Below are positions 1 to 55,490 of a stretch of 55,490 nucleotides of DNA, piece after piece. The position numbers and the translations under genes are program-made. Origin of the DNA: a virus. The notes beneath the pieces are model-generated. The model saw only the letters and a list, made by a program, of their open reading frames with translations, ran no database searches and was not told the origin of the DNA. The stretch's first letter is position 1. Every line of letters begins with the position of its first letter. The stretch covers positions 1-55,490 of the IMG/VR virus record IMGVR_UViG_3300037807_000763; one strand, written 5' to 3'.

Positions 1-127
1 TTCCTACGAATTCACTCATAGTGAGTTCAACCACTGGGTAATTTTTAATAAACTCTAATACTGGTTTTTCATTAGTAACAAAGTTTATCCTATTTTTAGT
101 ATTTAATGGACTGTTATTGTAACTCAT
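1..127 (-). CDS. Partial hypothetical protein, N-terminus only
   Basis: The window cuts this gene after about 42 codons; the visible protein begins MSYNNSPLNTKNRINF. Its ATG overlaps the TAA stop of the preceding gene by one base (TAATG), so it is probably translationally coupled to it. The segment is hydrophilic, with no signal peptide or recognisable motif. I cannot assign a function. It is supported by the coupling, the same strand and the absence of stops to the window edge. Confidence 0.55.
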   Translation of the reverse strand, partial: MSYNNSPLNTKNRINFVTNEKPVLEFIKNYPVVELTMSEFVG

Positions 128-363
128 TAGAACGGCCTCCGTGAAAGTTCATAAGCAGAAAACGGTCTATCTACTTTATTACCCATAACTCTATTAAACG
201 TCAGACTAATACTATTAATCATATCTATACGTGCACTAATAGTAACATCATCAGCCGCGCCAACTTTGCGTACTAAAGCAGACCTACCTTCACAACTCCC
301 AGTAACTGCCATGTTCTTATTAAACATATTGACTTCATTTTGTATTTTACTTATTTTCACCAT
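127..363 (-). CDS. Small hypothetical protein
   Basis: A protein of about 78 residues of unknown function, basic at the N-terminus and with no membrane segment. An ATG 33 bases further upstream is also in frame, but the intervening codons spell a TIQRL-like segment that is a translated copy of a promoter/leader element also found before the AAA+ gene and the VWA gene. The ATG at 363 lies six bases after an AGAGG ribosome-binding site at the equivalent place in that leader, so I prefer it. The gene is the first downstream of the promoter at 409-437 and overlaps the next gene by one base. Confidence 0.55.
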   Translation of the reverse strand: MVKISKIQNEVNMFNKNMAVTGSCEGRSALVRKVGAADDVTISARIDMINSISLTFNRVMGNKVDRPFSAYELSRRPF

Positions 364-408
364 TTGTAACCTCTGTATTGTTTGTTTAGTAACCATTTGT
401 TATAGTAG

Positions 409-437
409 AATATAGCACTTTTCTGCTTAAGATGAAA
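409..437 (-). promoter_or_regulatory. Phage promoter, copy A
   Basis: On the minus strand a -35-like TTTCAT (432-437) and a -10-like TATATT (409-414) are separated by exactly 17 bases. The same arrangement, with CCTTTCAT and an ATTCTA tail after the -10, occurs at four other places in the window. It overlaps the 3' end region of thyX and drives the small genes at the left edge. Confidence 0.7.
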
Positions 438-452
438 GGACTTTGTTCACTT

Positions 453-1085
453 TTATTTAATTAAAGCTGCCCAAGATACAGGGAACAATTCACTAACAAC
501 CCCATCCAACATTCCAGCATACTCTTGAATTTCCTTTTGCGCATGACCATCAATCCTCAACTTAAACATCCTCGCATAAGCTGCTAAACTCCCAGTCTCA
601 ATAAACTCAGTCATCATGGATTGGGGTAATATCATACGAGCTTGCTCAGGCGCGATGCCCCGCTTTACAAGTCCTCTATAAACATCTATAGCACCAGCTA
701 AAAACTCCCTATACACCTTACTAACGTCTACTTGGTCACTATCACCCAGGATACTCCCACTGCCCTGCTTTATACTACCATCAGGCCGATTACGCCATAA
801 CTCTGGAACAAAGAATTCAGGATCAGTATCCACATATCTCCGTGATACCTCATTACGCGTCAATCCAGCAGTACTCTTAAACCACTGGCGTGCGACGAAT
901 ATCGGCATCTTAATACGCAATTGGATTTGAGGCTGAGAGAACGGCGTCCAATGATTATACTTTGCCAAGTACTGTATTAACTTAATATCTCTATCATCTA
1001 GTACATCAGATACTTTATCCATCGATACCCTTGCTGCATTAACCACTGTAAGGTCAGTTCCTAAGTGATCTATTAGTTCAATCAT
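453..1085 (-). CDS. thyX: Flavin-dependent thymidylate synthase ThyX (copy 1)
   Basis: ThyX converts dUMP to dTMP using methylenetetrahydrofolate and FAD/NADPH. The 210-residue length is normal for phage ThyX. The dUMP/FAD-binding region is visible as ARQWF followed by KSTAGLTRNEVSRRY, which matches the NExSxRY half of the family signature. The usual RHR triplet is replaced by KST. The C-terminal half carries the typical AQKEIQEYA segment and a final FPVSW. The start has a GGAG ribosome-binding site eight bases upstream. It follows a 390-base structured gap after the AAA+ gene. A second, very different ThyX lies at 38076-39032. The family call is firm; activity despite the changed motif is inferred. 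Confidence 0.9.
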   Translation of the reverse strand: MIELIDHLGTDLTVVNAARVSMDKVSDVLDDRDIKLIQYLAKYNHWTPFSQPQIQLRIKMPIFVARQWFKSTAGLTRNEVSRRYVDTDPEFFVPELWRNRPDGSIKQGSGSILGDSDQVDVSKVYREFLAGAIDVYRGLVKRGIAPEQARMILPQSMMTEFIETGSLAAYARMFKLRIDGHAQKEIQEYAGMLDGVVSELFPVSWAALIK

Positions 1086-1477
1086 GTTGTATTCTCCGTT
1101 TAGTTAAGTTGCCTGTGTGTATATTTGGGTTAGTCAAAGTAAATGATCTGTCAGCAAACGTCTAATCACCAGATGGTTAAACAGCTGGGTATAGTGGTAA
1201 TAATAGAGGGAGCATGGCCTGCCATGGATATGTATATATTAAATATCCGAGAATCAAAATTTCAGTGTTGAGAAAATGGCTTGGAGCAGCCCAACTAATA
1301 AAAAATATTCGATCATTTCGGTGGGGATCTCGCCCGCCGTACATTCCCAGTGTTTGATCCCGCTATACGCTAAGACGGTAAGAGATTGATTAGATCCCTT
1401 ACCGTCGTTGTTATATGTCCGTATAGTTGTCATCCTATACGGGAGGTTACATATTACTTTTGTGTTGAATATTTATC
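1086..1477 (-). ncRNA. Structured 390-base intergenic region, possible RNA element
   Basis: There is no convincing gene in this gap between the AAA+ gene and thyX, but it is richer in GC and in inverted repeats than its surroundings. Visible stems are 1419-1426 with 1435-1442 (CCGTATAG/CTATACGG), 1374-1382 with 1398-1406 (GACGGTAAG/CTTACCGTC) and 1324-1329 with 1356-1361 (GGGATC/GATCCC). The segment 1363-1369 (CTATACG) is also complementary to 1420-1426, so two pairings exclude each other. No U-run follows any stem, so simple intrinsic termination is unlikely. A 55-codon open frame at 1177-1344 exists but looks incidental. Confidence 0.4.
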
Positions 1478-2725
1478 TCATCCGTTCCGCATGTCTACGT
1501 CAGTGAAGAGATCATCAGATTGTGTTTCATCAACTGCGTACTTCTGGAGTATCTGGTTGACGTATGTACGTTCTGATTCTAGTCCACCTGAAGCGTCGAA
1601 GATCGGTAGGATTGTTACTTGTGATGCTTCTATTAGTGAGAATCCGTCATATAGTAGGGAAGCTGTCTCAACTGATGTCCTTGTTGATACGTGGTTAGTT
1701 AGCTTACCATCGTCATTGGATGACTCTAAACGGGTTATGCTAGATAGCTCTGATAGATTATTTATTGTTGTACTGTCCACTAGTGGGTATAGATCCATTA
1801 GAAGATTAGCTTCTTGATCCTGGCTCAATACGTCCATTTCTATCTTAGTGAATCTATCTAATAGGGCTCTGTCCATAACTCTGGTTGAGGTGTATTCGTT
1901 ACCTACGTTAGCTGTCGCTATGAACGTTACACCCTTTGCTACTTTAATTACTGCCTGTCCTTCTGCTTCGTCCAATCTGAGATACCGTTGGCCTTCGTCT
2001 AAAACTGTCATAAGGATATTCCACGCGTCTGGATGCGCACGTGATAGTTCGTCCATCAGGATTATTGCGTTAGGTGTCTGTATAGCTTTTACAAAGGTTG
2101 ACTCTGTGAAGTATGTTCCAGATTCTTTGTTAAAGTGTACGTTTCCGATAAGGGAAGCACGGGGATCCTGAGTTGCACCCATATTGAAGTAGAAATCTGG
2201 ACGGTCGAGTGCCTTAACTAATTCCCTTGCTGCCATAGTCTTACCACAACCAGCAGGTCCTGTCATTAAGATATTCTTACCACGTACTGCAGATCGTACA
2301 AGGTACTTCCACTTAAGCTCATTCATAACTAGTTTCTTGGGTTTTAGCTTATAAGAACTATGGATGTACGTCAAGAGCTCATTATGCTCATCTGAAAACT
2401 TAGGCTCTGTCCTGGCCTTAGTAGGCATTACTGAACTAGCCTTAGGTCTACCCAACATATTGTCATTAGTAAAATACTCCTGCTCAATTGGTCTCCAGTA
2501 TAACTTACCTGCTGAACCCATTGCTTGAGCCATAGCTAGCTTATTTTTAAAAGCGGTTGACATCCACTGTTCTGAAATGTCAGTATTCCTATTCCCGTTT
2601 TTATCTATAGCACTATAAGACAAGTCATTCGGATTTTGTTCTATTGTACATATTACTGGATTGTGAGTACTTTCCAATGCTGCTCTAAATGTCTCTGATA
2701 CCTTGTATCTTGTTATTATATTCAT
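1478..2725 (-). CDS. MoxR/CobS-like AAA+ ATPase
   Basis: An AAA+ ATPase of the MoxR/CobS type, which remodels partner complexes, usually with a VWA-domain protein. Counting from the ATG at 2725, the Walker A motif GPAGCGKT is at residues 156-163, Walker B IILMDE at 221-226, sensor-1 IATAN at 269-273 and the arginine-finger region DRALLDRF follows. The N-terminal 150 residues resemble no domain I can name. An upstream TTG frame adds 12 residues, but these are translated leader sequence shared with other promoters; the ATG has AAAGG nine bases upstream. The promoter just upstream is nearly identical to the one before the VWA gene at 6207-8201, the probable partner. Confidence 0.88.
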   Translation of the reverse strand: MNIITRYKVSETFRAALESTHNPVICTIEQNPNDLSYSAIDKNGNRNTDISEQWMSTAFKNKLAMAQAMGSAGKLYWRPIEQEYFTNDNMLGRPKASSVMPTKARTEPKFSDEHNELLTYIHSSYKLKPKKLVMNELKWKYLVRSAVRGKNILMTGPAGCGKTMAARELVKALDRPDFYFNMGATQDPRASLIGNVHFNKESGTYFTESTFVKAIQTPNAIILMDELSRAHPDAWNILMTVLDEGQRYLRLDEAEGQAVIKVAKGVTFIATANVGNEYTSTRVMDRALLDRFTKIEMDVLSQDQEANLLMDLYPLVDSTTINNLSELSSITRLESSNDDGKLTNHVSTRTSVETASLLYDGFSLIEASQVTILPIFDASGGLESERTYVNQILQKYAVDETQSDDLFTDVDMRNG

Positions 2726-2764
2726 GTTATGTAACCTTTGTATTGTTGATTTAATTGACAATAG

Positions 2765-2793
2765 AATCTAACACTTAAAAGCTTAACATGAAA
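2765..2793 (-). promoter_or_regulatory. Phage promoter, copy B (AAA+ gene)
   Basis: TTTCAT (2788-2793), 17-base spacer, TAGATT (2765-2770) on the minus strand. From the -35 through the ribosome-binding site, roughly 73 bases, it matches copy C before the VWA gene with a single difference, so the two genes should be expressed together. Confidence 0.75.
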
Positions 2794-2814
2794 GGACTAT
2801 TTTGCTTTATTTTA

Positions 2815-2853
2815 AAATAAAAACGGTCTGCTAGTATCATGTAGCAGACCGTT
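2815..2853 (-). terminator. Intrinsic terminator
   Basis: A perfect 12-bp stem (AACGGTCTGCTA, 2822-2833, with its complement at 2842-2853) and an 8-base loop, followed on the minus strand by a TTTTTATTTT tract. It ends the operon that includes the repeat protein at 2881-3570 and sits directly before promoter B. Confidence 0.9.
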
Positions 2854-2880
2854 GAATGTAATGGTTAAAAGCGTACTTAA

Positions 2881-3570
2881 CTACATTGTACTTGCACCAC
2901 CCCTTGTTGAACCTCTCATTGAATCTGGATCAAGAGTACGTTTACCCCACGCTGTCTCCACTCTCCCACCAACTTTACATAGTGCACGTACCTCTTCTTC
3001 TGTGACTTTAATAGGTGCGCCTTCGATATAGAAGTGACCCTTAATAACTTTGGGGATCCCTTTTAGTGATTTTAACGATTTACAATCCATTGCAAGGAAA
3101 GAGCCATTAACGATTTTTGGTGCGCCCTCTAAAGATTTAATCTTCGTCTCATTCAATTCAAGATCACCGTTCACTGTTGAGGGTAGTCCCTTAAGTGAAG
3201 TGAGTGGGTTTTCTGAAAGTGATATTCCTTTACCTATCTTCTTGGGGAGCCCCTTTAGATTTTTGATATTGTTACCGCTAACTTCTAGACCACCTTTAAT
3301 TACTGTTTTTTCTATGCCTTTGAATGAAGTTAACATATTCTTGTGTGCATTGAAGTCACCATCAACTACTGACGGTGCGCCCACAAGATCTTTTAGTGCA
3401 TTGTTATTGACCCAGTAATTACCAGTAACATGTGATGGACCATCGGAAGGTAATTTTTTAATCCCACTCCACCATATTTCTTTGTAGTCACCGGAATGTT
3501 TTCCGCCTGCTTCTTCTTTGATGACAGTACGTATTAATTTACGTAAGCCTGTTTCTGTTATTATTTTCAT
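2881..3570 (-). CDS. Leucine-rich-repeat-like protein with a targeting-type N-terminus
   Basis: From about residue 50 to 195 this 229-residue protein repeats a unit of about 20-22 residues with the pattern L-x-G-x-P-x-x-V-x-G-x-F/L-x-x-x-x-N, for example LKGLPKKIGKGISLSENPL. This is a leucine-rich-repeat-like solenoid of the type seen in phage and bacterial surface or binding proteins. The N-terminus, TGLRKLIRTVIKEEAGG, is an amphipathic helix ending in I-x-E, resembling head-protein leader peptides cut by T4 gp21-type proteases and resembling the N-terminus of the gene at 10024-10911. It is the last gene before the terminator. Ligand and location are unknown; packaging into the head is my inference. 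Confidence 0.6.
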   Translation of the reverse strand: MKIITETGLRKLIRTVIKEEAGGKHSGDYKEIWWSGIKKLPSDGPSHVTGNYWVNNNALKDLVGAPSVVDGDFNAHKNMLTSFKGIEKTVIKGGLEVSGNNIKNLKGLPKKIGKGISLSENPLTSLKGLPSTVNGDLELNETKIKSLEGAPKIVNGSFLAMDCKSLKSLKGIPKVIKGHFYIEGAPIKVTEEEVRALCKVGGRVETAWGKRTLDPDSMRGSTRGGASTM

Positions 3571-3617
3571 ATAAATGTACCTTTCCTTATTACTTGTTTG
3601 ATTTGATTATAAATATA

Positions 3618-3791
3618 CTAGTTTTTCGTTAAAATTTGTTTTATATCCCCGGTGGAAATAGTTATAACCTCTTTGGGCTTACCCTCTATGCTAACCCTGA
3701 TATAACCATCAGGAAGTATCTTCTTAACCCTACCAGCCATTGGGTACCTACCAATCCAAAATCCAACTACGTCATCTATCCTACATTCCAT
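3618..3791 (-). CDS. Small conserved-looking protein, 57 residues
   Basis: A complete frame starting ATG at 3791 with an AAGGAA ribosome-binding site just upstream and ending TAG at 3618. The protein starts MECRIDDVVGFWIGR, continues through a GRVKKILPDGYIRVSIEG stretch and is rich in beta-branched residues and glycine, suggesting a small SH3- or KOW-like beta barrel. It fills the gap between the HTH gene and the repeat protein. It is too short for many gene callers. Function unknown; the fold is a guess from the pattern. Confidence 0.7.
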   Translation of the reverse strand: MECRIDDVVGFWIGRYPMAGRVKKILPDGYIRVSIEGKPKEVITISTGDIKQILTKN

Positions 3792-3844
3792 AATTCCTTC
3801 CCTTTGTCTGTTAATAGTTTAAATATTCTATATTATTGTCACAT

Positions 3845-4276
3845 CTAGTAAAAGTCTGGAGGAGCATCTGTATTATCTCTATTATCAGAGTACTCAGGAT
3901 CCCAATCACCCTCAATCGGATCGACCTCCCCCTTCTTAATAGCAACTCCAAGCTTACCAGGGACAAATCCACTCTTCCTGTGTATACCTTCCATGTGACC
4001 CCGATTAAACGTATTGTGCTTTCTCCTCTCAACGAAGTCTCTAACATCCACCATATCAAACCTAACTTGACTATTAACTTCAGGACCTAACTTAACATAA
4101 GTAATCCTACCTTCCCTTCTCCACTTGTCTATAGTCTCTATCGTGACGCCAATGTAATTAGCACATTCCTTCTTAGTAAGTAACCGTATTACATCCACTC
4201 CCCCAGCTGAGATCTTATACCGTTGAAGATCCTTGTGGAATACTAAATCTTTTATCTTCTGTGTCTTGTCAGCCAT
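3845..4276 (-). CDS. MerR/excisionase-type helix-turn-helix protein
   Basis: A 143-residue protein. Residues about 32-85 form a winged-helix/HTH of the MerR-excisionase class: LLTKKECANYIGVTIETIDK is the helix-turn-helix, followed by WRREGRITYVKLG and VDVRDFVERRK, the wing and capping helix. The C-terminal 50 residues are charged and proline/aspartate-rich, probably disordered. The start has an AGAGGA ribosome-binding site. It sits just downstream of two tRNA genes in the VWA-led operon. It likely binds DNA as a small regulator or recombination accessory protein; the target is unknown. Confidence 0.7.
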   Translation of the reverse strand: MADKTQKIKDLVFHKDLQRYKISAGGVDVIRLLTKKECANYIGVTIETIDKWRREGRITYVKLGPEVNSQVRFDMVDVRDFVERRKHNTFNRGHMEGIHRKSGFVPGKLGVAIKKGEVDPIEGDWDPEYSDNRDNTDAPPDFY

Positions 4277-4373
4277 AATTTATCCTCTCTATCCATGCTC
4301 AGTAGGCCATCTTTTTTAACCATAATTTATCTAATTCTCCGGCTAGAGGGCTCCGGCACCAATGCATATATTG

Positions 4374-4444
4374 TGGAGAATTACAGAATCGAACTGTAAT
4401 TTCTGCAGTGCAAGTGCAGTGTAATACCGTTATACTAATTCCCC
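4374..4444 (-). tRNA. tRNA-Ala (UGC)
   Basis: A 71-base cloverleaf on the minus strand. Acceptor GGGGAAT pairs with ATTCTCC and contains the G3-U70 wobble that is the alanine identity element. The anticodon arm is CTGCA, loop CTTGCAC, TGCAG, giving anticodon TGC. The T arm is ACAG-TTCGATT-CTGT. The 3' CCA is not fully encoded. Confidence 0.92.
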
Positions 4445-4454
4445 ATATTTATTG

Positions 4455-4526
4455 TAGCCCATGGGGGGATTGAACCCTCCGACTCCGGATTGAAAGTCCG
4501 ACGTGATACCACTTCACTAATGGGCC
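4455..4526 (-). tRNA. tRNA-Glu (UUC)
   Basis: A 72-base cloverleaf on the minus strand. Acceptor GGCCCAT pairs with ATGGGCT, the anticodon loop is CTTTCAA giving anticodon TTC, and the T arm carries GGTTCAATCC. It lies ten bases upstream of tRNA-Ala, so both probably come from one precursor. The 3' CCA is not fully encoded. Confidence 0.92.
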
Positions 4527-4630
4527 ATTTTTAAATTGTCAAAAAACTTTTAATTTGACACGCGCATGACCAATGTCCAGATATCACCCCATACCAATTC
4601 CCCTTCATGTAATCAAGTATCTCAACATCG

Positions 4631-4831
4631 CTATTTTAGTTCCCACAATGCCCTCAGAAGCAGCTTAGATTTGTTGACGCAAGACCTCAACCATCCACGT
4701 ATGTATACCATTACTACTATGCCTAATAACACAATAAAAGTAGGTACATATACCACTATAGTTAGTACTATTAGGGTTAATATGTTGATTAGCGGGTGAT
4801 ATCGGGGTGTTGGTATTAGTATTGATTTCAT
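4631..4831 (-). CDS. Small membrane protein
   Basis: A 66-residue protein dominated by a hydrophobic stretch (about residues 14-44, including LTLIVLTIVVYV and IVLLGIVVMVYI). This is long enough for one long or two short membrane helices and is followed by a basic tail. It begins six bases after the stop of the zinc-ribbon-like gene, with no clear ribosome-binding site, so coupled translation is likely. Unknown function; holin-like or membrane-modifying roles are possible. A plus-strand frame overlaps it but has no support. Confidence 0.45.
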   Translation of the reverse strand: MKSILIPTPRYHPLINILTLIVLTIVVYVPTFIVLLGIVVMVYIRGWLRSCVNKSKLLLRALWELK

Positions 4832-4837
4832 TTATTA

Positions 4838-5083
4838 TTAAGCTTGTAGCTCTGATGTATTTAGTTCTTGTTCACATTTAGTACATTGGAATACTGGCAT
4901 AGTTATTAGTTGTTCTTGTCCTGTTGGGGATTGTATTGCTGATATACGCTTCATTTTGAATGCTTGTTTGAAGTAACTATTATTACAAGATCTGTCACCT
5001 GCTTTGTTGTCACATGTTATATCTTGTAATGTGTTTGGGTCGATGTTAATTTGTTTTGTACCTGTCATGCTGTTGTCAATCAT
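4838..5083 (-). CDS. Small cysteine-containing protein, possible zinc ribbon
   Basis: An 81-residue protein with cysteines at ITCDN, RSCNN and a C-terminal FQCTKCEQEL (CxxC), suggesting a metal-binding ribbon, although the first pair is spaced irregularly. It starts at an ATG with AGGA nearby, just after the small membrane protein at 5086-5238. No known family recognised. Confidence 0.55.
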   Translation of the reverse strand: MIDNSMTGTKQINIDPNTLQDITCDNKAGDRSCNNSYFKQAFKMKRISAIQSPTGQEQLITMPVFQCTKCEQELNTSELQA

Positions 5084-5085
5084 GG

Positions 5086-5238
5086 TTATATTGTCCTTCC
5101 TAAGATTATGAAATACAAGTAAAAGAAGCTAGCAAGTAGAATGAGTCCTGCTTTAAGATAGATTCCTGTTATGCTTGTATCTTTGTTTGTTGATTTAGTG
5201 TAACGCTTCTGTTCTCCGTACCAATTACGTTGTGTCAT
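5086..5238 (-). CDS. Small C-terminally anchored membrane protein, 50 residues
   Basis: A complete frame from ATG at 5238 to TAA at 5086. The N-terminal half is polar (MTQRNWYGEQKRYTK) and the C-terminal half is a single hydrophobic helix (AGLILLASFFYLYFIILG). It fills the gap between the genes at 5251 and 4838 on the same strand. Function unknown; such small phage membrane proteins often act in lysis or membrane modification, but nothing here shows that. Confidence 0.55.
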   Translation of the reverse strand: MTQRNWYGEQKRYTKSTNKDTSITGIYLKAGLILLASFFYLYFIILGRTI

Positions 5239-5250
5239 ATAGCTAGCTGC

Positions 5251-5517
5251 TTAGTCGTTGAGTAGTTCTCTTTGCTCATGCTCTCCGTAGATGTCCCATA
5301 CTTTGGGGCCGGAGTGTGTTTCTGTTTCTATTGAGATAATTCCTTTAGAGGCGTCGATGTTGTATACACGGTTACCTGTGAGTTTGTATATCTCGTTTAG
5401 AGCTTGAGTAAGTGAGGTTAGAAGTGTTTGGTCTTCGGGTGTTGTTCCGGTAGCTTCTTCGGAGAGTAGCCATCTGTCGCCCGGGGGCTGCCGAGTTGCC
5501 ATTATTAGTTTTGCCAT
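5251..5517 (-). CDS. Hypothetical protein, 88 residues
   Basis: A soluble, slightly acidic protein starting MAKLIMATRQPPGDRW with a predicted helix-strand-strand pattern (LNEIYKLTGNRVYNIDASKG). No catalytic motif or membrane segment is visible. It starts four bases after the stop of the small membrane protein at 5522-5659, so it is operonic with it. No family recognised. Confidence 0.55.
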   Translation of the reverse strand: MAKLIMATRQPPGDRWLLSEEATGTTPEDQTLLTSLTQALNEIYKLTGNRVYNIDASKGIISIETETHSGPKVWDIYGEHEQRELLND

Positions 5518-5521
5518 AAGT

Positions 5522-5659
5522 CTAGTCTTCGTAGAAGTATGAGAGTGTTGTGATTGTGATTACTATAGATGTGAGTAATATTACTGTTGCGATCATGATT
5601 ATTATAACTCCCTGTTTTGTTTTTGCATAACTGTTTAGCTTGGGAAGAGTGTCTCCCAT
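5522..5659 (-). CDS. Small single-helix membrane protein
   Basis: About 45 residues from the ATG at 5659 (MGDTLPKLNSYAKTK), with one strong hydrophobic helix (VIIIMIATVILLTSIVITIT) and a short acidic tail. The start overlaps the 3' end of the upstream XhlA-like gene in another frame by 25 bases. A longer in-frame start at 5710 would overlap much more and is less likely. Overlapping small membrane genes are typical of holin or spanin pairs, but the assignment is open. Confidence 0.45.
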   Translation of the reverse strand: MGDTLPKLNSYAKTKQGVIIIMIATVILLTSIVITITTLSYFYED

Positions 5660-5922
5660 GCTTGTTTGATTGCTAATGCGATTATTGCGGCCCCTGATGT
5701 AAGGCGCCATTTGTGTGTGTTAGTTCTGAATAGCGTATTCAGCTTTGATTCTGCCCATAAGCCATCTTGTGGGTTGAATAAGTTCTCTTTAATGAATTTT
5801 AATGAATCGTCTATTTTAGCATTGGATTTTTCGATAACAGAACTCATCTCGCCTATTCGTTTGTCCATTTCGTTTAATCTGTAATGTACTAGTTCGAGGT
5901 CCTGTTTATCCTTATGATTCAT
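5635..5922 (-). CDS. XhlA/holin-like coiled-coil membrane-anchored protein
   Basis: A protein of about 95 residues: an N-terminal helical region with heptad-like spacing (LVHYRLNEMDKRIGEMSSVI) and a C-terminal hydrophobic segment (LTSGAAIIALAIKQA). The pattern resembles the XhlA/holin-accessory family, in which a coiled coil precedes one membrane helix. The ATG at 5922 is preceded by AAGGAAG eight bases upstream; an upstream ATG at 5946 gives eight more residues with a poorer site. It overlaps a second small membrane gene at its 3' end. A lysis role is plausible but unproven. Confidence 0.5.
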   Translation of the reverse strand: MNHKDKQDLELVHYRLNEMDKRIGEMSSVIEKSNAKIDDSLKFIKENLFNPQDGLWAESKLNTLFRTNTHKWRLTSGAAIIALAIKQAWETLFPS

Positions 5923-5986
5923 TGTCAATACTTCCTTGCTACCCATATTTAGATTGTCCTGTTAAGTGATACAGTATTACATATGG

Positions 5987-6202
5987 TTATTTATGCGAAG
6001 TTACTCGTAAATTATCTCCAAAACCGTAAATTAAGTTAAGTTGTTTTTGATCCTTGGTACTTATTTTATTTGTCTTAGACACCTTTTCGATTAGGTTGCT
6101 TAGCCATAGTTGATCGCCGGTTTCGTCCTCGCCGAATTTTTTAATTTTCCTTAAGCACCATTTGATCTTTCTGTTGACTGTTTGTGTGTTATCATTTTCC
6201 AT
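5987..6202 (-). CDS. Hypothetical protein, 71 residues
   Basis: A small, charged, probably helical protein (MENDNTQTVNRKIKWCLRKI). It starts four bases after the stop of the VWA gene, so it is co-transcribed with it. No motif recognised. Confidence 0.55.
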   Translation of the reverse strand: MENDNTQTVNRKIKWCLRKIKKFGEDETGDQLWLSNLIEKVSKTNKISTKDQKQLNLIYGFGDNLRVTSHK

Positions 6203-6206
6203 GTTG

Positions 6207-8201
6207 TTATTTCTCCAAGAATTTGTTGTTTAGTACTTTTGCTAAGCTCATTATGCTAGTTGGGTCGATTGTGATTGCGTCCTTACCATACATTTGTTTG
6301 AAGTGCCTTAAGCGGTAATGATTTGCGTCTTCTGCCCTATCAGTAATGAAGAATGAGAGGATTTTGATTCCCGCTTGTTTCATTTTATTAACTTCACTAG
6401 CTGTATGTGAGCGGGCAGAATCACCACCGTATCTCATTGTATTGTTATAATAACTGGGCATTCCGTCTGAGTAATTTAGGAAGTATGCATCACGTCCGTT
6501 TGAGTTGCTTAATACATCTTTCATTATTGATTCAAAGCACAGACCTTCAGGTGTTGTTCCTGTAGCCCGTAAATGCTTCCAGAATTTTTTGATGTGGATT
6601 ATCTTATTGACTTTAGAATCATAAATGATAGCAATAACTGGCTTATGATCATGCATGTGTTCAAGAGTTGTTCGAATTGAAACTTGAACATGAATATTCC
6701 CAACCATTGATGCAGCTTGACAAATTGCTGCGGCTGATTTTATTGCGTTAATAAAAAAGGCACCAGACATAGAACCTGAAGCGTCGATTGAAATATGAAG
6801 ATAAGCTTCATTATATTTCTCTGTAAATGATGTTTTAAAGACCCTATCATTGTCAAAGCCAAGTTCAGCAATTAATCTTCTATCTAATCGTCCAGAATCT
6901 TGTCTTGACCACTTAGTTGTTCGTTCTTCGTTTCGAACTTGAAGCTTTTTACCAAGAACTCTACCAAGTCTTAGCCCATCAAGAATATCTTCTATTTTTG
7001 GACCAGCCCATCTCCAGGTTCTGGAACCTTCGGCATGAATAAAAGAGTATATGGGCTTTGCATTTACAGATTCTGGAATCATTGAGTCTGTGAGCTTTGG
7101 GACAACAACGACATTTGTTGTACCAAAAGATGATTCATCACCCACTTTAACAGTATAAGCTCCAGACTCTTCAGTTGCCTTAAGTGACCCCTGGTCTCTT
7201 TGAGAAAGCTTAGTTTTCTTTTGCTTGTTATTCACAAAGTCCTTTTGTTTGTTCACTGCATTTTGCAATGATTTCTTTTGTGAGGGTGTAAGACTTGGTA
7301 GATCTAAATTCTCTAATTCATTATCTTCACCTTCGTCTTGGCTATTATCTTCACCTTCGTCGTTGGATGATTTGTCTTTTTGTTTGTATTCAGTATCATC
7401 CTCAGATTCTTTTTCGTTATTCTCACTATCAGAAGCTAACAAAGGAAGGATTATATCAAAAATCTCCAAAGCCACGTTGATTGCGTCCCTAGAGGTCTTA
7501 AGCCTTGAGATGTTTTGAAGGTTGATAGTTCTGTAAATGTTCCGTAATTCGGGTAGAGCATTTAAGTCAGTGTTCTTATTTGTAAAGTTAATAATTCTAA
7601 AGAAATAACTTTCCCATGTTACATCACGATACTCATCAGACTTCAAAGCTTTATCAATGATAGAGAAATGGAAGTATTTGTTATACATCGAATGATAGTA
7701 ACCTTTGTATCCTGGAGCATCCTTGAATGTAAGTTGATCAATACGTCTATCTTCAATATAATTGAATAAGTTTTTGATAGATTCTAAAGATTCTCGAAAA
7801 AATCTTCGCCCATTATTTTCATCCATGCATTCTGTCGTATAATGTTCTTGAACGATTTTGTCTAAGTTTGTAATCTCTTCAAAGTCTGTGTGAGCGATAT
7901 GACTACCTTCATGAAGAGCTAACCCAACCATTGGATCAAAGTTCTTATCATTCATACTGGCTGATAATGTAACAGCCTTGCCATCTGTATAAGATTCTGA
8001 ACCTGATGAAAATCTAACAGGTATATCTGTTCGCTTAGTAACGATGTTAACAAAGTTTGAGATAGCACGTCGATAAGCACTCAGGGCGATTAAATCTTTC
8101 CCCTTTTTGACTTCCTGATCTGTTCTCCACCACATGTCACTGGACCCAGTAAGATTTCCTGCCCAGTAATTCGTGTTATGGTTGATTTTAGAAAATTTCA
8201 T
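6207..8201 (-). CDS. VWA-domain protein with N-terminal HExxH metallopeptidase-like domain
   Basis: 664 residues in three parts. Residues 1-250 hold an HExxH motif (LHEGSHIAHTD, 97-107), as in the putative metallopeptidase domain found beside VWA domains (DUF2201 type). Residues 258-300 are a very acidic linker. The C-terminal third is a von Willebrand A domain with a MIDAS motif DASGSMS at 473-479. VWA proteins of this kind, like CobT of cobaltochelatase, pair with MoxR/CobS-type AAA+ ATPases, and such an ATPase is at 1478-2725 under an almost identical promoter. The ATG has AAAGG upstream. The substrate is unknown: metal insertion, complex remodelling and proteolysis are all possible. Confidence 0.85.
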   Translation of the reverse strand: MKFSKINHNTNYWAGNLTGSSDMWWRTDQEVKKGKDLIALSAYRRAISNFVNIVTKRTDIPVRFSSGSESYTDGKAVTLSASMNDKNFDPMVGLALHEGSHIAHTDFEEITNLDKIVQEHYTTECMDENNGRRFFRESLESIKNLFNYIEDRRIDQLTFKDAPGYKGYYHSMYNKYFHFSIIDKALKSDEYRDVTWESYFFRIINFTNKNTDLNALPELRNIYRTINLQNISRLKTSRDAINVALEIFDIILPLLASDSENNEKESEDDTEYKQKDKSSNDEGEDNSQDEGEDNELENLDLPSLTPSQKKSLQNAVNKQKDFVNNKQKKTKLSQRDQGSLKATEESGAYTVKVGDESSFGTTNVVVVPKLTDSMIPESVNAKPIYSFIHAEGSRTWRWAGPKIEDILDGLRLGRVLGKKLQVRNEERTTKWSRQDSGRLDRRLIAELGFDNDRVFKTSFTEKYNEAYLHISIDASGSMSGAFFINAIKSAAAICQAASMVGNIHVQVSIRTTLEHMHDHKPVIAIIYDSKVNKIIHIKKFWKHLRATGTTPEGLCFESIMKDVLSNSNGRDAYFLNYSDGMPSYYNNTMRYGGDSARSHTASEVNKMKQAGIKILSFFITDRAEDANHYRLRHFKQMYGKDAITIDPTSIMSLAKVLNNKFLEK

Positions 8202-8243
8202 ATTGTTATGTAACCTTTGTATTGTTTATTTAATTGACAATAG

Positions 8244-8272
8244 AATCTAACACTTAAAAGCTTAACATGAAA
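8244..8272 (-). promoter_or_regulatory. Phage promoter, copy C (VWA gene)
   Basis: TTTCAT (8267-8272), 17-base spacer, TAGATT (8244-8249) on the minus strand. Nearly identical to copy B through the ribosome-binding site. It should drive the operon from the VWA gene down to the terminator at 2815-2853. Confidence 0.75.
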
Positions 8273-8285
8273 GGACTTTGTTCGT

Positions 8286-8447
8286 TTATTTTAAATAAAA
8301 ATCTTTAATTATTTTCATTATTTTATTAACTGTTTGTTTGTGCATCCCGTCCCAAGGAATTATTCTGCTTAGCTTAGTAAAGTCTTGAGCTATTATTTCC
8401 TGGATTCTCTTTTTAGTTTCTTGATTTGTTTTTTTAATACGTATCAA
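8286..8447 (-). CDS. Possible small basic helical protein, 53 residues, non-ATG start
   Basis: An open frame fills most of the 260-base gap between the phosphoesterase and VWA genes. It reads IRIKKTNQETKKRIQEII and continues to a TAA at 8286, with a basic, helical composition. There is no ATG: TTG at 8445-8447 directly abuts an AAGGAG site, and an ATT at 8436-8438 has better spacing, so the start is uncertain. The strong ribosome-binding site supports a real gene. Function unknown. Confidence 0.4.
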   Translation of the reverse strand: MIRIKKTNQETKKRIQEIIAQDFTKLSRIIPWDGMHKQTVNKIMKIIKDFYLK

Positions 8448-8461
8448 CTCCTTATACTGCG

Positions 8462-8959
8462 TTAAATAAATGAATCTAGTGGAATTGGCTTAAAATTAAA
8501 AACGTCAACGCCAACGTCAAATTGATGTGGTAATGTTTTTAATGAACCGTGAGTATGACCACACAAGTTGATTGATCCGTAGTGACTCATATTCCATGTA
8601 GTGAAAGGATAGTGGCACATAACAATCATACCCTCTGGTAGCTTAATTTCGTGATAGTCTTTTATCCACTCGAATTCATTTTGAATCTGCTTATCCTGAA
8701 TCAGCCAGAAGTCGTGGTTGCCTCGTACTAAGTACTTTGTTCCATTAAGTTGTTTTAAAATCTTTAAGTTGGCAGCATTGTCTTTCCAGCCAAAATCGCC
8801 CAGATGGTATACTTCATCATCTTTGTTAACTATGCTATTCCAGTTCTCTATTAATGCAGTATCCATTTCGTCAATAGAGCTAAATGGCCTATTTTGAAAC
8901 TTAATGATATTCTTATGTGTGAAATGTGTATCTGATGTAACGTATGTGTTCTTACTCAA
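8462..8959 (-). CDS. Calcineurin-like metallophosphoesterase
   Basis: A 165-residue metallophosphoesterase with the full set of metal-binding motifs in order: DTH near the N-terminus, GDFGW, GNHD, CHYP and GHTHG. These bind two metal ions and hydrolyse phosphomono- or diesters. The length suits small phage phosphoesterases. It follows the two nucleotidyltransferase genes and the NMNAT-ligase fusion on the same strand, so nucleic-acid end processing (for example removal of a terminal phosphate or cyclic phosphate) is a reasonable inference; a nucleotide or protein substrate cannot be excluded. Confidence 0.88.
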   Translation of the reverse strand: MSKNTYVTSDTHFTHKNIIKFQNRPFSSIDEMDTALIENWNSIVNKDDEVYHLGDFGWKDNAANLKILKQLNGTKYLVRGNHDFWLIQDKQIQNEFEWIKDYHEIKLPEGMIVMCHYPFTTWNMSHYGSINLCGHTHGSLKTLPHQFDVGVDVFNFKPIPLDSFI

Positions 8960-8983
8960 AAAACCTCTCGTGTGTTAAAACTT

Positions 8984-10024
8984 TTATTTTAAAAACTTGC
9001 TTACAATCTTCATTGCGTCCAGTGCATTCCTTCGTGTGTCCTTGATCATTTGAGAAGCTTCAGGTGAATTAGCTTTTGCATACTTTGGATTCTTGAGGCT
9101 TGATTGACTCCTCATTCTCTTAGCATACTCTGCTCTAACTTTTGTAATAAAATCTTTAGTGTCCTTAATGTTACTTAATCCTTTATGTCCTAAGACTCCA
9201 TTCGCCTGGAGAGTATTTGCCATACCTTTGATGCCAAGACAAAAGTCTTTAATGCTTACATTGTCTGTATTGATTCCTTTGTGTTTCTTAAGAAGCGGAT
9301 CAATAATAATTTTTTTTATATCAATAGACGGATCGTTGATTTTAATTAAAAATTTAGTTGCGTGTAACATAAACTTTCCAATATCTGTTGAAATTAGTTT
9401 GTAAATGACACCTTTACGTTTGTTTCCAGTAACCAGTATATCGTCTTTGAATCGTGCTAATACCCCTTCTGTACCAAAACTTAATGTTAAAACAGCACCA
9501 AGAGCACTGTATAGATTGCCTATGTTGAAGCCTTTGAATCCGTACTCAGGTTTATATCTACCAGTCATCCACTCTACATAAGGTTTAAACGTCCAAATTA
9601 AGTCGACTTGTGCGAACATATTATTATTTAGATTGAAAATTATAGATTTAGCATTAGTGTGTAATGTATCATTAACTTCAACGTTTTTAACACTCCCTGA
9701 CTTGATGAATTGCTTGAATGCGTCGTTATACTGTCTTCTAATTTTATTTTCTTCTTTTCTAAAATCATCCTTCTGTTCTACAGCAATAGGTATTTCTACC
9801 ATCATGTCAACATCACCATAGATTTTATCAATATTATTGTCTAAATCTTGTTTAACATAGCTTGTTGAGCCCACTGGAATCATCTTACCAATAGGGTCTA
9901 ATTGATTCTGTTTTAGAAACTTATTAAATCTTAATATAAATTTTTCAAATGCTATTATTGATAATTTAGCAACTGCAGGTGTCAACTTAGTACCTTGCGT
10001 TTTAGATGATTCCCAGCCTCCCAC
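8984..10024 (-). CDS. Pol-beta-superfamily nucleotidyltransferase (1)
   Basis: A 346-residue protein with the Pol-beta nucleotidyltransferase signature: PVGSTSY (helix-turn), then IYGDVDMMVEI giving the D-x-D metal pair at about residue 77, and a third acidic residue in FAQVDLIW at about 140. All three catalytic positions appear intact. Family members add nucleotides to RNA, DNA, small molecules or proteins. It starts at a GTG that overlaps the TAG of the preceding nucleotidyltransferase gene by one base, so the two are tightly coupled and may form a pair. The C-terminal 60 residues are basic (KRMRSQSSLKNPKYAK), consistent with nucleic-acid binding. Substrate unknown. Confidence 0.78.
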   Translation of the reverse strand: MGGWESSKTQGTKLTPAVAKLSIIAFEKFILRFNKFLKQNQLDPIGKMIPVGSTSYVKQDLDNNIDKIYGDVDMMVEIPIAVEQKDDFRKEENKIRRQYNDAFKQFIKSGSVKNVEVNDTLHTNAKSIIFNLNNNMFAQVDLIWTFKPYVEWMTGRYKPEYGFKGFNIGNLYSALGAVLTLSFGTEGVLARFKDDILVTGNKRKGVIYKLISTDIGKFMLHATKFLIKINDPSIDIKKIIIDPLLKKHKGINTDNVSIKDFCLGIKGMANTLQANGVLGHKGLSNIKDTKDFITKVRAEYAKRMRSQSSLKNPKYAKANSPEASQMIKDTRRNALDAMKIVSKFLK

Positions 10025-10911
10025 TATTTGATCTCATTTGGAGCTGGAAGTTTGTAACGCTGTAGAGATGTCTTGTAGGCATCAATAATTTTATTATTAA
10101 ATTTTTTGAATAAGAAGTTACTAGACTTCATTAGTTTGTATAGCTTTTCAAATGAGTCTATATCTTTGAAGGTATGATTAGACCCAAATAGAAATTTTGC
10201 AAGCTTATCCATATCACCAATGATTTTTTTAACTTTAAGTTTAACTCGTTTACCTTTTTCATTAGTAGTAAAATCAACTATCTCTACACCATTTTTCCAG
10301 TTCATTTGGAATTTTCTCTTAATATCAGGATCTTTGGTTTTTAGTATGGATTGTGAAAATATGTCTGCTATCAATAAATTGCGATAAACAGCTTTATACT
10401 TACTCCTGTAATCAGCTGCTGATAGAGATTTTTTCATAAATTCTAGATCACCAATCATTACATCAATTTGAACGAACCCAGGTGAGTCTAAGTCATTACC
10501 ATCCTTATCTATTGCAGATAATTGTTTTCCACTTTTATCTATGAGGGGTGTAATGAAATGAGCCTGTTTTAACCCCTTGTTAATTTTATGATCCTTAATT
10601 TTAGTTTTACTGAAGAACTTATCTAACTCTCCCCAGAACTCAGTTGCATCACCTTTAAATTTCATAGTTTTTGCTATAACTGATGCATCTACTGCTATGT
10701 CGATGTCACCCAGGAACGGTTTCTTATAGTTACCAATAATTGTATACTTCAATTTTTTTAACCCTGCATCAACGAGTGATTTTTTAATAGTAGCATCTAA
10801 GTGCTCACTCGGAACTGCAGAGTTCACATCACTAAAAACATTTCCCCCTTCAAGTAACATACGTTTAATCTCTTCTCGTATTAGTTTCCTTAAATTAGTT
10901 TTTGTTAACAT
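10024..10911 (-). CDS. Pol-beta-superfamily nucleotidyltransferase (2) with targeting-type N-terminus
   Basis: About 295 residues. The N-terminus MLTKTNLRKLIREEIKR leads to LLEGG, an amphipathic helix ending in L-x-E, as in head-protein leaders cut by T4 gp21-type proteases. The nucleotidyltransferase core has IIGNYKKPFLGDIDIAVD (D-x-D pair) and FVQIDVMIGD (third acidic residue). The ATG at 10911 has AAGGAG nine bases upstream; a TTG seven codons earlier lies inside that site and is not used. It overlaps the next nucleotidyltransferase gene by one base and follows the NMNAT-ligase gene closely. Function probably linked to both; delivery with the virion is inferred only from the leader. Confidence 0.75.
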   Translation of the reverse strand: MLTKTNLRKLIREEIKRMLLEGGNVFSDVNSAVPSEHLDATIKKSLVDAGLKKLKYTIIGNYKKPFLGDIDIAVDASVIAKTMKFKGDATEFWGELDKFFSKTKIKDHKINKGLKQAHFITPLIDKSGKQLSAIDKDGNDLDSPGFVQIDVMIGDLEFMKKSLSAADYRSKYKAVYRNLLIADIFSQSILKTKDPDIKRKFQMNWKNGVEIVDFTTNEKGKRVKLKVKKIIGDMDKLAKFLFGSNHTFKDIDSFEKLYKLMKSSNFLFKKFNNKIIDAYKTSLQRYKLPAPNEIK

Positions 10912-10924
10912 TTTTGTTATCTCC

Positions 10925-12673
10925 TTAATCAACTGCTCTGTCTAAGAACATTTGAGAAACAATTTCTGGCTCATTACTCTTTAATTTTGCTCTCATATTT
11001 TTAATTCTAGTGATTGTAAGTAAAATAGCTTTTTTTGTATCTTCACGTTTCTTGGGGATTGTTATCATCTCATCACCATCTGCTTTAAATGCTGCTGCGA
11101 TGAGCTTGACCTTTGCCTCGAGTTGAACTAAATATTGTTCAAGTTTCTTCGGATTTAATTTTATACTTTTCCCTAGTTCTTTTTCAGCAATCTGTAAGTC
11201 ATTCATATACTTCCAATTCCGCTCTTTGCGTGCTGTAAACTGTGATTTATCAACTATCTTAACCACATTACCATCCGGTACATATAATACAAGACCTTCG
11301 TCTTCATCACCAAATGCTCTCTGAAAATCAACTTGCAGAACTTTACCTTTCATCTTCTTTCCAATCAAATTGGCTATTCTCTGTATTTGATATTTGATTT
11401 TTTTATGATGAGGCTTTCTTGCTGGTGTGTTTAGTAGGTTACCGTATTTTTCAATTAACTTACTTAATAATATTTCATATTTCTCTTCAAAATGAACTTT
11501 CTTTAAGTTTACCTTTGGATTAGAGTAGAATGTGATAGATGTTTCTGTATTCACAGCTTTAGCAAATACATCGTGGAATGCGATGGGTGTTTCTACTCCA
11601 TCAACTATAATTTTAAACAATACTACAATGCCGTCCCCGATTGTTTCCGGGTTATACAGTACTATATTGTAGTCCCAAGATGGTATCGCTTCACATTCAA
11701 TAGATATGTTTTTAGTGTTTCCCTCAATGCCATATTTCTTTGCGTATTTATCTACTATTTTCTTGTATGGTATTTTCTTTAGTAATTTATGATACCTAAC
11801 AAAATCTTCATAGAAGTACAATGATGGGTATTCTTTTTCGCTTTTAACAGTTTTAGTCTTTGATCCAGAGTAGAATCGTCCGCCCTTAATTCCAAATTGA
11901 AAAAAGTGACCATCCACCTTTTCATTGACTTCAAATTTTGTATTATCTTCATTCCATAGCTTTAAAAACACAAGCAGATCTTTAGGCTTGAGATCCTCTA
12001 TGTGTTTGATACCCTCAGACAAAATTCCTTCTGTGATATTGAATTTTCTCTTAAAGATACTGTAAATAGATGTATTAATTTTTCCATATAATGACTTAAA
12101 AGTATCTTGAGGATTGTCGCCTTTAAAAGCTTTTCGTACTTCAGTGCCACTAATAGTAATACCATTAATTTTCACCTGAAGCTGCGGAACTGAAATTACA
12201 TACCCTTTTGTATCGAAACTTTCCATATCAGCACCCGTGTATGTTTCATAGTACTTACCAAGTAATCTACTAACATCTTCTTTCTCTCCAAGACCAACTA
12301 CTAATGCAGTAGTTTTCTCATCGAATAAAGCTTTTATCTCAACAGGATTATATGGGATTCTTACTTGAATTATGTTAGTCTTCGGAATCTTAAACATCTT
12401 AGAAATTATTGCTTGTTTTTCGTTAAAGTCAAATGGAGATTTGTCGCCTGTCTTGTTTGAAGTGGCTATATAAACGTTCTTCTTTCCGAATTTCTTAACT
12501 AAGAATTTGTATGAATGATGATGTCCGCGATGGTAAGGCTGAAACCGACCAGAATAGATAGCAATTGTTTTTGTAACTTTAGTATCTTCTAGTAACTCTG
12601 TTTTTAATTTGTCCACTACACCTTTCCAGCTTCTAATATCTGTTTCTTTTAGTAAATGTTGAATGTTTGTCAT
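10925..12673 (-). CDS. Fusion of NMN-adenylyltransferase-like and polynucleotide-ligase-like domains
   Basis: 582 residues. Residues about 35-185 are a nucleotidylyltransferase of the NadM/NadR/NMNAT type: SGRFQPYHRGHHHSY holds the GRFQPxHxGH active site and ISGTEVRKAF is the C-terminal ISxTxxR motif. Residues about 240-490 are a covalent nucleotidyltransferase (ligase/capping superfamily): motif I EKVDG with lysine 252, motif III ISIECEAI (324-331), motif IV DEDEGLVLYV (456-465) and motif V VKIVDKSQF (471-479). The first domain would make NAD from NMN and ATP; the second would seal DNA or RNA ends. The C-terminal 90 residues are helical and basic. No domain arrangement like this is familiar to me. 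It heads the nucleotidyltransferase and phosphoesterase cassette. Confidence 0.82.
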   Translation of the reverse strand: MTNIQHLLKETDIRSWKGVVDKLKTELLEDTKVTKTIAIYSGRFQPYHRGHHHSYKFLVKKFGKKNVYIATSNKTGDKSPFDFNEKQAIISKMFKIPKTNIIQVRIPYNPVEIKALFDEKTTALVVGLGEKEDVSRLLGKYYETYTGADMESFDTKGYVISVPQLQVKINGITISGTEVRKAFKGDNPQDTFKSLYGKINTSIYSIFKRKFNITEGILSEGIKHIEDLKPKDLLVFLKLWNEDNTKFEVNEKVDGHFFQFGIKGGRFYSGSKTKTVKSEKEYPSLYFYEDFVRYHKLLKKIPYKKIVDKYAKKYGIEGNTKNISIECEAIPSWDYNIVLYNPETIGDGIVVLFKIIVDGVETPIAFHDVFAKAVNTETSITFYSNPKVNLKKVHFEEKYEILLSKLIEKYGNLLNTPARKPHHKKIKYQIQRIANLIGKKMKGKVLQVDFQRAFGDEDEGLVLYVPDGNVVKIVDKSQFTARKERNWKYMNDLQIAEKELGKSIKLNPKKLEQYLVQLEAKVKLIAAAFKADGDEMITIPKKREDTKKAILLTITRIKNMRAKLKSNEPEIVSQMFLDRAVD

Positions 12674-12714
12674 ATTGATAAATATCTAAATAACAAATAA
12701 TACAAGTTCATTTG

Positions 12715-12739
12715 TGCCCAATGGTGGAATCGAACCACC
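12715..12739 (-). pseudogene. tRNA 3' remnant
   Basis: On the minus strand a perfect T arm (GGTGG-TTCGATT-CCACC) is followed by ATTGGGCA, exactly like the 3' end of a tRNA. No matching 5' acceptor strand or proper anticodon arm is found upstream. It lies in the 173-base gap between the lipoprotein and fusion genes and looks like a decayed tRNA or an old integration scar. Confidence 0.6.
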
Positions 12740-12846
12740 TTCATCAATATTTTTTCTCTTTAGAAAGAATAACTTAGCTTCTGTAATGGAACAATCTAAA
12801 TTTACTTTGTCAATGATATTATCATTCTTGCCGCTTAAGATGTAGT

Positions 12847-13359
12847 TCAATTTAGCACTACTTCCATCGAGTCTATGTAACTATTGCCAACATTCCACCA
12901 TAACATCATAGTTGTGTTTTCCATAGAGCTCACAGGCGCAATGATATTTTTAAAATTTCCATTCTCATCTACAATTGAGACTTGGTTTGTCACTGGTGAC
13001 ATTGTATGGAAGTTATAATCCATTTGTGTACTTCCATTATCATCATACCAAAGCCCACTGTCACATGTTCTACAATCTAACTTAAAATATCCAGATGAGT
13101 TACCTACGATCCAAAAGAGATTTGAAGACCACTCAATTCTTATATTTTTTACATCAACGTCGCTAGATAGCATTATACCATTAACTGATTCAATAGATTG
13201 CCATGTCCCGCTATTAACATCGATTGATTCAATTAACTCAACCCAAATAGTAATATCACCGTATCTTGAGTTGACTGGCTCAACAACTGTATTCTCACAC
13301 CCAGTAAGCAAAAGTATTATTAGACTAATGTTTATGTTTTTTAGGATATTGTATTTCAT
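12847..13359 (-). CDS. Secreted lipoprotein
   Basis: A 170-residue protein with a lipoprotein signal peptide: basic start MKYNILKN, hydrophobic core ISLIILLL and lipobox LTGC with the lipidated cysteine at 21. The mature part is beta-rich with a later CRTC motif that could form a disulfide. Phage lipoproteins usually act at the host envelope, as superinfection exclusion proteins or outer-membrane spanins, but no specific family is recognised. Its ribosome-binding site and first ten codons lie inside copy 1 of the 54-bp repeat, so its 5' end was duplicated when the neighbouring methylase cassette arose. Confidence 0.7.
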   Translation of the reverse strand: MKYNILKNINISLIILLLTGCENTVVEPVNSRYGDITIWVELIESIDVNSGTWQSIESVNGIMLSSDVDVKNIRIEWSSNLFWIVGNSSGYFKLDCRTCDSGLWYDDNGSTQMDYNFHTMSPVTNQVSIVDENGNFKNIIAPVSSMENTTMMLWWNVGNSYIDSMEVVLN

Positions 13360-13381
13360 TTCTCTTTTTTTCCTTTATTTT
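13328..13381. repeat. 54-bp direct repeat, copy 1
   Basis: Perfectly identical to 14340-14393 in the same orientation. It contains the ribosome-binding site and first codons of the lipoprotein gene. With copy 2 it brackets the Dam methylase gene. Confidence 0.93.
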
Positions 13382-13394
13382 ATTTTTATTATTT

Positions 13395-14291
13395 TTAAAA
13401 AAGAGGAGTTTTATTAATCTCAGGTGCGTGCGCGTCAGACAGATCAGAAAACGCAGATTCTATATTCGTTATAACTACCTCAACCGTATTATCTTCTCTT
13501 TCAACTGATGAAACTCTAGCAGCCCATGCGTTATACGACATTTTAATCAATTTAGAATTATAACCCTTAGACCATTGTATTAATTCTTCGTTATTAACCC
13601 CGCGATGTGAGAACGTATTTGATAATATAAAAGAATATCCTAAAGAGTCTAATTCATCGATATATTCTAGTAGATCTATTTCATCTGACTTATTCCAGCC
13701 GCCGTATTGAAATTTAGAAGCGACATATGGTGGATCAAAATAGATTAAATCATTTTCTTTATCTATATTAGATAAATCTAAATCGCGATACGTCCCGTGT
13801 TTAACATTAATATCCTTGTTTACTACTACATTGACATGAGACTTTATTCTATCTAAATCAAATACCTTTTCTCCATACGGCACATTGTAACCATTTGGAC
13901 CGAACCTTAATAGAGAGTTAAATGATAATTGCAATAAGACATAAAGCATATGTACGTTAGAAGAATCAGTATGTCCGTTAATAGAATATAGTACATTAAA
14001 ATCTTTTCTTAATTCTAAGAAAGATTTCTTAAAATCAGTAGAATTTAAAAAGTAAGAATTATAACAATCTTCTATTTTAGAAACTAAACCTGGATCTTTT
14101 AAAGCATTATGTAATGCTACTACATTTAAATCAATATCTATGGAATTTCCACCATTATTTGAATTATACATACACACACCAGATCCCACGAATGGTTCAT
14201 GTATCCGACTATACGATTTCATGACATCTTTTAGGTACTTGTTCCAAATTCTGTACTTGTTTCCACTATATGAGAAGGGTCCTTTTATCAT
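13395..14291 (-). CDS. Dam-type DNA adenine-N6 methyltransferase (D12 class)
   Basis: About 298 residues of the D12/Dam family, which methylates adenine in short DNA sites using S-adenosylmethionine. Visible motifs: N-terminal PFSYSGNKYR (FxxxGxK type), EPFVGSG (SAM-binding motif I) and FDPPYV (catalytic DPPY, motif IV). The order matches T4 Dam. I use the ATG at 14291; a GTG at 14312 adds seven residues. There is no restriction endonuclease nearby, so a solitary modification or protection role is likely. The gene is enclosed by a perfect 54-bp direct repeat, suggesting it arrived or moves as a cassette. Confidence 0.9.
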   Translation of the reverse strand: MIKGPFSYSGNKYRIWNKYLKDVMKSYSRIHEPFVGSGVCMYNSNNGGNSIDIDLNVVALHNALKDPGLVSKIEDCYNSYFLNSTDFKKSFLELRKDFNVLYSINGHTDSSNVHMLYVLLQLSFNSLLRFGPNGYNVPYGEKVFDLDRIKSHVNVVVNKDINVKHGTYRDLDLSNIDKENDLIYFDPPYVASKFQYGGWNKSDEIDLLEYIDELDSLGYSFILSNTFSHRGVNNEELIQWSKGYNSKLIKMSYNAWAARVSSVEREDNTVEVVITNIESAFSDLSDAHAPEINKTPLF

Positions 14292-14321
14292 AATATCTTT
14301 TTTATTATACACTAATTTTTA

Positions 14322-14504
14322 TTAAAGTTTCATAGCCATATGTTTATGTTTTTTAGGATATTGTATTTCATTTCTCTTTTTTTCCTTTATTTTTTTTGCC
14401 TCTTTATGATTCAATTTCTTCTTTTTTCTTTTACTGTTGCAAATAAGCTCACTCTCTTCTAGTGCTTCAAATTCTTCTTCGTAATCTATCCAATTATTTT
14501 TCAT
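14322..14504 (-). CDS. Lysine-rich short ORF, probably truncated or chimeric
   Basis: A 60-residue frame, acidic at the start (DYEEEFEALEESEL) and then very lysine-rich. Its last part, from about residue 42, reads through copy 2 of the 54-bp repeat, which encodes the start of the lipoprotein gene in a different frame. The 3' end is therefore probably an artefact of the duplication, and the original stop may have been elsewhere. It starts one base after the stop of the 14506-14754 gene. Function unknown. Confidence 0.4.
   Translation of the reverse strand: MKNNWIDYEEEFEALEESELICNSKRKKKKLNHKEAKKIKEKKRNEIQYPKKHKHMAMKL
14340..14393. repeat. 54-bp direct repeat, copy 2
   Basis: Perfect copy of 13328-13381, 1,012 bp away. 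It lies upstream of the methylase and inside the 3' part of the short lysine-rich frame. Confidence 0.93.
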
Positions 14505-14505
14505 G

Positions 14506-14754
14506 TCAATTATACAATACCTTCCACTTACTTAATTTATCTAAAAATTCTGTAATTGTGAATTTTTTCCCTGAGTCCTGGACAATAGTTAAAGTTTCTA
14601 GCATTTCTGGGTGATTATTCACAATAGACATTAATGATTTCATTCCCCTATTAGCATAGAATGTGCCAAAACTTTCATCTCCAAGAGTATTTGCATCAAA
14701 GTCTAGCTCTGCTTGACCGTCATCTGAAAGCATGATATAGTATGTTGTTGCCAT
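14506..14754 (-). CDS. Hypothetical protein, 82 residues, leaderless transcript likely
   Basis: A soluble acidic protein starting MATTYYIMLSDDGQAELDFD. No family recognised. The promoter at 14760-14788 places its -10 only five bases from the ATG, so transcription should start at or beside the start codon, and no ribosome-binding site is present. It is probably translated from a leaderless mRNA. Confidence 0.6.
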   Translation of the reverse strand: MATTYYIMLSDDGQAELDFDANTLGDESFGTFYANRGMKSLMSIVNNHPEMLETLTIVQDSGKKFTITEFLDKLSKWKVLYN

Positions 14755-14759
14755 ATTAG

Positions 14760-14788
14760 AATCTAGCTATGTTTATTGACAAATGAAA
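14760..14788 (-). promoter_or_regulatory. Phage promoter, copy E
   Basis: TTTCAT (14783-14788), 17-base spacer, TAGATT (14760-14765) followed by CTA, the same layout as copies A-D. It separates the glycan island from the gene group at 12.8-14.8 kb. Confidence 0.65.
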
Positions 14789-14814
14789 CCTATTTTTGTC
14801 TTTTTTTTGTAAAA

Positions 14815-15990
14815 TTATTCTTTAATAAATATATTATCATTTTGGTTTTCTTGGAGTTTTAAAATCTCTATATTAAAGTTCCCAAGTTTGAACTTACCTG
14901 TCTCACCACTATCGTTAAATATCCACGGGAATTTTGCTATCATATCACCGTCTTGCTGTGTAAGTTGTTTTAAATCGAACTCAACGATAATATCATTTTT
15001 ACATTTCTTTTTATACGATTCTCCGCCATAGCATTTGTTACTTAGATCTATCAATGTATTTTGCTGTTCTCTGTCAATGTAGTCCAAGACAACAAATTCA
15101 TTATCAATAAAAATATTAGAACACCAAGGTTCTAACATGTGCAGATGTTCAATATTACAATTGTGAACTACAAAGCCTATGTTATATATGGGTGCAACTA
15201 TTGGATTCAACGTCGAGTTATGTAGAACCTCTGTACCCCACTTTCTGATAAAATTCCTTACGTTCTTAGAGTTAGTCGCTTTCCACTCAGGACTATCCTT
15301 TCCTGTGTCACCACCTGAAAGTTTGTTATATCTACTTCCCCTGCTGGTAAAGTGGTAAACTAGTGCATCCCAGGATTGAATAATCTCATATCCATTTAGT
15401 TTAAATCTATTAAACAAGTCTGAATCTTCTCTTGACTGAGGTGCGAATAATTTATCATGGCCTCCAATTGATAGAAAATCTTCTCTATACATACACCAGG
15501 GAGCAAAAATACCATCAGTTACTTTTTCATTTTCAAATGATGTATTATTCTCAATCCACTTGCTCATCTCAAATGTCTTTACTTCACTACCAAAGTCATG
15601 AATTATTTTTTCAGGACCCGGAGGATGAAGAGGTGGTTCTATTCTTGTTCCAGAAACTACGATTCCTTTCCTGAGATGTTTCAAGATGTTAATATCAAAG
15701 TTATTCCCAGCAACCATATCAGCATGAAAAGCACATATAATTTTTGTTGTTGCCAACTCAATGCCTTTATCAAACATTCCTACTATACCAATCCTTTCAG
15801 GCCCAGGATTTGTATGAATTATTAATTTATCATCTTTTAGATTTTCTAACCATTTGCTAGTATCATCCGTACTTGCGTCATCTAAAATCAAGATCTCATG
15901 ATTTCCTGACAAATTCCTTATTGAATGGTATGCAAGCTCTAAAAATTCTAAGTTGTTTCTTGTTGGTATTACGAATGTAATTTGTTTCAT
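14815..15990 (-). CDS. Family 2 glycosyltransferase
   Basis: About 391 residues. The N-terminal GT-A fold shows TFVIPTRNNLEFLELAYHS, the nucleotide-sugar binding LDDASTDDT and an acidic metal-site variant FHADMV near residue 100. The later GGHDKLFAPQSREDSDLFNR segment is typical of GT2 acceptor-side loops. The true start is the ATG at 15990, which overlaps the TGA of the upstream methyltransferase by four bases (ATGA); the longer frame to 16017 is inside that gene. The C-terminal 140 residues are not recognised. It probably adds a sugar to a phage or host glycan; donor unknown. Confidence 0.85.
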   Translation of the reverse strand: MKQITFVIPTRNNLEFLELAYHSIRNLSGNHEILILDDASTDDTSKWLENLKDDKLIIHTNPGPERIGIVGMFDKGIELATTKIICAFHADMVAGNNFDINILKHLRKGIVVSGTRIEPPLHPPGPEKIIHDFGSEVKTFEMSKWIENNTSFENEKVTDGIFAPWCMYREDFLSIGGHDKLFAPQSREDSDLFNRFKLNGYEIIQSWDALVYHFTSRGSRYNKLSGGDTGKDSPEWKATNSKNVRNFIRKWGTEVLHNSTLNPIVAPIYNIGFVVHNCNIEHLHMLEPWCSNIFIDNEFVVLDYIDREQQNTLIDLSNKCYGGESYKKKCKNDIIVEFDLKQLTQQDGDMIAKFPWIFNDSGETGKFKLGNFNIEILKLQENQNDNIFIKE

Positions 15991-16643
15991 TTCTGTATAA
16001 CACCGACCATAATCCATGACTGGCTTAAATCAGCAGTTAGCGTTGACCCCCATTGTTTGTCAATTCCCGGCATGTTAAACGTCTGGAGAGGCACCTCAAT
16101 TATTCCGAACCCAGTTATGTCGCAGTCTTTAAAATTTCTGAATAATATTTCTGTAAATTCTTTTGGGTCGTATTCATATAGATGTGTTCCCCCATTGTAA
16201 GTCCATGTTGGTGTTTTCCTCTTGGGGGTAGTAATAACAAGAGTTTCAGATGTAACACTACTTATAGATTGTAGATATTGATCGATTCTATCTGGGGGTA
16301 GATGTTCAAATGTTTCTATTGAAACACAAACTTCAAATTGGTCTTTATTAAACTTACTACTTAAGTCGAAAATATCACATACTTCAAACTTGCACTTATC
16401 TGACTCAAATCTTTTATTCGAGTTAGTAATTGCGTCTTTGTCTAAATCTATTCCTATAACGCTAGTTGAGCCAAGAGATTGCAAAATTCCTGCGCCGTAG
16501 CCATATCCAGTCGCAGCATCCAACACAGTCTTTTCCTTGGTCCAATGTGATGCAAGCACATATCGATCTATCATTGTTGATACTGCAGGATACATAAATC
16601 TGTCAATCTTTGTTATGTGTGTATTATCTGTTTTTTTAACCAT
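15987..16643 (-). CDS. Class I SAM-dependent methyltransferase
   Basis: 218 residues of the class I methyltransferase fold: motif I VLDAATGYGYGAG, then VIGIDLDKDAI (acidic end of strand 2), CDIFDL and SIETFEHLPPDRI (post-motif region, as in UbiE/COQ5-like enzymes). The substrate is likely a small molecule or sugar, because it sits between glycosyltransferases and overlaps the next one by four bases. DNA methylation is unlikely, as there is no DPPY-type motif. Confidence 0.85.
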   Translation of the reverse strand: MVKKTDNTHITKIDRFMYPAVSTMIDRYVLASHWTKEKTVLDAATGYGYGAGILQSLGSTSVIGIDLDKDAITNSNKRFESDKCKFEVCDIFDLSSKFNKDQFEVCVSIETFEHLPPDRIDQYLQSISSVTSETLVITTPKRKTPTWTYNGGTHLYEYDPKEFTEILFRNFKDCDITGFGIIEVPLQTFNMPGIDKQWGSTLTADLSQSWIMVGVIQK

Positions 16644-16700
16644 TATTATTCCAGTTTTTTATTTTTTAAGTAACATGTAGTATTGCTATAAGTAATGTCA

Positions 16701-17678
16701 TCAATACTCATCTTTAACGACCTCTAAAAACTTTTTTTGACTAAACTCTTCTTTAAACACCCTTTTTGCTGTTTGGCTACACTTTATGTAAAACTCTTTG
16801 TCTTCTTTTAATTTTCTTGCTAATTGTATTGCTGACTGAATATCATACGTCTGAACAGATAATTCTGGATAGCATAATCTTTGTGTGTCAGCTTTTATCT
16901 CACCGATACAAGGAATTCCGTAGTAAGCACAATTTAAGCTAAAACTTGCTGATGCAGATGTGCCCGGAAGATTTACTGCGTATTTGTAAGATTGCAAATT
17001 TTGTATCCAAGTTTTCCAGTCAACATATTCTAAATAATTAACTCCAAATGCAGGAGCAGTCTCCCAAGAATCTTTGGGCATTCTAGACTTGCCCATTGGA
17101 GGAATATAAATGCCACAATCAAATTCCTTTGCGATGATTGTTTGTTGAAGACCGTTATACTCACGAGTAAAGGGTCCTGAGATTATTGCCTTGTTTTCTT
17201 GTTTAAGATTTTTCTTCTCTTGCGGAAGCATGATGCTCCTTACTACAGATACTGGTATATTTTTGAACATTCCTTTATAATAATTGACATCTGATAAATT
17301 AGGACAAAGAATCTTGTCACATGCTGAAACATTGTTATACCACCAAATTTGTAAAACTGTGTCATGTTGATTCCAATACCCTACTTCTCCGTCTTGATAA
17401 AATAAAACTTTTCCAGAAAACTTCTTCTTAATTTCTTGAATAGCATTAAAGTGCGTTTTTACTAACCAGTGAATTATCTGTTTTTCCATATCACCTTTAG
17501 GGAGAGCTACGACAACATTTCCTTCGTATGTTGTGTCTTCTGTTAGAACCTTGTCAATTGGAAGAGCAAATGCATCCCATGTGTATATTTGGGTCTCAAG
17601 TACTCTCATGTGGGGATGTTCATTTACTAAAAATTTTCCAGTCATTCCTTGTTCTGAAATACAATAGTCTATTTTCAT
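16701..17678 (-). CDS. GT-B-like glycosyltransferase, divergent
   Basis: 325 residues, probably a GT-B glycosyltransferase. The C-terminal part has a GTSASASFSLNCAYYGIPCIG segment, similar to the donor-binding site that grips the nucleotide, followed by a C-terminal helix pair (ARKLKEDKEFYIKCSQTAKR) typical of GT4-like enzymes. It overlaps the WbqC-family gene by four bases. No exact family can be named. Confidence 0.6.
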   Translation of the reverse strand: MKIDYCISEQGMTGKFLVNEHPHMRVLETQIYTWDAFALPIDKVLTEDTTYEGNVVVALPKGDMEKQIIHWLVKTHFNAIQEIKKKFSGKVLFYQDGEVGYWNQHDTVLQIWWYNNVSACDKILCPNLSDVNYYKGMFKNIPVSVVRSIMLPQEKKNLKQENKAIISGPFTREYNGLQQTIIAKEFDCGIYIPPMGKSRMPKDSWETAPAFGVNYLEYVDWKTWIQNLQSYKYAVNLPGTSASASFSLNCAYYGIPCIGEIKADTQRLCYPELSVQTYDIQSAIQLARKLKEDKEFYIKCSQTAKRVFKEEFSQKKFLEVVKDEY

Positions 17679-18244
17679 AAGTTAGCCAGTGTTGTGTATA
17701 AATTGGGTACATTGGGTTCAAAAAATGAAACATCAATTCCTTCAAAGTAACTAAGGTCTAAATAGTCTCGTCCTGATGGGCCGCTAATGTATTCTTTCGC
17801 ATTTAATTCTTTGCAAATGTTCCCTAGTAACTCTGACTTAGAGCCCTCTGCAGATAGCGTAGCAGCGCGGATGATAGGTGTATCGACTCCCAGTCTACCA
17901 GCACAATATACAATACTTCTGATGTTGATGTCTGCTAATAGTTCTGTCTCATACACATGTGTTAAGTCTAATTTGAAGTTATAAGAAAGTTTTTTTAGTA
18001 TTTTAGTTCGCCAGTTTGTTTCAGATGGTTTAACATCTTTGATTTGCTTCTTGACAGCGTCTTTCGGGACAGGTATTGTAAACCATTCTTCAACACCTTG
18101 TGAATTTTTAAATCTATTCCTATTCTGAAAATAATTCTTTCTAAAATTAACATTATCAAGGATCACAATAATATCAGCTTTGTTCATTTTTTGAAAGAAT
18201 CCCAAATATGGGAAATGTTCTGGTTGGTGGATTGTAACTTTCAT
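17675..18244 (-). CDS. WbqC-family protein
   Basis: 189 residues matching the WbqC family, found in O-antigen and sugar-modification clusters. It has the characteristic start TIHQPEHFPYLGFFQKM, then ADIIVILDNVNF and NRNRFKNSQG. The biochemical activity of the family is poorly defined; some members act in amino-sugar biosynthesis. GGAG lies eight bases before the ATG. It sits between the glycosyltransferase and the PIG-L deacetylase-like gene, with a 23-bp palindrome in the upstream gap. Confidence 0.82.
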   Translation of the reverse strand: MKVTIHQPEHFPYLGFFQKMNKADIIVILDNVNFRKNYFQNRNRFKNSQGVEEWFTIPVPKDAVKKQIKDVKPSETNWRTKILKKLSYNFKLDLTHVYETELLADINIRSIVYCAGRLGVDTPIIRAATLSAEGSKSELLGNICKELNAKEYISGPSGRDYLDLSYFEGIDVSFFEPNVPNLYTTLANL

Positions 18245-18270
18245 TATTTAGTCTCCATGCTATAAATCAT

Positions 18271-18293
18271 TAATAGAACATAATGTTCTATTA
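18271..18293. promoter_or_regulatory. 23-bp palindrome, possible operator
   Basis: Two perfect 11-bp arms (TAATAGAACAT and ATGTTCTATTA) around a single central base, in the 77-base gap between the PIG-L-like and WbqC genes. There is no U-tract, so a dimeric protein binding site fits better than a terminator. Confidence 0.45.
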
Positions 18294-18321
18294 ACTTTGC
18301 CTGTATTATTGTGTATGCTAA

Positions 18322-18957
18322 TTAAAGCCATTTTAGTATCCTGTAGACGTCATAATGTTCGTAATCATTATGAACAAAGTTTTCCATTTGATATGTCTTT
18401 CCGATGTTATAGTGTTCTTCACTCTGTAAATAGTAGCCAAGTTTTGTATATGATTGTTCTGCTTGAATGTTATACTTGTTACACATTTTTACTTTAATGT
18501 CCCAAGCATCTTTATCAAGTGGTATCCAATAATTAGTCTTAAATTTTGAAGAACTTGGTGAGTAAATAGTTATAAATTTGTTTGTGTACTTATACATTCC
18601 CATTGCAATCATATTAATAGCAAGATGATCAGTATGACAGTCTTTGTCATCGTGAGTAAGAATGTCAAACCTTTGATCAAAGTTAATAATTCCGTAAAAC
18701 TTATCTTTTAGATCATCAAGATTTGTTTGCAACTTCCTTTGTGGAAACTTTAAGTTAATATAGTTAAATTCTTTATTTTTGAGGTGTGAAGACATTAAGT
18801 CAATATTGCCTCTCCAGATTTTATCTTTTCTTTCCCAATCTGATGCTATTATCAAGTTGATATTATCATAGTCATTTGCATGTTTATTGATATATCCCCA
18901 GCAAGACAATTCAATATCATCAATATGTGCTACTAAAACATAAAGATCTTTCTTCAT
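18322..18957 (-). CDS. PIG-L/LmbE-family deacetylase
   Basis: 211 residues of the zinc-dependent PIG-L family, which removes N-acetyl groups from amino sugars. The zinc motif AHIDDIEL near the N-terminus and the CHTDHLAI motif in the middle supply the conserved His and Asp ligands. The length is normal. It overlaps the HAD phosphatase gene by four bases. In this glycan island it probably deacetylates an N-acetylhexosamine intermediate or nucleotide sugar. Confidence 0.85.
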   Translation of the reverse strand: MKKDLYVLVAHIDDIELSCWGYINKHANDYDNINLIIASDWERKDKIWRGNIDLMSSHLKNKEFNYINLKFPQRKLQTNLDDLKDKFYGIINFDQRFDILTHDDKDCHTDHLAINMIAMGMYKYTNKFITIYSPSSSKFKTNYWIPLDKDAWDIKVKMCNKYNIQAEQSYTKLGYYLQSEEHYNIGKTYQMENFVHNDYEHYDVYRILKWL

Positions 18958-19355
18958 TTTAAAATTCCTACGTTTTCTAAATTAGCAAGTGCTCTATCCC
19001 AATCAGTAAATCTAATTCCTTTGTCGTCTATGTAGCAAACTGCTCTGGGTTTTTCTGAAGTAACTAGCTTTACGTATTTGTCCATTTGATATTTTTCCAA
19101 CCACTCCCAAACAAGCACTGTACCTGTCTTACCATTAACGAGACCTCTATCAGGCTTAGCTTTTGCTGTAAAAATTATAATGTCATATTGCTCTGATAAC
19201 AGTTTTAAAGATTCGAATGATCCCTCAACGGGCTCATCATAAATTGTACCATCATAGTAGCCCTTTGAGCACTTGTGAATTACACCATCAAAGTCTATTG
19301 CTAGATTTGTTAATTCATCTTGAAAACTATTTTCTCTTATGTCTTTATCTGCCAT
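18954..19355 (-). CDS. HAD-superfamily phosphatase
   Basis: A 133-residue HAD hydrolase without a large cap: motif I AIDFDGVIH, motif II FTAK and motif IV CYIDDKGIRF. It removes phosphate from small metabolites, probably a sugar phosphate. It follows the SIS isomerase gene with a TAATG junction, the same order of functions as GmhA then GmhB in heptose synthesis, although it is shorter than classical GmhB. Confidence 0.8.
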   Translation of the reverse strand: MADKDIRENSFQDELTNLAIDFDGVIHKCSKGYYDGTIYDEPVEGSFESLKLLSEQYDIIIFTAKAKPDRGLVNGKTGTVLVWEWLEKYQMDKYVKLVTSEKPRAVCYIDDKGIRFTDWDRALANLENVGILK

Positions 19356-19888
19356 TATTGTCTCGTTTTAAGTTTTGGGATTGTGTATCCTGCTTCCTCA
19401 TAAAGTCTGTACATCAACATGATAATTAAAATTTCGTATTTGTAATAGTGTGATGTATTTATATCTATAGTATTCTTTGCTGGCTTACCTTCAAAATTTC
19501 CAGTAATTAAAAAATTATCAATATTATGATTACTTGCCCATTTGAGGGCTTCATTTACATCTGGGGAATTACCTGATGCTGAAAAGCCGATTACAAGTGC
19601 AAAATGGTTTTTGTGGTCCTTAATTTGTGATGTCAGCCAATCTGATAACCATGTTTTGTAGTCGTAGTCGCCATGCCATATTGCTACAGTATCTGAGTCA
19701 GGTGATAGGAACTTTTTATCATTGTTCATTAAGCGCATTAGATCTGTGCCGAGGTGTCGGGTGATTGCTGTATTACCTCCGTGACTACACAAATAAATCT
19801 CTGTTGATAGTGAAAACTTCTCACTCAAGTCTTTCCAAGCCTTAGTATCTACTAGTGTGTTGTACCTCCACTCTAAATTTGTATACAT
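19355..19888 (-). CDS. SIS-domain sugar isomerase (GmhA-like)
   Basis: 177 residues of the SIS fold, closest in pattern to GmhA, which converts sedoheptulose 7-phosphate to heptose 7-phosphate. Visible sites: CSHGGNTAITRHLGTDL, which binds phosphate and contains the family Asn, and GFSASGNSPDVNEAL, the second phosphate-binding loop. Typical GmhA has about 190 residues. It is coupled to a HAD phosphatase and an epimerase, consistent with a heptose-type sugar pathway. Confidence 0.82.
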   Translation of the reverse strand: MYTNLEWRYNTLVDTKAWKDLSEKFSLSTEIYLCSHGGNTAITRHLGTDLMRLMNNDKKFLSPDSDTVAIWHGDYDYKTWLSDWLTSQIKDHKNHFALVIGFSASGNSPDVNEALKWASNHNIDNFLITGNFEGKPAKNTIDINTSHYYKYEILIIMLMYRLYEEAGYTIPKLKTRQ

Positions 19889-20766
19889 TATTTATCCTCT
19901 AGTATTTCAAGCAATGCATCATTGAGCTCTCTATTAGTATTCTTAGTCAACTTGAAAACACGATCTTTTGTGTATGTATAAGGACAAACTTTGTAATGTG
20001 ATTCTGTCCTGCCTTCTGTAATATTTGTTTTAAAATTAATCTTTAAGTCTCCTCCCATTAGTTCCCTTATAATATTAAACAGATCACTAGTTCTCGTCTT
20101 GTAAGAACCTGTTATTGCTAGGGTTTTGTTATCCTGACTACTTCTTATTGCTGCTAAGCTTAAGTCTGCCGCATCCTCAACATGGATATATTCTCTAATT
20201 TCAGTTCCGTCCCCTGTATAATTTATCTGATTGCTATCAAGTGCCTCTGTTAGGAATTTTTCAATGCTATTTGTTTCTGGCGCGCCGAGACCATAGATTG
20301 TGCCAAAACGAAGTAGAGAATATTTTAAATTAAAAAAGTTATGAAAGTCTTTAATGATCATTTCACACGTCTTCTTTGTAGATGAATAAAATCCTCCATG
20401 ATTTCCACCTGCGTACATACTACTAGCAAAAATAAATTTTGCAATTCTTTTTTCAACACATACTTGTAATAACTTGGTCGTTCCCAATACATTATATGTT
20501 ACACATTTGACTGGATCTAGAAGACACTCATCAATATCAGATATGCCTGCTAAGTGAAAGACAATATCACCTTTACTAATTGATCTATTAAGTACCCCCT
20601 TGTCAAGTATTGAACCAACTATTGACTCAATGTTCTCATTATTTTCTAATGGTGGGGTGACATCAATAACCTTCACAAAGTAACCAAGCTTTACAGCTGC
20701 AGCAGCTATATAACTGCCCAAGAATCCATTCCCGCCTGTAATAATTATAGTTTGTTTTTTATGCAT
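19888..20766 (-). CDS. NAD-dependent epimerase/dehydratase
   Basis: About 292 residues of the extended SDR family that acts on nucleotide sugars. NAD site TGGNGFLGS at the N-terminus, the FHLAGISDID strand and a catalytic region with serines at FASSMYAGG and a YSLLRFGTIYG segment. I did not see a standard YxxxK; the nearest tyrosine-lysine is in GGFYSSTKKTCE, which fits YxxxK as YSSTK. The ATG at 20766 overlaps the upstream dehydrogenase by eight bases; the 21-residue extension lies inside that gene. Confidence 0.82.
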   Translation of the reverse strand: MHKKQTIIITGGNGFLGSYIAAAAVKLGYFVKVIDVTPPLENNENIESIVGSILDKGVLNRSISKGDIVFHLAGISDIDECLLDPVKCVTYNVLGTTKLLQVCVEKRIAKFIFASSMYAGGNHGGFYSSTKKTCEMIIKDFHNFFNLKYSLLRFGTIYGLGAPETNSIEKFLTEALDSNQINYTGDGTEIREYIHVEDAADLSLAAIRSSQDNKTLAITGSYKTRTSDLFNIIRELMGGDLKINFKTNITEGRTESHYKVCPYTYTKDRVFKLTKNTNRELNDALLEILEDK

Positions 20767-21604
20767 TTTGAATATTTTTAATTGCTTCAGTTTCCATTTT
20801 GTGTCTTGCTTTTTTTGTATAGCTACCAATATGGGGTGTCATGATTACATTTTTGAGAATTGATAATCCAGAATTCCAATCATAGGGCTCATTTTCAAAT
20901 ACATCTAAAGCAGCAATTGCATTATTATTTTGCACAAGCCACTTGTACAAGTCCTTCTCATTAAAGATTTCACCCCTTGATGTGTTGACTAGAATTACGT
21001 CTTCTTTCATTTGAGAAAAATCAGATTTTTCAATTTGTTTGCTAAGCTTGGGAACATGGAATGTGATTATATCAGACTCTCTATAGATCTCTTCTAAAGT
21101 AGTTGTGTCTTCTATCTCGATGTCGTTTACAAGTACTCCCTTTGGTGAGAAAGACTTTAAATGTTTTTCTACTTTTTTCCCAATCCTGCCGTACCCGACG
21201 ATTCCAATGACACATTCACTTAGCTCTCTACCTAAGGACTTTTTCCAAATTTTTTGATTATGAAGCCTCAAAGCTGATAATATAAATGCAATTGTCAACT
21301 CTGCAACTGCATTTGTGGGTGCATCAGGTGTATTATAGACTTTGATATTTCTTTTTTTACACTCCTGAAGATTGATTGATGATACACCAATACCAACTCT
21401 GGAAATTAATTTTAAGTTACTACATAAATCAAGTTCCTGTTTTCCATAATTTTCTGTGCCTGCTATTATTATTTCTGGGTTTACTTTTTTTAGAAGCGAA
21501 AGAATCTCTCGCTGTGTATACTTCATCTTTTTTGTGTTATATGTTACATTATTAAACCCATCAACAGGCACAGTAAAAGGGTGTGTAGTTACCAATACTT
21601 TCAT
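20759..21604 (-). CDS. D-isomer 2-hydroxyacid dehydrogenase (SerA-like)
   Basis: 281 residues of the D-2-hydroxyacid dehydrogenase family, which oxidises or reduces 2-hydroxy/2-keto acids with NAD(P). NAD site GIVGYGRIGKKV, then LVNTSRGEIFNEKDL, the catalytic arginine region SRVGIGVSS, ENEP and the catalytic histidine in TPHIGS. It lies between a NeuA-like cytidylyltransferase gene and an epimerase gene, so it probably makes or uses a 2-keto acid sugar precursor. The specific substrate is unknown. Confidence 0.85.
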   Translation of the reverse strand: MKVLVTTHPFTVPVDGFNNVTYNTKKMKYTQREILSLLKKVNPEIIIAGTENYGKQELDLCSNLKLISRVGIGVSSINLQECKKRNIKVYNTPDAPTNAVAELTIAFILSALRLHNQKIWKKSLGRELSECVIGIVGYGRIGKKVEKHLKSFSPKGVLVNDIEIEDTTTLEEIYRESDIITFHVPKLSKQIEKSDFSQMKEDVILVNTSRGEIFNEKDLYKWLVQNNNAIAALDVFENEPYDWNSGLSILKNVIMTPHIGSYTKKARHKMETEAIKNIQNA

Positions 21605-22296
21605 TAGAAGTTGTAAAATTCTCCCCAGTTATAGATTTCGTTATCTGAGTAGATAGCTTTTGCCACTGCGTAATCGAATGGTGTGTCTATATCAATTGAC
21701 TCAACTTCATCTGTTAAGATGAACCCTGGATTATCACCTACAACTCTTGACATTCCTCTTAGTACATCTCTTTTTGCGATTGTAATACCGTAATTTAATT
21801 TAAAAATTTCAGGAAGATCCTGGCTGTTTGGTACATCATCTAAATCATAGTTTAGTGGATAACCATCAAGCCACAAATGATTTTTAACTTCTGTAATTGA
21901 TGTGATACTATCATAGCTATTTTCTAGATAAAACTTAATTGCTGATTCATGTGTTTTGACTGAAATAAAGGGTGAACAAACTGGTGCAAGAAAAATGTGT
22001 TCTGCATTAGTTATTTCTCCAATGTGCTTATGAAATTCAGAATTAGTACACTCTGAACTTGCATAGTATTCCTCACGTTTGTGTATTGAACAATCATAAT
22101 CTTCACCAATTGAGAGCATTAAGTCAGAATCACTATTAACTATTATTTCTTCAATAAAACCTGCGGCCTTGAGAAGGGCTAAGACTTCTAGCTTTCTTTC
22201 AAGTAAAGTTTTGCTACCAATCTTTTGTAAATTCTTGTCTTTGATTCTCTGCGATCCACTTCTGACTGCAACAACTGCTGTTATACCTGTTGACAT
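21604..22296 (-). CDS. Acylneuraminate/KDO-type cytidylyltransferase (NeuA-like)
   Basis: 230 residues of the CMP-sugar synthetase family, which activates nonulosonic acids or KDO by transferring CMP from CTP. The N-terminus AVVAVRSGSQRIKDKN is the CTP-binding loop, slightly altered from the usual ARxGSKRxxxKN. Later landmarks are IVNSDSD and the APVCSPFISVKTH segment. The ATG at 22296 shares one base with the stop of the upstream SDR (TAATG). With the GT29-like gene at 24542 it suggests synthesis and transfer of a sialic-acid-like sugar, but no NeuB synthase is visible in the window. Confidence 0.85.
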   Translation of the reverse strand: MSTGITAVVAVRSGSQRIKDKNLQKIGSKTLLERKLEVLALLKAAGFIEEIIVNSDSDLMLSIGEDYDCSIHKREEYYASSECTNSEFHKHIGEITNAEHIFLAPVCSPFISVKTHESAIKFYLENSYDSITSITEVKNHLWLDGYPLNYDLDDVPNSQDLPEIFKLNYGITIAKRDVLRGMSRVVGDNPGFILTDEVESIDIDTPFDYAVAKAIYSDNEIYNWGEFYNF

Positions 22297-23027
22297 TAAA
22301 ATTGTCCCCCATTGATATCCAAACATGCACCATGAATATAGTTGCTTTTATTTGAACATAAAAATAAAATTGGATCAACAATCTCAGTAACTGTTGCTAG
22401 TCGCTTTAGAGGTATAGTTCTTTCTAACTCTTGTATCTGTTCTTCTCTCATAGATTGTTGTAACATATCAGTTAAAGTTTGACTTGGGCAAACACAGTTT
22501 ATATTAATTCCTTTGGGACCAAGTTCTTGTGCAAATTGTCTTGTTAGTCCAATGATACCTGACTTAGATGCTGTATAATGAACCCCACTGACAATACTCT
22601 TACTTCGTCCTGCAATTGATGAGACATTGACGATTTTACTACCGTACTTCATTCTTTTGACAGCTTCTTTAATTGTCAAGAAAAAAGATCTTAGATTAGT
22701 ATCTAAAACCTCATCCCATTCACATGATGAAATATCTTCATGGTTTTTGCAATAATTTATTCCTGCAACGTTTACTAAAATGTCTAGTTTACCTTCTTTC
22801 TTGTCGAATTCTTCAAATCCTCTTATGATGCCAGATTCATTTTTTATATTCACAGGAATATGAGTTGAGTAATGAAAGGGTCTTATGCTTGGTATTCTAT
22901 TATCTTCTTTTTTACTTCTTGAGAAATAATAAGTGTCGTATCCCAAACTCTGAAAAGCTTCAGTGACACCTTTGCCGATTCCTCGACTGCCGCCAACAAC
23001 TAGTACTTTCTTAGTGTATATAGACAT
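22296..23027 (-). CDS. Short-chain dehydrogenase/reductase
   Basis: 243 residues of the classical SDR family: GGSRGIGKG cofactor loop, NVAGINY, a serine at NVSSIAGRS, the catalytic YTASKSG (YxxxK) and a GININCVCPS stretch. It looks like FabG-type or sugar-acid reductases, and the cluster suggests a sugar-derived keto group as substrate. It overlaps the cupin gene by 17 bases and ends one base into the NeuA-like gene. Confidence 0.88.
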   Translation of the reverse strand: MSIYTKKVLVVGGSRGIGKGVTEAFQSLGYDTYYFSRSKKEDNRIPSIRPFHYSTHIPVNIKNESGIIRGFEEFDKKEGKLDILVNVAGINYCKNHEDISSCEWDEVLDTNLRSFFLTIKEAVKRMKYGSKIVNVSSIAGRSKSIVSGVHYTASKSGIIGLTRQFAQELGPKGININCVCPSQTLTDMLQQSMREEQIQELERTIPLKRLATVTEIVDPILFLCSNKSNYIHGACLDINGGQF

Positions 23028-23448
23028 GTTCTACATCTGGTTTTGTTATCGCGTACCTAGCACCCGGTCCTGATATACATGTAATAAGATGAAGTGTTCC
23101 TTTTTTTACAATAATTATATCATTTTGTGAAACTTTTTTTGTTCCCTGTCCGTCAATCCACCACTCCCACTCGCCATCTAGTATAACCCAATTTTCATCA
23201 GCGTTTGGGTGATAATGTTTCCTGTTTCCTTCACCTGATTGTTGATTAATTATAACCCCGCCGAATGCGTCATTATATGCTAATCTAACTGCCCAGGATT
23301 TATCTACACCAAACTCTGCTCTAAGACTTGATAAGTTTGTTGTTGTAGCATTTTCATATTTTTGTAAAGTTTCCCATTGTATGTTGTCTAAGCCATCTGC
23401 TTTTAAAACTTTAACTACATCTGTTTCTGAAGTGATTATATTTTGCAT
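23011..23448 (-). CDS. Cupin-fold protein
   Basis: 145 residues with a single cupin barrel: KHYHPNADENWVILDGE is the metal-binding first cupin motif and DIIIVKKGTLHLITCISG the second. Small cupins of this type act as sugar isomerases, epimerases or binding proteins in glycan clusters; the WWIDGQG region is not diagnostic. It overlaps the SDR gene and is the first gene of its block after an 86-base AT-rich gap. Confidence 0.78.
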   Translation of the reverse strand: MQNIITSETDVVKVLKADGLDNIQWETLQKYENATTTNLSSLRAEFGVDKSWAVRLAYNDAFGGVIINQQSGEGNRKHYHPNADENWVILDGEWEWWIDGQGTKKVSQNDIIIVKKGTLHLITCISGPGARYAITKPDVEHVYIH

Positions 23449-23534
23449 AATATATTTTCATAAATAGTGTTTTTTGTAAAGGTCTTTAACATGTTTTTAT
23501 AACCTGTTTTATATATATATAAACTGTTTTGTTG

Positions 23535-24545
23535 TTAATGTAATTTTTTAATAATATTGTCCCAGGTGTTGTACCAATTATACTCTGTCTTGATTCTTTT
23601 TTGAATCTTCTGTATAAACGGTAATTGTTTATCAACATTCTTGATATAATACTCTGAAAGTTCTTTGTATTCATCTGCATGTCGCGACCAAACAACTTCA
23701 TCTTCATTGAAGAAATCTAAAACCCCCGGAGAATCAGCAACACCAAATCTTCCTGCTGTGAAAACAGACCAGAATCTATCCTGGATACCATGTTCAACTT
23801 TCCAAGATAGTGCGTTGATGATTGGGCATAGTTTTGATGATGTTAGTATCTTTTTATGCTCATTATCTTCTACAGGACCTCGTTGTGTTCCCATACCTGC
23901 TAAGTTCCATGTATATTTTCCTGTATTCAGAGGTTGCAAGAATTGTTCAACTGAATCAATATTTCCTCTGCCTTTTTTACCCCAAATGCTGCCAACGAAG
24001 CCTAAGTCAGCTTTAAAATTATCCATTACTGGTTTAGCATTTTGAATCTCATCCCAATCATACAAAGATGAACCCCAGGGAACCCAAAATATTCTGTTTT
24101 CTTTTTCTAATTTATTAACAATTCGTTTCTTCTCTGGAAACTCTTCATATCTAGTTTTACATCCAAAAGAGTAGATATTAACTCCTGCGTCTAATGCATC
24201 TTCTACTAATTTGTATGGTGTCCACCTCCAAGTTTTGCACCACTCTTCACACTCGTCCCATGTATTACCCCATGTAACATTAGAATCGTAATTACCCAAT
24301 GCTGTTAGTTTTTGTAAGATCACATCACCTGGTTTATAGATTCCTTCATTGATAAGCCAGACTAAGTCTGGTTCACACCATGAAATAAAAATCCGATTTT
24401 TTTCATTACCAATATCTTCTTTTTCTACCCATCTTACATCATAACCCAAATGCTTTAATACTTTTTCAAACCTTAGCCACGGGTACCAATTCGTATGTTG
24501 ATGTGGTTTTGTGTATCCCAAAAGATAAATTACTCTATTTCTCAT
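23535..24545 (-). CDS. CgeB-like glycosyltransferase
   Basis: 336 residues of GT-B type. The C-terminal part (ADLGFVGSIWGKKGRGN, then GIQDRFWSVFTAGRFGVAD and VVWSRHADEYKELSEYY) matches the CgeB/glycosyl-transferase family 1 C-terminal pattern, with the donor site followed by a late helix that wraps back. It overlaps the sialyltransferase-like gene by four bases. The sugar is unknown. Confidence 0.78.
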   Translation of the reverse strand: MRNRVIYLLGYTKPHQHTNWYPWLRFEKVLKHLGYDVRWVEKEDIGNEKNRIFISWCEPDLVWLINEGIYKPGDVILQKLTALGNYDSNVTWGNTWDECEEWCKTWRWTPYKLVEDALDAGVNIYSFGCKTRYEEFPEKKRIVNKLEKENRIFWVPWGSSLYDWDEIQNAKPVMDNFKADLGFVGSIWGKKGRGNIDSVEQFLQPLNTGKYTWNLAGMGTQRGPVEDNEHKKILTSSKLCPIINALSWKVEHGIQDRFWSVFTAGRFGVADSPGVLDFFNEDEVVWSRHADEYKELSEYYIKNVDKQLPFIQKIQKRIKTEYNWYNTWDNIIKKLH

Positions 24546-25327
24546 TTTAATAACTCATGTATTTCGTTGTCTAATGTAAATTTATTTTCTGTTTGGCATA
24601 ACAATTTTATAATGTGCATTTGAGGTTCTTGTGAGTGACCTTCTTTCTGCATATTTATCATACCATTATATTTGCCAGATTTGTCATTATTTGTAGAACC
24701 TGCTTTATAGTCTCCAACCCACCCATCTTGAAAGAATGATATACCTGTTAAGTGGAGTGTTTTTACATCATAGTTTATTAAGTCTAAAATTGCTGATGTT
24801 GCTACGTTTGACCTTGTCTCCATTGATATATGTGTGTTTAAGTGATAAATAAGATCTGAGGGCACATGGAAATTGATCCTTTTGTTATTTTGCTTGTCAA
24901 AATTCTTGTTATCATTGTGAAAATAGCTTAAGTTATATGGAAATTGTGATGCGAGCCATTCGACACCATGTTCAACCATGCTATCAATATCATATTGGCC
25001 ACCGTTATTTTCATGTTCCATCATACAGTGGTAACGTATATTTGTTTTTTGGCCGTAATCTTTTTCTAATTCTTTAGTTGGTTGCCATGCTTTGTTTAAT
25101 CTTACAACAATATCATATTTGTCAATTGATGCGCCTCGACCAAGTCCTTGTAGATATGGTGAAGGCCCAACAACAATAACACTTTTGCCCATCAAGTATT
25201 TATTAAACTTAGAAGATATTTTTACATCGCTTCTTATTATACTAAGTTCCTCATTAGTTAAATCAGTTTTACATCCCTCTCTAAAGGGTTCATCAACTGT
25301 CCAATCAAATGTTTTATAAAGATGCAT
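24542..25327 (-). CDS. GT29 sialyltransferase-like glycosyltransferase
   Basis: About 261 residues with the arrangement of family GT29: sialyl motif L as VGPSPYLQGLGRGASID followed by KYDIVVRLN, sialyl motif S as SNVATSAILDLINY and LTGISFF, and a late HSQEPQMHI resembling the small H...E motif. GT29 enzymes transfer sialic acid from CMP-sialic acid and are best known from eukaryotes. The ATG at 25327 overlaps the upstream GT2 gene by 14 bases; the longer GTG frame runs inside that gene. The NeuA-like gene at 21604 could supply the CMP-sugar. Donor and acceptor are inferred. Confidence 0.78.
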   Translation of the reverse strand: MHLYKTFDWTVDEPFREGCKTDLTNEELSIIRSDVKISSKFNKYLMGKSVIVVGPSPYLQGLGRGASIDKYDIVVRLNKAWQPTKELEKDYGQKTNIRYHCMMEHENNGGQYDIDSMVEHGVEWLASQFPYNLSYFHNDNKNFDKQNNKRINFHVPSDLIYHLNTHISMETRSNVATSAILDLINYDVKTLHLTGISFFQDGWVGDYKAGSTNNDKSGKYNGMINMQKEGHSQEPQMHIIKLLCQTENKFTLDNEIHELLK

Positions 25328-25937
25328 AGAGCTTGTTTTGTTTTTCCTGCTTACTGATTTTCTTGTGATGATAAAAGCACCAAATCTCTTCAAAGGGGAG
25401 ATATGAGTCTTGTTTTGCACCCACTAATCTTTCATGCACGGGCTTTTGCCATGTAATTGATTTACAATTCTTATAAATTCTTTGCTGTGAGTCTGGGAAA
25501 TTAACCCATCCTTTCTCATTTATATTCCATTTCCACTTATTAATGTGTTCTTCTGTTAAACCATCTACCGTGTTAATCCTCGGTACCCAGTATAATTCAA
25601 TATCAGGATTTGCTGAGATGAGTGATTTAATATTTGAAATTAAATTCTTGTGGGGTATTTCGTCTGCATCAATGTTTACTATCCAGTCACCTGTGCATTG
25701 TTCATTTAAGAAGTTTTTTTGATTTGAGAAGTTACCCTCTAAAGCTCTCTCTACTAACTTTATATTATTACTTTTGTCATGAATAAATCTATCAAAAACT
25801 CTCCATGTCCTTTGATCAGAGTAATCATCGAGAATAACAATTTCATCTTCTGGATCTTTATGCTTAAGGAGAAATCCTATCAACTCTTCTATTTCTTTGT
25901 GCTCGTTATGTGTTGTTATCGCATAACTTATAACCAT
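25314..25937 (-). CDS. Family 2 glycosyltransferase
   Basis: 207 residues with a GT-A fold: AITTHNEHKEIEELIGF, VILDDYSDQ and the metal-binding NIDADEIP. The C-terminus carries the KPVHERLVG segment seen in related GT2 enzymes. It is shorter than average, a minimal catalytic domain. It lies between the 26 kb unknown gene and the sialyltransferase-like gene, overlapping the latter. Confidence 0.85.
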   Translation of the reverse strand: MVISYAITTHNEHKEIEELIGFLLKHKDPEDEIVILDDYSDQRTWRVFDRFIHDKSNNIKLVERALEGNFSNQKNFLNEQCTGDWIVNIDADEIPHKNLISNIKSLISANPDIELYWVPRINTVDGLTEEHINKWKWNINEKGWVNFPDSQQRIYKNCKSITWQKPVHERLVGAKQDSYLPFEEIWCFYHHKKISKQEKQNKLYASL

Positions 25938-25939
25938 TT

Positions 25940-26422
25940 TTAAATATCCTCTTCGTCAACTTCCGGTATTGATGTATTTTCCCATTCTTTAATTAATTCT
26001 TTTGGCCACTCAAAATCTTCTTTAATAAAAAGAGCTCTCGTGTTACATATATGCCAACTAAATGTCCTGTAAATTGGGAACTGACTCAGAATATTTTTCA
26101 ATTCTTTGTACTGACCTCTGTAATTCTTGTCTGAAACTACTCTGTAAGAACCCTCAGATATTTTCATTACAGATCCTGCTTTCTTTAAAATCTTTTTAAT
26201 TGCACCTTCTGTCAAAATAGGTGCATCTGATTTTGAAGGTGAAGCTTTTATTTGTATTGCGTGAACTAATCTTACACGCTTTCCATCTTTTCTCTTGTAC
26301 ATGTGTTTTGGGTTAAGTATAAGACAAGTTCTTGATCTTGATTTTGCACCAGGTTTTTTCCCTTTGTAGCGAAAAGATACAACTTCACCTGACTTTAGTT
26401 TACTCCAGCTTATTCTCTTCAT
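25940..26422 (-). CDS. Hypothetical phage protein, 160 residues
   Basis: A basic N-terminal half (KGKKPGAKSRSRTCLILNP, VRLVHAIQI) suggests nucleic-acid binding, while the C-terminus is acidic. No known domain is recognised. It starts directly after the zinc-ribbon gene on the same strand (26423-26857), with one base between them. Confidence 0.6.
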   Translation of the reverse strand: MKRISWSKLKSGEVVSFRYKGKKPGAKSRSRTCLILNPKHMYKRKDGKRVRLVHAIQIKASPSKSDAPILTEGAIKKILKKAGSVMKISEGSYRVVSDKNYRGQYKELKNILSQFPIYRTFSWHICNTRALFIKEDFEWPKELIKEWENTSIPEVDEEDI

Positions 26423-26857
26423 TTATATATCCTTAACAATACCCATCGCTTTACATGCAGATAAAAAATCATACTTTTGATAAGTTTTAGCACTTTTAAC
26501 ATCTAATATTGATTCATATTGATCACCTAAATCTTTTTTCTCTTTACTTGAGATTTTCTTGACTGTTGCGTACTTCCAAGACCAATTGTTAATAGAGCCT
26601 TCTGGGAAAATTAATCCAAGTGCACCCATATTTACAACTGATGGGAACCACCAGATTTTTCTTTCTTTGTCAAATGTTTTTAATTCATTTATTAGCAAAG
26701 AAGAATCCCCTTGAACTGTCTCTTCAGCATCATCTGTAAACCTAGTATCTGACATAAAACCACAGTTAAAGCACATATAGCTACTATAATCTTCTTGCAT
26801 TTCTTCAAAGCAATGATCAGTTGACTCACAAATTGGGCATGTTATGACACGTTCCAT
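26423..26857 (-). CDS. Zinc-ribbon protein
   Basis: 144 residues. The N-terminus holds two CxxC pairs, TCPICES and MCFNCGF, about 22 residues apart, forming a zinc ribbon. The rest (IWWFPSVVNMGALGLIFPE and a lysine-rich SSKEKKDLG region) is unassigned. The layout resembles conserved short proteins of marine T4-like phages. A role in transcription or nucleic-acid binding is possible. Confidence 0.7.
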   Translation of the reverse strand: MERVITCPICESTDHCFEEMQEDYSSYMCFNCGFMSDTRFTDDAEETVQGDSSLLINELKTFDKERKIWWFPSVVNMGALGLIFPEGSINNWSWKYATVKKISSKEKKDLGDQYESILDVKSAKTYQKYDFLSACKAMGIVKDI

Positions 26858-26858
26858 C

Positions 26859-28169
26859 TTAACTTACCTTCTCTAATTTAGGAAGTGATAATTTTGGTAT
26901 TTCTGGAAGTGATGCTGTAACAGTTTCTGTAAATACTGGTAATTTTTGATCTAGAATTTCTCTAAAGAGGTCAGTCATTGCATTAAAACTATATTTATTT
27001 TTATTATAAAGTGATTGTTTTCTTGCCTTTAGAACAAATGATTTATAGTCTTTTCTAACACGCATCATTGCTGTTGATGCTGCACCATAATTTACTGCAA
27101 ACCATTGTTGTCCCTTGACATAGATACCCTCTTGGAAGGACTTTTCAGAAACCTCAACTAGACCTCCCGGAAATAGTATTGAGTTATTAGTATTGAGAAA
27201 GTCCACATGCCCACTCCAGTTAGATGCCATTATGGGTTTTTCTGAAAGACTGGCTTCTAAAAGAGGACGACCAAACCCCTCACCATGCGTAAACGTAATA
27301 TGTGACTTTACTTTGGGATGGTTGTAGAGCTCATTCATTTCATCATCGTAAAGATCAGCATGTAAAAGATAAACGTTTGGAAGATCTTTTTCATCTATAT
27401 CCATAGCTTTTCGTATTACTCTTAATCTGGTTAACATGTCTTCTTTATCAATTTTGCATGTAGTTGCACCTGATGTCTTTAGAATAAGAGCTGTATCTTT
27501 TCTGTTTTTGAATGTTTTAAAGAATGTTGCGATTAAATTCCCTACATCTTTACGATCCTCTCCCATACCTCCCTGGAGCCAGTGGCCCACAAACAAAAAA
27601 CACCATTTTTCTTTAATTTGTGACATTGCTTTTTCAAGGTCCTCAGAAATTTCACTATTCTTTGATAGCTTTTTGAAAATTTTTGTGTTAACACCTTCAA
27701 ATAAAACTTCTATAGGCTTTTCAAGTTTCAATACTTGACCTGTTTTTTTATTAGTATATGCTGAAGCTTCTAGTACTTTTTTACTAAAGTTTGAACTTGT
27801 CAAGATTAAGTCCATCCTGTTCATTCCCTCTATCCATGATTGGGGGATAACTGTTGCTTCTAAGCCTGCTGTAATACCGATATTGTATTTACCAACAGGA
27901 ATAAATTCATTGGGTACAACGATATGAATATGAATGTCTGGTTTTTGTTGCATTTCTTTTTCATTCTTTATTAATCTTGAAATGATTTTCATATCTTCAG
28001 GATCATCAACAACAAGTGCGTTTTGAGATGTTTTTCCCCAAGGTACTGGGAATATTTTAATGTCAAATTGATCCATCATAATTAGTGATTGAACGACATC
28101 ACGTGATCGTGCGCCATAACCTGATCTAGTTGCAACAGGAGCTGTTATTAGCATTGTGGGTCTGTACAT
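26859..28169 (-). CDS. GT4-family glycosyltransferase
   Basis: 436 residues of GT-B type. The N-terminal domain starts ITAPVATRSGYGARSRD. The C-terminal domain has FVGHWLQGGMGEDRKD and the family GT4 signature EGFGRPLLEASLSEKP, where the first glutamate is the E of the EX7E donor-binding motif. It is arranged head-to-tail with another GT4 gene two bases away, so the two may work in sequence on one glycan. Confidence 0.87.
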   Translation of the reverse strand: MYRPTMLITAPVATRSGYGARSRDVVQSLIMMDQFDIKIFPVPWGKTSQNALVVDDPEDMKIISRLIKNEKEMQQKPDIHIHIVVPNEFIPVGKYNIGITAGLEATVIPQSWIEGMNRMDLILTSSNFSKKVLEASAYTNKKTGQVLKLEKPIEVLFEGVNTKIFKKLSKNSEISEDLEKAMSQIKEKWCFLFVGHWLQGGMGEDRKDVGNLIATFFKTFKNRKDTALILKTSGATTCKIDKEDMLTRLRVIRKAMDIDEKDLPNVYLLHADLYDDEMNELYNHPKVKSHITFTHGEGFGRPLLEASLSEKPIMASNWSGHVDFLNTNNSILFPGGLVEVSEKSFQEGIYVKGQQWFAVNYGAASTAMMRVRKDYKSFVLKARKQSLYNKNKYSFNAMTDLFREILDQKLPVFTETVTASLPEIPKLSLPKLEKVS

Positions 28170-28171
28170 TT

Positions 28172-29650
28172 TTATATTTTCCTTGTTGTTGTTAGTCCAT
28201 TAAATTCAGGAGTTGCGAAATCCCAAGTTGTAGCATTTGTTATCTCTATTCTGTTTCTTGGTTTCCAGTTTTCTAAAACTTGATAAATATCGTGAATGAA
28301 TCGTTTGTTCATTTCAGATGCTGACATTCCTGTTTCTGGAGACAAGATAAATTTACGTCCTTCTACACCACAAGCTTGGAGCTCTTTACCACGAATTTTC
28401 CATGCTGCCTTTATTTGTTCTGCAACATCCTCAAAATCTGGTCGATCGTCTGAAATATAAGGTGTTGCGGGTGAACCTTGGATGCTTCTTGACGTTGGGA
28501 ATACTGGGAAAACCCAGTTACCATGATCTTTGTAGCGACCATCATGATTAGATCCCCACTCTGTTGTATAGTCATCTACTGTCAAATATGACCCATCTTC
28601 CTTTTTAAATCCACAGTAATCTTGCATTCCACCTGATACATTGACAACTAATGGTGTTCCTGTAATAAGTGATTCTGCTCCCATAAGGCCAAATCCTTCA
28701 TTTGAACTAATGAGAATGCTACAATCAGAAAGGTTATAAAGCCAATTTAATTGTTCTCGTTCTAATTTGTTTGGAGAAAATCCGACAGCATAATTAGGAC
28801 AAAGATTCCTAACCACTTCTGGAAGATCAGTGCCATTATCATCTAAAGGTGAGGTATGCATTAATAAAAGACACTTGTTAGCTTGCTCTTTTGTTAATGA
28901 ATCGCAGAATGTTCTATACGCATAGATAATGTCAGGAACTAATTTTCTTCGAATGTTTCTTGCATTATAGAAAAGTATAAAATCTTTGTCTTGATTACCT
29001 ACTGCTTGTTGCTTGAAATTTTGAAACTCATCCCATTTTTTATCATTCTTGTCCATCAAATAAAAATCGTCCTCATTAATTCCGTGTGGAATATAAGTTA
29101 CTTGCCAATCTTCGTATGATGTTCTTACATTTTTTACGATATTAGATGTTTGTTTTGAAATATTAAAAAGAGCATCAACTGAATCGTAATACTTTTGATT
29201 CCACATTGGATAAGGTAAGTCATCCCAAATATTATAATACATTATGGGTAACTCTTGACGAAGTTCGTGTTCCATTTGAAATAGCCACTGCCAAAATCGT
29301 GGATCTGTGTAGATCAAAATAGCATCAGGCTTGTAATGAGACATTAGAGCTCGCAGCATATCAGGATTTCCATAGCCATTTGTAGGATGGATCTTAAGTG
29401 AGGCACCAGGAACGCCAGTTCTAGTTTGAACATCTTGATCCATATCGATTAATTGACCTTTATCAGGATGATTTATTGCGCCACCAACTTGAACCCAATT
29501 TATTTGATGTAATGTGCCAAGTACAAACTCCCTAGACATATTTCCTACACCTGACATCATTCTTAAATCGTCACTAAGTAGTAGAACAGTTTTTCGTTTG
29601 TCCTGCGGTAGAACTTCGTATCCGTTACGAATATCACCAATTTTAAGCAT
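28172..29650 (-). CDS. GT4-family glycosyltransferase
   Basis: 492 residues, also GT-B: N-terminal LLLSDDLRMMSGVGNMSRE, nucleotide-region LFYNARNIRRKLVPDI and the C-terminal NEGFGLMGAESLITGTP carrying EX7E. The C-terminal 90 residues extend beyond the core. It begins after the small 29665-29868 gene. Confidence 0.87.
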   Translation of the reverse strand: MLKIGDIRNGYEVLPQDKRKTVLLLSDDLRMMSGVGNMSREFVLGTLHQINWVQVGGAINHPDKGQLIDMDQDVQTRTGVPGASLKIHPTNGYGNPDMLRALMSHYKPDAILIYTDPRFWQWLFQMEHELRQELPIMYYNIWDDLPYPMWNQKYYDSVDALFNISKQTSNIVKNVRTSYEDWQVTYIPHGINEDDFYLMDKNDKKWDEFQNFKQQAVGNQDKDFILFYNARNIRRKLVPDIIYAYRTFCDSLTKEQANKCLLLMHTSPLDDNGTDLPEVVRNLCPNYAVGFSPNKLEREQLNWLYNLSDCSILISSNEGFGLMGAESLITGTPLVVNVSGGMQDYCGFKKEDGSYLTVDDYTTEWGSNHDGRYKDHGNWVFPVFPTSRSIQGSPATPYISDDRPDFEDVAEQIKAAWKIRGKELQACGVEGRKFILSPETGMSASEMNKRFIHDIYQVLENWKPRNRIEITNATTWDFATPEFNGLTTTRKI

Positions 29651-29664
29651 GTAAACTCCTAAGT

Positions 29665-29868
29665 TTAATAACCGTTTCTATAATTTTCTTTTAAGCTTTT
29701 TGTGTCTTTAATCTTATCTCTATAACTATGATCATTGTTAAATAACCACATTGATCTATTCACTAATTTTTGTAGAGTAACATTTTCTAATTTACTAATG
29801 TTTCTAAATTCTGTGTAGACATCAGCCAAAAGCTTTATTGATGTTAGCTTCCATATTTGTTTTATCAC
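29665..29868 (-). CDS. Small hypothetical protein, GTG start
   Basis: 67 residues, basic and helical (FRNISKLENVTLQKLVNRSM). It starts with GTG seven bases after an AGGAG site. No family recognised. Confidence 0.5.
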   Translation of the reverse strand: MIKQIWKLTSIKLLADVYTEFRNISKLENVTLQKLVNRSMWLFNNDHSYRDKIKDTKSLKENYRNGY

Positions 29869-29922
29869 AATTTTTCTCCTATGATTGTATATATTTATTA
29901 TATATATAACAAAAAAGAGAAA

Positions 29923-30393
29923 TTAATGATATTTCTTTCGATCATAATTTGATGAATCATTACGCTTTTGTTTTCTCACATTATACTCTTTTCCCGCATC
30001 TAAGTTTTGATCATCTAAGTTTTTATTTGAAATAAAATTGTAATGGGATTTTAAAAATTGTAGCCCATAAATAATTGAATCAATACCTTCGCCCAATATT
30101 GAAAATCTTGATTGTGTAATGACACTATTTGAAATATCTAAGAAGACATATTCGCTTTTACATAATGAATAAAGCTTTATACTTGTTTTTAATGTGAGAT
30201 GTGGGTTTACTTTATTATGCTTTGTTACTGATTCCGCAATAACTGGGATCTTATCATGTTCTGTTGCATAGAAGCAAAATTGAAATGGTGTATCACCCGG
30301 GACTGAATCAATTGTTTGAAAGATACTTTCCCAAATTGCATCTTCATACTCTGAGTATGTAAAAGCACCTGGCATTCTAATGATTGGTATCAT
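29923..30393 (-). CDS. Hypothetical protein, 156 residues
   Basis: The first 110 residues look like an alpha/beta domain (DTPFQFCFYATEHDKIPVIA, SEYVFLDISNSVI), while the last 30 are charged and probably disordered. No catalytic motif is recognised. It overlaps the RecB-like nuclease gene by four bases, so the two are co-translated. Confidence 0.6.
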   Translation of the reverse strand: MIPIIRMPGAFTYSEYEDAIWESIFQTIDSVPGDTPFQFCFYATEHDKIPVIAESVTKHNKVNPHLTLKTSIKLYSLCKSEYVFLDISNSVITQSRFSILGEGIDSIIYGLQFLKSHYNFISNKNLDDQNLDAGKEYNVRKQKRNDSSNYDRKKYH

Positions 30394-31256
30394 ACTGTTC
30401 CTTTTTTATCACACATGTCAGGTCTGTTGGCATACTCGCACCATTTGCAATTGTTAATAAGACCAAGTTTCTTATACTCACCCTCTGTGTTATATTCACC
30501 TTCCTTAGTAAAACATTCATCTATAAATATGTCTAATTGTTTTTTCATCTTATTCATTGATATGTTACCTGATGGAGGTTCAAAAATTTGTACATATCGT
30601 ACTGGGAAGTCTGAGTTTTCGAAAACTAATCGCTTAACAATAAAAAACTCAATTTCTATGTCATCAAATGGTACATCATACTTTTCTGCAATGAATTTTT
30701 TATAGAATAGTAATTGTCCCCTCTTCATAGGATCACTTTTTTCTTTTTTCCATCCCCTTGTTGATGTTTTTATATCTATGATTTTAATCTTTCCTGTTTC
30801 AGTATTTCGTAAAACAACGTCTAAGTACCCAAGAACATCAAGATTTCTATATACAGAATTAATCTCCATCTCGATCCCCAATAGTTCCCAATTTTTTTTG
30901 AAAAAGTAATTAGATCTCTTTTTCTTAAACCACTCTAGTGCTTTTGAGCCTTGGATGCAAAATTCTGTTAGCTCTGATTGTGTAGAAAAGTGTTTGCCTT
31001 TTGCAGCACTCACAGCTTTTCCATACTCTTTGCGAAGTTCCTCTACAATGGATGCAGACATATCTATCTTATCAGCTGCCTTTATTGAGACAGTATACAT
31101 GGTAGTTATATAGTTCTGCAGTACTGTATGTAGTGCTTTTCCATAAACTGTGTAAATTGAATCAGAAAATTCTCTTAACTTATAGATATAGTTTAGTTTC
31201 CACTTATATGGGCAACTTGTCCAAGTTTGAATTTGAGACCAGCTAATTCTTTCCAT
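30390..31256 (-). CDS. PD-(D/E)XK nuclease, RecB/Cas4-like with Fe-S cysteines
   Basis: 288 residues of the RecB/Cas4-type PD-(D/E)XK family. The N-terminus SWSQIQTWTSCPYKWKL holds the first cysteine and the SxxxxxxxCP motif. The active site is GYLDVV, then IIDIKTSTRG, with the Asp and D-x-K catalytic residues. The C-terminal NNCKWCEYANRPDMC supplies three more cysteines, a pattern that binds a 4Fe-4S cluster in Cas4 and AddB. It probably processes DNA ends in phage recombination. It lies among nucleotide metabolism and replication genes. Confidence 0.85.
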   Translation of the reverse strand: MERISWSQIQTWTSCPYKWKLNYIYKLREFSDSIYTVYGKALHTVLQNYITTMYTVSIKAADKIDMSASIVEELRKEYGKAVSAAKGKHFSTQSELTEFCIQGSKALEWFKKKRSNYFFKKNWELLGIEMEINSVYRNLDVLGYLDVVLRNTETGKIKIIDIKTSTRGWKKEKSDPMKRGQLLFYKKFIAEKYDVPFDDIEIEFFIVKRLVFENSDFPVRYVQIFEPPSGNISMNKMKKQLDIFIDECFTKEGEYNTEGEYKKLGLINNCKWCEYANRPDMCDKKGTV

Positions 31257-31642
31257 TATTTACCCCAACTTCCCCTGCGGACTATCTCTGCGATAATTCC
31301 GTATACTGATAAATCTAAAAAGCTGTCTTCTAATGGTTCATCTTTATTTTCAACATCATTCATTATCATTGTTTTAATTCGTTCTATTTTATCATTCATC
31401 CTGAAAAATAATCCAGTTAGTGATAATTTTACATCTGCTTCAGTTTTTAATTGAGTTCCAACGCTTATGTTGTTTGGGCCGTATGACTGTTGTTTCATTG
31501 CAAATAGCTCATATTGTTCTCGTTGTATGCTTAGGAATTCTGCCATCATCTCAGGATATGCTTGCTTCATTTGACTTACAACATTACTTGCTATAGTTGT
31601 ATAAGCTTCTTTCTTCTTACTGTCTTTTAATACATTTTCCAT
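31256..31642 (-). CDS. DUF1599/Nmad1-like nucleotide-modification-associated protein
   Basis: About 128 residues. The C-terminal part KQQSYGPNNISVG, then LTGLFFRMNDKIERIKTMI and DSFLDLSVYGIIAEIV matches the DUF1599 pattern, annotated as nucleotide-modification-associated domain 1 in phage genomes. The ATG at 31642 has AGAGGA seven bases upstream; an ATG nine codons earlier overlaps the deaminase gene. The function in base modification is suggested by family context only. Confidence 0.65.
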   Translation of the reverse strand: MENVLKDSKKKEAYTTIASNVVSQMKQAYPEMMAEFLSIQREQYELFAMKQQSYGPNNISVGTQLKTEADVKLSLTGLFFRMNDKIERIKTMIMNDVENKDEPLEDSFLDLSVYGIIAEIVRRGSWGK

Positions 31643-31653
31643 TTGTTGATCCT

Positions 31654-32100
31654 CTATATTTCTATACATTTGATATTATGTTTTTTAAGTAACTCTATAC
31701 CAGAGTCACCACGTTTCTCACCTCTTGCATAAACTTCATCATAGTAAACGCATGTTATACCTGACGCTATAATCTGTTTGGCACAAGAAACACAGGGTGA
31801 GATTGAGATATACATTTCAGCGCCACATGTTGACACACCACTTCTAGCTGCAAATCCGATAGCATTTTGTTCAGCATGAATTTCATTCATAGCTGACCAC
31901 TCGTGGTGTGAAATATCAGGAATTCTGCCAAAAACAAAAACGTCCCCACAGTGATCAGCACCCTTAGGTGTTCCATTCCATCCTGTTGAAACTATTCTCC
32001 CATCTTTAACAATTAATGCTGCAACTGATACCATGACACATGTTGACATTCCTTCAGTAACTTTTAGTACTTTTTTAAAGTATGTTTTATAGTCAGGCAT
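31654..32100 (-). CDS. dCMP deaminase
   Basis: About 148 residues of the zinc-dependent cytidine/dCMP deaminase family. Catalytic EIHAEQNAI (HAE motif) and SPCVSCAKQI (PCxxC) bind zinc and perform hydrolytic deamination of dCMP to dUMP. The dUMP can feed both ThyX enzymes. The true start is the ATG at 32100, which overlaps the upstream MazG-like gene by eight bases and is preceded by AGGA; the nine extra N-terminal residues are inside that gene. Confidence 0.93.
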   Translation of the reverse strand: MPDYKTYFKKVLKVTEGMSTCVMVSVAALIVKDGRIVSTGWNGTPKGADHCGDVFVFGRIPDISHHEWSAMNEIHAEQNAIGFAARSGVSTCGAEMYISISPCVSCAKQIIASGITCVYYDEVYARGEKRGDSGIELLKKHNIKCIEI

Positions 32101-32461
32101 TGGGTTCCTGTTTAAATTTTTGTTCAACTAGCTTTGATTTACTAATAAACTTATTGTAAATTTCATCAACACTGAACCCGTTGATGATTAGCAACCCTAA
32201 CAAATATTTCATTACATCAATTCCCTCTTCTAGAAAATTATCTAAATCGTCTTCTGTTGTTTTAGATTTGTGTGACTTAAAATCTATCTCGTCTAGCATT
32301 TCAGTCACCTCTTTGATAAGCATCAAGATGTAATCTTTACTCCAGAATATTCTCTTTGCTTTATCATTAGGTATTTCACTTATATCATACCCTTCATTTT
32401 CATCAAAGAACTCTTTTGTAAATTTTTCTTGAATTGAATACATTTTTTCAAATTTGTCCAT
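32093..32461 (-). CDS. MazG/dimeric-dUTPase-like NTP pyrophosphatase
   Basis: About 122 residues of the all-alpha NTP pyrophosphatase superfamily. The LMLIKEVTEMLDEID helix provides the ExxxE metal-binding pattern and EEGIDVMKYLLGLLI the second ExxD motif. It probably hydrolyses dUTP or another non-canonical dNTP to the monophosphate. The ATG at 32461 has AGGGA upstream; the TTG at 32476 is unlikely. It is followed immediately by dCMP deaminase. Confidence 0.75.
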   Translation of the reverse strand: MDKFEKMYSIQEKFTKEFFDENEGYDISEIPNDKAKRIFWSKDYILMLIKEVTEMLDEIDFKSHKSKTTEDDLDNFLEEGIDVMKYLLGLLIINGFSVDEIYNKFISKSKLVEQKFKQEPNA

Positions 32462-32468
32462 ATTATCC

Positions 32469-33377
32469 CTATACAATGTGTGCTGAATGTAAAATTATTT
32501 TGAGTGTTGTTTCTTTTTGTCTTCCTAGTGATAGAAACGATTGTACTGTCTTTGAAAGGTAAGCTAAAAATTGAAGGTCATAAAGAAAAATATCAGAAAC
32601 ATTTGATGACCTACATGTTGCGTAAAAATTTAATCTATCATCTCTATGCACAGTGTGGAACAATGAAATGCATGAATTATCGGTGTAAATGAATCTTCTT
32701 GTTTTATTACTTAACTGTTTTTTATTGTACTCATTACGTCCGTTTAGCTCGTCATCAATGTTCTCCAATACAGAATGTAAGATTGTATTGTAGTAAACTT
32801 CTTCATCTGGGTGATATAAAATTTCAGGATCAATGTCAGTATTCCTAACTTTGTTCAAATCTATTTCCATTGTAAGTGGATATGCTTCTAAGTTGTCTGA
32901 TGCTCTTGCGTTAGTGGTAACCTCTTTTGTGACTTGACTAAAACTAGATGATTCTCTTGTTGTGAGCCATATTTGACAGTCTGCAACTAGTGCGCTTTCT
33001 GATAGCTCTCTTTCAATTATCTTGATAGTTGAGTATTTTGAATAGTGTTTTGACCATTTTTTGAAGATCTTGTATAGATTAAGAATTGATTCTTTATCTT
33101 GGAATTCATCACCTCTTTTCTTAAGTCTTTCTAATAAGATTTTCTTTGAAGGTAATAATACTATTGTTCGTTTATTTAAGTTATTTAATGAGTCACGTAA
33201 TCTCTTGTGCCATTCATCTGTACTTCTCCCATAAAGTTCTGCGTAGCAAAGCATACTTAACTCAGCTCTGTCTTGTATGTTCCACTTAAAACTAGACGCT
33301 CTATGTAAACCGTTATAAAGAGTAGTTTTACCAGCTAGATCTGGTCCTTCAATTGTAACTGTATGTAGATTTATCAT
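32469..33377 (-). CDS. Fusion of dNMP-kinase-like P-loop domain and ThyA-like domain
   Basis: 302 residues. The first 140 form a P-loop kinase of the thymidylate-kinase type: TIEGPDLAGKTTL is the P-loop, followed by the RLKKRGDEFQDK lid-like segment. Residues about 225-302 resemble the C-terminal half of ThyA/dCMP hydroxymethylase: SCISLFHTV (catalytic cysteine near 236), RSSNVSDIFLYDLQFLAY and the late ILHSAHIV, which echoes the DAHIY ending. The PCH motif is reduced to SCI. It could be a dTMP kinase tied to an unusual nucleotide synthase, or a modifying enzyme. It overlaps the DnaE gene by four bases. Confidence 0.65.
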   Translation of the reverse strand: MINLHTVTIEGPDLAGKTTLYNGLHRASSFKWNIQDRAELSMLCYAELYGRSTDEWHKRLRDSLNNLNKRTIVLLPSKKILLERLKKRGDEFQDKESILNLYKIFKKWSKHYSKYSTIKIIERELSESALVADCQIWLTTRESSSFSQVTKEVTTNARASDNLEAYPLTMEIDLNKVRNTDIDPEILYHPDEEVYYNTILHSVLENIDDELNGRNEYNKKQLSNKTRRFIYTDNSCISLFHTVHRDDRLNFYATCRSSNVSDIFLYDLQFLAYLSKTVQSFLSLGRQKETTLKIILHSAHIV

Positions 33378-36300
33378 ATTTGGAAATTAAGTTGCTTAAC
33401 TTTTGGTGCACTTGAAGACATTCCCCAGTCAGGGTCATGATGAATTTCTGCAATACAGAGGGTGTATAAATCTGGAAGCTTTTCGGGTAAGAAATCACCC
33501 CAAAGCCTTAGCCAACCTGTATTATTATTGTTATCTGCTACCTTAAATCTCCAAAATACTTTTCCATTCTTGGTTTTCTTTTTGTGTTCTTCTATTATGC
33601 AAAACCAAGCTGTTTGTTTCGACCTTTCAGGTATGTTAAACATTGAAGGTACGTTGTGTAATGTGATTTGCTTAATAACTTCATCTGGAAACATCAAAGT
33701 AGAGTTTGCTGATTGCATTAGTGTCATGTAATTATCTATTTTTTCAATTCTAGTCCAGTCTTTGATGTAATTTGTCTCTTCTAGTAGCTTATCCATAAGT
33801 GGCTCAACTACGATGCTCTTTTTTATTGCCCTCTCATATTGTGTCTTTGTTAGTCCGTAGAGGCCTTTCTTTAACTGGTTGTATTGTTTATCATTTGTGA
33901 GAGCTTGCATTAATTGATTATGATTGTTTATTTTACCTGAAACAAAATCATCTAATGATTTGAATGCTTCTACCTGACTCAGTGATCTTATTGCTGTCTT
34001 ATTTAACTTAGACCATCTCCACTTATTGTCATCATCATACAAAAACTCCTTTAATGTAGCAAAGGGTCGTTGTTTAATTAGCTCATCCATTGCAATAGAT
34101 CCAACACCCTTGACTGTACTTAGGGGTGGGACAAAAGCTTTAATGTCCTCTGAGAACGTCCACTCATTTCCTGAGTAATTAATGTCTAAGTCAGCGAAGT
34201 TATATCCGTAAGATTTAATTTCTGCAATTGTCTTGGATAATCCAGCAGGGCTATTATTTTCTGATTGAAGTACAGTTGCTAACCATTCTTTTTCATAATG
34301 TGTATGTAACCATGCTGAGTAATAAGAGTCGATAGCATAAGCAATAGCATGTGATTTGTTAAATCCGTAAACAGAGAATGCTTCAATTGTCTCCCACAGT
34401 GTAGTTGAAATAGACTCATCTAGATTGTGTAATTCTTTAGCACCCGCAACAAACTTATTTTTAGCAATCTCTCTTTCAGATGCTTTTCCATCTAGAGTAT
34501 CAAGTGACTTTTTAACTAATGTCTTCCTGAGTTTATCAGACTCTCCTGGTGAGAATCCTGCTAGTTTTTGTGCTAATAGCATAAATTGCTCTTGGAAGAT
34601 TACAAAGTTAAATGTTGGTCCTAAAATATCTTCAATAACTGGGTGATCGTATTCAATCATTGCTGCATGTTTCTTGGCATCAACAAATTTCTTATGAACA
34701 TTTGCTTTTAGTGGTCCTGGACGATAGATAGCTGTTAATGCTGCTAATTCTTCTATGTCTGTTGGTTTTGCATCAAGACAAAATTTCCTTGCACCTTCTG
34801 CAGTAAACTGAAAAACTGATGTAAAGTGGGCGTCTTCGTAAACATGTTTCCAGACTTTTAGATCTTCCTGTTTATTGAATCTACAGTTTAAGTGTTCATC
34901 AAAGAATGTACTTATCTCAGAGAACGCAGGGTTTTCATTTCCGTTTTTAATTAAAATTCTTCTAATACAATTTTCAACGTCCTTAAGTAGTGTCAGTCCC
35001 AAGAAGTCAAATTTTAAGAAGCCATTGTCTTCCAGGTGTCTAAAGTTCATTCCTTCTGCCCAGGGAGTTTGTAATTCCCCCCGAACACTTATTAATGGCA
35101 TACAAGTTTGAATATCATTTTCAGGTGCAACAATTACACCTCCAGCATGTCTACCGATACTTCTATTCTCCATAAATAGTGTCTCAACATGTTTACCCAC
35201 ATCTTCGTATTTAGTCATGAAGTCTTTATATTTTTTAGAGAATTTCATACAATCAGCATGCTTAAGTACAAAAACAGATTTCTCTTCATCTTCATTTCTT
35301 GCATGCGGCATTACTTCTTCTTGCAGACCATTAGTTAGATTGTTAATTTCATTAAAAGGAACACCGTAGAATTTAGAAATATCTTTTATTAGTGACTTAA
35401 GCTTTAGTGTATTGAAATTCGAAACAGGAATTACAGCGTCTTCACCAAATAGTTCGCGTGATGCTTCAATTAATGCCTCTCTATCACCTGCATCTGTATC
35501 AATATCAGGCCATGATATCCTATGTCTACCAAGGAATCTTGACCAAAGTAGACCGTAAGGAATTGGATCAATCTGGGTTATTCCAAGGAGATAATTTACT
35601 AAACTTCCTGATCCTGAACCCCTGCCAGGACCAAAGATCGTTTTAAGTTTTGCTTTATCAAATATTTTTGTCATTGCTAAAAAGTATGATTCATGTCCAA
35701 GAAATTTTATATCTTCAAGTTCTTCTTTGACGCGATCAATATATTCCTGCTTCCCAGAAAGCCCCTCGCGTATTAATCCTTCTTTTACTAAATCTACAAG
35801 CAAGCTAAATGCTGATTTCTCTTTTGTACCAAATGTGGGGAGCTTAGCAGTTTTATCAATCCACGTATCTTCGCATAGATTCCACGCAATATCATGCGTT
35901 CTATTTATTGAATCACGGACATCCATCTCATAACCTTTGTAAAAATCATACATTTCATAATTCTTACTAAACTCGCCCCACATTTGTTGCGCATTTTTTG
36001 GGTATAATAAACATTTCAATTCTTCTTCTTTGGGTAATACCATCTTTGTTGGATCATTACTGAACCATCCAAGTTTTTTGTAAAGTTCACGTGCTTCCCA
36101 TAAATCAGGTGATGGGTAATGAGAATCAGCAGTTGAAATTAATTTTGTTCCTGTCTTTCTAGAGAGATCAAGTAACATCTTGTTGGTCATTTGTTGTGCA
36201 CCCAAATCATTAAATTGTAACTCTAAAAAGAAATTTTCTTCACCAACAGTATTTGTAAAGTGGTCCACCATGTTTTCTAAGCGTCCCATGATTGTATTAT

Positions 36301-37012
36301 ATTTAACTGGATCAGTTAATAGATCTGGGTTCATGTCATTGAAACTTAAATCTTTGTACTCATTGTAAATAATACCAGAAGCTATACCACCAACACAAGC
36401 TGTTGATACTATAAGACCCTCACCGTGCTCTTTGAGCATTTCAAAATCAATACGAGGAAATCTATAAAAGCCATGCTTGTATGATTTCTTAATGAGAGTA
36501 AATAAGTTGCCCAATCCCTTCCTATTTTTAGCTAATACAACAAGGTGATAGTATTTCTTCCACTGAGGTTTGCTTGCACTGGACTTTTTTGTTTCTTCTT
36601 CATCCTCTATTATATGCCCACCCTGATTAATTTCATCTTCTGCATTAATCATTACAGGAGAATTAGCAAGCTTCTTAGCTTTTTTATTATCTCGTTCATC
36701 TTTAACTTTTTGACGATGCTCATCATATTGCATTTTCCATGTGTGCAATGAAGGAACAAAATAAAATTCACATCCATAAATTTGTCGATAGTCATGGCCC
36801 TTCTTCTTAAGTGACATTGCATGCTGGTTTGCATGTGCTAATCCTGATCCATTTCCATGATCAGTCAGCGCCCAGGAGTTGCCACCTTGTTCTTCACTTG
36901 TGATAAAGTTTATGTGGTCTTTAGGGTATCCCAAGCCATCAAAAGTGCTGAATGAAGTGTGAGCATGTAGCCCTGTAAATTGTGTTGGGGGTACTATATT
37001 CTTCAAAGACAT
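33374..37012 (-). CDS. dnaE: DnaE-type DNA polymerase III alpha subunit
   Basis: 1,212 residues, a C-family replicative polymerase. The N-terminal PHP domain has HAHTSFSTFDG (16-26), LTDHGN (49-54) and TADSHYP (294-300), with metal-binding residues apparently intact. The palm/fingers region has FGPGRGSGSGSLVNYLLG (460-477) and catalytic WPDIDTDAGDREALIE (501-516). IYRPGPLKA and FGFNKSHAIAYA-type landmarks follow as YGFNKSHAIAYA. This is full-length and lacks nothing obvious except the beta/tau-binding tail. Most T4-like phages use a B-family polymerase, so this choice is unusual. It has its own promoter (copy D). Confidence 0.95.
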   Translation of the reverse strand: MSLKNIVPPTQFTGLHAHTSFSTFDGLGYPKDHINFITSEEQGGNSWALTDHGNGSGLAHANQHAMSLKKKGHDYRQIYGCEFYFVPSLHTWKMQYDEHRQKVKDERDNKKAKKLANSPVMINAEDEINQGGHIIEDEEETKKSSASKPQWKKYYHLVVLAKNRKGLGNLFTLIKKSYKHGFYRFPRIDFEMLKEHGEGLIVSTACVGGIASGIIYNEYKDLSFNDMNPDLLTDPVKYNTIMGRLENMVDHFTNTVGEENFFLELQFNDLGAQQMTNKMLLDLSRKTGTKLISTADSHYPSPDLWEARELYKKLGWFSNDPTKMVLPKEEELKCLLYPKNAQQMWGEFSKNYEMYDFYKGYEMDVRDSINRTHDIAWNLCEDTWIDKTAKLPTFGTKEKSAFSLLVDLVKEGLIREGLSGKQEYIDRVKEELEDIKFLGHESYFLAMTKIFDKAKLKTIFGPGRGSGSGSLVNYLLGITQIDPIPYGLLWSRFLGRHRISWPDIDTDAGDREALIEASRELFGEDAVIPVSNFNTLKLKSLIKDISKFYGVPFNEINNLTNGLQEEVMPHARNEDEEKSVFVLKHADCMKFSKKYKDFMTKYEDVGKHVETLFMENRSIGRHAGGVIVAPENDIQTCMPLISVRGELQTPWAEGMNFRHLEDNGFLKFDFLGLTLLKDVENCIRRILIKNGNENPAFSEISTFFDEHLNCRFNKQEDLKVWKHVYEDAHFTSVFQFTAEGARKFCLDAKPTDIEELAALTAIYRPGPLKANVHKKFVDAKKHAAMIEYDHPVIEDILGPTFNFVIFQEQFMLLAQKLAGFSPGESDKLRKTLVKKSLDTLDGKASEREIAKNKFVAGAKELHNLDESISTTLWETIEAFSVYGFNKSHAIAYAIDSYYSAWLHTHYEKEWLATVLQSENNSPAGLSKTIAEIKSYGYNFADLDINYSGNEWTFSEDIKAFVPPLSTVKGVGSIAMDELIKQRPFATLKEFLYDDDNKWRWSKLNKTAIRSLSQVEAFKSLDDFVSGKINNHNQLMQALTNDKQYNQLKKGLYGLTKTQYERAIKKSIVVEPLMDKLLEETNYIKDWTRIEKIDNYMTLMQSANSTLMFPDEVIKQITLHNVPSMFNIPERSKQTAWFCIIEEHKKKTKNGKVFWRFKVADNNNNTGWLRLWGDFLPEKLPDLYTLCIAEIHHDPDWGMSSSAPKVKQLNFQI

Positions 37013-37043
37013 ATTGTATGTTTCTTTTTAATTGTTGTTATAG

Positions 37044-37072
37044 AATCTAATAAAACTTTCCATTAGATGAAA
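37044..37072 (-). promoter_or_regulatory. Phage promoter, copy D (DnaE gene)
   Basis: TTTCAT (37067-37072), 17-base spacer, TAGATT (37044-37049) followed by CTAT. It overlaps the intergenic sequence between the epimerase and dnaE genes; the spacer sequence differs from copies B and C, so the -35, -10 and spacing are the conserved parts. Confidence 0.72.
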
Positions 37073-37079
37073 GGTTTTT

Positions 37080-38075
37080 TTAGTAATATTTTGTCAAATC
37101 TATATTTTGATTTTCTGCTTCTTGCAAGTAAATTAGTGGATTGTAGTTTGAATCTCTTTCGCTTGTAATACTTTCGTAAGATCTTCTTAGTCCATCTAGC
37201 AAGCTAATGCTTGGTTGCCAATCTGTATAACTTGTGAATTTTTTCCTGGATAATCTGTGATTTCCAAGGTAATCTGTTTTTGGATGCCACTTTATGAGAG
37301 GGTTTAGATCTTTTCCTGCAATATCTGACATACTTGTAATGATTTCTTGTGTTATGATAGGAGTTTCAGCTGCTATATTAAAATCATCTTGGAAAAGATC
37401 TTTAAAAATCGCTAATGCAACTGCATCACAAAAATCTTCTACATGTAAATAATCTTTGATTTTGTTTGGATCTAAAAACATGTTTATTTTTTCATTCTCT
37501 TTACTAGCATAAAATGTCTTTGCAATTAATGAATTCATATCACCTACACCACCGTATGCAAAAAGTGGGCGTATGATCATCCACTTATTAGCAAATGATT
37601 TGACCATTTCTTCTGCTGTTACTTTTAAATGACCGTAGTAAGTATGAGGTCCCCTTACTGAATCTTCCTTTATGTGTAGTTCTTGATATAACTTTGCATC
37701 ATATATCACTGTAGTTCCTAAATAGACTACGGGTATGTTACATTTATTTGCTGCTCTAATAATGTTATACGTTCCGGTCACATTTGTGAGTGTTGCTTCA
37801 GATGGCTTAAGTGCAACAACGTCTGTCCCAACTACAGCAGCATTATGAATTACAATATCAATTTTTTGGGAATCAAAAATTTTCTCCCACAAATTTTCAT
37901 TATTCAAATGCACACAAATTTCATTTGTGTCTGTATATTTAGTACCTATTTCTTCAAATAACTCCTTTTTTGTATCGTCAAGATTTGGGTTGAATGATGA
38001 AATGTTGTACTTTGACAAAGATCTTGGTAAGTTTGTTCCTATGAATCCCTTTTCACCTGTAATTAAAGCCCTCAT
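37080..38075 (-). CDS. NAD-dependent epimerase/dehydratase
   Basis: 331 residues of the extended SDR family: ALITGEKGFIGTNL is the cofactor loop, VIHNAAVVG a conserved strand, and GTTVIYD with YYGHLK gives the Ser and YxxxK catalytic residues. It resembles UDP-glucose epimerases and GDP-fucose synthases. It stands apart from the main glycan island, between DnaE and ThyX, with the second ThyX gene ending one base before its ATG. Confidence 0.87.
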   Translation of the reverse strand: MRALITGEKGFIGTNLPRSLSKYNISSFNPNLDDTKKELFEEIGTKYTDTNEICVHLNNENLWEKIFDSQKIDIVIHNAAVVGTDVVALKPSEATLTNVTGTYNIIRAANKCNIPVVYLGTTVIYDAKLYQELHIKEDSVRGPHTYYGHLKVTAEEMVKSFANKWMIIRPLFAYGGVGDMNSLIAKTFYASKENEKINMFLDPNKIKDYLHVEDFCDAVALAIFKDLFQDDFNIAAETPIITQEIITSMSDIAGKDLNPLIKWHPKTDYLGNHRLSRKKFTSYTDWQPSISLLDGLRRSYESITSERDSNYNPLIYLQEAENQNIDLTKYY

Positions 38076-39032
38076 CTATGCTCCCAAGAAATCATACTTT
38101 TTGTAAGCAGCCTTCTTTAGTACAAGAAGTTCTTCATCTATTTTGCTGATAATTTCCAAGAATGTATTTCTTCCTGTATCTGTCCCATTGAGCTCATCAC
38201 GTCTTGCCTGATAAAGAAAATCATCTTCATTGTAGTCAAAAGAATCTGAATCATTATCAGGAAAATATAAATTTGTTCCTGTGCCAGTTCTAGCTGTTGA
38301 AATATAGTATCTTGCTGGTGAGTGGATGTCAACTGCATCAATAATCATTGGATATTTTTTGACTAGCTCTAACCACATATAGTATGCAACAACATTATCT
38401 TCTGTTGGTTGTATTTGTTTATCAAGTCTTGTCTTAATGAATGACATTACATCTCTAATATTTCCTCTTGACCAGTAAAATGTACTAAGACACTTAGGAA
38501 GGATATGTCTAGCATCCATTATAGAAATTTCTTTTGTGTCAACCATGTCAGCATAAAGTTGCTTTGATTCATTCACAATCTTCTTATATCTTTCAAACAT
38601 TTCTGGTGAATTAATAATTGCATGCGGAACGACAGCATTATCATCTCTTTGAGATCTATCACCTGTACATTGAGCTGAAAAACTGAAGGCTCGATGTCTA
38701 ATTAAGTGAGTTACAAATTGTGTGTCTATTCCATCAATAGTAAATGTACAATTAATAGTTTCAAATGCTGTTGGTAGTAGTTTGCCTTGGAATAACATCC
38801 AGATCATTTTATCTTTTTCATAATCACTCAAGTCTTGTGAATGAAATGGTTTACTTGCCCATGTTGCTGTACAAAAATCTGGAATGTAACTTCTTAATTC
38901 TTCTATTGAAGGAGAGTTTACTAAATTAACTTTGATTGCGTCTAAATGATCAGTGAATGATGTGCTAATCGAATCATTAATCCCTAGTGTTGTTGGTAAT
39001 TTAACTGGTTCTAGATTATTATTGAGTGGCAT
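38076..39032 (-). CDS. ThyX-family thymidylate synthase (copy 2, divergent)
   Basis: 318 residues, longer than usual ThyX. The RHR motif is present in FVTHLIRHRAFSFSAQC (RHR at 112-114), with the following SAQCTGDRSQR in place of NExSxRY. The C-terminal half has ARHILPKCLSTFYWSRGN, similar to the AR..LP segment of ThyX, and a MSFIKTRLDKQIQPTE region. The N-terminal 80 residues are extra. It is a second thymidylate synthase-like protein in one genome, unlike copy 1 in sequence and motif, so it may use another nucleotide or act as a modifying enzyme. Confidence 0.8.
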   Translation of the reverse strand: MPLNNNLEPVKLPTTLGINDSISTSFTDHLDAIKVNLVNSPSIEELRSYIPDFCTATWASKPFHSQDLSDYEKDKMIWMLFQGKLLPTAFETINCTFTIDGIDTQFVTHLIRHRAFSFSAQCTGDRSQRDDNAVVPHAIINSPEMFERYKKIVNESKQLYADMVDTKEISIMDARHILPKCLSTFYWSRGNIRDVMSFIKTRLDKQIQPTEDNVVAYYMWLELVKKYPMIIDAVDIHSPARYYISTARTGTGTNLYFPDNDSDSFDYNEDDFLYQARRDELNGTDTGRNTFLEIISKIDEELLVLKKAAYKKYDFLGA

Positions 39033-39038
39033 ACTACT

Positions 39039-39560
39039 TTATCTCCGATATTTTTTAAGTTTCTTTTCTAATTGTTTTACTCTTTTTCCTGCATCTTTTA
39101 CAACATCTTTCATATAGCCTTTGTTTCCTAATAGTACTTCAGCTTTAGCATACTGAACACAACTGAGATTATCAGCAAATTTTACGATCAATGCTTCAAC
39201 TGAATCTTGGGCTTCAAATGATTCAAATAGTGAGACCCACTGTGGGTATTTCTCCTTCATTACAATTAGTTCTGCCTCTGTAATTGCGTTTTTAATGTTT
39301 GGAAAGTTTTTCTTTACATCATGTGTAACATCAGACAAGTGTAATTCTGGAACATCGTGAATTAATGCCATTGGTAATGCAGTCTCTAAGCTAAAGTTAT
39401 ATTCATCATACATTTTTAAAACAAGGATTGCAACAAAAAATGAATGTTCTGCAACACTTTCTGATATGATTTTGAATTTGTTATTGTAACGTGTGAGGGC
39501 TTTAAGTGTATAGATACTATCAGTAAAGTCACTCAACGTGACCGATGTACTCTTTTTCAT
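39039..39560 (-). CDS. HD-domain 5'-deoxynucleotidase (YfbR-like)
   Basis: 173 residues of the HD-hydrolase family resembling YfbR, which dephosphorylates dNMPs. Motifs: SVAEHSFFVA (first His), LIHDVPELHLSD (HD), and VKFADNLSCVQY (final Asp). It overlaps the deoxyribosyltransferase-like gene by 32 bases. A role in adjusting dNMP pools, near ThyX and RNR genes, fits. Confidence 0.85.
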   Translation of the reverse strand: MKKSTSVTLSDFTDSIYTLKALTRYNNKFKIISESVAEHSFFVAILVLKMYDEYNFSLETALPMALIHDVPELHLSDVTHDVKKNFPNIKNAITEAELIVMKEKYPQWVSLFESFEAQDSVEALIVKFADNLSCVQYAKAEVLLGNKGYMKDVVKDAGKRVKQLEKKLKKYRR

Positions 39561-39963
39561 AGTCTTTATTTTCCATTATTTGTTTTACATGTTCTTTTAA
39601 TTCTTCAACACTAGTTGCCACAGCACGACCACTACGACTGAGCATGATGTTAAAGTTTCCTGTCAGGCCTTCACAATAATAAATGATGGGTGTATTAACT
39701 GCAAATGAATAGCCAGCTTCAAATATTGTTCCCAAATCTTTATCTCTAGTATTACATACAACAAATTTTGCGTGTTCTATTGCTTTGACATTCCCACGAA
39801 AAACCTCTTCTTGTTCTTGACTTGTTGCATTTCTCTTAACAACAATTTCATCTTTGGGAGAAAAGTAATTAACATCTAATTCATCAAGAACATCTTTAAT
39901 ATTTTCTAGATCTTGGGCTTGATTTGGATTGAACCATCCACTTGCGATATAACAATCGTACAT
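39529..39963 (-). CDS. Nucleoside 2-deoxyribosyltransferase-like protein
   Basis: 144 residues with the pattern of nucleoside 2-deoxyribosyltransferases: YIASGWFNPNQAQDLEN at the N-terminus, AKFVVCNTRDKDLGTIFEAGYSFA with the conserved GTxxExGYA segment, and TPIIYYCEG. Such enzymes exchange bases between deoxynucleosides or hydrolyse dNMPs. A strong AAGGAG site precedes the ATG. Confidence 0.8.
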   Translation of the reverse strand: MYDCYIASGWFNPNQAQDLENIKDVLDELDVNYFSPKDEIVVKRNATSQEQEEVFRGNVKAIEHAKFVVCNTRDKDLGTIFEAGYSFAVNTPIIYYCEGLTGNFNIMLSRSGRAVATSVEELKEHVKQIMENKDYEKEYIGHVE

Positions 39964-40011
39964 TTTTACAACTCCTTTATTTTGTAACCATTTAATAATA
40001 TATATAGTATT

Positions 40012-40108
40012 GATCAGTCAAAAATTGATTTATATCATAACCACTTATTTTAGGTAGTTGATATGATATATGAATATCCATTTTTGAATAACCAGCTGCC
40101 TGTCCGCT
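40012..40108 (-). promoter_or_regulatory. Structured gap with candidate promoter
   Basis: The 163-base gap contains TTGACT (40016-40021) followed, 15-17 bases on, by TATTAT/TTATTA, a plausible sigma70-type promoter for 39963 and its neighbours. Imperfect inverted repeats (CAAAAAT, 40019-40025, with ATTTTTG, 40080-40086, and ATATCA/TGATAT inside) could form a hairpin after the RNR gene. No coding frame is visible. Confidence 0.35.
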
Positions 40109-40126
40109 TGTCTTACTGTTCAAAAT

Positions 40127-42139
40127 TTAATTTGAATATTCTTGGTCATCATTGTCACCTGTAATAGGAACTAACTCGCAAACATCATTGTTACAAAATT
40201 TTTCAACGTCTGCTTCTTCATTTTTGATAGTACCAAGTGTTAATTTCTTTAATCTCTTTAACATCTTATTATACAGTTTCTCATCAATTGATTCGTAAGG
40301 CATTTGTTTATATGCACCAAGTTCATGTCTAGGGAGAAGTGAAATACCCTTAAGGTGGTATTGATAGTAATTTAATGCGTGGGGAATTTGTTCTGTCTCT
40401 GTTTTGGGATCAAAAGTTACAGTACAACTTACCTGATTGTCAGCCCAATGTCTTTGCATGAAAGCTGCTAAATTAAATTGCTCCCATATAGTTAGTTCTT
40501 TTACAGTTCGTATTCCTTCACCGACATCTACAGGTACTTCAACAACAACTGTATTATCTTCACTGCCAAATGCTGGTTCGATATGATAGTTTGCTTTCTT
40601 TAAGGGCTCAATTAGTTCAGAGTACTTAGATAATCTCATTCTCCTAATATAAAATCTGCTTTCTGGGTAATGGATTCCAGGTGTTGCTCCTACTAATAAG
40701 CTTACAGTTCCACTTGGTTTCACGGAGCTCAACTTTATACTGCGAGGTACTGCAAACCAATCTGAATACATTTTGTCCCATTTTGTGAGTTCATCATAAC
40801 CCTCTTCACACCACTCTCTTAAAGTGTTTAGACCTTTGCTAGTAATGAATTGTGCTATACCACTCATAGATGTGCCAATTCTTCGATTACGCAACATTAC
40901 TCTATTTGTTTCTGGCCAGTGTGTTTTTCCTAATGTAACTGTTTTTGCATAAAGATATGCATACTTTAATGTCTTCTTGTAATCTTCTAAGTCTGCATGA
41001 TTATGTGGAAATGTTTCAACAAGACAACATAGCTCGTAGCTTTCAAGTGACTGCTCAAGGCATGGGTTACCACCTGCTACTCTATGATCTTTATTATCTT
41101 TGCCATTTTTCATTCGTGAGTAACCACGCATGTTTTCTAACCAAGCAAATCCTGGCTCACCATTATCTGCAATTCTTTTTGATGCCTCAGTATAGTCCAT
41201 ACCAAGCTCAGCAAATATAGAATTATTAGATGTCCAGCCATATTCTTCCCTATGTGGATTTTTCTTGTAGTTCTTTAGGTCTAGATATTCTTCTGATTTT
41301 GGATCTCCGAACACAATTTCCGCAGTTCTTCTCACATTTCCAGCCACTACGCACTTACCTATCAAATTCATAATATCAACAATGGTAGTTACTGTAATGG
41401 GTGCGTCTGTATTACTTTCTAGTATTTTTGTTACTCCAGCATGCACTTCTTTGAGAGGTTCATGACCGCTTGATAAGCCACCAAAACCTTTAATAGGCTC
41501 TCCTGGACCTCTGATTAAATCATAATCAAATGTTATTGAAGCTGTGCCATGGAAATATGAGTCGATTAGCATACCCACAGACTCTACCCATCCTTCACGT
41601 GTGTCTGGTATTTTATAGACTAAGTTGTTTTTATCTTTTTTAGCACCCTTTACTATGATTTCACCCGCACCCTTAGTATCAAATCCAACGCCTACACCAA
41701 CCATCGAGGCATCCATCAGGAATGTAAAAGGTTTTGATGAATCTTCTTTAATTGTTTTAGTAGAAACAAATGCGCAATTATTAAGTGCAGCATATAATCC
41801 ACGTTCTTCAGTGATTGCAGTGCCCATAGCCCATAAGCCCCTACCAGGAGGAAGAAATTTCATATTAAATATTCTATCATACATTTCTTGCGCTGATCGT
41901 TGGGCTTGCCATGCATTCCATCCAAGTTGATAAGAATCAATATGTTTTTTCTGCATTGTGTAAGTGCCCTCTACAACCCGCTTTACTGTTTCCCACCATC
42001 TCTCATTTTTACCATCTGGCTTAACACGAGAATATGTTCTCATATACACTAGCTCACCAAGACCGTTAAATCCCCATGGTGGCTTTTTTCGTTTGTATTT
42101 ATTTATAAATGCGTCTGATAGTGTAAAAGTTTGCTGCAT
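40127..42139 (-). CDS. nrdJ: Adenosylcobalamin-dependent ribonucleoside-triphosphate reductase (class II)
   Basis: 670 residues of the monomeric class II reductase type known from Lactobacillus leichmannii RTPR. It reduces NTPs to dNTPs using adenosylcobalamin as the radical source. Key cysteines: NNCAF (122), NPCLEQSLESYELCC (360 and 371, spaced by 11 as in RTPR C408/C419) and a C-terminal FCNNDVC redox pair spaced by five. No radical-tyrosine subunit is needed. It depends on B12, which the host must supply, and relates to the CobS/CobT-like pair elsewhere in the window. AAAGGA precedes the ATG. Confidence 0.93.
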   Translation of the reverse strand: MQQTFTLSDAFINKYKRKKPPWGFNGLGELVYMRTYSRVKPDGKNERWWETVKRVVEGTYTMQKKHIDSYQLGWNAWQAQRSAQEMYDRIFNMKFLPPGRGLWAMGTAITEERGLYAALNNCAFVSTKTIKEDSSKPFTFLMDASMVGVGVGFDTKGAGEIIVKGAKKDKNNLVYKIPDTREGWVESVGMLIDSYFHGTASITFDYDLIRGPGEPIKGFGGLSSGHEPLKEVHAGVTKILESNTDAPITVTTIVDIMNLIGKCVVAGNVRRTAEIVFGDPKSEEYLDLKNYKKNPHREEYGWTSNNSIFAELGMDYTEASKRIADNGEPGFAWLENMRGYSRMKNGKDNKDHRVAGGNPCLEQSLESYELCCLVETFPHNHADLEDYKKTLKYAYLYAKTVTLGKTHWPETNRVMLRNRRIGTSMSGIAQFITSKGLNTLREWCEEGYDELTKWDKMYSDWFAVPRSIKLSSVKPSGTVSLLVGATPGIHYPESRFYIRRMRLSKYSELIEPLKKANYHIEPAFGSEDNTVVVEVPVDVGEGIRTVKELTIWEQFNLAAFMQRHWADNQVSCTVTFDPKTETEQIPHALNYYQYHLKGISLLPRHELGAYKQMPYESIDEKLYNKMLKRLKKLTLGTIKNEEADVEKFCNNDVCELVPITGDNDDQEYSN

Positions 42140-42168
42140 AAAATGTCCTTTTATTATTTACTAAATTG

Positions 42169-42201
42169 AGTATGTCGTAATACTAAATAGTAAGACATAC
42201 T
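42169..42201 (-). terminator. Hairpin after helicase gene, weak terminator or attenuator
   Basis: An 8-bp perfect stem AGTATGTC (42169-42176) with GACATACT (42194-42201), plus an inner TACT/AGTA pairing. It overlaps the helicase stop and sits before the ribosome-binding site of the RNR gene. No U-run follows, so attenuation or mRNA processing is as likely as termination. Confidence 0.4.
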
Positions 42202-43570
42202 AATTTGTTGGTTTAAAGTCATCATACTTTTTAGCTAATAATTTTCTAGTATACTCGTTTCCGTTATCTTGTTTCTTTTGCTCTACAATCCCATTTGATG
42301 AAGATGAATCAAAAATATCAAGTTTGCCAATTGATGTATTCATCATAGTAGGGAATGTCATTCCATCAGGACCAAATCTGTTTTTAATAACATGTACACG
42401 TCCTGTATTTGCGATCTTGTCCTCAATCTTTCTTGATAGAGACATTACAAAATCAGCAGTCATGATTTTTGAATACGATTCTGCAATTTTTTCTGCACCG
42501 ATTATGTCATCTTCCAAACTTGATCTGTTGGACTGGCTGGCCGTCCAAATAGGTATCTGGAATTCTCCGCTTAGTCCCCTTAAGTCTTCATAGATATTAC
42601 CCAATGCATGTCTAACTGCTATGTCTTGCTTACCTACATCTCTTAAAAGATCTGCATAGTCAACTAGAATAAGATCAGGCTCATGCCCTAATAACTCCAC
42701 TGTTTTTAAATGTGTGTGTATTGTTTGAACAGTTGCGCCCCTTGTTGGAAAGTACTTAATGAGTAAATTACCATTGCATTCTTTTTCAATAATAGCTTTA
42801 ATAGCATCTTTATTATCTTTGATATTTGCAACTGGTACTTCTGAAAATATAGTTGCATATCTTAAACCCACGTAAGCTTCATTGAGCTCTAGTGTGTAAT
42901 GTATAACATTTTTTCCTTGCTTAAGTGCATTAACACCTAATGCTTGGAGGAACCAACTCTTTCCGATACCAGAAGGTGCAACAACAACACCCATCTCACC
43001 ACCTGCTAGACCACCGTCCATGATAGTATCAATTGGTTCCCATGTTGTTGCAATAGTCTCTCTATTAATGTTTTCTAAAATAGAGTCAAATTCTTTTATG
43101 TATTCTAAGCCAATATCTCTATGTGTTCCAGCACGCATAGCATCATCAACGATCCTTTTTATCTCATCGTACTCTCCCATCTGTAGTAGATCTACAGATT
43201 TAATAATTGCTGCTTTTAGTTGTTGGTTTTTAGCAAAGGTTAGTGTCTCATTCTTAACAAATTCTAAATCAGGTGCTTCAATGTTTTTAGTAACTTCTCT
43301 TAATTCATCAATGATAGAGTCTCTTAGTAACTGTGTTGAAACTTCGTTTACTTTGATTTTTAAAGCAGCTAATGTAGGCGTAACTTTGTATTCATAATAG
43401 TATGCTTTAATCTGCCTCACAAGCCATTGTTTGGCTTCAGTATCTAGCAGTTCTGGTTGAACTAGATCATATATTGTTACTGCAAATTGTTGATCTGTTA
43501 GTAGGCATGTTATTATTTTTGTTTGAAATACCGACCCATATTTTGTTAATGTATCATTTATTGGAGTCAT
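42200..43570 (-). CDS. DnaB/gp41-like replicative helicase
   Basis: 456 residues. The N-terminal 150 are helical, as in DnaB-type proteins. The RecA-like motor has Walker A APSGIGKSWF (198-207), LELN after the first strand and Walker B DLILVDYADLL near 285. TASQSNRSS and a late VIKNRFGPDG segment are typical of DnaB-like helicases, in which the RNRFG arginine acts across the ring. It would unwind DNA for the DnaE polymerase. No primase is visible in this window. Confidence 0.9.
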   Translation of the reverse strand: MTPINDTLTKYGSVFQTKIITCLLTDQQFAVTIYDLVQPELLDTEAKQWLVRQIKAYYYEYKVTPTLAALKIKVNEVSTQLLRDSIIDELREVTKNIEAPDLEFVKNETLTFAKNQQLKAAIIKSVDLLQMGEYDEIKRIVDDAMRAGTHRDIGLEYIKEFDSILENINRETIATTWEPIDTIMDGGLAGGEMGVVVAPSGIGKSWFLQALGVNALKQGKNVIHYTLELNEAYVGLRYATIFSEVPVANIKDNKDAIKAIIEKECNGNLLIKYFPTRGATVQTIHTHLKTVELLGHEPDLILVDYADLLRDVGKQDIAVRHALGNIYEDLRGLSGEFQIPIWTASQSNRSSLEDDIIGAEKIAESYSKIMTADFVMSLSRKIEDKIANTGRVHVIKNRFGPDGMTFPTMMNTSIGKLDIFDSSSSNGIVEQKKQDNGNEYTRKLLAKKYDDFKPTN

Positions 43571-44573
43571 TTTCTAATATCAATTCCAGTTTATTAAAAC
43601 TTGATTGTAACCAAACATCAGGATTTCTTATTGCTTGATTGATTGTATCCTCTAGAAACATTGAATGTAACTTATATTTTACTAAACGATTTGTGCTATT
43701 ACTAACAATATCCTGGATTAGTAGTTTTGTGCTTCCAGGAATATCAACGTCTTTAAGTTGCATTAATTTATAGTTTCTCTCTAGTAGTTCTTTATGTTCT
43801 GTGAGTTGTGTAACGTTCATGAACTCATCAAAGTCACTTACTGGATTATTGCTTAGAAATGGGAACTTCTTTCTTATAGTTTTCAATCCCATACCCTTGA
43901 TACCATTAATGTTGTCAGATTTATCTCCATCTATTATTCTATAGTAGACAAAATTCTCTGTTAAGATTTCGAAATCTTCTTCTAGTCTTTCCTTTGTGAG
44001 CATTACTTTTTTTGTAGGAGACCAAACTTGGACTCTATCACTTGCCATCTGATAGAAATCTTTATCAGTACTCATAATTGTAACTTTAGATTTGTTTAGT
44101 ACTTGATTAGTTATGTATGCAATTGTATCATCTGCTTCAATATTTTCTATAGAAAGTACTGTTACTGGTAGATACTTTAAGTATGTAACTAATCTTTCAA
44201 GCTGGTGTCTCATATTCTCTGATTCATTTTCATCAGATAGACCTTCTATTCTGTTGGGCCTTTTAATTGGTTTACGTTGACCCTTATAATCAGGGAATAT
44301 TTTTCTTCTTTTAACAGAGCCACCCTTTCCATCAAACGTGATTATACACCTTGTAGGTTGAACTGTTCTTATTGCTAAAGCAATTGTTTGTAAGAATCCG
44401 ACGATTCCCCCAATGTGTTGTCCATCTGCATTAGTTGCAGGTGATGCTGCCCATGCTCTAATAAAATTATTTAATCCATCAATTATTAGAACATTGTCAT
44501 TGAGATTGTTCTTATCATACACACCTTTTTTTAGTTGTGATAAGATTTCCTGATAACGTTTACGCATCTTCAT
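43554..44573 (-). CDS. 5'-3' exonuclease / flap nuclease (T4 RNase H-like)
   Basis: 339 residues of the FEN family. N-terminal VLIIDGLNNFIRAWAA has the first metal ligand, FDGKGGSVKRRKIFPDYKG the helical-arch region, IEADDTIAYI the DD pair, MSTDKDFYQM the second metal ligands and GDKSDNINGIKGMGLKT the H3TH motif that grips DNA. It removes RNA primers and flaps. The start overlaps the 3' end of the recombinase gene by 14 bases. Confidence 0.92.
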   Translation of the reverse strand: MKMRKRYQEILSQLKKGVYDKNNLNDNVLIIDGLNNFIRAWAASPATNADGQHIGGIVGFLQTIALAIRTVQPTRCIITFDGKGGSVKRRKIFPDYKGQRKPIKRPNRIEGLSDENESENMRHQLERLVTYLKYLPVTVLSIENIEADDTIAYITNQVLNKSKVTIMSTDKDFYQMASDRVQVWSPTKKVMLTKERLEEDFEILTENFVYYRIIDGDKSDNINGIKGMGLKTIRKKFPFLSNNPVSDFDEFMNVTQLTEHKELLERNYKLMQLKDVDIPGSTKLLIQDIVSNSTNRLVKYKLHSMFLEDTINQAIRNPDVWLQSSFNKLELILENDSNK

Positions 44574-45663
44574 TCATGATTTCATCTGTGAATTCTACAT
44601 CGTCAATTCCTCGTCTATCTTCATAAGCCAATATTGTTTCATCACAAATCTTTTTATATAGATAGTCCTTTAAACCATCTCGGTCTTCAAGTAATGCCTT
44701 AAAGTCCTTAGAAAGAAACTTAATCTCTTCACCATTGAAATTAATTGTATACCATGCGCCTTTAATCGTAGCAACTTTAATATCTTTCAATGTTTGAAGC
44801 CAACTGCCTGCATCATCAAGACCTCTGTCAAAATACATATCAAAATCTGATACTCTCATTGGTGGCCCAAGTCTGTTTTTAATAATTTGTGCTCTACACT
44901 TTACACCAATTACGTTTGTATCTTTGTCTTTAATCATTCCCATATTTTTTAATCGAATACGGGTTGATGAATGAAAGGGTAAAGCTAATCCTCCACTAGT
45001 AGTATACTGGTCACCGAACATGACACCAAGCTTTTGTCTTAATTGTTGGGTAAATACTAATGTTATCTTATGTCTACCAATCATTTGAGTAAGCTTTCTC
45101 ATTGCTTTTGATATGATTATTGCCTTCCCAGTTGACCAACCATCTTTGTCATAGTCTGATGACATTTCTAATTTTGTGGATGCTGCAGCTAAACTATCAA
45201 TGAGTATTGTAACGTATTTATCCTTATCTGTTTCCCTAACCTTAATAACTATGTCTTCAATAGCTTGAAATATATCTTCCACAGTTTCTAAATGCAAATA
45301 AAGAATATTACTTACATCTGCACCAATTGCTTGCAAAAACTCTCTGCTTACTGATGTTTCTGTATCAATGTATACCGCAATTCCACCTTTTTTCTGTGTC
45401 TCTGAAAGTATGTGGGCACCAAGTAATGACTTACCCGTTGAGGATAATCCATTAATCTCTGTTATTCTTCCCACAGCAATTCCACCATTGGGACGATTCG
45501 ATATCGACAGATCTAAAAGGGCAGATCCTGTCGATATAAAATCGTCAATGTCAGTAGGTGTATGATCAGTTCCATCTAAAAAGAATGCTACTTTTTGCCC
45601 TTTTATTTTAGAATTTAGACTTTCAGCTAAATCGTTAGCTAAGACATCGCGTCTATCGCTCAT
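44560..45663 (-). CDS. RecA/UvsX-like recombinase
   Basis: 367 residues of the RecA family. Walker A NGLSSTGKSLL (71-81), the EINGL strand before it, catalytic YIDTETS, Walker B VTILIDSLAAAS and the DNA-binding/loop region FTQQLRQKLGVMFGDQYTTSG. Promotes strand exchange in recombination-dependent replication. The C-terminal 70 residues differ from E. coli RecA. It is preceded by AGGAGG close to the ATG and follows the SSB gene. Confidence 0.93.
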   Translation of the reverse strand: MSDRRDVLANDLAESLNSKIKGQKVAFFLDGTDHTPTDIDDFISTGSALLDLSISNRPNGGIAVGRITEINGLSSTGKSLLGAHILSETQKKGGIAVYIDTETSVSREFLQAIGADVSNILYLHLETVEDIFQAIEDIVIKVRETDKDKYVTILIDSLAAASTKLEMSSDYDKDGWSTGKAIIISKAMRKLTQMIGRHKITLVFTQQLRQKLGVMFGDQYTTSGGLALPFHSSTRIRLKNMGMIKDKDTNVIGVKCRAQIIKNRLGPPMRVSDFDMYFDRGLDDAGSWLQTLKDIKVATIKGAWYTINFNGEEIKFLSKDFKALLEDRDGLKDYLYKKICDETILAYEDRRGIDDVEFTDEIMNEDA

Positions 45664-45683
45664 AAAACCTCCTGTTGTGTTAT

Positions 45684-46436
45684 TTAGTTATTGAATAGAT
45701 CGTCAAAGGCTTTTGAAACATCTTCTGTCTCAGTAGCTTTAACTACATTCTTGGTTGGATCTGTTGTTTGCTCATCCTTTACTTCATTGTCTTGTGATAA
45801 CCAAGTTTCAAGTGCACCTTGCAAATCCTCATAACTCATTTCCTGATAAATATCAGTAATTTTCTTTTGAGTATCTTTCACAACTTTCATCACGTCAGGA
45901 TTCTCCGTCAATGCTGTCTGGTTTGGCTTGACACGAATAGTTGTACTTGGAAATGCTCTTCCTGTTTCTTCACTTGTTTTGAATTCAACAACAATATCAC
46001 GTCCTTTTACTGGATCAGTAATGTCACCATAGTCAGGATCTGAAATAACTGAAAGTAGCTCTTGATAAACCATTTTACCAAATCCCCAGAACTTAACACC
46101 TTCATGTTCTTCACCTCGTACAATAACAGGGGCGTATGTGCGCATTTTGGCTTCGATCTTTCTTCCTAACTTATAGTCTTCTTTGTTCCCTGAAGTCTTT
46201 AGCTTAACTGCAAATTCTTCAATTGGGTCAGGACGACCAAATGATACTGGTGATAGATAATGCTTATCTCCCATATCATAATGAAAGTACAATTCAATAA
46301 ATGGGTTATCCTTATTGAATTTGTAAGGGACAATTCTAACTTGAGTGTTGCCTGGTCCTGGTTTCCAAAGTGATGATGTTCTATTGTTTGTTTGTTGTAA
46401 CTGATTGAGTTTGTTTTTTATGACACTAATGTCCAT
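45684..46436 (-). CDS. Single-stranded DNA-binding protein (gp32-like)
   Basis: 250 residues. N-terminal KNKLNQLQQTNNRTSSLWKP is a gp32-like lead-in, followed by an OB-fold core (VRIVPYKFNKDNPFIELYFH, VKFWGFGKMVYQELL, RPDPIEEFAVK). The C-terminal 60 residues end in an acidic tail with DVSKAFDDLFNN, which in gp32 binds partner proteins. No zinc-binding Cys/His set is seen. Position beside the recombinase and helicase supports the role. Confidence 0.88.
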   Translation of the reverse strand: MDISVIKNKLNQLQQTNNRTSSLWKPGPGNTQVRIVPYKFNKDNPFIELYFHYDMGDKHYLSPVSFGRPDPIEEFAVKLKTSGNKEDYKLGRKIEAKMRTYAPVIVRGEEHEGVKFWGFGKMVYQELLSVISDPDYGDITDPVKGRDIVVEFKTSEETGRAFPSTTIRVKPNQTALTENPDVMKVVKDTQKKITDIYQEMSYEDLQGALETWLSQDNEVKDEQTTDPTKNVVKATETEDVSKAFDDLFNN

Positions 46437-46449
46437 AACTATTTCTCCA

Positions 46450-46474
46450 TTTGTTATTTGTTATTTGTTATTTG
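46450..46474. repeat. Short tandem repeat (TTTGTTA)
   Basis: Three and a half copies of a 7-base unit immediately upstream of the SSB ribosome-binding site, on the minus-strand leader. It may set leader length or be simply slippage-prone sequence. Confidence 0.6.
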
Positions 46475-46526
46475 CTTCATAAATATATATATAAGTAAAA
46501 CTTGAAAATGTTCTTTTTTTTGCTTA

Positions 46527-46560
46527 AAAACCCCAGTATTTTATCTTATACCAGGGTTTA
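46527..46560 (-). terminator. Intrinsic terminator
   Basis: On the minus strand AAACCC pairs with GGGTTT around an inner GTAT/ATAC, followed by TTTTTAAGC. It lies between the small helical gene at 46628 and the SSB gene, so the structural-side genes end here and SSB starts anew, probably from the AT-rich TATATATA region just downstream. Confidence 0.65.
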
Positions 46561-46627
46561 GGGAGGGGTAAACTTAGTTTTTAATTTGTTATACTAGTCC
46601 AAGGGTTTGCTAGTTACATTTGCCCGA

Positions 46628-46822
46628 TTAGTTAATTTGTTTAAATAGCTTTTTAAGTTCACCAAAAAAAGCTTGATATGCTGCTACTGTTTTTCCGAAT
46701 TGTCTATTAACTACTTTGGATTCTGATGTAGATACGGCATGTGCTAATCTAGAAAATTTTCTTCCCATAGTAGCAAATTCGTCCATTAAATCTTTTATGT
46801 CTCGTTTTGTATTATCATCCAC
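46628..46822 (-). CDS. Small helical protein, start uncertain, upstream in-frame stop
   Basis: A 64-residue frame from the GTG at 46822, helical and basic at the end (AYQAFFGELKKLFKQ). The best ribosome-binding site (AAGG, eight bases before an ATG at 46870) is upstream in the same frame, but a TAA at 46835-46837 interrupts after 11 codons (KFRKNTRKLD then stop). Either the GTG is used, or the gene is broken, or the stop is read through. Function unknown. Confidence 0.45.
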   Translation of the reverse strand: MDDNTKRDIKDLMDEFATMGRKFSRLAHAVSTSESKVVNRQFGKTVAAYQAFFGELKKLFKQIN

Positions 46823-46907
46823 TAGAAGTTCTTCTTAATCCAGCTTTCTTGTATTTTTTCTAAATTTCATAATTTTTTCCTTAAGTTAATCTAATCTTAA
46901 ATAAATA

Positions 46908-47297
46908 TTAGCAATTAATAATTTTATAAAGTTTTGTTTTGACAATATTAAGACCCTGATCATTAGTTAACAGTAGACTATTTTGATATAAGTTCCAGTC
47001 TATTGGAAATGATTTGTCTAACATACCTCCATTATTTTCACGTATTGCTTCATTAAGAGCATTAATTGTGTATAGTGTGTTAGTCTCTTTCTTGCGATGA
47101 ATCGCCATTGTCTTGCTATTCTGAATAAAGTCTTTAGTTTTCTCAACATTATATGTACAGATTAATGAATTACTTTCATCTACATTTTCAAATACATAAA
47201 TCTTGTTAAATACTATATCAGACACACTTATGATTAATTCTGTTACGTCATTAAAATCACTTTTTGTGCAGAAAGTACACAATAATTGGGTTTTCAT
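46908..47297 (-). CDS. Hypothetical protein, 129 residues
   Basis: A mixed alpha/beta protein (LLCTFCTKSDFNDVTELII at the start, IHRKKETNTLYTINALNEAI later) with no recognised motif. The early FCTK cysteine is not part of a ribbon. It starts just before the virion-like gene at 47299 ends its leader, and is probably operonic with it. Confidence 0.6.
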   Translation of the reverse strand: MKTQLLCTFCTKSDFNDVTELIISVSDIVFNKIYVFENVDESNSLICTYNVEKTKDFIQNSKTMAIHRKKETNTLYTINALNEAIRENNGGMLDKSFPIDWNLYQNSLLLTNDQGLNIVKTKLYKIINC

Positions 47298-47298
47298 T

Positions 47299-49137
47299 TT
47301 ATTTCTCTACCTTACTTATCAAGCCGTTTTCACCGTGATCATAATATGTACCGCCTTGTATAATTTCGCCATTTTTGTCTGTTTTAACCTTGACTGAGGA
47401 TTTTTCGCTAATGACAAAATCGCCATAATGGTGTTCGTCCTCATCAACTGTTATAATAACACCTGATTCTCTGTGTTTAACATCACCGTAAAGAAAGCCT
47501 ACTAGTATATCTTTCGCCATTTCTATAATTTCCCTTTGTATATGATACTTGTACTCCCGATAAGCAATTTCCTTCAATAGTGCTAATCGATTGCTTTCAC
47601 TATCTGATACTTTTGGATGTTTTTCAATATACTTATTTATTGATTTTTCCATTTTGGCAAGTATATCTGCTCCAAATGGTGGATCTGGTAAATCATCAGA
47701 AGATGCTAGATCTTGAATTTTATCAATGTTTTCTCTATGTTTTTCGGGAACTTTATCTCTATCAATTTTATGAATAGAATTTTTTGCCATTGTTTTAATG
47801 TAATCTTCTACATATTTCCTATCTTCTTTGGGAAGTTTATTTATTAAATTTTTCAAAAGTTCAATATTAGAAGTTGCTGCTCCCTGAATTTTAGATCCCT
47901 TTTTTGTAGACTTTACTGAGATGCCTCGAAAGGCAATTATCTTTGGATCAGCGTTGTCTTCTTTCATAATAATGTCTGCAATCGGATATGAAGGATCAGA
48001 AGGTAAATAAACTTCTTTCCCTTGCGCTAATAAGCCTAAGTAAACAGATATTTCGCCGTAATTCTTGAGAACCTCACTAGCTTCTGCTTCTGAGTATGAT
48101 GCTACAGTAGCATGAAAGTCTGAGTATGCTTTAGCGATTTTTTCTTGATCAATTGGAGTTTCATTGAAGGCTTCTACTGCTTTACTATTATACTCTGTCC
48201 ATGCTTTTTTTGTTTCATTGCTTGTGCTGGACATGATATTATCGTTAACATCACTTAGACAGTTTATTGCTGCACCTCTTGTATCCAAGTTACCGTCTTT
48301 ATCAAAAAGTCCATGATCTACAACATCCACATTAATATCCTCGCCATCAGCATTTTTGCCAATTTTGAGTGTTTTTTTCTTAAGTTTGTCATCTCCGCTT
48401 TTCAAAATAGTCTGGGGCTTAAAGGATACTGGTTTGTGATTAAACGGCGGCATAATACCCTTCATTATACCATGTGACCTAGATCGAAATGCTAAGTCAA
48501 TTCCATCAATTTTGTTTATTTTATCTGCATTCTCCCAAAAAAAATCTTTTATATCTCTATTAGATACACCAGGAATTTCCATCTTGACCTGTGATTCGTC
48601 TACGTAAAAGTTACCTGATACTGGTGTCATAGAAATTGCTGAATTAGAAATTAGATGCTTTTCTTCTTCAGTTAATTCACTGGCATCTAACCTGCCGTTC
48701 ATCACAAGGTATAACTTTGCTATCGCATATTTTGAATCTGAATTTTTTGCTTTGCTTTTTTTATATTTAGCTAAAGATTTCTGTATTTCTTCTTCTTGCG
48801 CATCTGATATTTGTGTTTTCTGTTCTTCTTCAGCAAACTCCTCAGCACCTTTTGTGTAAATAATACTTGATCTATTTGATGAATAGGTTTCCCCATCTTG
48901 AGCCTTCTCTTTAGCTTTTTCCAAAGTGTCACCTATAACATCAGCACTGGGTTTGTCCTTTTTCTCTTCTTTGCCTTCGTTATACAACACTTTACCTACT
49001 ACATCTACATCTAAAAATTTCCTTAATTCTTCAGCGATTAAAAACTTATGGTAATCATTGTCTAAACTCACCATCCCATCATGTGTCTTATACGATACTT
49101 CATTTATTGCATTACTTATAACTTTTTTTAAGTCCAT
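47299..49137 (-). CDS. Large hypothetical protein, possible internal virion protein
   Basis: 612 residues of unknown family. The N-terminus MDLKKVISNAINEV is a short amphipathic helix with I-N-E, resembling gp21-type prohead protease sites. Residues about 55-140 are charged and disordered; the rest mixes helices and strands, with HHYGDFVISEK near the C-terminus. A GAGAGG site precedes the ATG, which overlaps the polymerase-like gene by 26 bases. A packaged or scaffold role is my inference from the N-terminus and neighbours. Confidence 0.55.
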   Translation of the reverse strand: MDLKKVISNAINEVSYKTHDGMVSLDNDYHKFLIAEELRKFLDVDVVGKVLYNEGKEEKKDKPSADVIGDTLEKAKEKAQDGETYSSNRSSIIYTKGAEEFAEEEQKTQISDAQEEEIQKSLAKYKKSKAKNSDSKYAIAKLYLVMNGRLDASELTEEEKHLISNSAISMTPVSGNFYVDESQVKMEIPGVSNRDIKDFFWENADKINKIDGIDLAFRSRSHGIMKGIMPPFNHKPVSFKPQTILKSGDDKLKKKTLKIGKNADGEDINVDVVDHGLFDKDGNLDTRGAAINCLSDVNDNIMSSTSNETKKAWTEYNSKAVEAFNETPIDQEKIAKAYSDFHATVASYSEAEASEVLKNYGEISVYLGLLAQGKEVYLPSDPSYPIADIIMKEDNADPKIIAFRGISVKSTKKGSKIQGAATSNIELLKNLINKLPKEDRKYVEDYIKTMAKNSIHKIDRDKVPEKHRENIDKIQDLASSDDLPDPPFGADILAKMEKSINKYIEKHPKVSDSESNRLALLKEIAYREYKYHIQREIIEMAKDILVGFLYGDVKHRESGVIITVDEDEHHYGDFVISEKSSVKVKTDKNGEIIQGGTYYDHGENGLISKVEK

Positions 49138-50431
49138 TTAACCTCTCCGATATGTCTTTCATTGAATTGTAGTTTAATCCAGCTTTTGTTTTAACAGGGA
49201 ATAAACCACCCTGTAGGATTTTTTTGATCTCTAATACTGTTTTGAGTCCCTCTGTCCTATCTAGATCGAATAGAAAACTATCGTACGTGTATAGTATCAT
49301 TTTTGTTTCCTTGACCTCTAGATATTTTTGCAATTTACTTATAGTCTCAATATTTTGTTCTGTTTCGTAAGACTGAATGAAATAGTTTAATAGCTTATTC
49401 TTATTAACATCAGTGATACTATCAGACGTGAACGGTTTCTTATAAATATATGACTTGAAGTGTTTATTTTTACTAAAATATTTGTACAAAATATTTGCTA
49501 ACTGATCTACTTTAAAGAAAAAAGGATTTTCTTCTTCTGACACGCTGATATTTCCATAAAGAATTTGCCATGAAATCTTTTTTGAATCTTCGTATGATGT
49601 CTTGTAGACATTGTCTGCGAAATATTGGTGTAAAGACTCATCTTTTGGAACTTTAAATTTAAGTATGTTTGCAAGAAGTCTCAAATGGTATGCATCATAG
49701 TCAAACTCTACTAACATTCCCTTATCAAATCGCGATATTATAGAAGATCTTGTTCCATCTTTTTTGTTCATGGCACCAAAATTAATACCACGAAATGTGT
49801 TTGAAGGTCTTCCGGTGGCTGTGTAAATATTGAAATTCGGATAACCGTATCCATTTCTAAAAATAGTATCAAAAGATCCATCTTTTATCCTCATACCAGG
49901 TTCTTCTAGTTTTGCAAATGTAAGTAATGCTTGATTATATTTTAAGTAATATTTCTTAATTACTATGTCTTTAGCCTTTTTCACTATTGATTCTAGTCTG
50001 TCCCTGGTGAATTCTAAAACTTTTACTAATGGGATTATTTGATTTGCTGTTCTAAGTAAATAGTTGTTCTCATAGATGTGAGAAAAAACTTGAGGCATTG
50101 GGACTTCTTCATACTGCTTATGTTCTAGATAATAATTTAATTTTATATCATAGCTATTTTCAAATTTTGTTAGATGATAAAACTCTTTCAAGTCATCAAC
50201 CCAAAACCTTTTTGCAACTGATAAGTCTTGAATGTCTAGATTCTCTGAGAATGATTCTGAATGTGAGTAGATAACATCATACATGACATTGTCTACAGAT
50301 AAAGATAATAATATTGGTTTGCTTTCTGCTGGATGATTTCTATAATCGTCTCTTGCAATTACAATAGCGACATCTTTATCTTTAATTCGTTTGATAAGAT
50401 CATTATATTCTGTTTTTGTCTCTATAACCAT
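49112..50431 (-). CDS. Divergent family-A DNA-polymerase-like protein
   Basis: 439 residues with the order of motifs of Pol I-type polymerases: NIYTATGRPSN (204-211 region), motif A VEFDYDAYHLRLLA (241-254), motif B-like SKKISWQILYG (283-293) and motif C-like YTYDSFLFDL (381-390), where HDE is replaced by YDS. A lead-in (residues 1-100) could be a decayed exonuclease domain. The length is short for Pol I. It coexists with the DnaE-type polymerase at 33374-37012, so it may be a repair, gap-filling or accessory polymerase, or catalytically altered. Confidence 0.65.
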   Translation of the reverse strand: MVIETKTEYNDLIKRIKDKDVAIVIARDDYRNHPAESKPILLSLSVDNVMYDVIYSHSESFSENLDIQDLSVAKRFWVDDLKEFYHLTKFENSYDIKLNYYLEHKQYEEVPMPQVFSHIYENNYLLRTANQIIPLVKVLEFTRDRLESIVKKAKDIVIKKYYLKYNQALLTFAKLEEPGMRIKDGSFDTIFRNGYGYPNFNIYTATGRPSNTFRGINFGAMNKKDGTRSSIISRFDKGMLVEFDYDAYHLRLLANILKFKVPKDESLHQYFADNVYKTSYEDSKKISWQILYGNISVSEEENPFFFKVDQLANILYKYFSKNKHFKSYIYKKPFTSDSITDVNKNKLLNYFIQSYETEQNIETISKLQKYLEVKETKMILYTYDSFLFDLDRTEGLKTVLEIKKILQGGLFPVKTKAGLNYNSMKDISERLNGLKKSYK

Positions 50432-50472
50432 TTACTATATATATTAGACTACAGTACTAAAGTGCTGTTATT

Positions 50473-51048
50473 TTATGCTTTTGTGTACTCAGGATTTTTT
50501 AGGATTAAATCTATAGTAGTAGTTTCTTTTTCTACGATTGTCTTGTGGAATTGGGTAAGTGGTATGCTATCTAATAAATCTGGCATGATTTTTCTTACGC
50601 TGTTGAGCGAATTAAAGTTGAAAACTTTTGTTTCATTAATTGGTCCAGATATTTGCCACTTAATAGTTACGAATGTGTAAGCCCTTGTAGACGTCTTTGA
50701 TTTAACTTCCATTATGTCATCATTGGGACGAAGTTTATTTTTAGCAAAAGTCCTTGTCATAATTTTCTTACCAAAAGGGAGCTTTTTTAAATTTGGAAAA
50801 TACTGCTTAGGGTAGCTGTCTCTTTTGATTTGCTTCTTTACGTTCTTGTATTCCTGCATGATGTTATTATTCTTAACTCGAATGATGCTTTGATCATTGG
50901 AATTTAGTTCGTACCTTACATCTTTATTGTCCATATAGTATGTAAAATAAATTTGTCCTTGACGTACTATTATTTTTTCTTTACCCACATAAAAAAATTC
51001 ATGCTGCTGTGTGACTGAGGGGCCTTCTATTCTTTCTATGAATGGCAT
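50473..51048 (-). CDS. Hypothetical protein in structural region
   Basis: 191 residues, basic, mainly beta (IIVRQGQIYFTYYMDNKDVR, TRAYTFVTIKWQISG). It sits two bases after the large baseplate-type gene at 51051, so it may be a tail or baseplate component. No family recognised. Confidence 0.5.
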   Translation of the reverse strand: MPFIERIEGPSVTQQHEFFYVGKEKIIVRQGQIYFTYYMDNKDVRYELNSNDQSIIRVKNNNIMQEYKNVKKQIKRDSYPKQYFPNLKKLPFGKKIMTRTFAKNKLRPNDDIMEVKSKTSTRAYTFVTIKWQISGPINETKVFNFNSLNSVRKIMPDLLDSIPLTQFHKTIVEKETTTIDLILKNPEYTKA

Positions 51049-51050
51049 GA

Positions 51051-54000
51051 TTAGTCTCCTAATCCTGGGGGTAGTTTGTATCCTGCTTCTCTCATTCTGC
51101 GTGCTTTTTCTTGTGCTTTATCTAAAAGTTGTTTTGACTCTGCTTCAGCTGGTGAAAGTTGATCATCTTGTGAGTCACCATGCCAGCCAGCCATTTTTTC
51201 TAAATTATGTTGAAATGATTTTTCAACCTTTTCTACAAGTTCCTCTCTTGATATACTCATATCTCCAAGCGCTTTTTTTATTAACGCGTCTTGTTTTCTT
51301 TCAATCGCTTTGTTATTAATCATGAGTGTTCCTTCAATAGCTGTATCCCATCCATCACTATTAATCTCATGCGTTACTCCTGTGGTTGTAAAGAATGTAG
51401 TTGGGTCAGCATTGATTTGTCCATAGGGATTCGCTGGAAGATACGATAATCTAAACATATTCCCAAGATTAATCCCGCTCAATCCTTCAATTGTCATTGA
51501 TAATGCTATAGGTAATTTCTGTAGTACATACTTCTCTTTTGGTAAGTTTATAATATTTCGTAAAGGATTATCTGATAAATACCAGGTTAATGTCTGATAA
51601 ATGTGTTGTCTGAGTGTGCACGTTGTGTCGTACGGTTTCTTATATTCTAATGACAAGTCTTTGTATTCAGGTAGATCATCAATATTTTCTGGTGGGATTG
51701 CTGTCATTGTTATTTCATCTAGTTTTAGTGCTGTTATTCTGTCTTTTTTAACAATAAAATCTACTTTTTGTTGTACTTGACCTTCAGAGTCTTTCAATCT
51801 TTTATTGAACTGGTCTAATAGGTATGCCCGTGATGATGGTACAAGCTGAACAAGTTCTTCAGATATTTCATGATTCCATTTTGTTCCATTCTTTAATCCA
51901 TCATCTAAAATATTTAATTCTGTCTTCTGATAATTACCTGCTCTTGGATTGCCAAAATTTTTACTAAACTGTAGATCTCCTTGCATTGGAGATATAATAT
52001 TAGATATTAATGTTTTATTGGCAGGATTAGAAAAGAATTTACCCAGTTCTTCTGCTTTTTTCGATTCTTCAGATTTACTTTTCCTCCCTAGTGATTCAAT
52101 AATTGGATCAGGATTAGATTCCCCTCTCATAGCACCCAATCCTGCTGAAATTGCAAATTTGTCACTAAGTGTTGAATTCATTGATATATCTTTTATAATC
52201 GAATTTAAACCATAGTTTTCAAATATGTAAGAATTTTTTGGGTCATCATCAGTATCAGTATTCTCAAGATACTCAGTTGCTTTTGTATTTTTTGATTCTC
52301 CTTTATCATCAGTAGAAGAATTTTTTAGATCACGAATGAAATATGTTGTATTCGCATTTGTAATATTATCTGCTTTGTGTGATTCAAAATCCCAAAATGA
52401 AAATCCAGAATTCAGATTTTTTGCTAGTGATAACATAGCGCTTGAAATTGATGCGCCTGGAGAAGAAAATGCTGACCTAACAGATGGGAGACTTACTAAA
52501 ATATTCCTTAAATAACCTTCACTTCTCTTGTTGTCTGTAGCAAAGGGTTGGAAGCTTGAATTAATATTCTCTGCAAGAATTTTGTAAATATTTGGGTTAC
52601 CGTCCTGGTCTTCATTAGGATGCCAATCTGATGGGAACTGGCCAGGCAAGATAAAGCTTTTATTATGTGTATAAAGTTTCTTATGATTAGATATTTTTAT
52701 GGGTTTCAAATTGCCGATTGCATCCCTACTTACAGAGCGAAACTCTGCTTGTCTTGTTTTGTAATTATCTTGAAACGGTGCATAAAATGATACTATATTA
52801 TCTTCTAGCCATCCCCACTTAATCCATATCTCTGGTTGAAATCCTTTTGCTCTTAAAAGATTACCTTTATCGTCTGCCGTTACGGCATCAATACCGTATT
52901 TAGTTCCATCCCACAACATACCTTCATCAACCATTGATTGTGGTTTAAGAATAGCAACAATACATTTATCTTCTGAAACAACAACAAAAGGTGACTCATC
53001 TTCGTATTCTTTGTCTTTAGTATTAAAATATTTATTAACAATCTCAATGTCTAAAATAGATAATCTTTCTGAAATATTAAAAATGGGGGAATTATCAAGC
53101 TCTTTTTCAATATTAATTGATGCTTTTTGCTCATCAGAAAGATTTTCTTCTAAGTCTTTTTTTATATTTTTAATTACATTATTAAGTTGAAAATTACCTA
53201 TAGGTGCTAAGTCGCCTGCTTTGTTGGGCTTCTTAATCTGTTCTTCAAAAATGTTTGTTCCTTTTGCAAGTATTTCAGTTGTACAATCAAAGCTACCATC
53301 ATCCCGCATAGACCAATCAAATTTTGTCACAATACCAATCATACCGCCCCAGTCACCGTATTTTTCATAAGGTAACGTTGCCCAAGGATTTATAGAACGT
53401 TGTTTGTTAGGGTCATCTTCTTTTGGTGGGATGAACCATTCTTCGTTTAGTTCAATTTTTCCATCTTCTGTTTTTTTAATAATCTCTGGGATATAAAGTT
53501 TTGAATTGAGTGCCTTGTCTGGCCGAGTCCAACCCCAGTCTAGAATTATCCCCCTACCTGGAGACAGAAATGAGCCCTGTTGATATTGTTCTAATTGGTT
53601 TGTATTCCAGCATATCCACTTAACAACTGCTTTTCTTACAGCTCCACCAAATGCAGATCCATCTAAGAATGTAACTGTTGCGCTTTTAATGCCTGGTGCT
53701 GTATGTCCAAACTGTGAACTAACTAGATCATAATGTGAACTCATTCCATAATCTAATGCATTAGCACTTGTTACATCCATCCCGCTAAATCCTTCTTCTT
53801 CTGAAGAGGGGTGTTCACCAATACCTGATAGGGATGACATACCTAAATTAAACATTCCATATAAAACATCTGTGTTGTGGTCACCTGCTGAGATCATTCT
53901 GATGAAGGATGATTTTGCTACTTGTGACTCTCTTGTCAATACAAATTCACCTTTTGAAGTAGGTTCTAATTGTGAGCTTCTAAGCGATGTATCACCATAC

Positions 54001-54077
54001 TCACTTAATGCGTCTATTCTAGCGTCTAAACCAGATCGTATATTTGGATGAATATTTTTTCTAAAACCAAATGACAT
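51051..54077 (-). CDS. Large putative tail/baseplate structural protein
   Basis: 1,008 residues, no catalytic motif. The N-terminal third has GAVRKAVVKWICWNTNQLE and SPGRGIILDWGWTRP, and the central part has long linker stretches of charged and serine-rich sequence (STDDKGESKNTKATEYLENT). The gene lies directly after a LysM/gp53-like gene and another baseplate-type gene, all with short spacing, which supports a baseplate or tail-hub position. The exact T4 counterpart cannot be named from sequence alone. Confidence 0.55.
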   Translation of the reverse strand: MSFGFRKNIHPNIRSGLDARIDALSEYGDTSLRSSQLEPTSKGEFVLTRESQVAKSSFIRMISAGDHNTDVLYGMFNLGMSSLSGIGEHPSSEEEGFSGMDVTSANALDYGMSSHYDLVSSQFGHTAPGIKSATVTFLDGSAFGGAVRKAVVKWICWNTNQLEQYQQGSFLSPGRGIILDWGWTRPDKALNSKLYIPEIIKKTEDGKIELNEEWFIPPKEDDPNKQRSINPWATLPYEKYGDWGGMIGIVTKFDWSMRDDGSFDCTTEILAKGTNIFEEQIKKPNKAGDLAPIGNFQLNNVIKNIKKDLEENLSDEQKASINIEKELDNSPIFNISERLSILDIEIVNKYFNTKDKEYEDESPFVVVSEDKCIVAILKPQSMVDEGMLWDGTKYGIDAVTADDKGNLLRAKGFQPEIWIKWGWLEDNIVSFYAPFQDNYKTRQAEFRSVSRDAIGNLKPIKISNHKKLYTHNKSFILPGQFPSDWHPNEDQDGNPNIYKILAENINSSFQPFATDNKRSEGYLRNILVSLPSVRSAFSSPGASISSAMLSLAKNLNSGFSFWDFESHKADNITNANTTYFIRDLKNSSTDDKGESKNTKATEYLENTDTDDDPKNSYIFENYGLNSIIKDISMNSTLSDKFAISAGLGAMRGESNPDPIIESLGRKSKSEESKKAEELGKFFSNPANKTLISNIISPMQGDLQFSKNFGNPRAGNYQKTELNILDDGLKNGTKWNHEISEELVQLVPSSRAYLLDQFNKRLKDSEGQVQQKVDFIVKKDRITALKLDEITMTAIPPENIDDLPEYKDLSLEYKKPYDTTCTLRQHIYQTLTWYLSDNPLRNIINLPKEKYVLQKLPIALSMTIEGLSGINLGNMFRLSYLPANPYGQINADPTTFFTTTGVTHEINSDGWDTAIEGTLMINNKAIERKQDALIKKALGDMSISREELVEKVEKSFQHNLEKMAGWHGDSQDDQLSPAEAESKQLLDKAQEKARRMREAGYKLPPGLGD

Positions 54078-54082
54078 AGTAG

Positions 54083-54391
54083 CTATGCTCCGGAATTTAT
54101 AGTTTTAAGGTCACTCAATATTTGACTAATGTCAATAGGAATTCTAAGAGTAGATGCTGCTTTGATTCCGATGTCTGATGGGTCTAGATTGTTTGCTCTG
54201 CTAATTACCCACCATAAGCCTACATCATCATAAAATTTATGTGCAAGAAGATCTAAACGATCACCGTATCGTACAGTGTAAATTTCATCTGAATCTTTTT
54301 CTGGTATACTTGGATATAATGTAGGTTTAAAATATCTAGATTTTGTTTTTTTATCTGTCTTGATTTCTGTACTATGATATCGATTAAACAT
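54083..54391 (-). CDS. LysM-domain baseplate protein (gp53-like)
   Basis: 102 residues. A LysM-type domain is visible: EIYTVRYGDRLDLLAHKFY, then DVGLWWVISRANNLDPSDIG and TLRIP. LysM-containing small proteins near baseplate genes are typical of gp53-like baseplate wedge components and contractile-tail phages. It ends two bases before the next upstream gene's stop region, in the same operon. Confidence 0.75.
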   Translation of the reverse strand: MFNRYHSTEIKTDKKTKSRYFKPTLYPSIPEKDSDEIYTVRYGDRLDLLAHKFYDDVGLWWVISRANNLDPSDIGIKAASTLRIPIDISQILSDLKTINSGA

Positions 54392-54393
54392 TT

Positions 54394-55490
54394 TTATTTA
54401 TCCTGCCCTAGTTCTGAAAATAGTGGGCGGAAATCTCTATTAATACTTCCAGGTGTAGCAATTTCCTTTACTTCCTCTGTCCCTTTTCTATCTGGGTAAT
54501 TATTAAATTTAACACCGAATCCCATCTTATCCCCTCTCAACCAGGGTAAGCCATAATGTTTACCAGTTGAAATTGGTATGTAACCCCCAATATAAGAAAA
54601 ATCAATTGAAACATTAATTAATTTCGTAAACCTCATACCATAATCTAATTCCCATGTACTATCTTCTGGAAATTCTACAGTAACTCCGCTTAAATAACCA
54701 AGTTGTTGTCTAAGTATATCACCCAGAGTTAATTTGATCAATGGTGCTGTCTGTCTGTAGAATTTATCTAAATTTGGATAGCATAAGCCCACAAGATAAT
54801 TGACTTTTTCAAGTAGTACTGGAAATTCTTGTTTGGATTTTGGGTATATCTTAAAGTTAAAACTTATTTTTCTATCAACGCCCTTATACGTTGCTGACTT
54901 AACGGGTCTTCCAACAAACTGCTCTTCATTCCACTCAGGCGAGATTGTGTCTGTGATACTACCGAGGATAGAGCGGAAAACAATTGTCTTGTCATTAAAT
55001 ACATCTTTAAAAGCTAGCGGCACAAAATCAAGTGTTTCTGCTTTCTGTAGAGCGTCATTTGATAACTCATCTTCATTGTGCCCATAAGGTATTATGTTTA
55101 CTGAATCAGTACCTGAATAATTGTATTTATCATCATCACTTTTTTTAATAGTTCCTAAAAATATATCGTCTACTGATTCAACGCCTACCTTATCACCTTG
55201 TTTACCAATAGCATATACTTTTTTTTGCATGTGATCTCGTATTCCCGTTCTATCAGTAGAAATTTTGTCTGCTTTAGGTCCACTTAATGCAGATAATGTT
55301 TCAGTTCTGTTTCCGCCCGAACCACCAAATAAAGTGTCTATTGTTTGATTTAATTCTGATGCACTCCTTAGGGTTTTTTCATATCTGAGTGATGCGGCAC
55401 CTCCTGGGTCAACGAATTGATTCTTATCACTTGCGCCTAACGCCATATAGCTGAGAACAGGATTATTTTTAATCTCAACAGAAGAAGGTG
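54394..55490 (-). CDS. Baseplate/tail-tube-type protein, probably cut at the window edge
   Basis: The C-terminal 350 residues run from an ATG at 55446, but the frame stays open to the window edge (SVEIKNNPVLSYMALG) and no ribosome-binding site precedes that ATG, so the real start is probably outside. A conserved-looking segment VNYLVGLCYPNLDKFYRQ, then APLIKLTLGDILRQQLGYL and a beta-rich tail resemble the tail tube cap/baseplate proteins of T4-like phages (gp48/gp54 type). Exact identity is uncertain. Confidence 0.55.
   Translation of the reverse strand, partial: PSSVEIKNNPVLSYMALGASDKNQFVDPGGAASLRYEKTLRSASELNQTIDTLFGGSGGNRTETLSALSGPKADKISTDRTGIRDHMQKKVYAIGKQGDKVGVESVDDIFLGTIKKSDDDKYNYSGTDSVNIIPYGHNEDELSNDALQKAETLDFVPLAFKDVFNDKTIVFRSILGSITDTISPEWNEEQFVGRPVKSATYKGVDRKISFNFKIYPKSKQEFPVLLEKVNYLVGLCYPNLDKFYRQTAPLIKLTLGDILRQQLGYLSGVTVEFPEDSTWELDYGMRFTKLINVSIDFSYIGGYIPISTGKHYGLPWLRGDKMGFGVKFNNYPDRKGTEEVKEIATPGSINRDFRPLFSELGQDK

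Follow-up and report, generated by a model that had tools for sequence, protein, structure and literature searches.

An NMNAT-like domain fused to an Rnl2-like ligase domain in marine T4-like phages: a possible head-packaged end-repair module

A single viral open reading frame (ORF) joins a HIGH-superfamily domain resembling NMN adenylyltransferases (NMNATs) to a domain with the motifs of a covalent ligase, which raises the question of what two such enzymes would do for a phage in one chain. The ORF lies in the IMG/VR virus record IMGVR_UViG_3300037807_000763, of which a stretch of 55,490 nucleotides (the window) was analyzed in full. This fragment carries T4-type replication genes (DNA polymerase, DnaB-like helicase, UvsX, SSB, and ribonucleotide reductase), and the fusion ORF is present once in the record, without an internal stop. 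Its parts and the adjoining genes are as follows, with a slash marking candidate cleavage positions.

10925–12673, minus strand (read 12673→10925): fusion ORF, 582 aa, ATG start, open throughout
12584–12673, minus strand: N-terminal leader, aa 1–30, MTNIQHLLKE/T...ELLE/D, two L-x-E sites, capsid-targeting-like; pLDDT 54–60
12059–12568, minus strand: HIGH-superfamily (NMNAT-like) nucleotidyltransferase domain, aa 36–205; PF01467, PHROG 395, Foldseek NadD/NadM/PPAT
12011–12058, minus strand: inter-domain linker, aa 206–221; two prohead-protease-like sites, ITE215/G and LSE220/G
11243–12010, minus strand: Rnl2-like covalent nucleotidyltransferase (ligase) domain, aa 222–477, by motif residues and Foldseek
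10925–11242, minus strand: C-terminal helical region, aa 478–582; long helices in the AlphaFold2 model, pLDDT mostly 80–98
10024–10932, minus strand: Pol-beta-fold nucleotidyltransferase gene overlapping the fusion; GN...GDID...QxD; D76, D78, D157; 28-aa leader ending LLE/GG
8984–10024, minus strand: second Pol-beta-like nucleotidyltransferase gene; motif VGS...YGDVDMMV...QVDL; overlapping stop/start
8462–8959, minus strand: calcineurin-like phosphoesterase; Pfam PF12850 (9e-9), PHROG 547 (8e-55)

An NMNAT-like HIGH domain and a covalent ligase-type domain are thus encoded in one intact polypeptide, as an earlier note on this DNA had claimed; the ORF, its motifs, Pfam and PHROG matches, conserved homologues (including a full-length one, 82% identical, on other contigs), and Foldseek all agree. 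The note had also taken the combination to be new, and no description of a HIGH–ligase fusion was found in the open literature searched, although an earlier mention in the RNA-repair survey of Burroughs and Aravind is possible. Structure prediction of both domains, which the note had proposed as a check, gave an AlphaFold2 model of moderate quality (mean pLDDT 77, pTM 0.46; low confidence at aa 251–256 and 448–458), in which Foldseek matched the first half to NadD, NadM, and PPAT in the PDB and to cytidyltransferase-like proteins among viral models, and the second half to T4 RNA ligase 2 (Rnl2; 2hvq at 2.7e-4, 2hvr, and 1s68) and to Rnl2/REL RNA ligases from several viruses. On these matches, the C-terminal part has a nucleotidyltransferase fold.

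The HIGH motifs are GRFQPYHRGH (aa 42–51) and ISGTEVR (aa 174–180), and Gly42, Phe44, Pro46, His51, Gly176, Thr177, and Arg180 are invariant across 18 relatives. When the fusion was compared with Pfam and PHROGs, the HIGH half alone was recognized, exceeding the gathering score of CTP_transf_like (PF01467, E = 2e-5) and matching the cytidyltransferase family PHROG 395 (E = 5e-12); the ligase half had no match. The curated NCBIfam equivalog and subfamily cut-offs for NMNAT were missed by this half (25.6 of 127, 25.0 of 181, and 23.9 of 418 bits). Inspection by eye shows no evident N-x-x-W NMN-binding motif of the NadM type in these HIGH domains, and conserved NPYxPVEI and GxKDxxR sequences there instead. 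Because the NadM models are the nearest and yet the scores fall far under their cut-offs, NMN is only a likely substrate; the domain is most likely an independent, NMNAT-like small-molecule adenylyltransferase. It shares GRFQPxHxGH and SGTxxR with the phage NatV/NadM-Nudix and NadR-kinase proteins, but differs from them in having a ligase partner in place of a Nudix or kinase domain, in the usual absence of NadV from the same records, and in falling below the NMNAT cut-offs.

In the ligase domain, motif I contains Lys252 (EKVDG), motif III Glu328 (ECE), motif IV Glu459 (EGLVL), and motif V Lys472 (VKIVDK). These residues are invariant in four members of the window subfamily (alignment A9; 39–86% identity to the window protein), in keeping with the assignment in the earlier note of Lys252 as the candidate nucleophile. 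The motif residues are likewise invariant inside each ligase subfamily examined, which argues for activity. DNA ligases are absent from the top 50 PDB and top 50 viral Foldseek matches of the fusion model. At the sequence level, a profile of the larger EKxDG subfamily (A6) scored 28.3 against T4 Rnl2, where 60 shuffles gave no more than 21.6 and ten other T4 proteins no more than 19.6; in the alignment, the two agree in the placement of motif I, of the AAR/CAKR stretch, and of motifs III/IIIa. The window subfamily, for which alignments are thin, gave no direct sequence match to Rnl2; its profile links to A6 (7e-5). PF09414 (RNA_ligase) matched fusion ligases in three records at 15.5–18 bits against a cut-off of 27 and did not match the window protein, and a direct sequence search of the PDB with the ligase half returned nothing useful. 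A match of one ligase relative to a CCA enzyme (0.069) was taken as chance. We therefore describe the domain as probably Rnl2-like, on fold and motif order, without filing it in the Rnl2 family, whose PF09414 cut-off it misses. The order of motifs I, III, IV, and V is that of T4 Rnl2 (gp24.1), from which the fusion ligase differs by the long helical segment that separates motif III from motif IV, by its union with a HIGH and sometimes a Pol-beta domain, and by a head-cluster location in relatives.

A collection of 80 viral loci (numbered L001 onward) was reduced to 29 non-redundant proteins, ranked by similarity to the HIGH half except for members of the window type. At least 28 of the 29 carry a HIGH domain together with a ligase motif, a figure that includes two motifs overlooked by the automatic count and seen on reading (FEKVDG in L015, QEKTDG in L062) and that is somewhat biased because the ligase motif was one of two search patterns. 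Three ligase subfamilies are joined to the HIGH domain, with the motifs EKxDG, KIDG (A7), and KWDG (DUF6267), mostly in the order HIGH–ligase and sometimes reversed. In 8 of the 29 representatives (among them L015, L029, L044, L094, L026, L065, and L070), the chain also includes a Pol-beta domain homologous to the product of the gene that follows the fusion in the window; L015 and L094 carry HIGH, ligase, and Pol-beta in a single chain in the order of the window genes, with a different HIGH domain (GGFKPFTAGH) at the equivalent place in L094. The L029 three-domain alignment (A10) was left out, MAFFT having set Pol-beta rows onto the ligase. L065 also has a HAD domain (PHROG 415, polynucleotide kinase), and in L001 the homologous HAD is encoded immediately upstream of the fusion by a gene of its own, which also has a leader; neither HAD nor Pol-beta is a constant partner among the relatives. 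A search of viral contigs with the L009 protein found no relatives. A bacterial or archaeal origin was considered and rejected on the strongest of four hits from a genome scan, L117, which is a phage contig with the fusion, terL, and portal that has been binned in a euryarchaeal MAG. A small domain (GDTVxxGKFKNKxxxxKxIxxDDxGxPTINGRxAxxFR) recurs at L001 11365–11673 and inside L117, L035, and L122, scattered in marine phage polyproteins.

The gene that overlaps the fusion has G-[NST]...DxD and a third Asp on a Pol-beta fold, with invariant catalytic Asp residues and a confident model (pLDDT 88, the leader being the only long low-confidence stretch). An RlaP identity is not claimed for it, as there was no Pfam match. 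The second Pol-beta-like gene, identified from its sequence motif alone, adjoins the fusion in L001 as well (62% identity). The calcineurin-like phosphoesterase, which has a weak match to the ligase-associated DNA-damage nuclease PdeM, is a possible fourth member of the operon; its membership is uncertain because it is absent beside the fusion in L001. Elsewhere in the window are two thymidylate synthase genes on the one 55-kb contig (453–1085 and 38076–39032; PHROG 85 thymidylate synthase, Pfam Thy1), an AAA ATPase (1478–2761, porphyrin-biosynthesis PHROG) and a VWA-like protein (6207–8201, cobalamin-biosynthesis PHROG) that may form a chelatase-like or MoxR/VWA pair, and, at 14815–29650, several glycosyltransferase-like and methyltransferase genes, with a sialyltransferase-like GT29 match at 24542–25420.

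The genomic setting in relatives suggests a link to the phage head. Among the non-redundant loci with enough flanking sequence, terL lies less than 4 kb downstream on the same strand in 15 of 18 (the median distance for the whole set being 1.3 kb), and in L094 the portal gene directly follows the fusion; in the window, a fragment, neither a terL nor a portal match nor any head gene was seen. Peptidase_S77, the gp21-like prohead protease, is encoded in 17 of the 18 records of relatives, one of them the contig that carries the closest relative (G016), the window being a fragment. T4 gp21 cleaves after L/I-X-E (PMC9026906), and sites of this kind occur in the window protein both in the leader (HLLKE/T and ELLE/D, aa 1–31) and in the linker (ITE/G and LSE/G). 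Of the 27 ligase junctions in non-redundant relatives, 20 have an h-x-E/G/A/S/D site before the ligase, compared with 8% of background windows, and a similar site precedes the Pol-beta domain in 6 of 6, with the reservation that in both sets the sequences are related and not independent, which makes the p-values optimistic. Six of the seven ligase junctions without the site read LLLM, LLLC, or LLVC before GG; these substitutions for LLxE/GG (in L040, L045, L047, L055, L068, and L077) are unexplained if the Glu marks a protease site. The leader of the sister fusion in L001, MSKLATQLIQELLED, can be set beside the N-terminus of T4 gp24, MAKINELLRE/S, and at about aa 60 the capsid proteins of fusion-bearing phages carry a site of the type QL[ILV]xE/[AS]. 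By a loose pattern, 13 of 19 ORFs in L001 have a leader-like N-terminus. Upstream of the fusion in that locus (578–4841), no fewer than eight short ORFs, seemingly unrelated to one another, start MIKLKDLLxE or MKITKTQLRE(L/M)IREEL, an apparent nest of capsid-targeted proteins; in the window, an LRR-looking repeat protein (2881–3570) has a leader, MKIITETGLRKLIRTVIKEE/AGG, that resembles capsid-targeting leaders, and it too is possibly packaged. The T4 internal and ejected head proteins (Alt, IPs) offer a close parallel, with a short leader ending L/I-x-E, and the relatives share with them head-cluster genes and an encoded gp21-type protease. Polyvalent proteins are likewise multi-domain and predicted to be packaged (PMC5512222), and neither a ligase nor a HIGH domain is named as their cargo in the passages of that survey consulted. 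The present putative cargo differs from both in consisting of end-repair-like enzymes.

A related pair of genes is widespread in cyanophages. The DUF6267 ligase-like domain occurs in 469 phage records, nearly all from Synechococcus or Prochlorococcus phages, with additional pelagiphages and Methylophilales phages; in P-HM2 and S-SZBM1, the DUF6267 gene directly precedes a cytidyltransferase gene, whose N-terminus in S-SZBM1 reads MRFRQFIIE/A. PHROG 455, of unknown function, spans both the ligase-like and HIGH domains. This pair, T4-GC71 (DUF6267, PHROG 455) and T4-GC190 (cytidyltransferase, NMNAT-like), resembles the window protein in setting a ligase-like gene with KWDG...GD...EGY...VKLVDR directly before a HIGH gene, whereas the window has one fused chain, the reversed order, and another ligase subfamily. 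The window ligase and DUF6267 are linked through profile–profile comparison only (2.9e-4 and 8.7e-4), PF19782 (DUF6267) having no match to the window protein, and DUF6267 is not mentioned in the open literature searched. Two further observations concern this pair. In S-PM2 AJ630128 (L121 3947–5726), the DUF6267 gene is broken and its end joined to the cytidyltransferase, whereas DUF6267 matches in one piece in S-PM2 LN828717, so that the break may reflect either a mistake in sequencing or a genuine difference between strains. In the Pelagibacter phage HTVC008M (L122, 5673–6335), a P-loop kinase-like gene with the leader MIPFILKE/G lies between the DUF6267 and HIGH genes, and could be the end kinase of such a kit. 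NMNAT-like or cytidylyltransferase proteins have been reported in virions of S-CBWM1, S-SZBM1, S-SCSM1, and S-CREM2, with a caution from the authors about carry-over (PMC10665884, PMC9602691). In the S-CREM2 virion table, the cytidylyltransferase has three peptides, and no listed neighboring protein fits the DUF6267 partner of ∼400 aa.

We propose that the fusion belongs to a capsid-packaged, protease-processed end-repair module comprising an ATP-using Rnl2-like ligase, a Pol-beta enzyme, and an independently acting NMNAT-like domain, a reading to which we assign a probability of about one half. The fusion would be a version of a widespread marine-phage module and would be made late; its leader would target it into the prohead, where the gp21-type protease would cleave after L/I-x-E, both to detach the leader and to part the two domains, and the processed parts would be ejected with the phage DNA. 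The ligase would then self-adenylylate on Lys252 with ATP and seal broken nucleic-acid ends, most likely of RNA such as tRNA cleaved by host defense nucleases, in partnership with the Pol-beta nucleotidyltransferase encoded next to it and, in the case of relatives, with an end-phosphatase of the HAD type. Instead of recharging the ligase, the HIGH domain would most likely serve to increase NAD+ in the cell just infected. Among the options raised in the earlier note, an ATP-dependent RNA ligase with a separately acting HIGH domain fits best. We hold more tentatively the general form of this proposal, in which the heads of marine T4-like phages would carry a polyprotein and the prohead protease would release from it an NMNAT-like enzyme, a ligase resembling Rnl2, a Pol-beta nucleotidyltransferase, and, in some phages, a HAD phosphatase; these would form an end-repair kit acting at DNA entry, with DUF6267, the family known from several hundred cyanophages, as its ligase.

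The Rnl2 fold favors RNA as the ligase substrate, while the Pol-beta match and the presumed virion location would allow DNA. The same enzymes might be delivered in the capsid to mend the phage genome as it enters, where light or nucleases have left it nicked or gapped, with the Rnl2-like ligase, a Pol-beta polymerase, and the end-phosphatase acting together. Some large eukaryotic DNA viruses have repair enzymes of this kind (Pol X, ligase). DNA polymerase beta accounts for every significant PDB match of the Pol-beta partner, and this result, the kinship of the HAD domain with PNK phosphatase, the weak PdeM match, and the head-cluster location in relatives are all in line with DNA repair; the TM-scores to Pol-beta are, however, only ∼0.4, at superfamily level, and the ligase resembles RNA ligase 2, DNA ligases being absent from its top 50 PDB and top 50 viral matches; we regard this capsid-delivered DNA-repair reading as fairly unlikely.

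If instead the HIGH domain alone mattered, it would restore NAD+ against a NAD-depleting defense, and the ligase-like domain would be a co-packaged passenger whose activity is unrelated or lost. Intact HIGH motifs and the reported cyanophage virion proteins accord with this reading, and the HIGH domain may in itself restore NAD+. However, phage NadM reportedly always occurs together with NadV (PMC9503650), which is missing from 13 of 14 fusion-bearing records (most of the 14 are fragments, but the two phage records of 190 and 484 kb also lack it), so that NMN would need a host source; the invariance of the ligase motif residues in each subfamily also argues against an idle passenger, and we consider this explanation quite doubtful.

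Less probable still is a role in RNA-end modification, in which the pair would cap or tag RNA with the nucleotide product of the HIGH domain instead of repairing breaks. Such a role could account for two or three nucleotidyltransferase folds per polypeptide, and the HIGH substrate is not fixed by its motifs, with GxKDxxR and NPYxPVEI (by eye) where the NadM NMN-binding motif is expected, yet partners of the HAD-phosphatase and Pol-beta kinds are characteristic of end-repair systems.

The self-recharging NAD+-dependent ligase entertained in the earlier note, in which NMN released by the ligase would be remade into NAD+ by the fused NMNAT using ATP, would suit two domains that are nearly always in one chain or adjacent genes and a HIGH domain closest to NadM/NadD, but is highly improbable because the LigA adenylation domain (PF01653) occurs in 0 of 14 fusion-bearing records, compared with 11 of 14 control genomes, and does not match the window protein, because the fold is that of Rnl2, an ATP-dependent ligase family, and not of LigA, because the prohead-protease-like sites would part the two domains, and because the pair is encoded by separate genes in cyanophages.

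Should the proposed head-packaged end-repair module be correct, it would provide a function for DUF6267/T4-GC71, annotated as hypothetical in more than 460 phage records, nearly all of them cyanophages and relatives, and would explain the recurrence of NMNAT-like proteins in cyanophage virions. Nucleic-acid end repair would then join the roles of proteins that phages inject into their hosts.

Follow-up and report, generated by a model that had tools for sequence, protein, structure and literature searches.

Phage genes commonly overlap, which is expected to block insertions, and gene gain in phages is nonetheless constant. The operon described here raises the question of how a new gene can come to lie between two genes that share sequence while both of them remain whole. 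The window (the whole stretch of DNA analysed, a 55,490-bp virus record of the IMG/VR type) comes from a marine bacterial virus and, judged by its gene content, is a piece of a large tailed phage.

Organisation of the operon

The operon runs on the minus strand from a putative promoter through a conserved 82-aa gene, a lysine-rich gene and a methylase gene to a lipoprotein gene, the methylase and both flanking frames all being encoded on this strand. Its features are the following:

14755..14800, minus strand: putative phage promoter upstream of the operon, TTTCAT-N17-TAGATTCTA, motif at 14765
14506..14754, minus strand: 82-aa gene at the head of the operon, conserved in relatives
14322..14504, minus strand: lysine-rich gene, 60 aa (55 ancestral codons and five new ones, MAMKL, out of the cassette)
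14340..14393, minus strand: repeat copy 2, final 18 codons of the ancestral lysine-rich gene
13382..14339, minus strand: inserted cassette between the copies, 958 bp, absent here in all relatives read
13395..14291, minus strand: D12-class N6-adenine DNA methyltransferase of the Dam type, 298 aa (PF02086, phrog_56, 1yfj)
13328..13381, minus strand: repeat copy 1, lipoprotein ribosome-binding site and first 32 nt of the gene (10 codons and 2 nt)
12847..13359, minus strand: lipoprotein gene, 170 aa, lipobox LLTGC, conserved in relatives

The promoter motif recurs on the minus strand (37049, 14765, 8249 and 2770, with a related element near 369-466) and precedes a DNA polymerase gene, the 82-aa gene, a vWA-domain-like gene and a MoxR-like gene; two of its sites sit within a 98-nt element whose copies are 93% alike. 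Since sequence resembling the operon promoter also lies upstream of the 82-aa gene in three related loci (L017, L032 and L091), TTTCAT-N17-TAGATTCTA probably represents a phage-specific promoter class, from which the methylase may be transcribed.

Other parts of the window deserve a brief description. The gene at 10925-12673 (upstream cassette gene) has close relatives, at 82%, in a different phage context that does not have this operon. It belongs to a block of three genes (8984-12673, a cytidylyltransferase-like gene and two frames) with 62-84% protein identity to another phage (L093-L098) in which the neighbours differ, and we regard this block, on these comparisons, as a second horizontally moving module. 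From 14815 to 29650 extends a run of genes for glycosyltransferase-like, sugar epimerase, sugar-nucleotide and SIS-domain enzymes, which suggests a surface-sugar pathway encoded by the phage itself.

The methylase gene

The stop codon of the methylase (13395) lies 13 bases from repeat copy 1, and its best start, ATG at 14291 (MIKGPFSYSGNK), lies 48 bases from copy 2; a longer GTG start at 14312 leaves 27 bases. The protein belongs to PF02086 (E=1.4e-20, 74.5 bits for a cut-off of 22), with its residues 8-244 aligned to positions 1-242 of the 253 of the profile, and it also matches phrog_56 (E=3e-36). The closest solved structure is T4 Dam (1yfj, E=4.7e-17). The catalytic DPPY motif (DPPYVASKFQYGGW) and the N-terminal SAM-binding FSYSGNK motif are both present and are invariant in the homologue of locus L001. 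With T4 Dam and the phrog_56 enzymes it shares the fold family, the DPPY motif and a Dam-like LRFxxNGYNVPYG stretch, and like them it is free-standing, no restriction partner being adjacent; it differs from them in sequence, the best named-phage enzymes among the matches listed being only about 26-32% identical and all of them below 60%. The enzyme is an ordinary, new member of a known family. It probably modifies the DNA of the phage, which may give protection from restriction or a similar benefit; GATC is only mildly under-represented in the window (184 observed, 222 expected).

Among the 35 genes of the window, the methylase is the top outlier in codon usage (z=5.6), with a per-codon excess about 2.5 times that of the next gene. 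The search of bacterial and archaeal genomes gave no match, and the nearer homologues (59-65%) were found in viral contigs of two other kinds: in L001 the homologue is flanked by a putative scaffold gene and a capsid gene, and in L084-L089 its neighbour is a ClpP-like gene. Because of this codon usage and of the unrelated phage contexts of its homologues, the methylase is most likely a recent foreign gene. The homologue loci have no flanking direct repeats comparable to those of the window, the longest shared exact word being 13 bp. Frames resembling GIY-YIG nucleases occur 1-4 kb from the homologues in two unrelated phage contexts (L001:357-875, L084:121-810 and L087:107-796), and such nucleases are a possible vehicle for the spread of the methylase.

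The direct repeat

The initial annotation had described a perfect 54-bp direct repeat closely bracketing the methylase, and this description holds: positions 13328-13381 and 14340-14393 are identical at 54 of 54 bases, with a spacing of 1012, and the distances that it gave as 14 and about 50 bases come to the 13 and 48 reported above. The contents that it assigned to the copies were also recovered, copy 1 carrying the lipoprotein ribosome-binding site and 10 codons (plus 2 nt) and copy 2 carrying 18 codons of the lysine-rich frame. Given the base composition, about 2e-21 such repeat pairs are expected by chance. Within about 1.28 Mb of sampled related phage loci, no other perfect direct repeat spaced at 150-5000 bp is as long, and the runners-up measure 30-34 bp; most of the 11 that were examined are intergenic, AT-rich and promoter-like, and a few are intragenic. 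A longer, decayed duplication extending past the 54 bp had no support (p 0.24 or worse), and an exact search for the repeat in viral contigs, with wobble allowed, gave no match.

The repeat is made up of 22 nt that contain the lipoprotein ribosome-binding site and of 32 of the 35 bases of the ancestral overlap between the two genes. Its AAAGGA begins 5 nt into the repeat, and its other end falls one base short of the ancestral TAG; the duplicated stretch comes within about 5 nt of the minimum needed to leave both genes whole. Both copies are in use, the upstream one in the lysine-rich gene and the downstream one in the lipoprotein gene. Copy 2 also bears a stranded lipoprotein start followed by 13 codons to a stop (MKYNILKNINIWL, 14371-14330).

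A repeat this short in an IMG/VR-type record might reflect an assembly artefact, in which unrelated sequences were joined at the repeat because its 54 bp fell below the k-mer length. Such an artefact would require two independent false joins, the sequences flanking each copy are unique, neither neighbouring gene is broken or out of frame, and the reading frame of the lysine-rich gene runs on into the cassette sequence to a stop; we therefore hold this explanation to be very improbable.

Relatives and the ancestral arrangement

Relatives were found through the neighbouring glycosyltransferase, an alignment of the lipoprotein and the 82-aa gene. The lipoprotein alone as a query gave no match, and named phages gave no match either to the 82-aa gene and one relative's lipoprotein or in a search at the DNA level. 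Methylase-free relatives with a single copy of the repeated region, which the initial annotation had proposed to look for, do exist (19 loci). All 19 loci that were read in detail preserve the gene order (82-aa, lysine-rich, lipoprotein). In each of them the lysine-rich gene ends within the first part of the lipoprotein gene, this overlap is single-copy, and no methylase is found at the site. The search with the 82-aa gene returned 27 loci, in 24 of which the lipoprotein follows that gene after about 140-300 nt with the lysine-rich gene alone between them; two of the remaining three were too short to judge and the third is L125, where additional genes precede the lysine-rich gene but the overlap is retained. 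These genes (L125:4225-5659, about 1.2 kb including a 153-aa frame) lie between the 82-aa and lysine-rich genes without any repeats, and the operon thus accepts insertions outside the overlap too.

In five of the nearest relatives (L099, L101, L032/L102, L017/L104 and L091/L108) the overlap is exactly 35 nt, and AAGGA or AAGGAG lies at a matching position within the lysine-rich gene. When the cassette and one copy are deleted from the window in silico, the resulting lysine-rich gene has 55 codons, ends in KKHKH and overlaps the lipoprotein gene by 35 nt, as in these relatives (55-56 codons, 35 nt). Because the joined site reproduces their overlap and gene length, the repeat can be equated with the lipoprotein ribosome-binding site together with the gene overlap. 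The initial annotation had proposed that the arrival of the cassette duplicated the 5' end of the lipoprotein gene. The duplication itself is supported by the single-copy, methylase-free relatives; what was duplicated is not the lipoprotein start alone but the overlap, including the end of the lysine-rich gene, with both copies used.

As deletion between the copies in silico recovers the arrangement of the relatives exactly, excision of the cassette by recombination between them, also suggested earlier, is plausible from the sequence. The same deletion could be read in the opposite direction, with an ancestral methylase that the relatives have lost. This reading would need many losses, since the single-copy overlap is conserved across loci whose 82-aa genes are 33-67% identical, and it sits badly with the foreign codon usage of the methylase; we give it almost no credence. 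A relative closer than about 67% (neighbouring proteins at the site) was not found, and the insertion is known from one genome.

Origin of the duplication

The two copies are alike at 54/54 positions and match the relatives at only 37-44/54, which places the duplication in the lineage of the window, after the split. Zero changes over 54 sites bound the divergence between the copies at about 5%, and the duplication is recent enough that no difference has accumulated. The same figures bear on another route, homologous recombination with a circular molecule, or with a close relative, in which the overlap region already lay beside a methylase gene. One crossover with a circular donor within 54 bp of homology would yield the structure seen here. 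We consider this route unlikely: the copies resemble each other far more than they do any known relative, none of which exceeds 44/54, and no methylase homologue elsewhere bears this flank.

Considering all these data, we propose with good confidence that the Dam-type methylase was inserted at the lysine-rich/lipoprotein overlap through junctions offset by 54 bp, which duplicated the overlap and spared both genes. Briefly, a methylase gene from another phage would have entered the operon of a large tailed phage at the 35-nt overlap. The offset of the two junctions would have doubled the stretch from the lipoprotein ribosome-binding site through the last sense codon of the lysine-rich gene, leaving one copy on each side of the cassette. 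The upstream copy completes the lysine-rich gene, whose five additional codons and new stop derive from the cassette; the downstream copy supplies the ribosome-binding site and start of the lipoprotein gene. Offset junctions may have arisen by illegitimate recombination or by template switching during phage replication, for example in the repair of a long staggered break. Selection would have retained the event that spared both genes, and insertions here without duplication of the overlap would be discarded. The states before and after are both observed, in the relatives and in the window, and from them we infer the offset mechanism. Against it counts that there is no nuclease and no similarity beyond the repeat, so that no physical mechanism is visible.

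An identical end state would be left if the overlap had first been tandemly duplicated by slippage, which the A-rich left boundary would favour, and a second, clean insertion had afterwards placed the methylase between the copies. This sequence of events has a low probability in our view, since it needs two events, the first of which gives a 54-bp duplication that is useless until the second, and a bare tandem duplication occurs in no relative examined.

The insertion through offset junctions that we favour makes this site a before-and-after view of how the barrier set by a gene overlap is passed, with a duplication barely above the functional minimum, and indicates that viruses with tightly packed genes can still acquire new ones. 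Tentatively, overlap duplication could be a general way for phages whose genes overlap to take in new ones: an insertion would survive only if its junctions were offset by no less than the combined length of overlap and ribosome-binding site, and it would leave a direct-repeat scar that also makes the gain reversible. Phage genomes can be screened for such a scar, which has a copy of a gene end to one side and of a gene start to the other, and the general claim is directly testable. No description of natural overlap duplication at insertions was found in the literature searched, whose coverage was partial; our claim of novelty is therefore modest, the overlap-sparing insertion being apparently an undescribed variant of phage gene gain.

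Comparison with known systems

The locus was compared with known element types. A transposable element with target-site duplication does not fit, the methylase being the sole gene between the copies, with no transposase and no terminal inverted repeat joining the two ends of the cassette; a 54-bp duplication is moreover too long for the usual transposases. Insertion by a homing endonuclease was likewise discarded, as 13382-14339 contains no nuclease and no other sizeable gene.

In the refactoring of phage T7, engineers reportedly duplicated overlaps in order to separate genes. The window resembles that design, in that the overlap is duplicated and both separated genes survive, and differs from it in that the duplication is natural and coupled to a gene insertion. 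Homing-endonuclease insertions can split phage genes, as in T4 gene 39/60 (reviewed in PMC5009743). Like that case, ours is an insertion in a compact coding region whose neighbours stay functional; unlike it, the cassette has no endonuclease and neither gene is split, their shared end and start being duplicated instead. Finally, PeSLs are promoter-terminator cassettes that flank and shuffle genes of T4-type phages (Arbiol et al. 2010, Comeau et al. 2014, as cited in PMC4503421). The window repeat was not assigned to this type: it matches a stretch that codes in two frames in the relatives, and the promoter motif, at 14765, lies outside it. The two systems have in common short repeats around a gene subject to gain and loss in a large tailed phage, and they differ in that the repeat of the window is a coding overlap and unique, whereas a PeSL is a regulatory cassette and dispersed.
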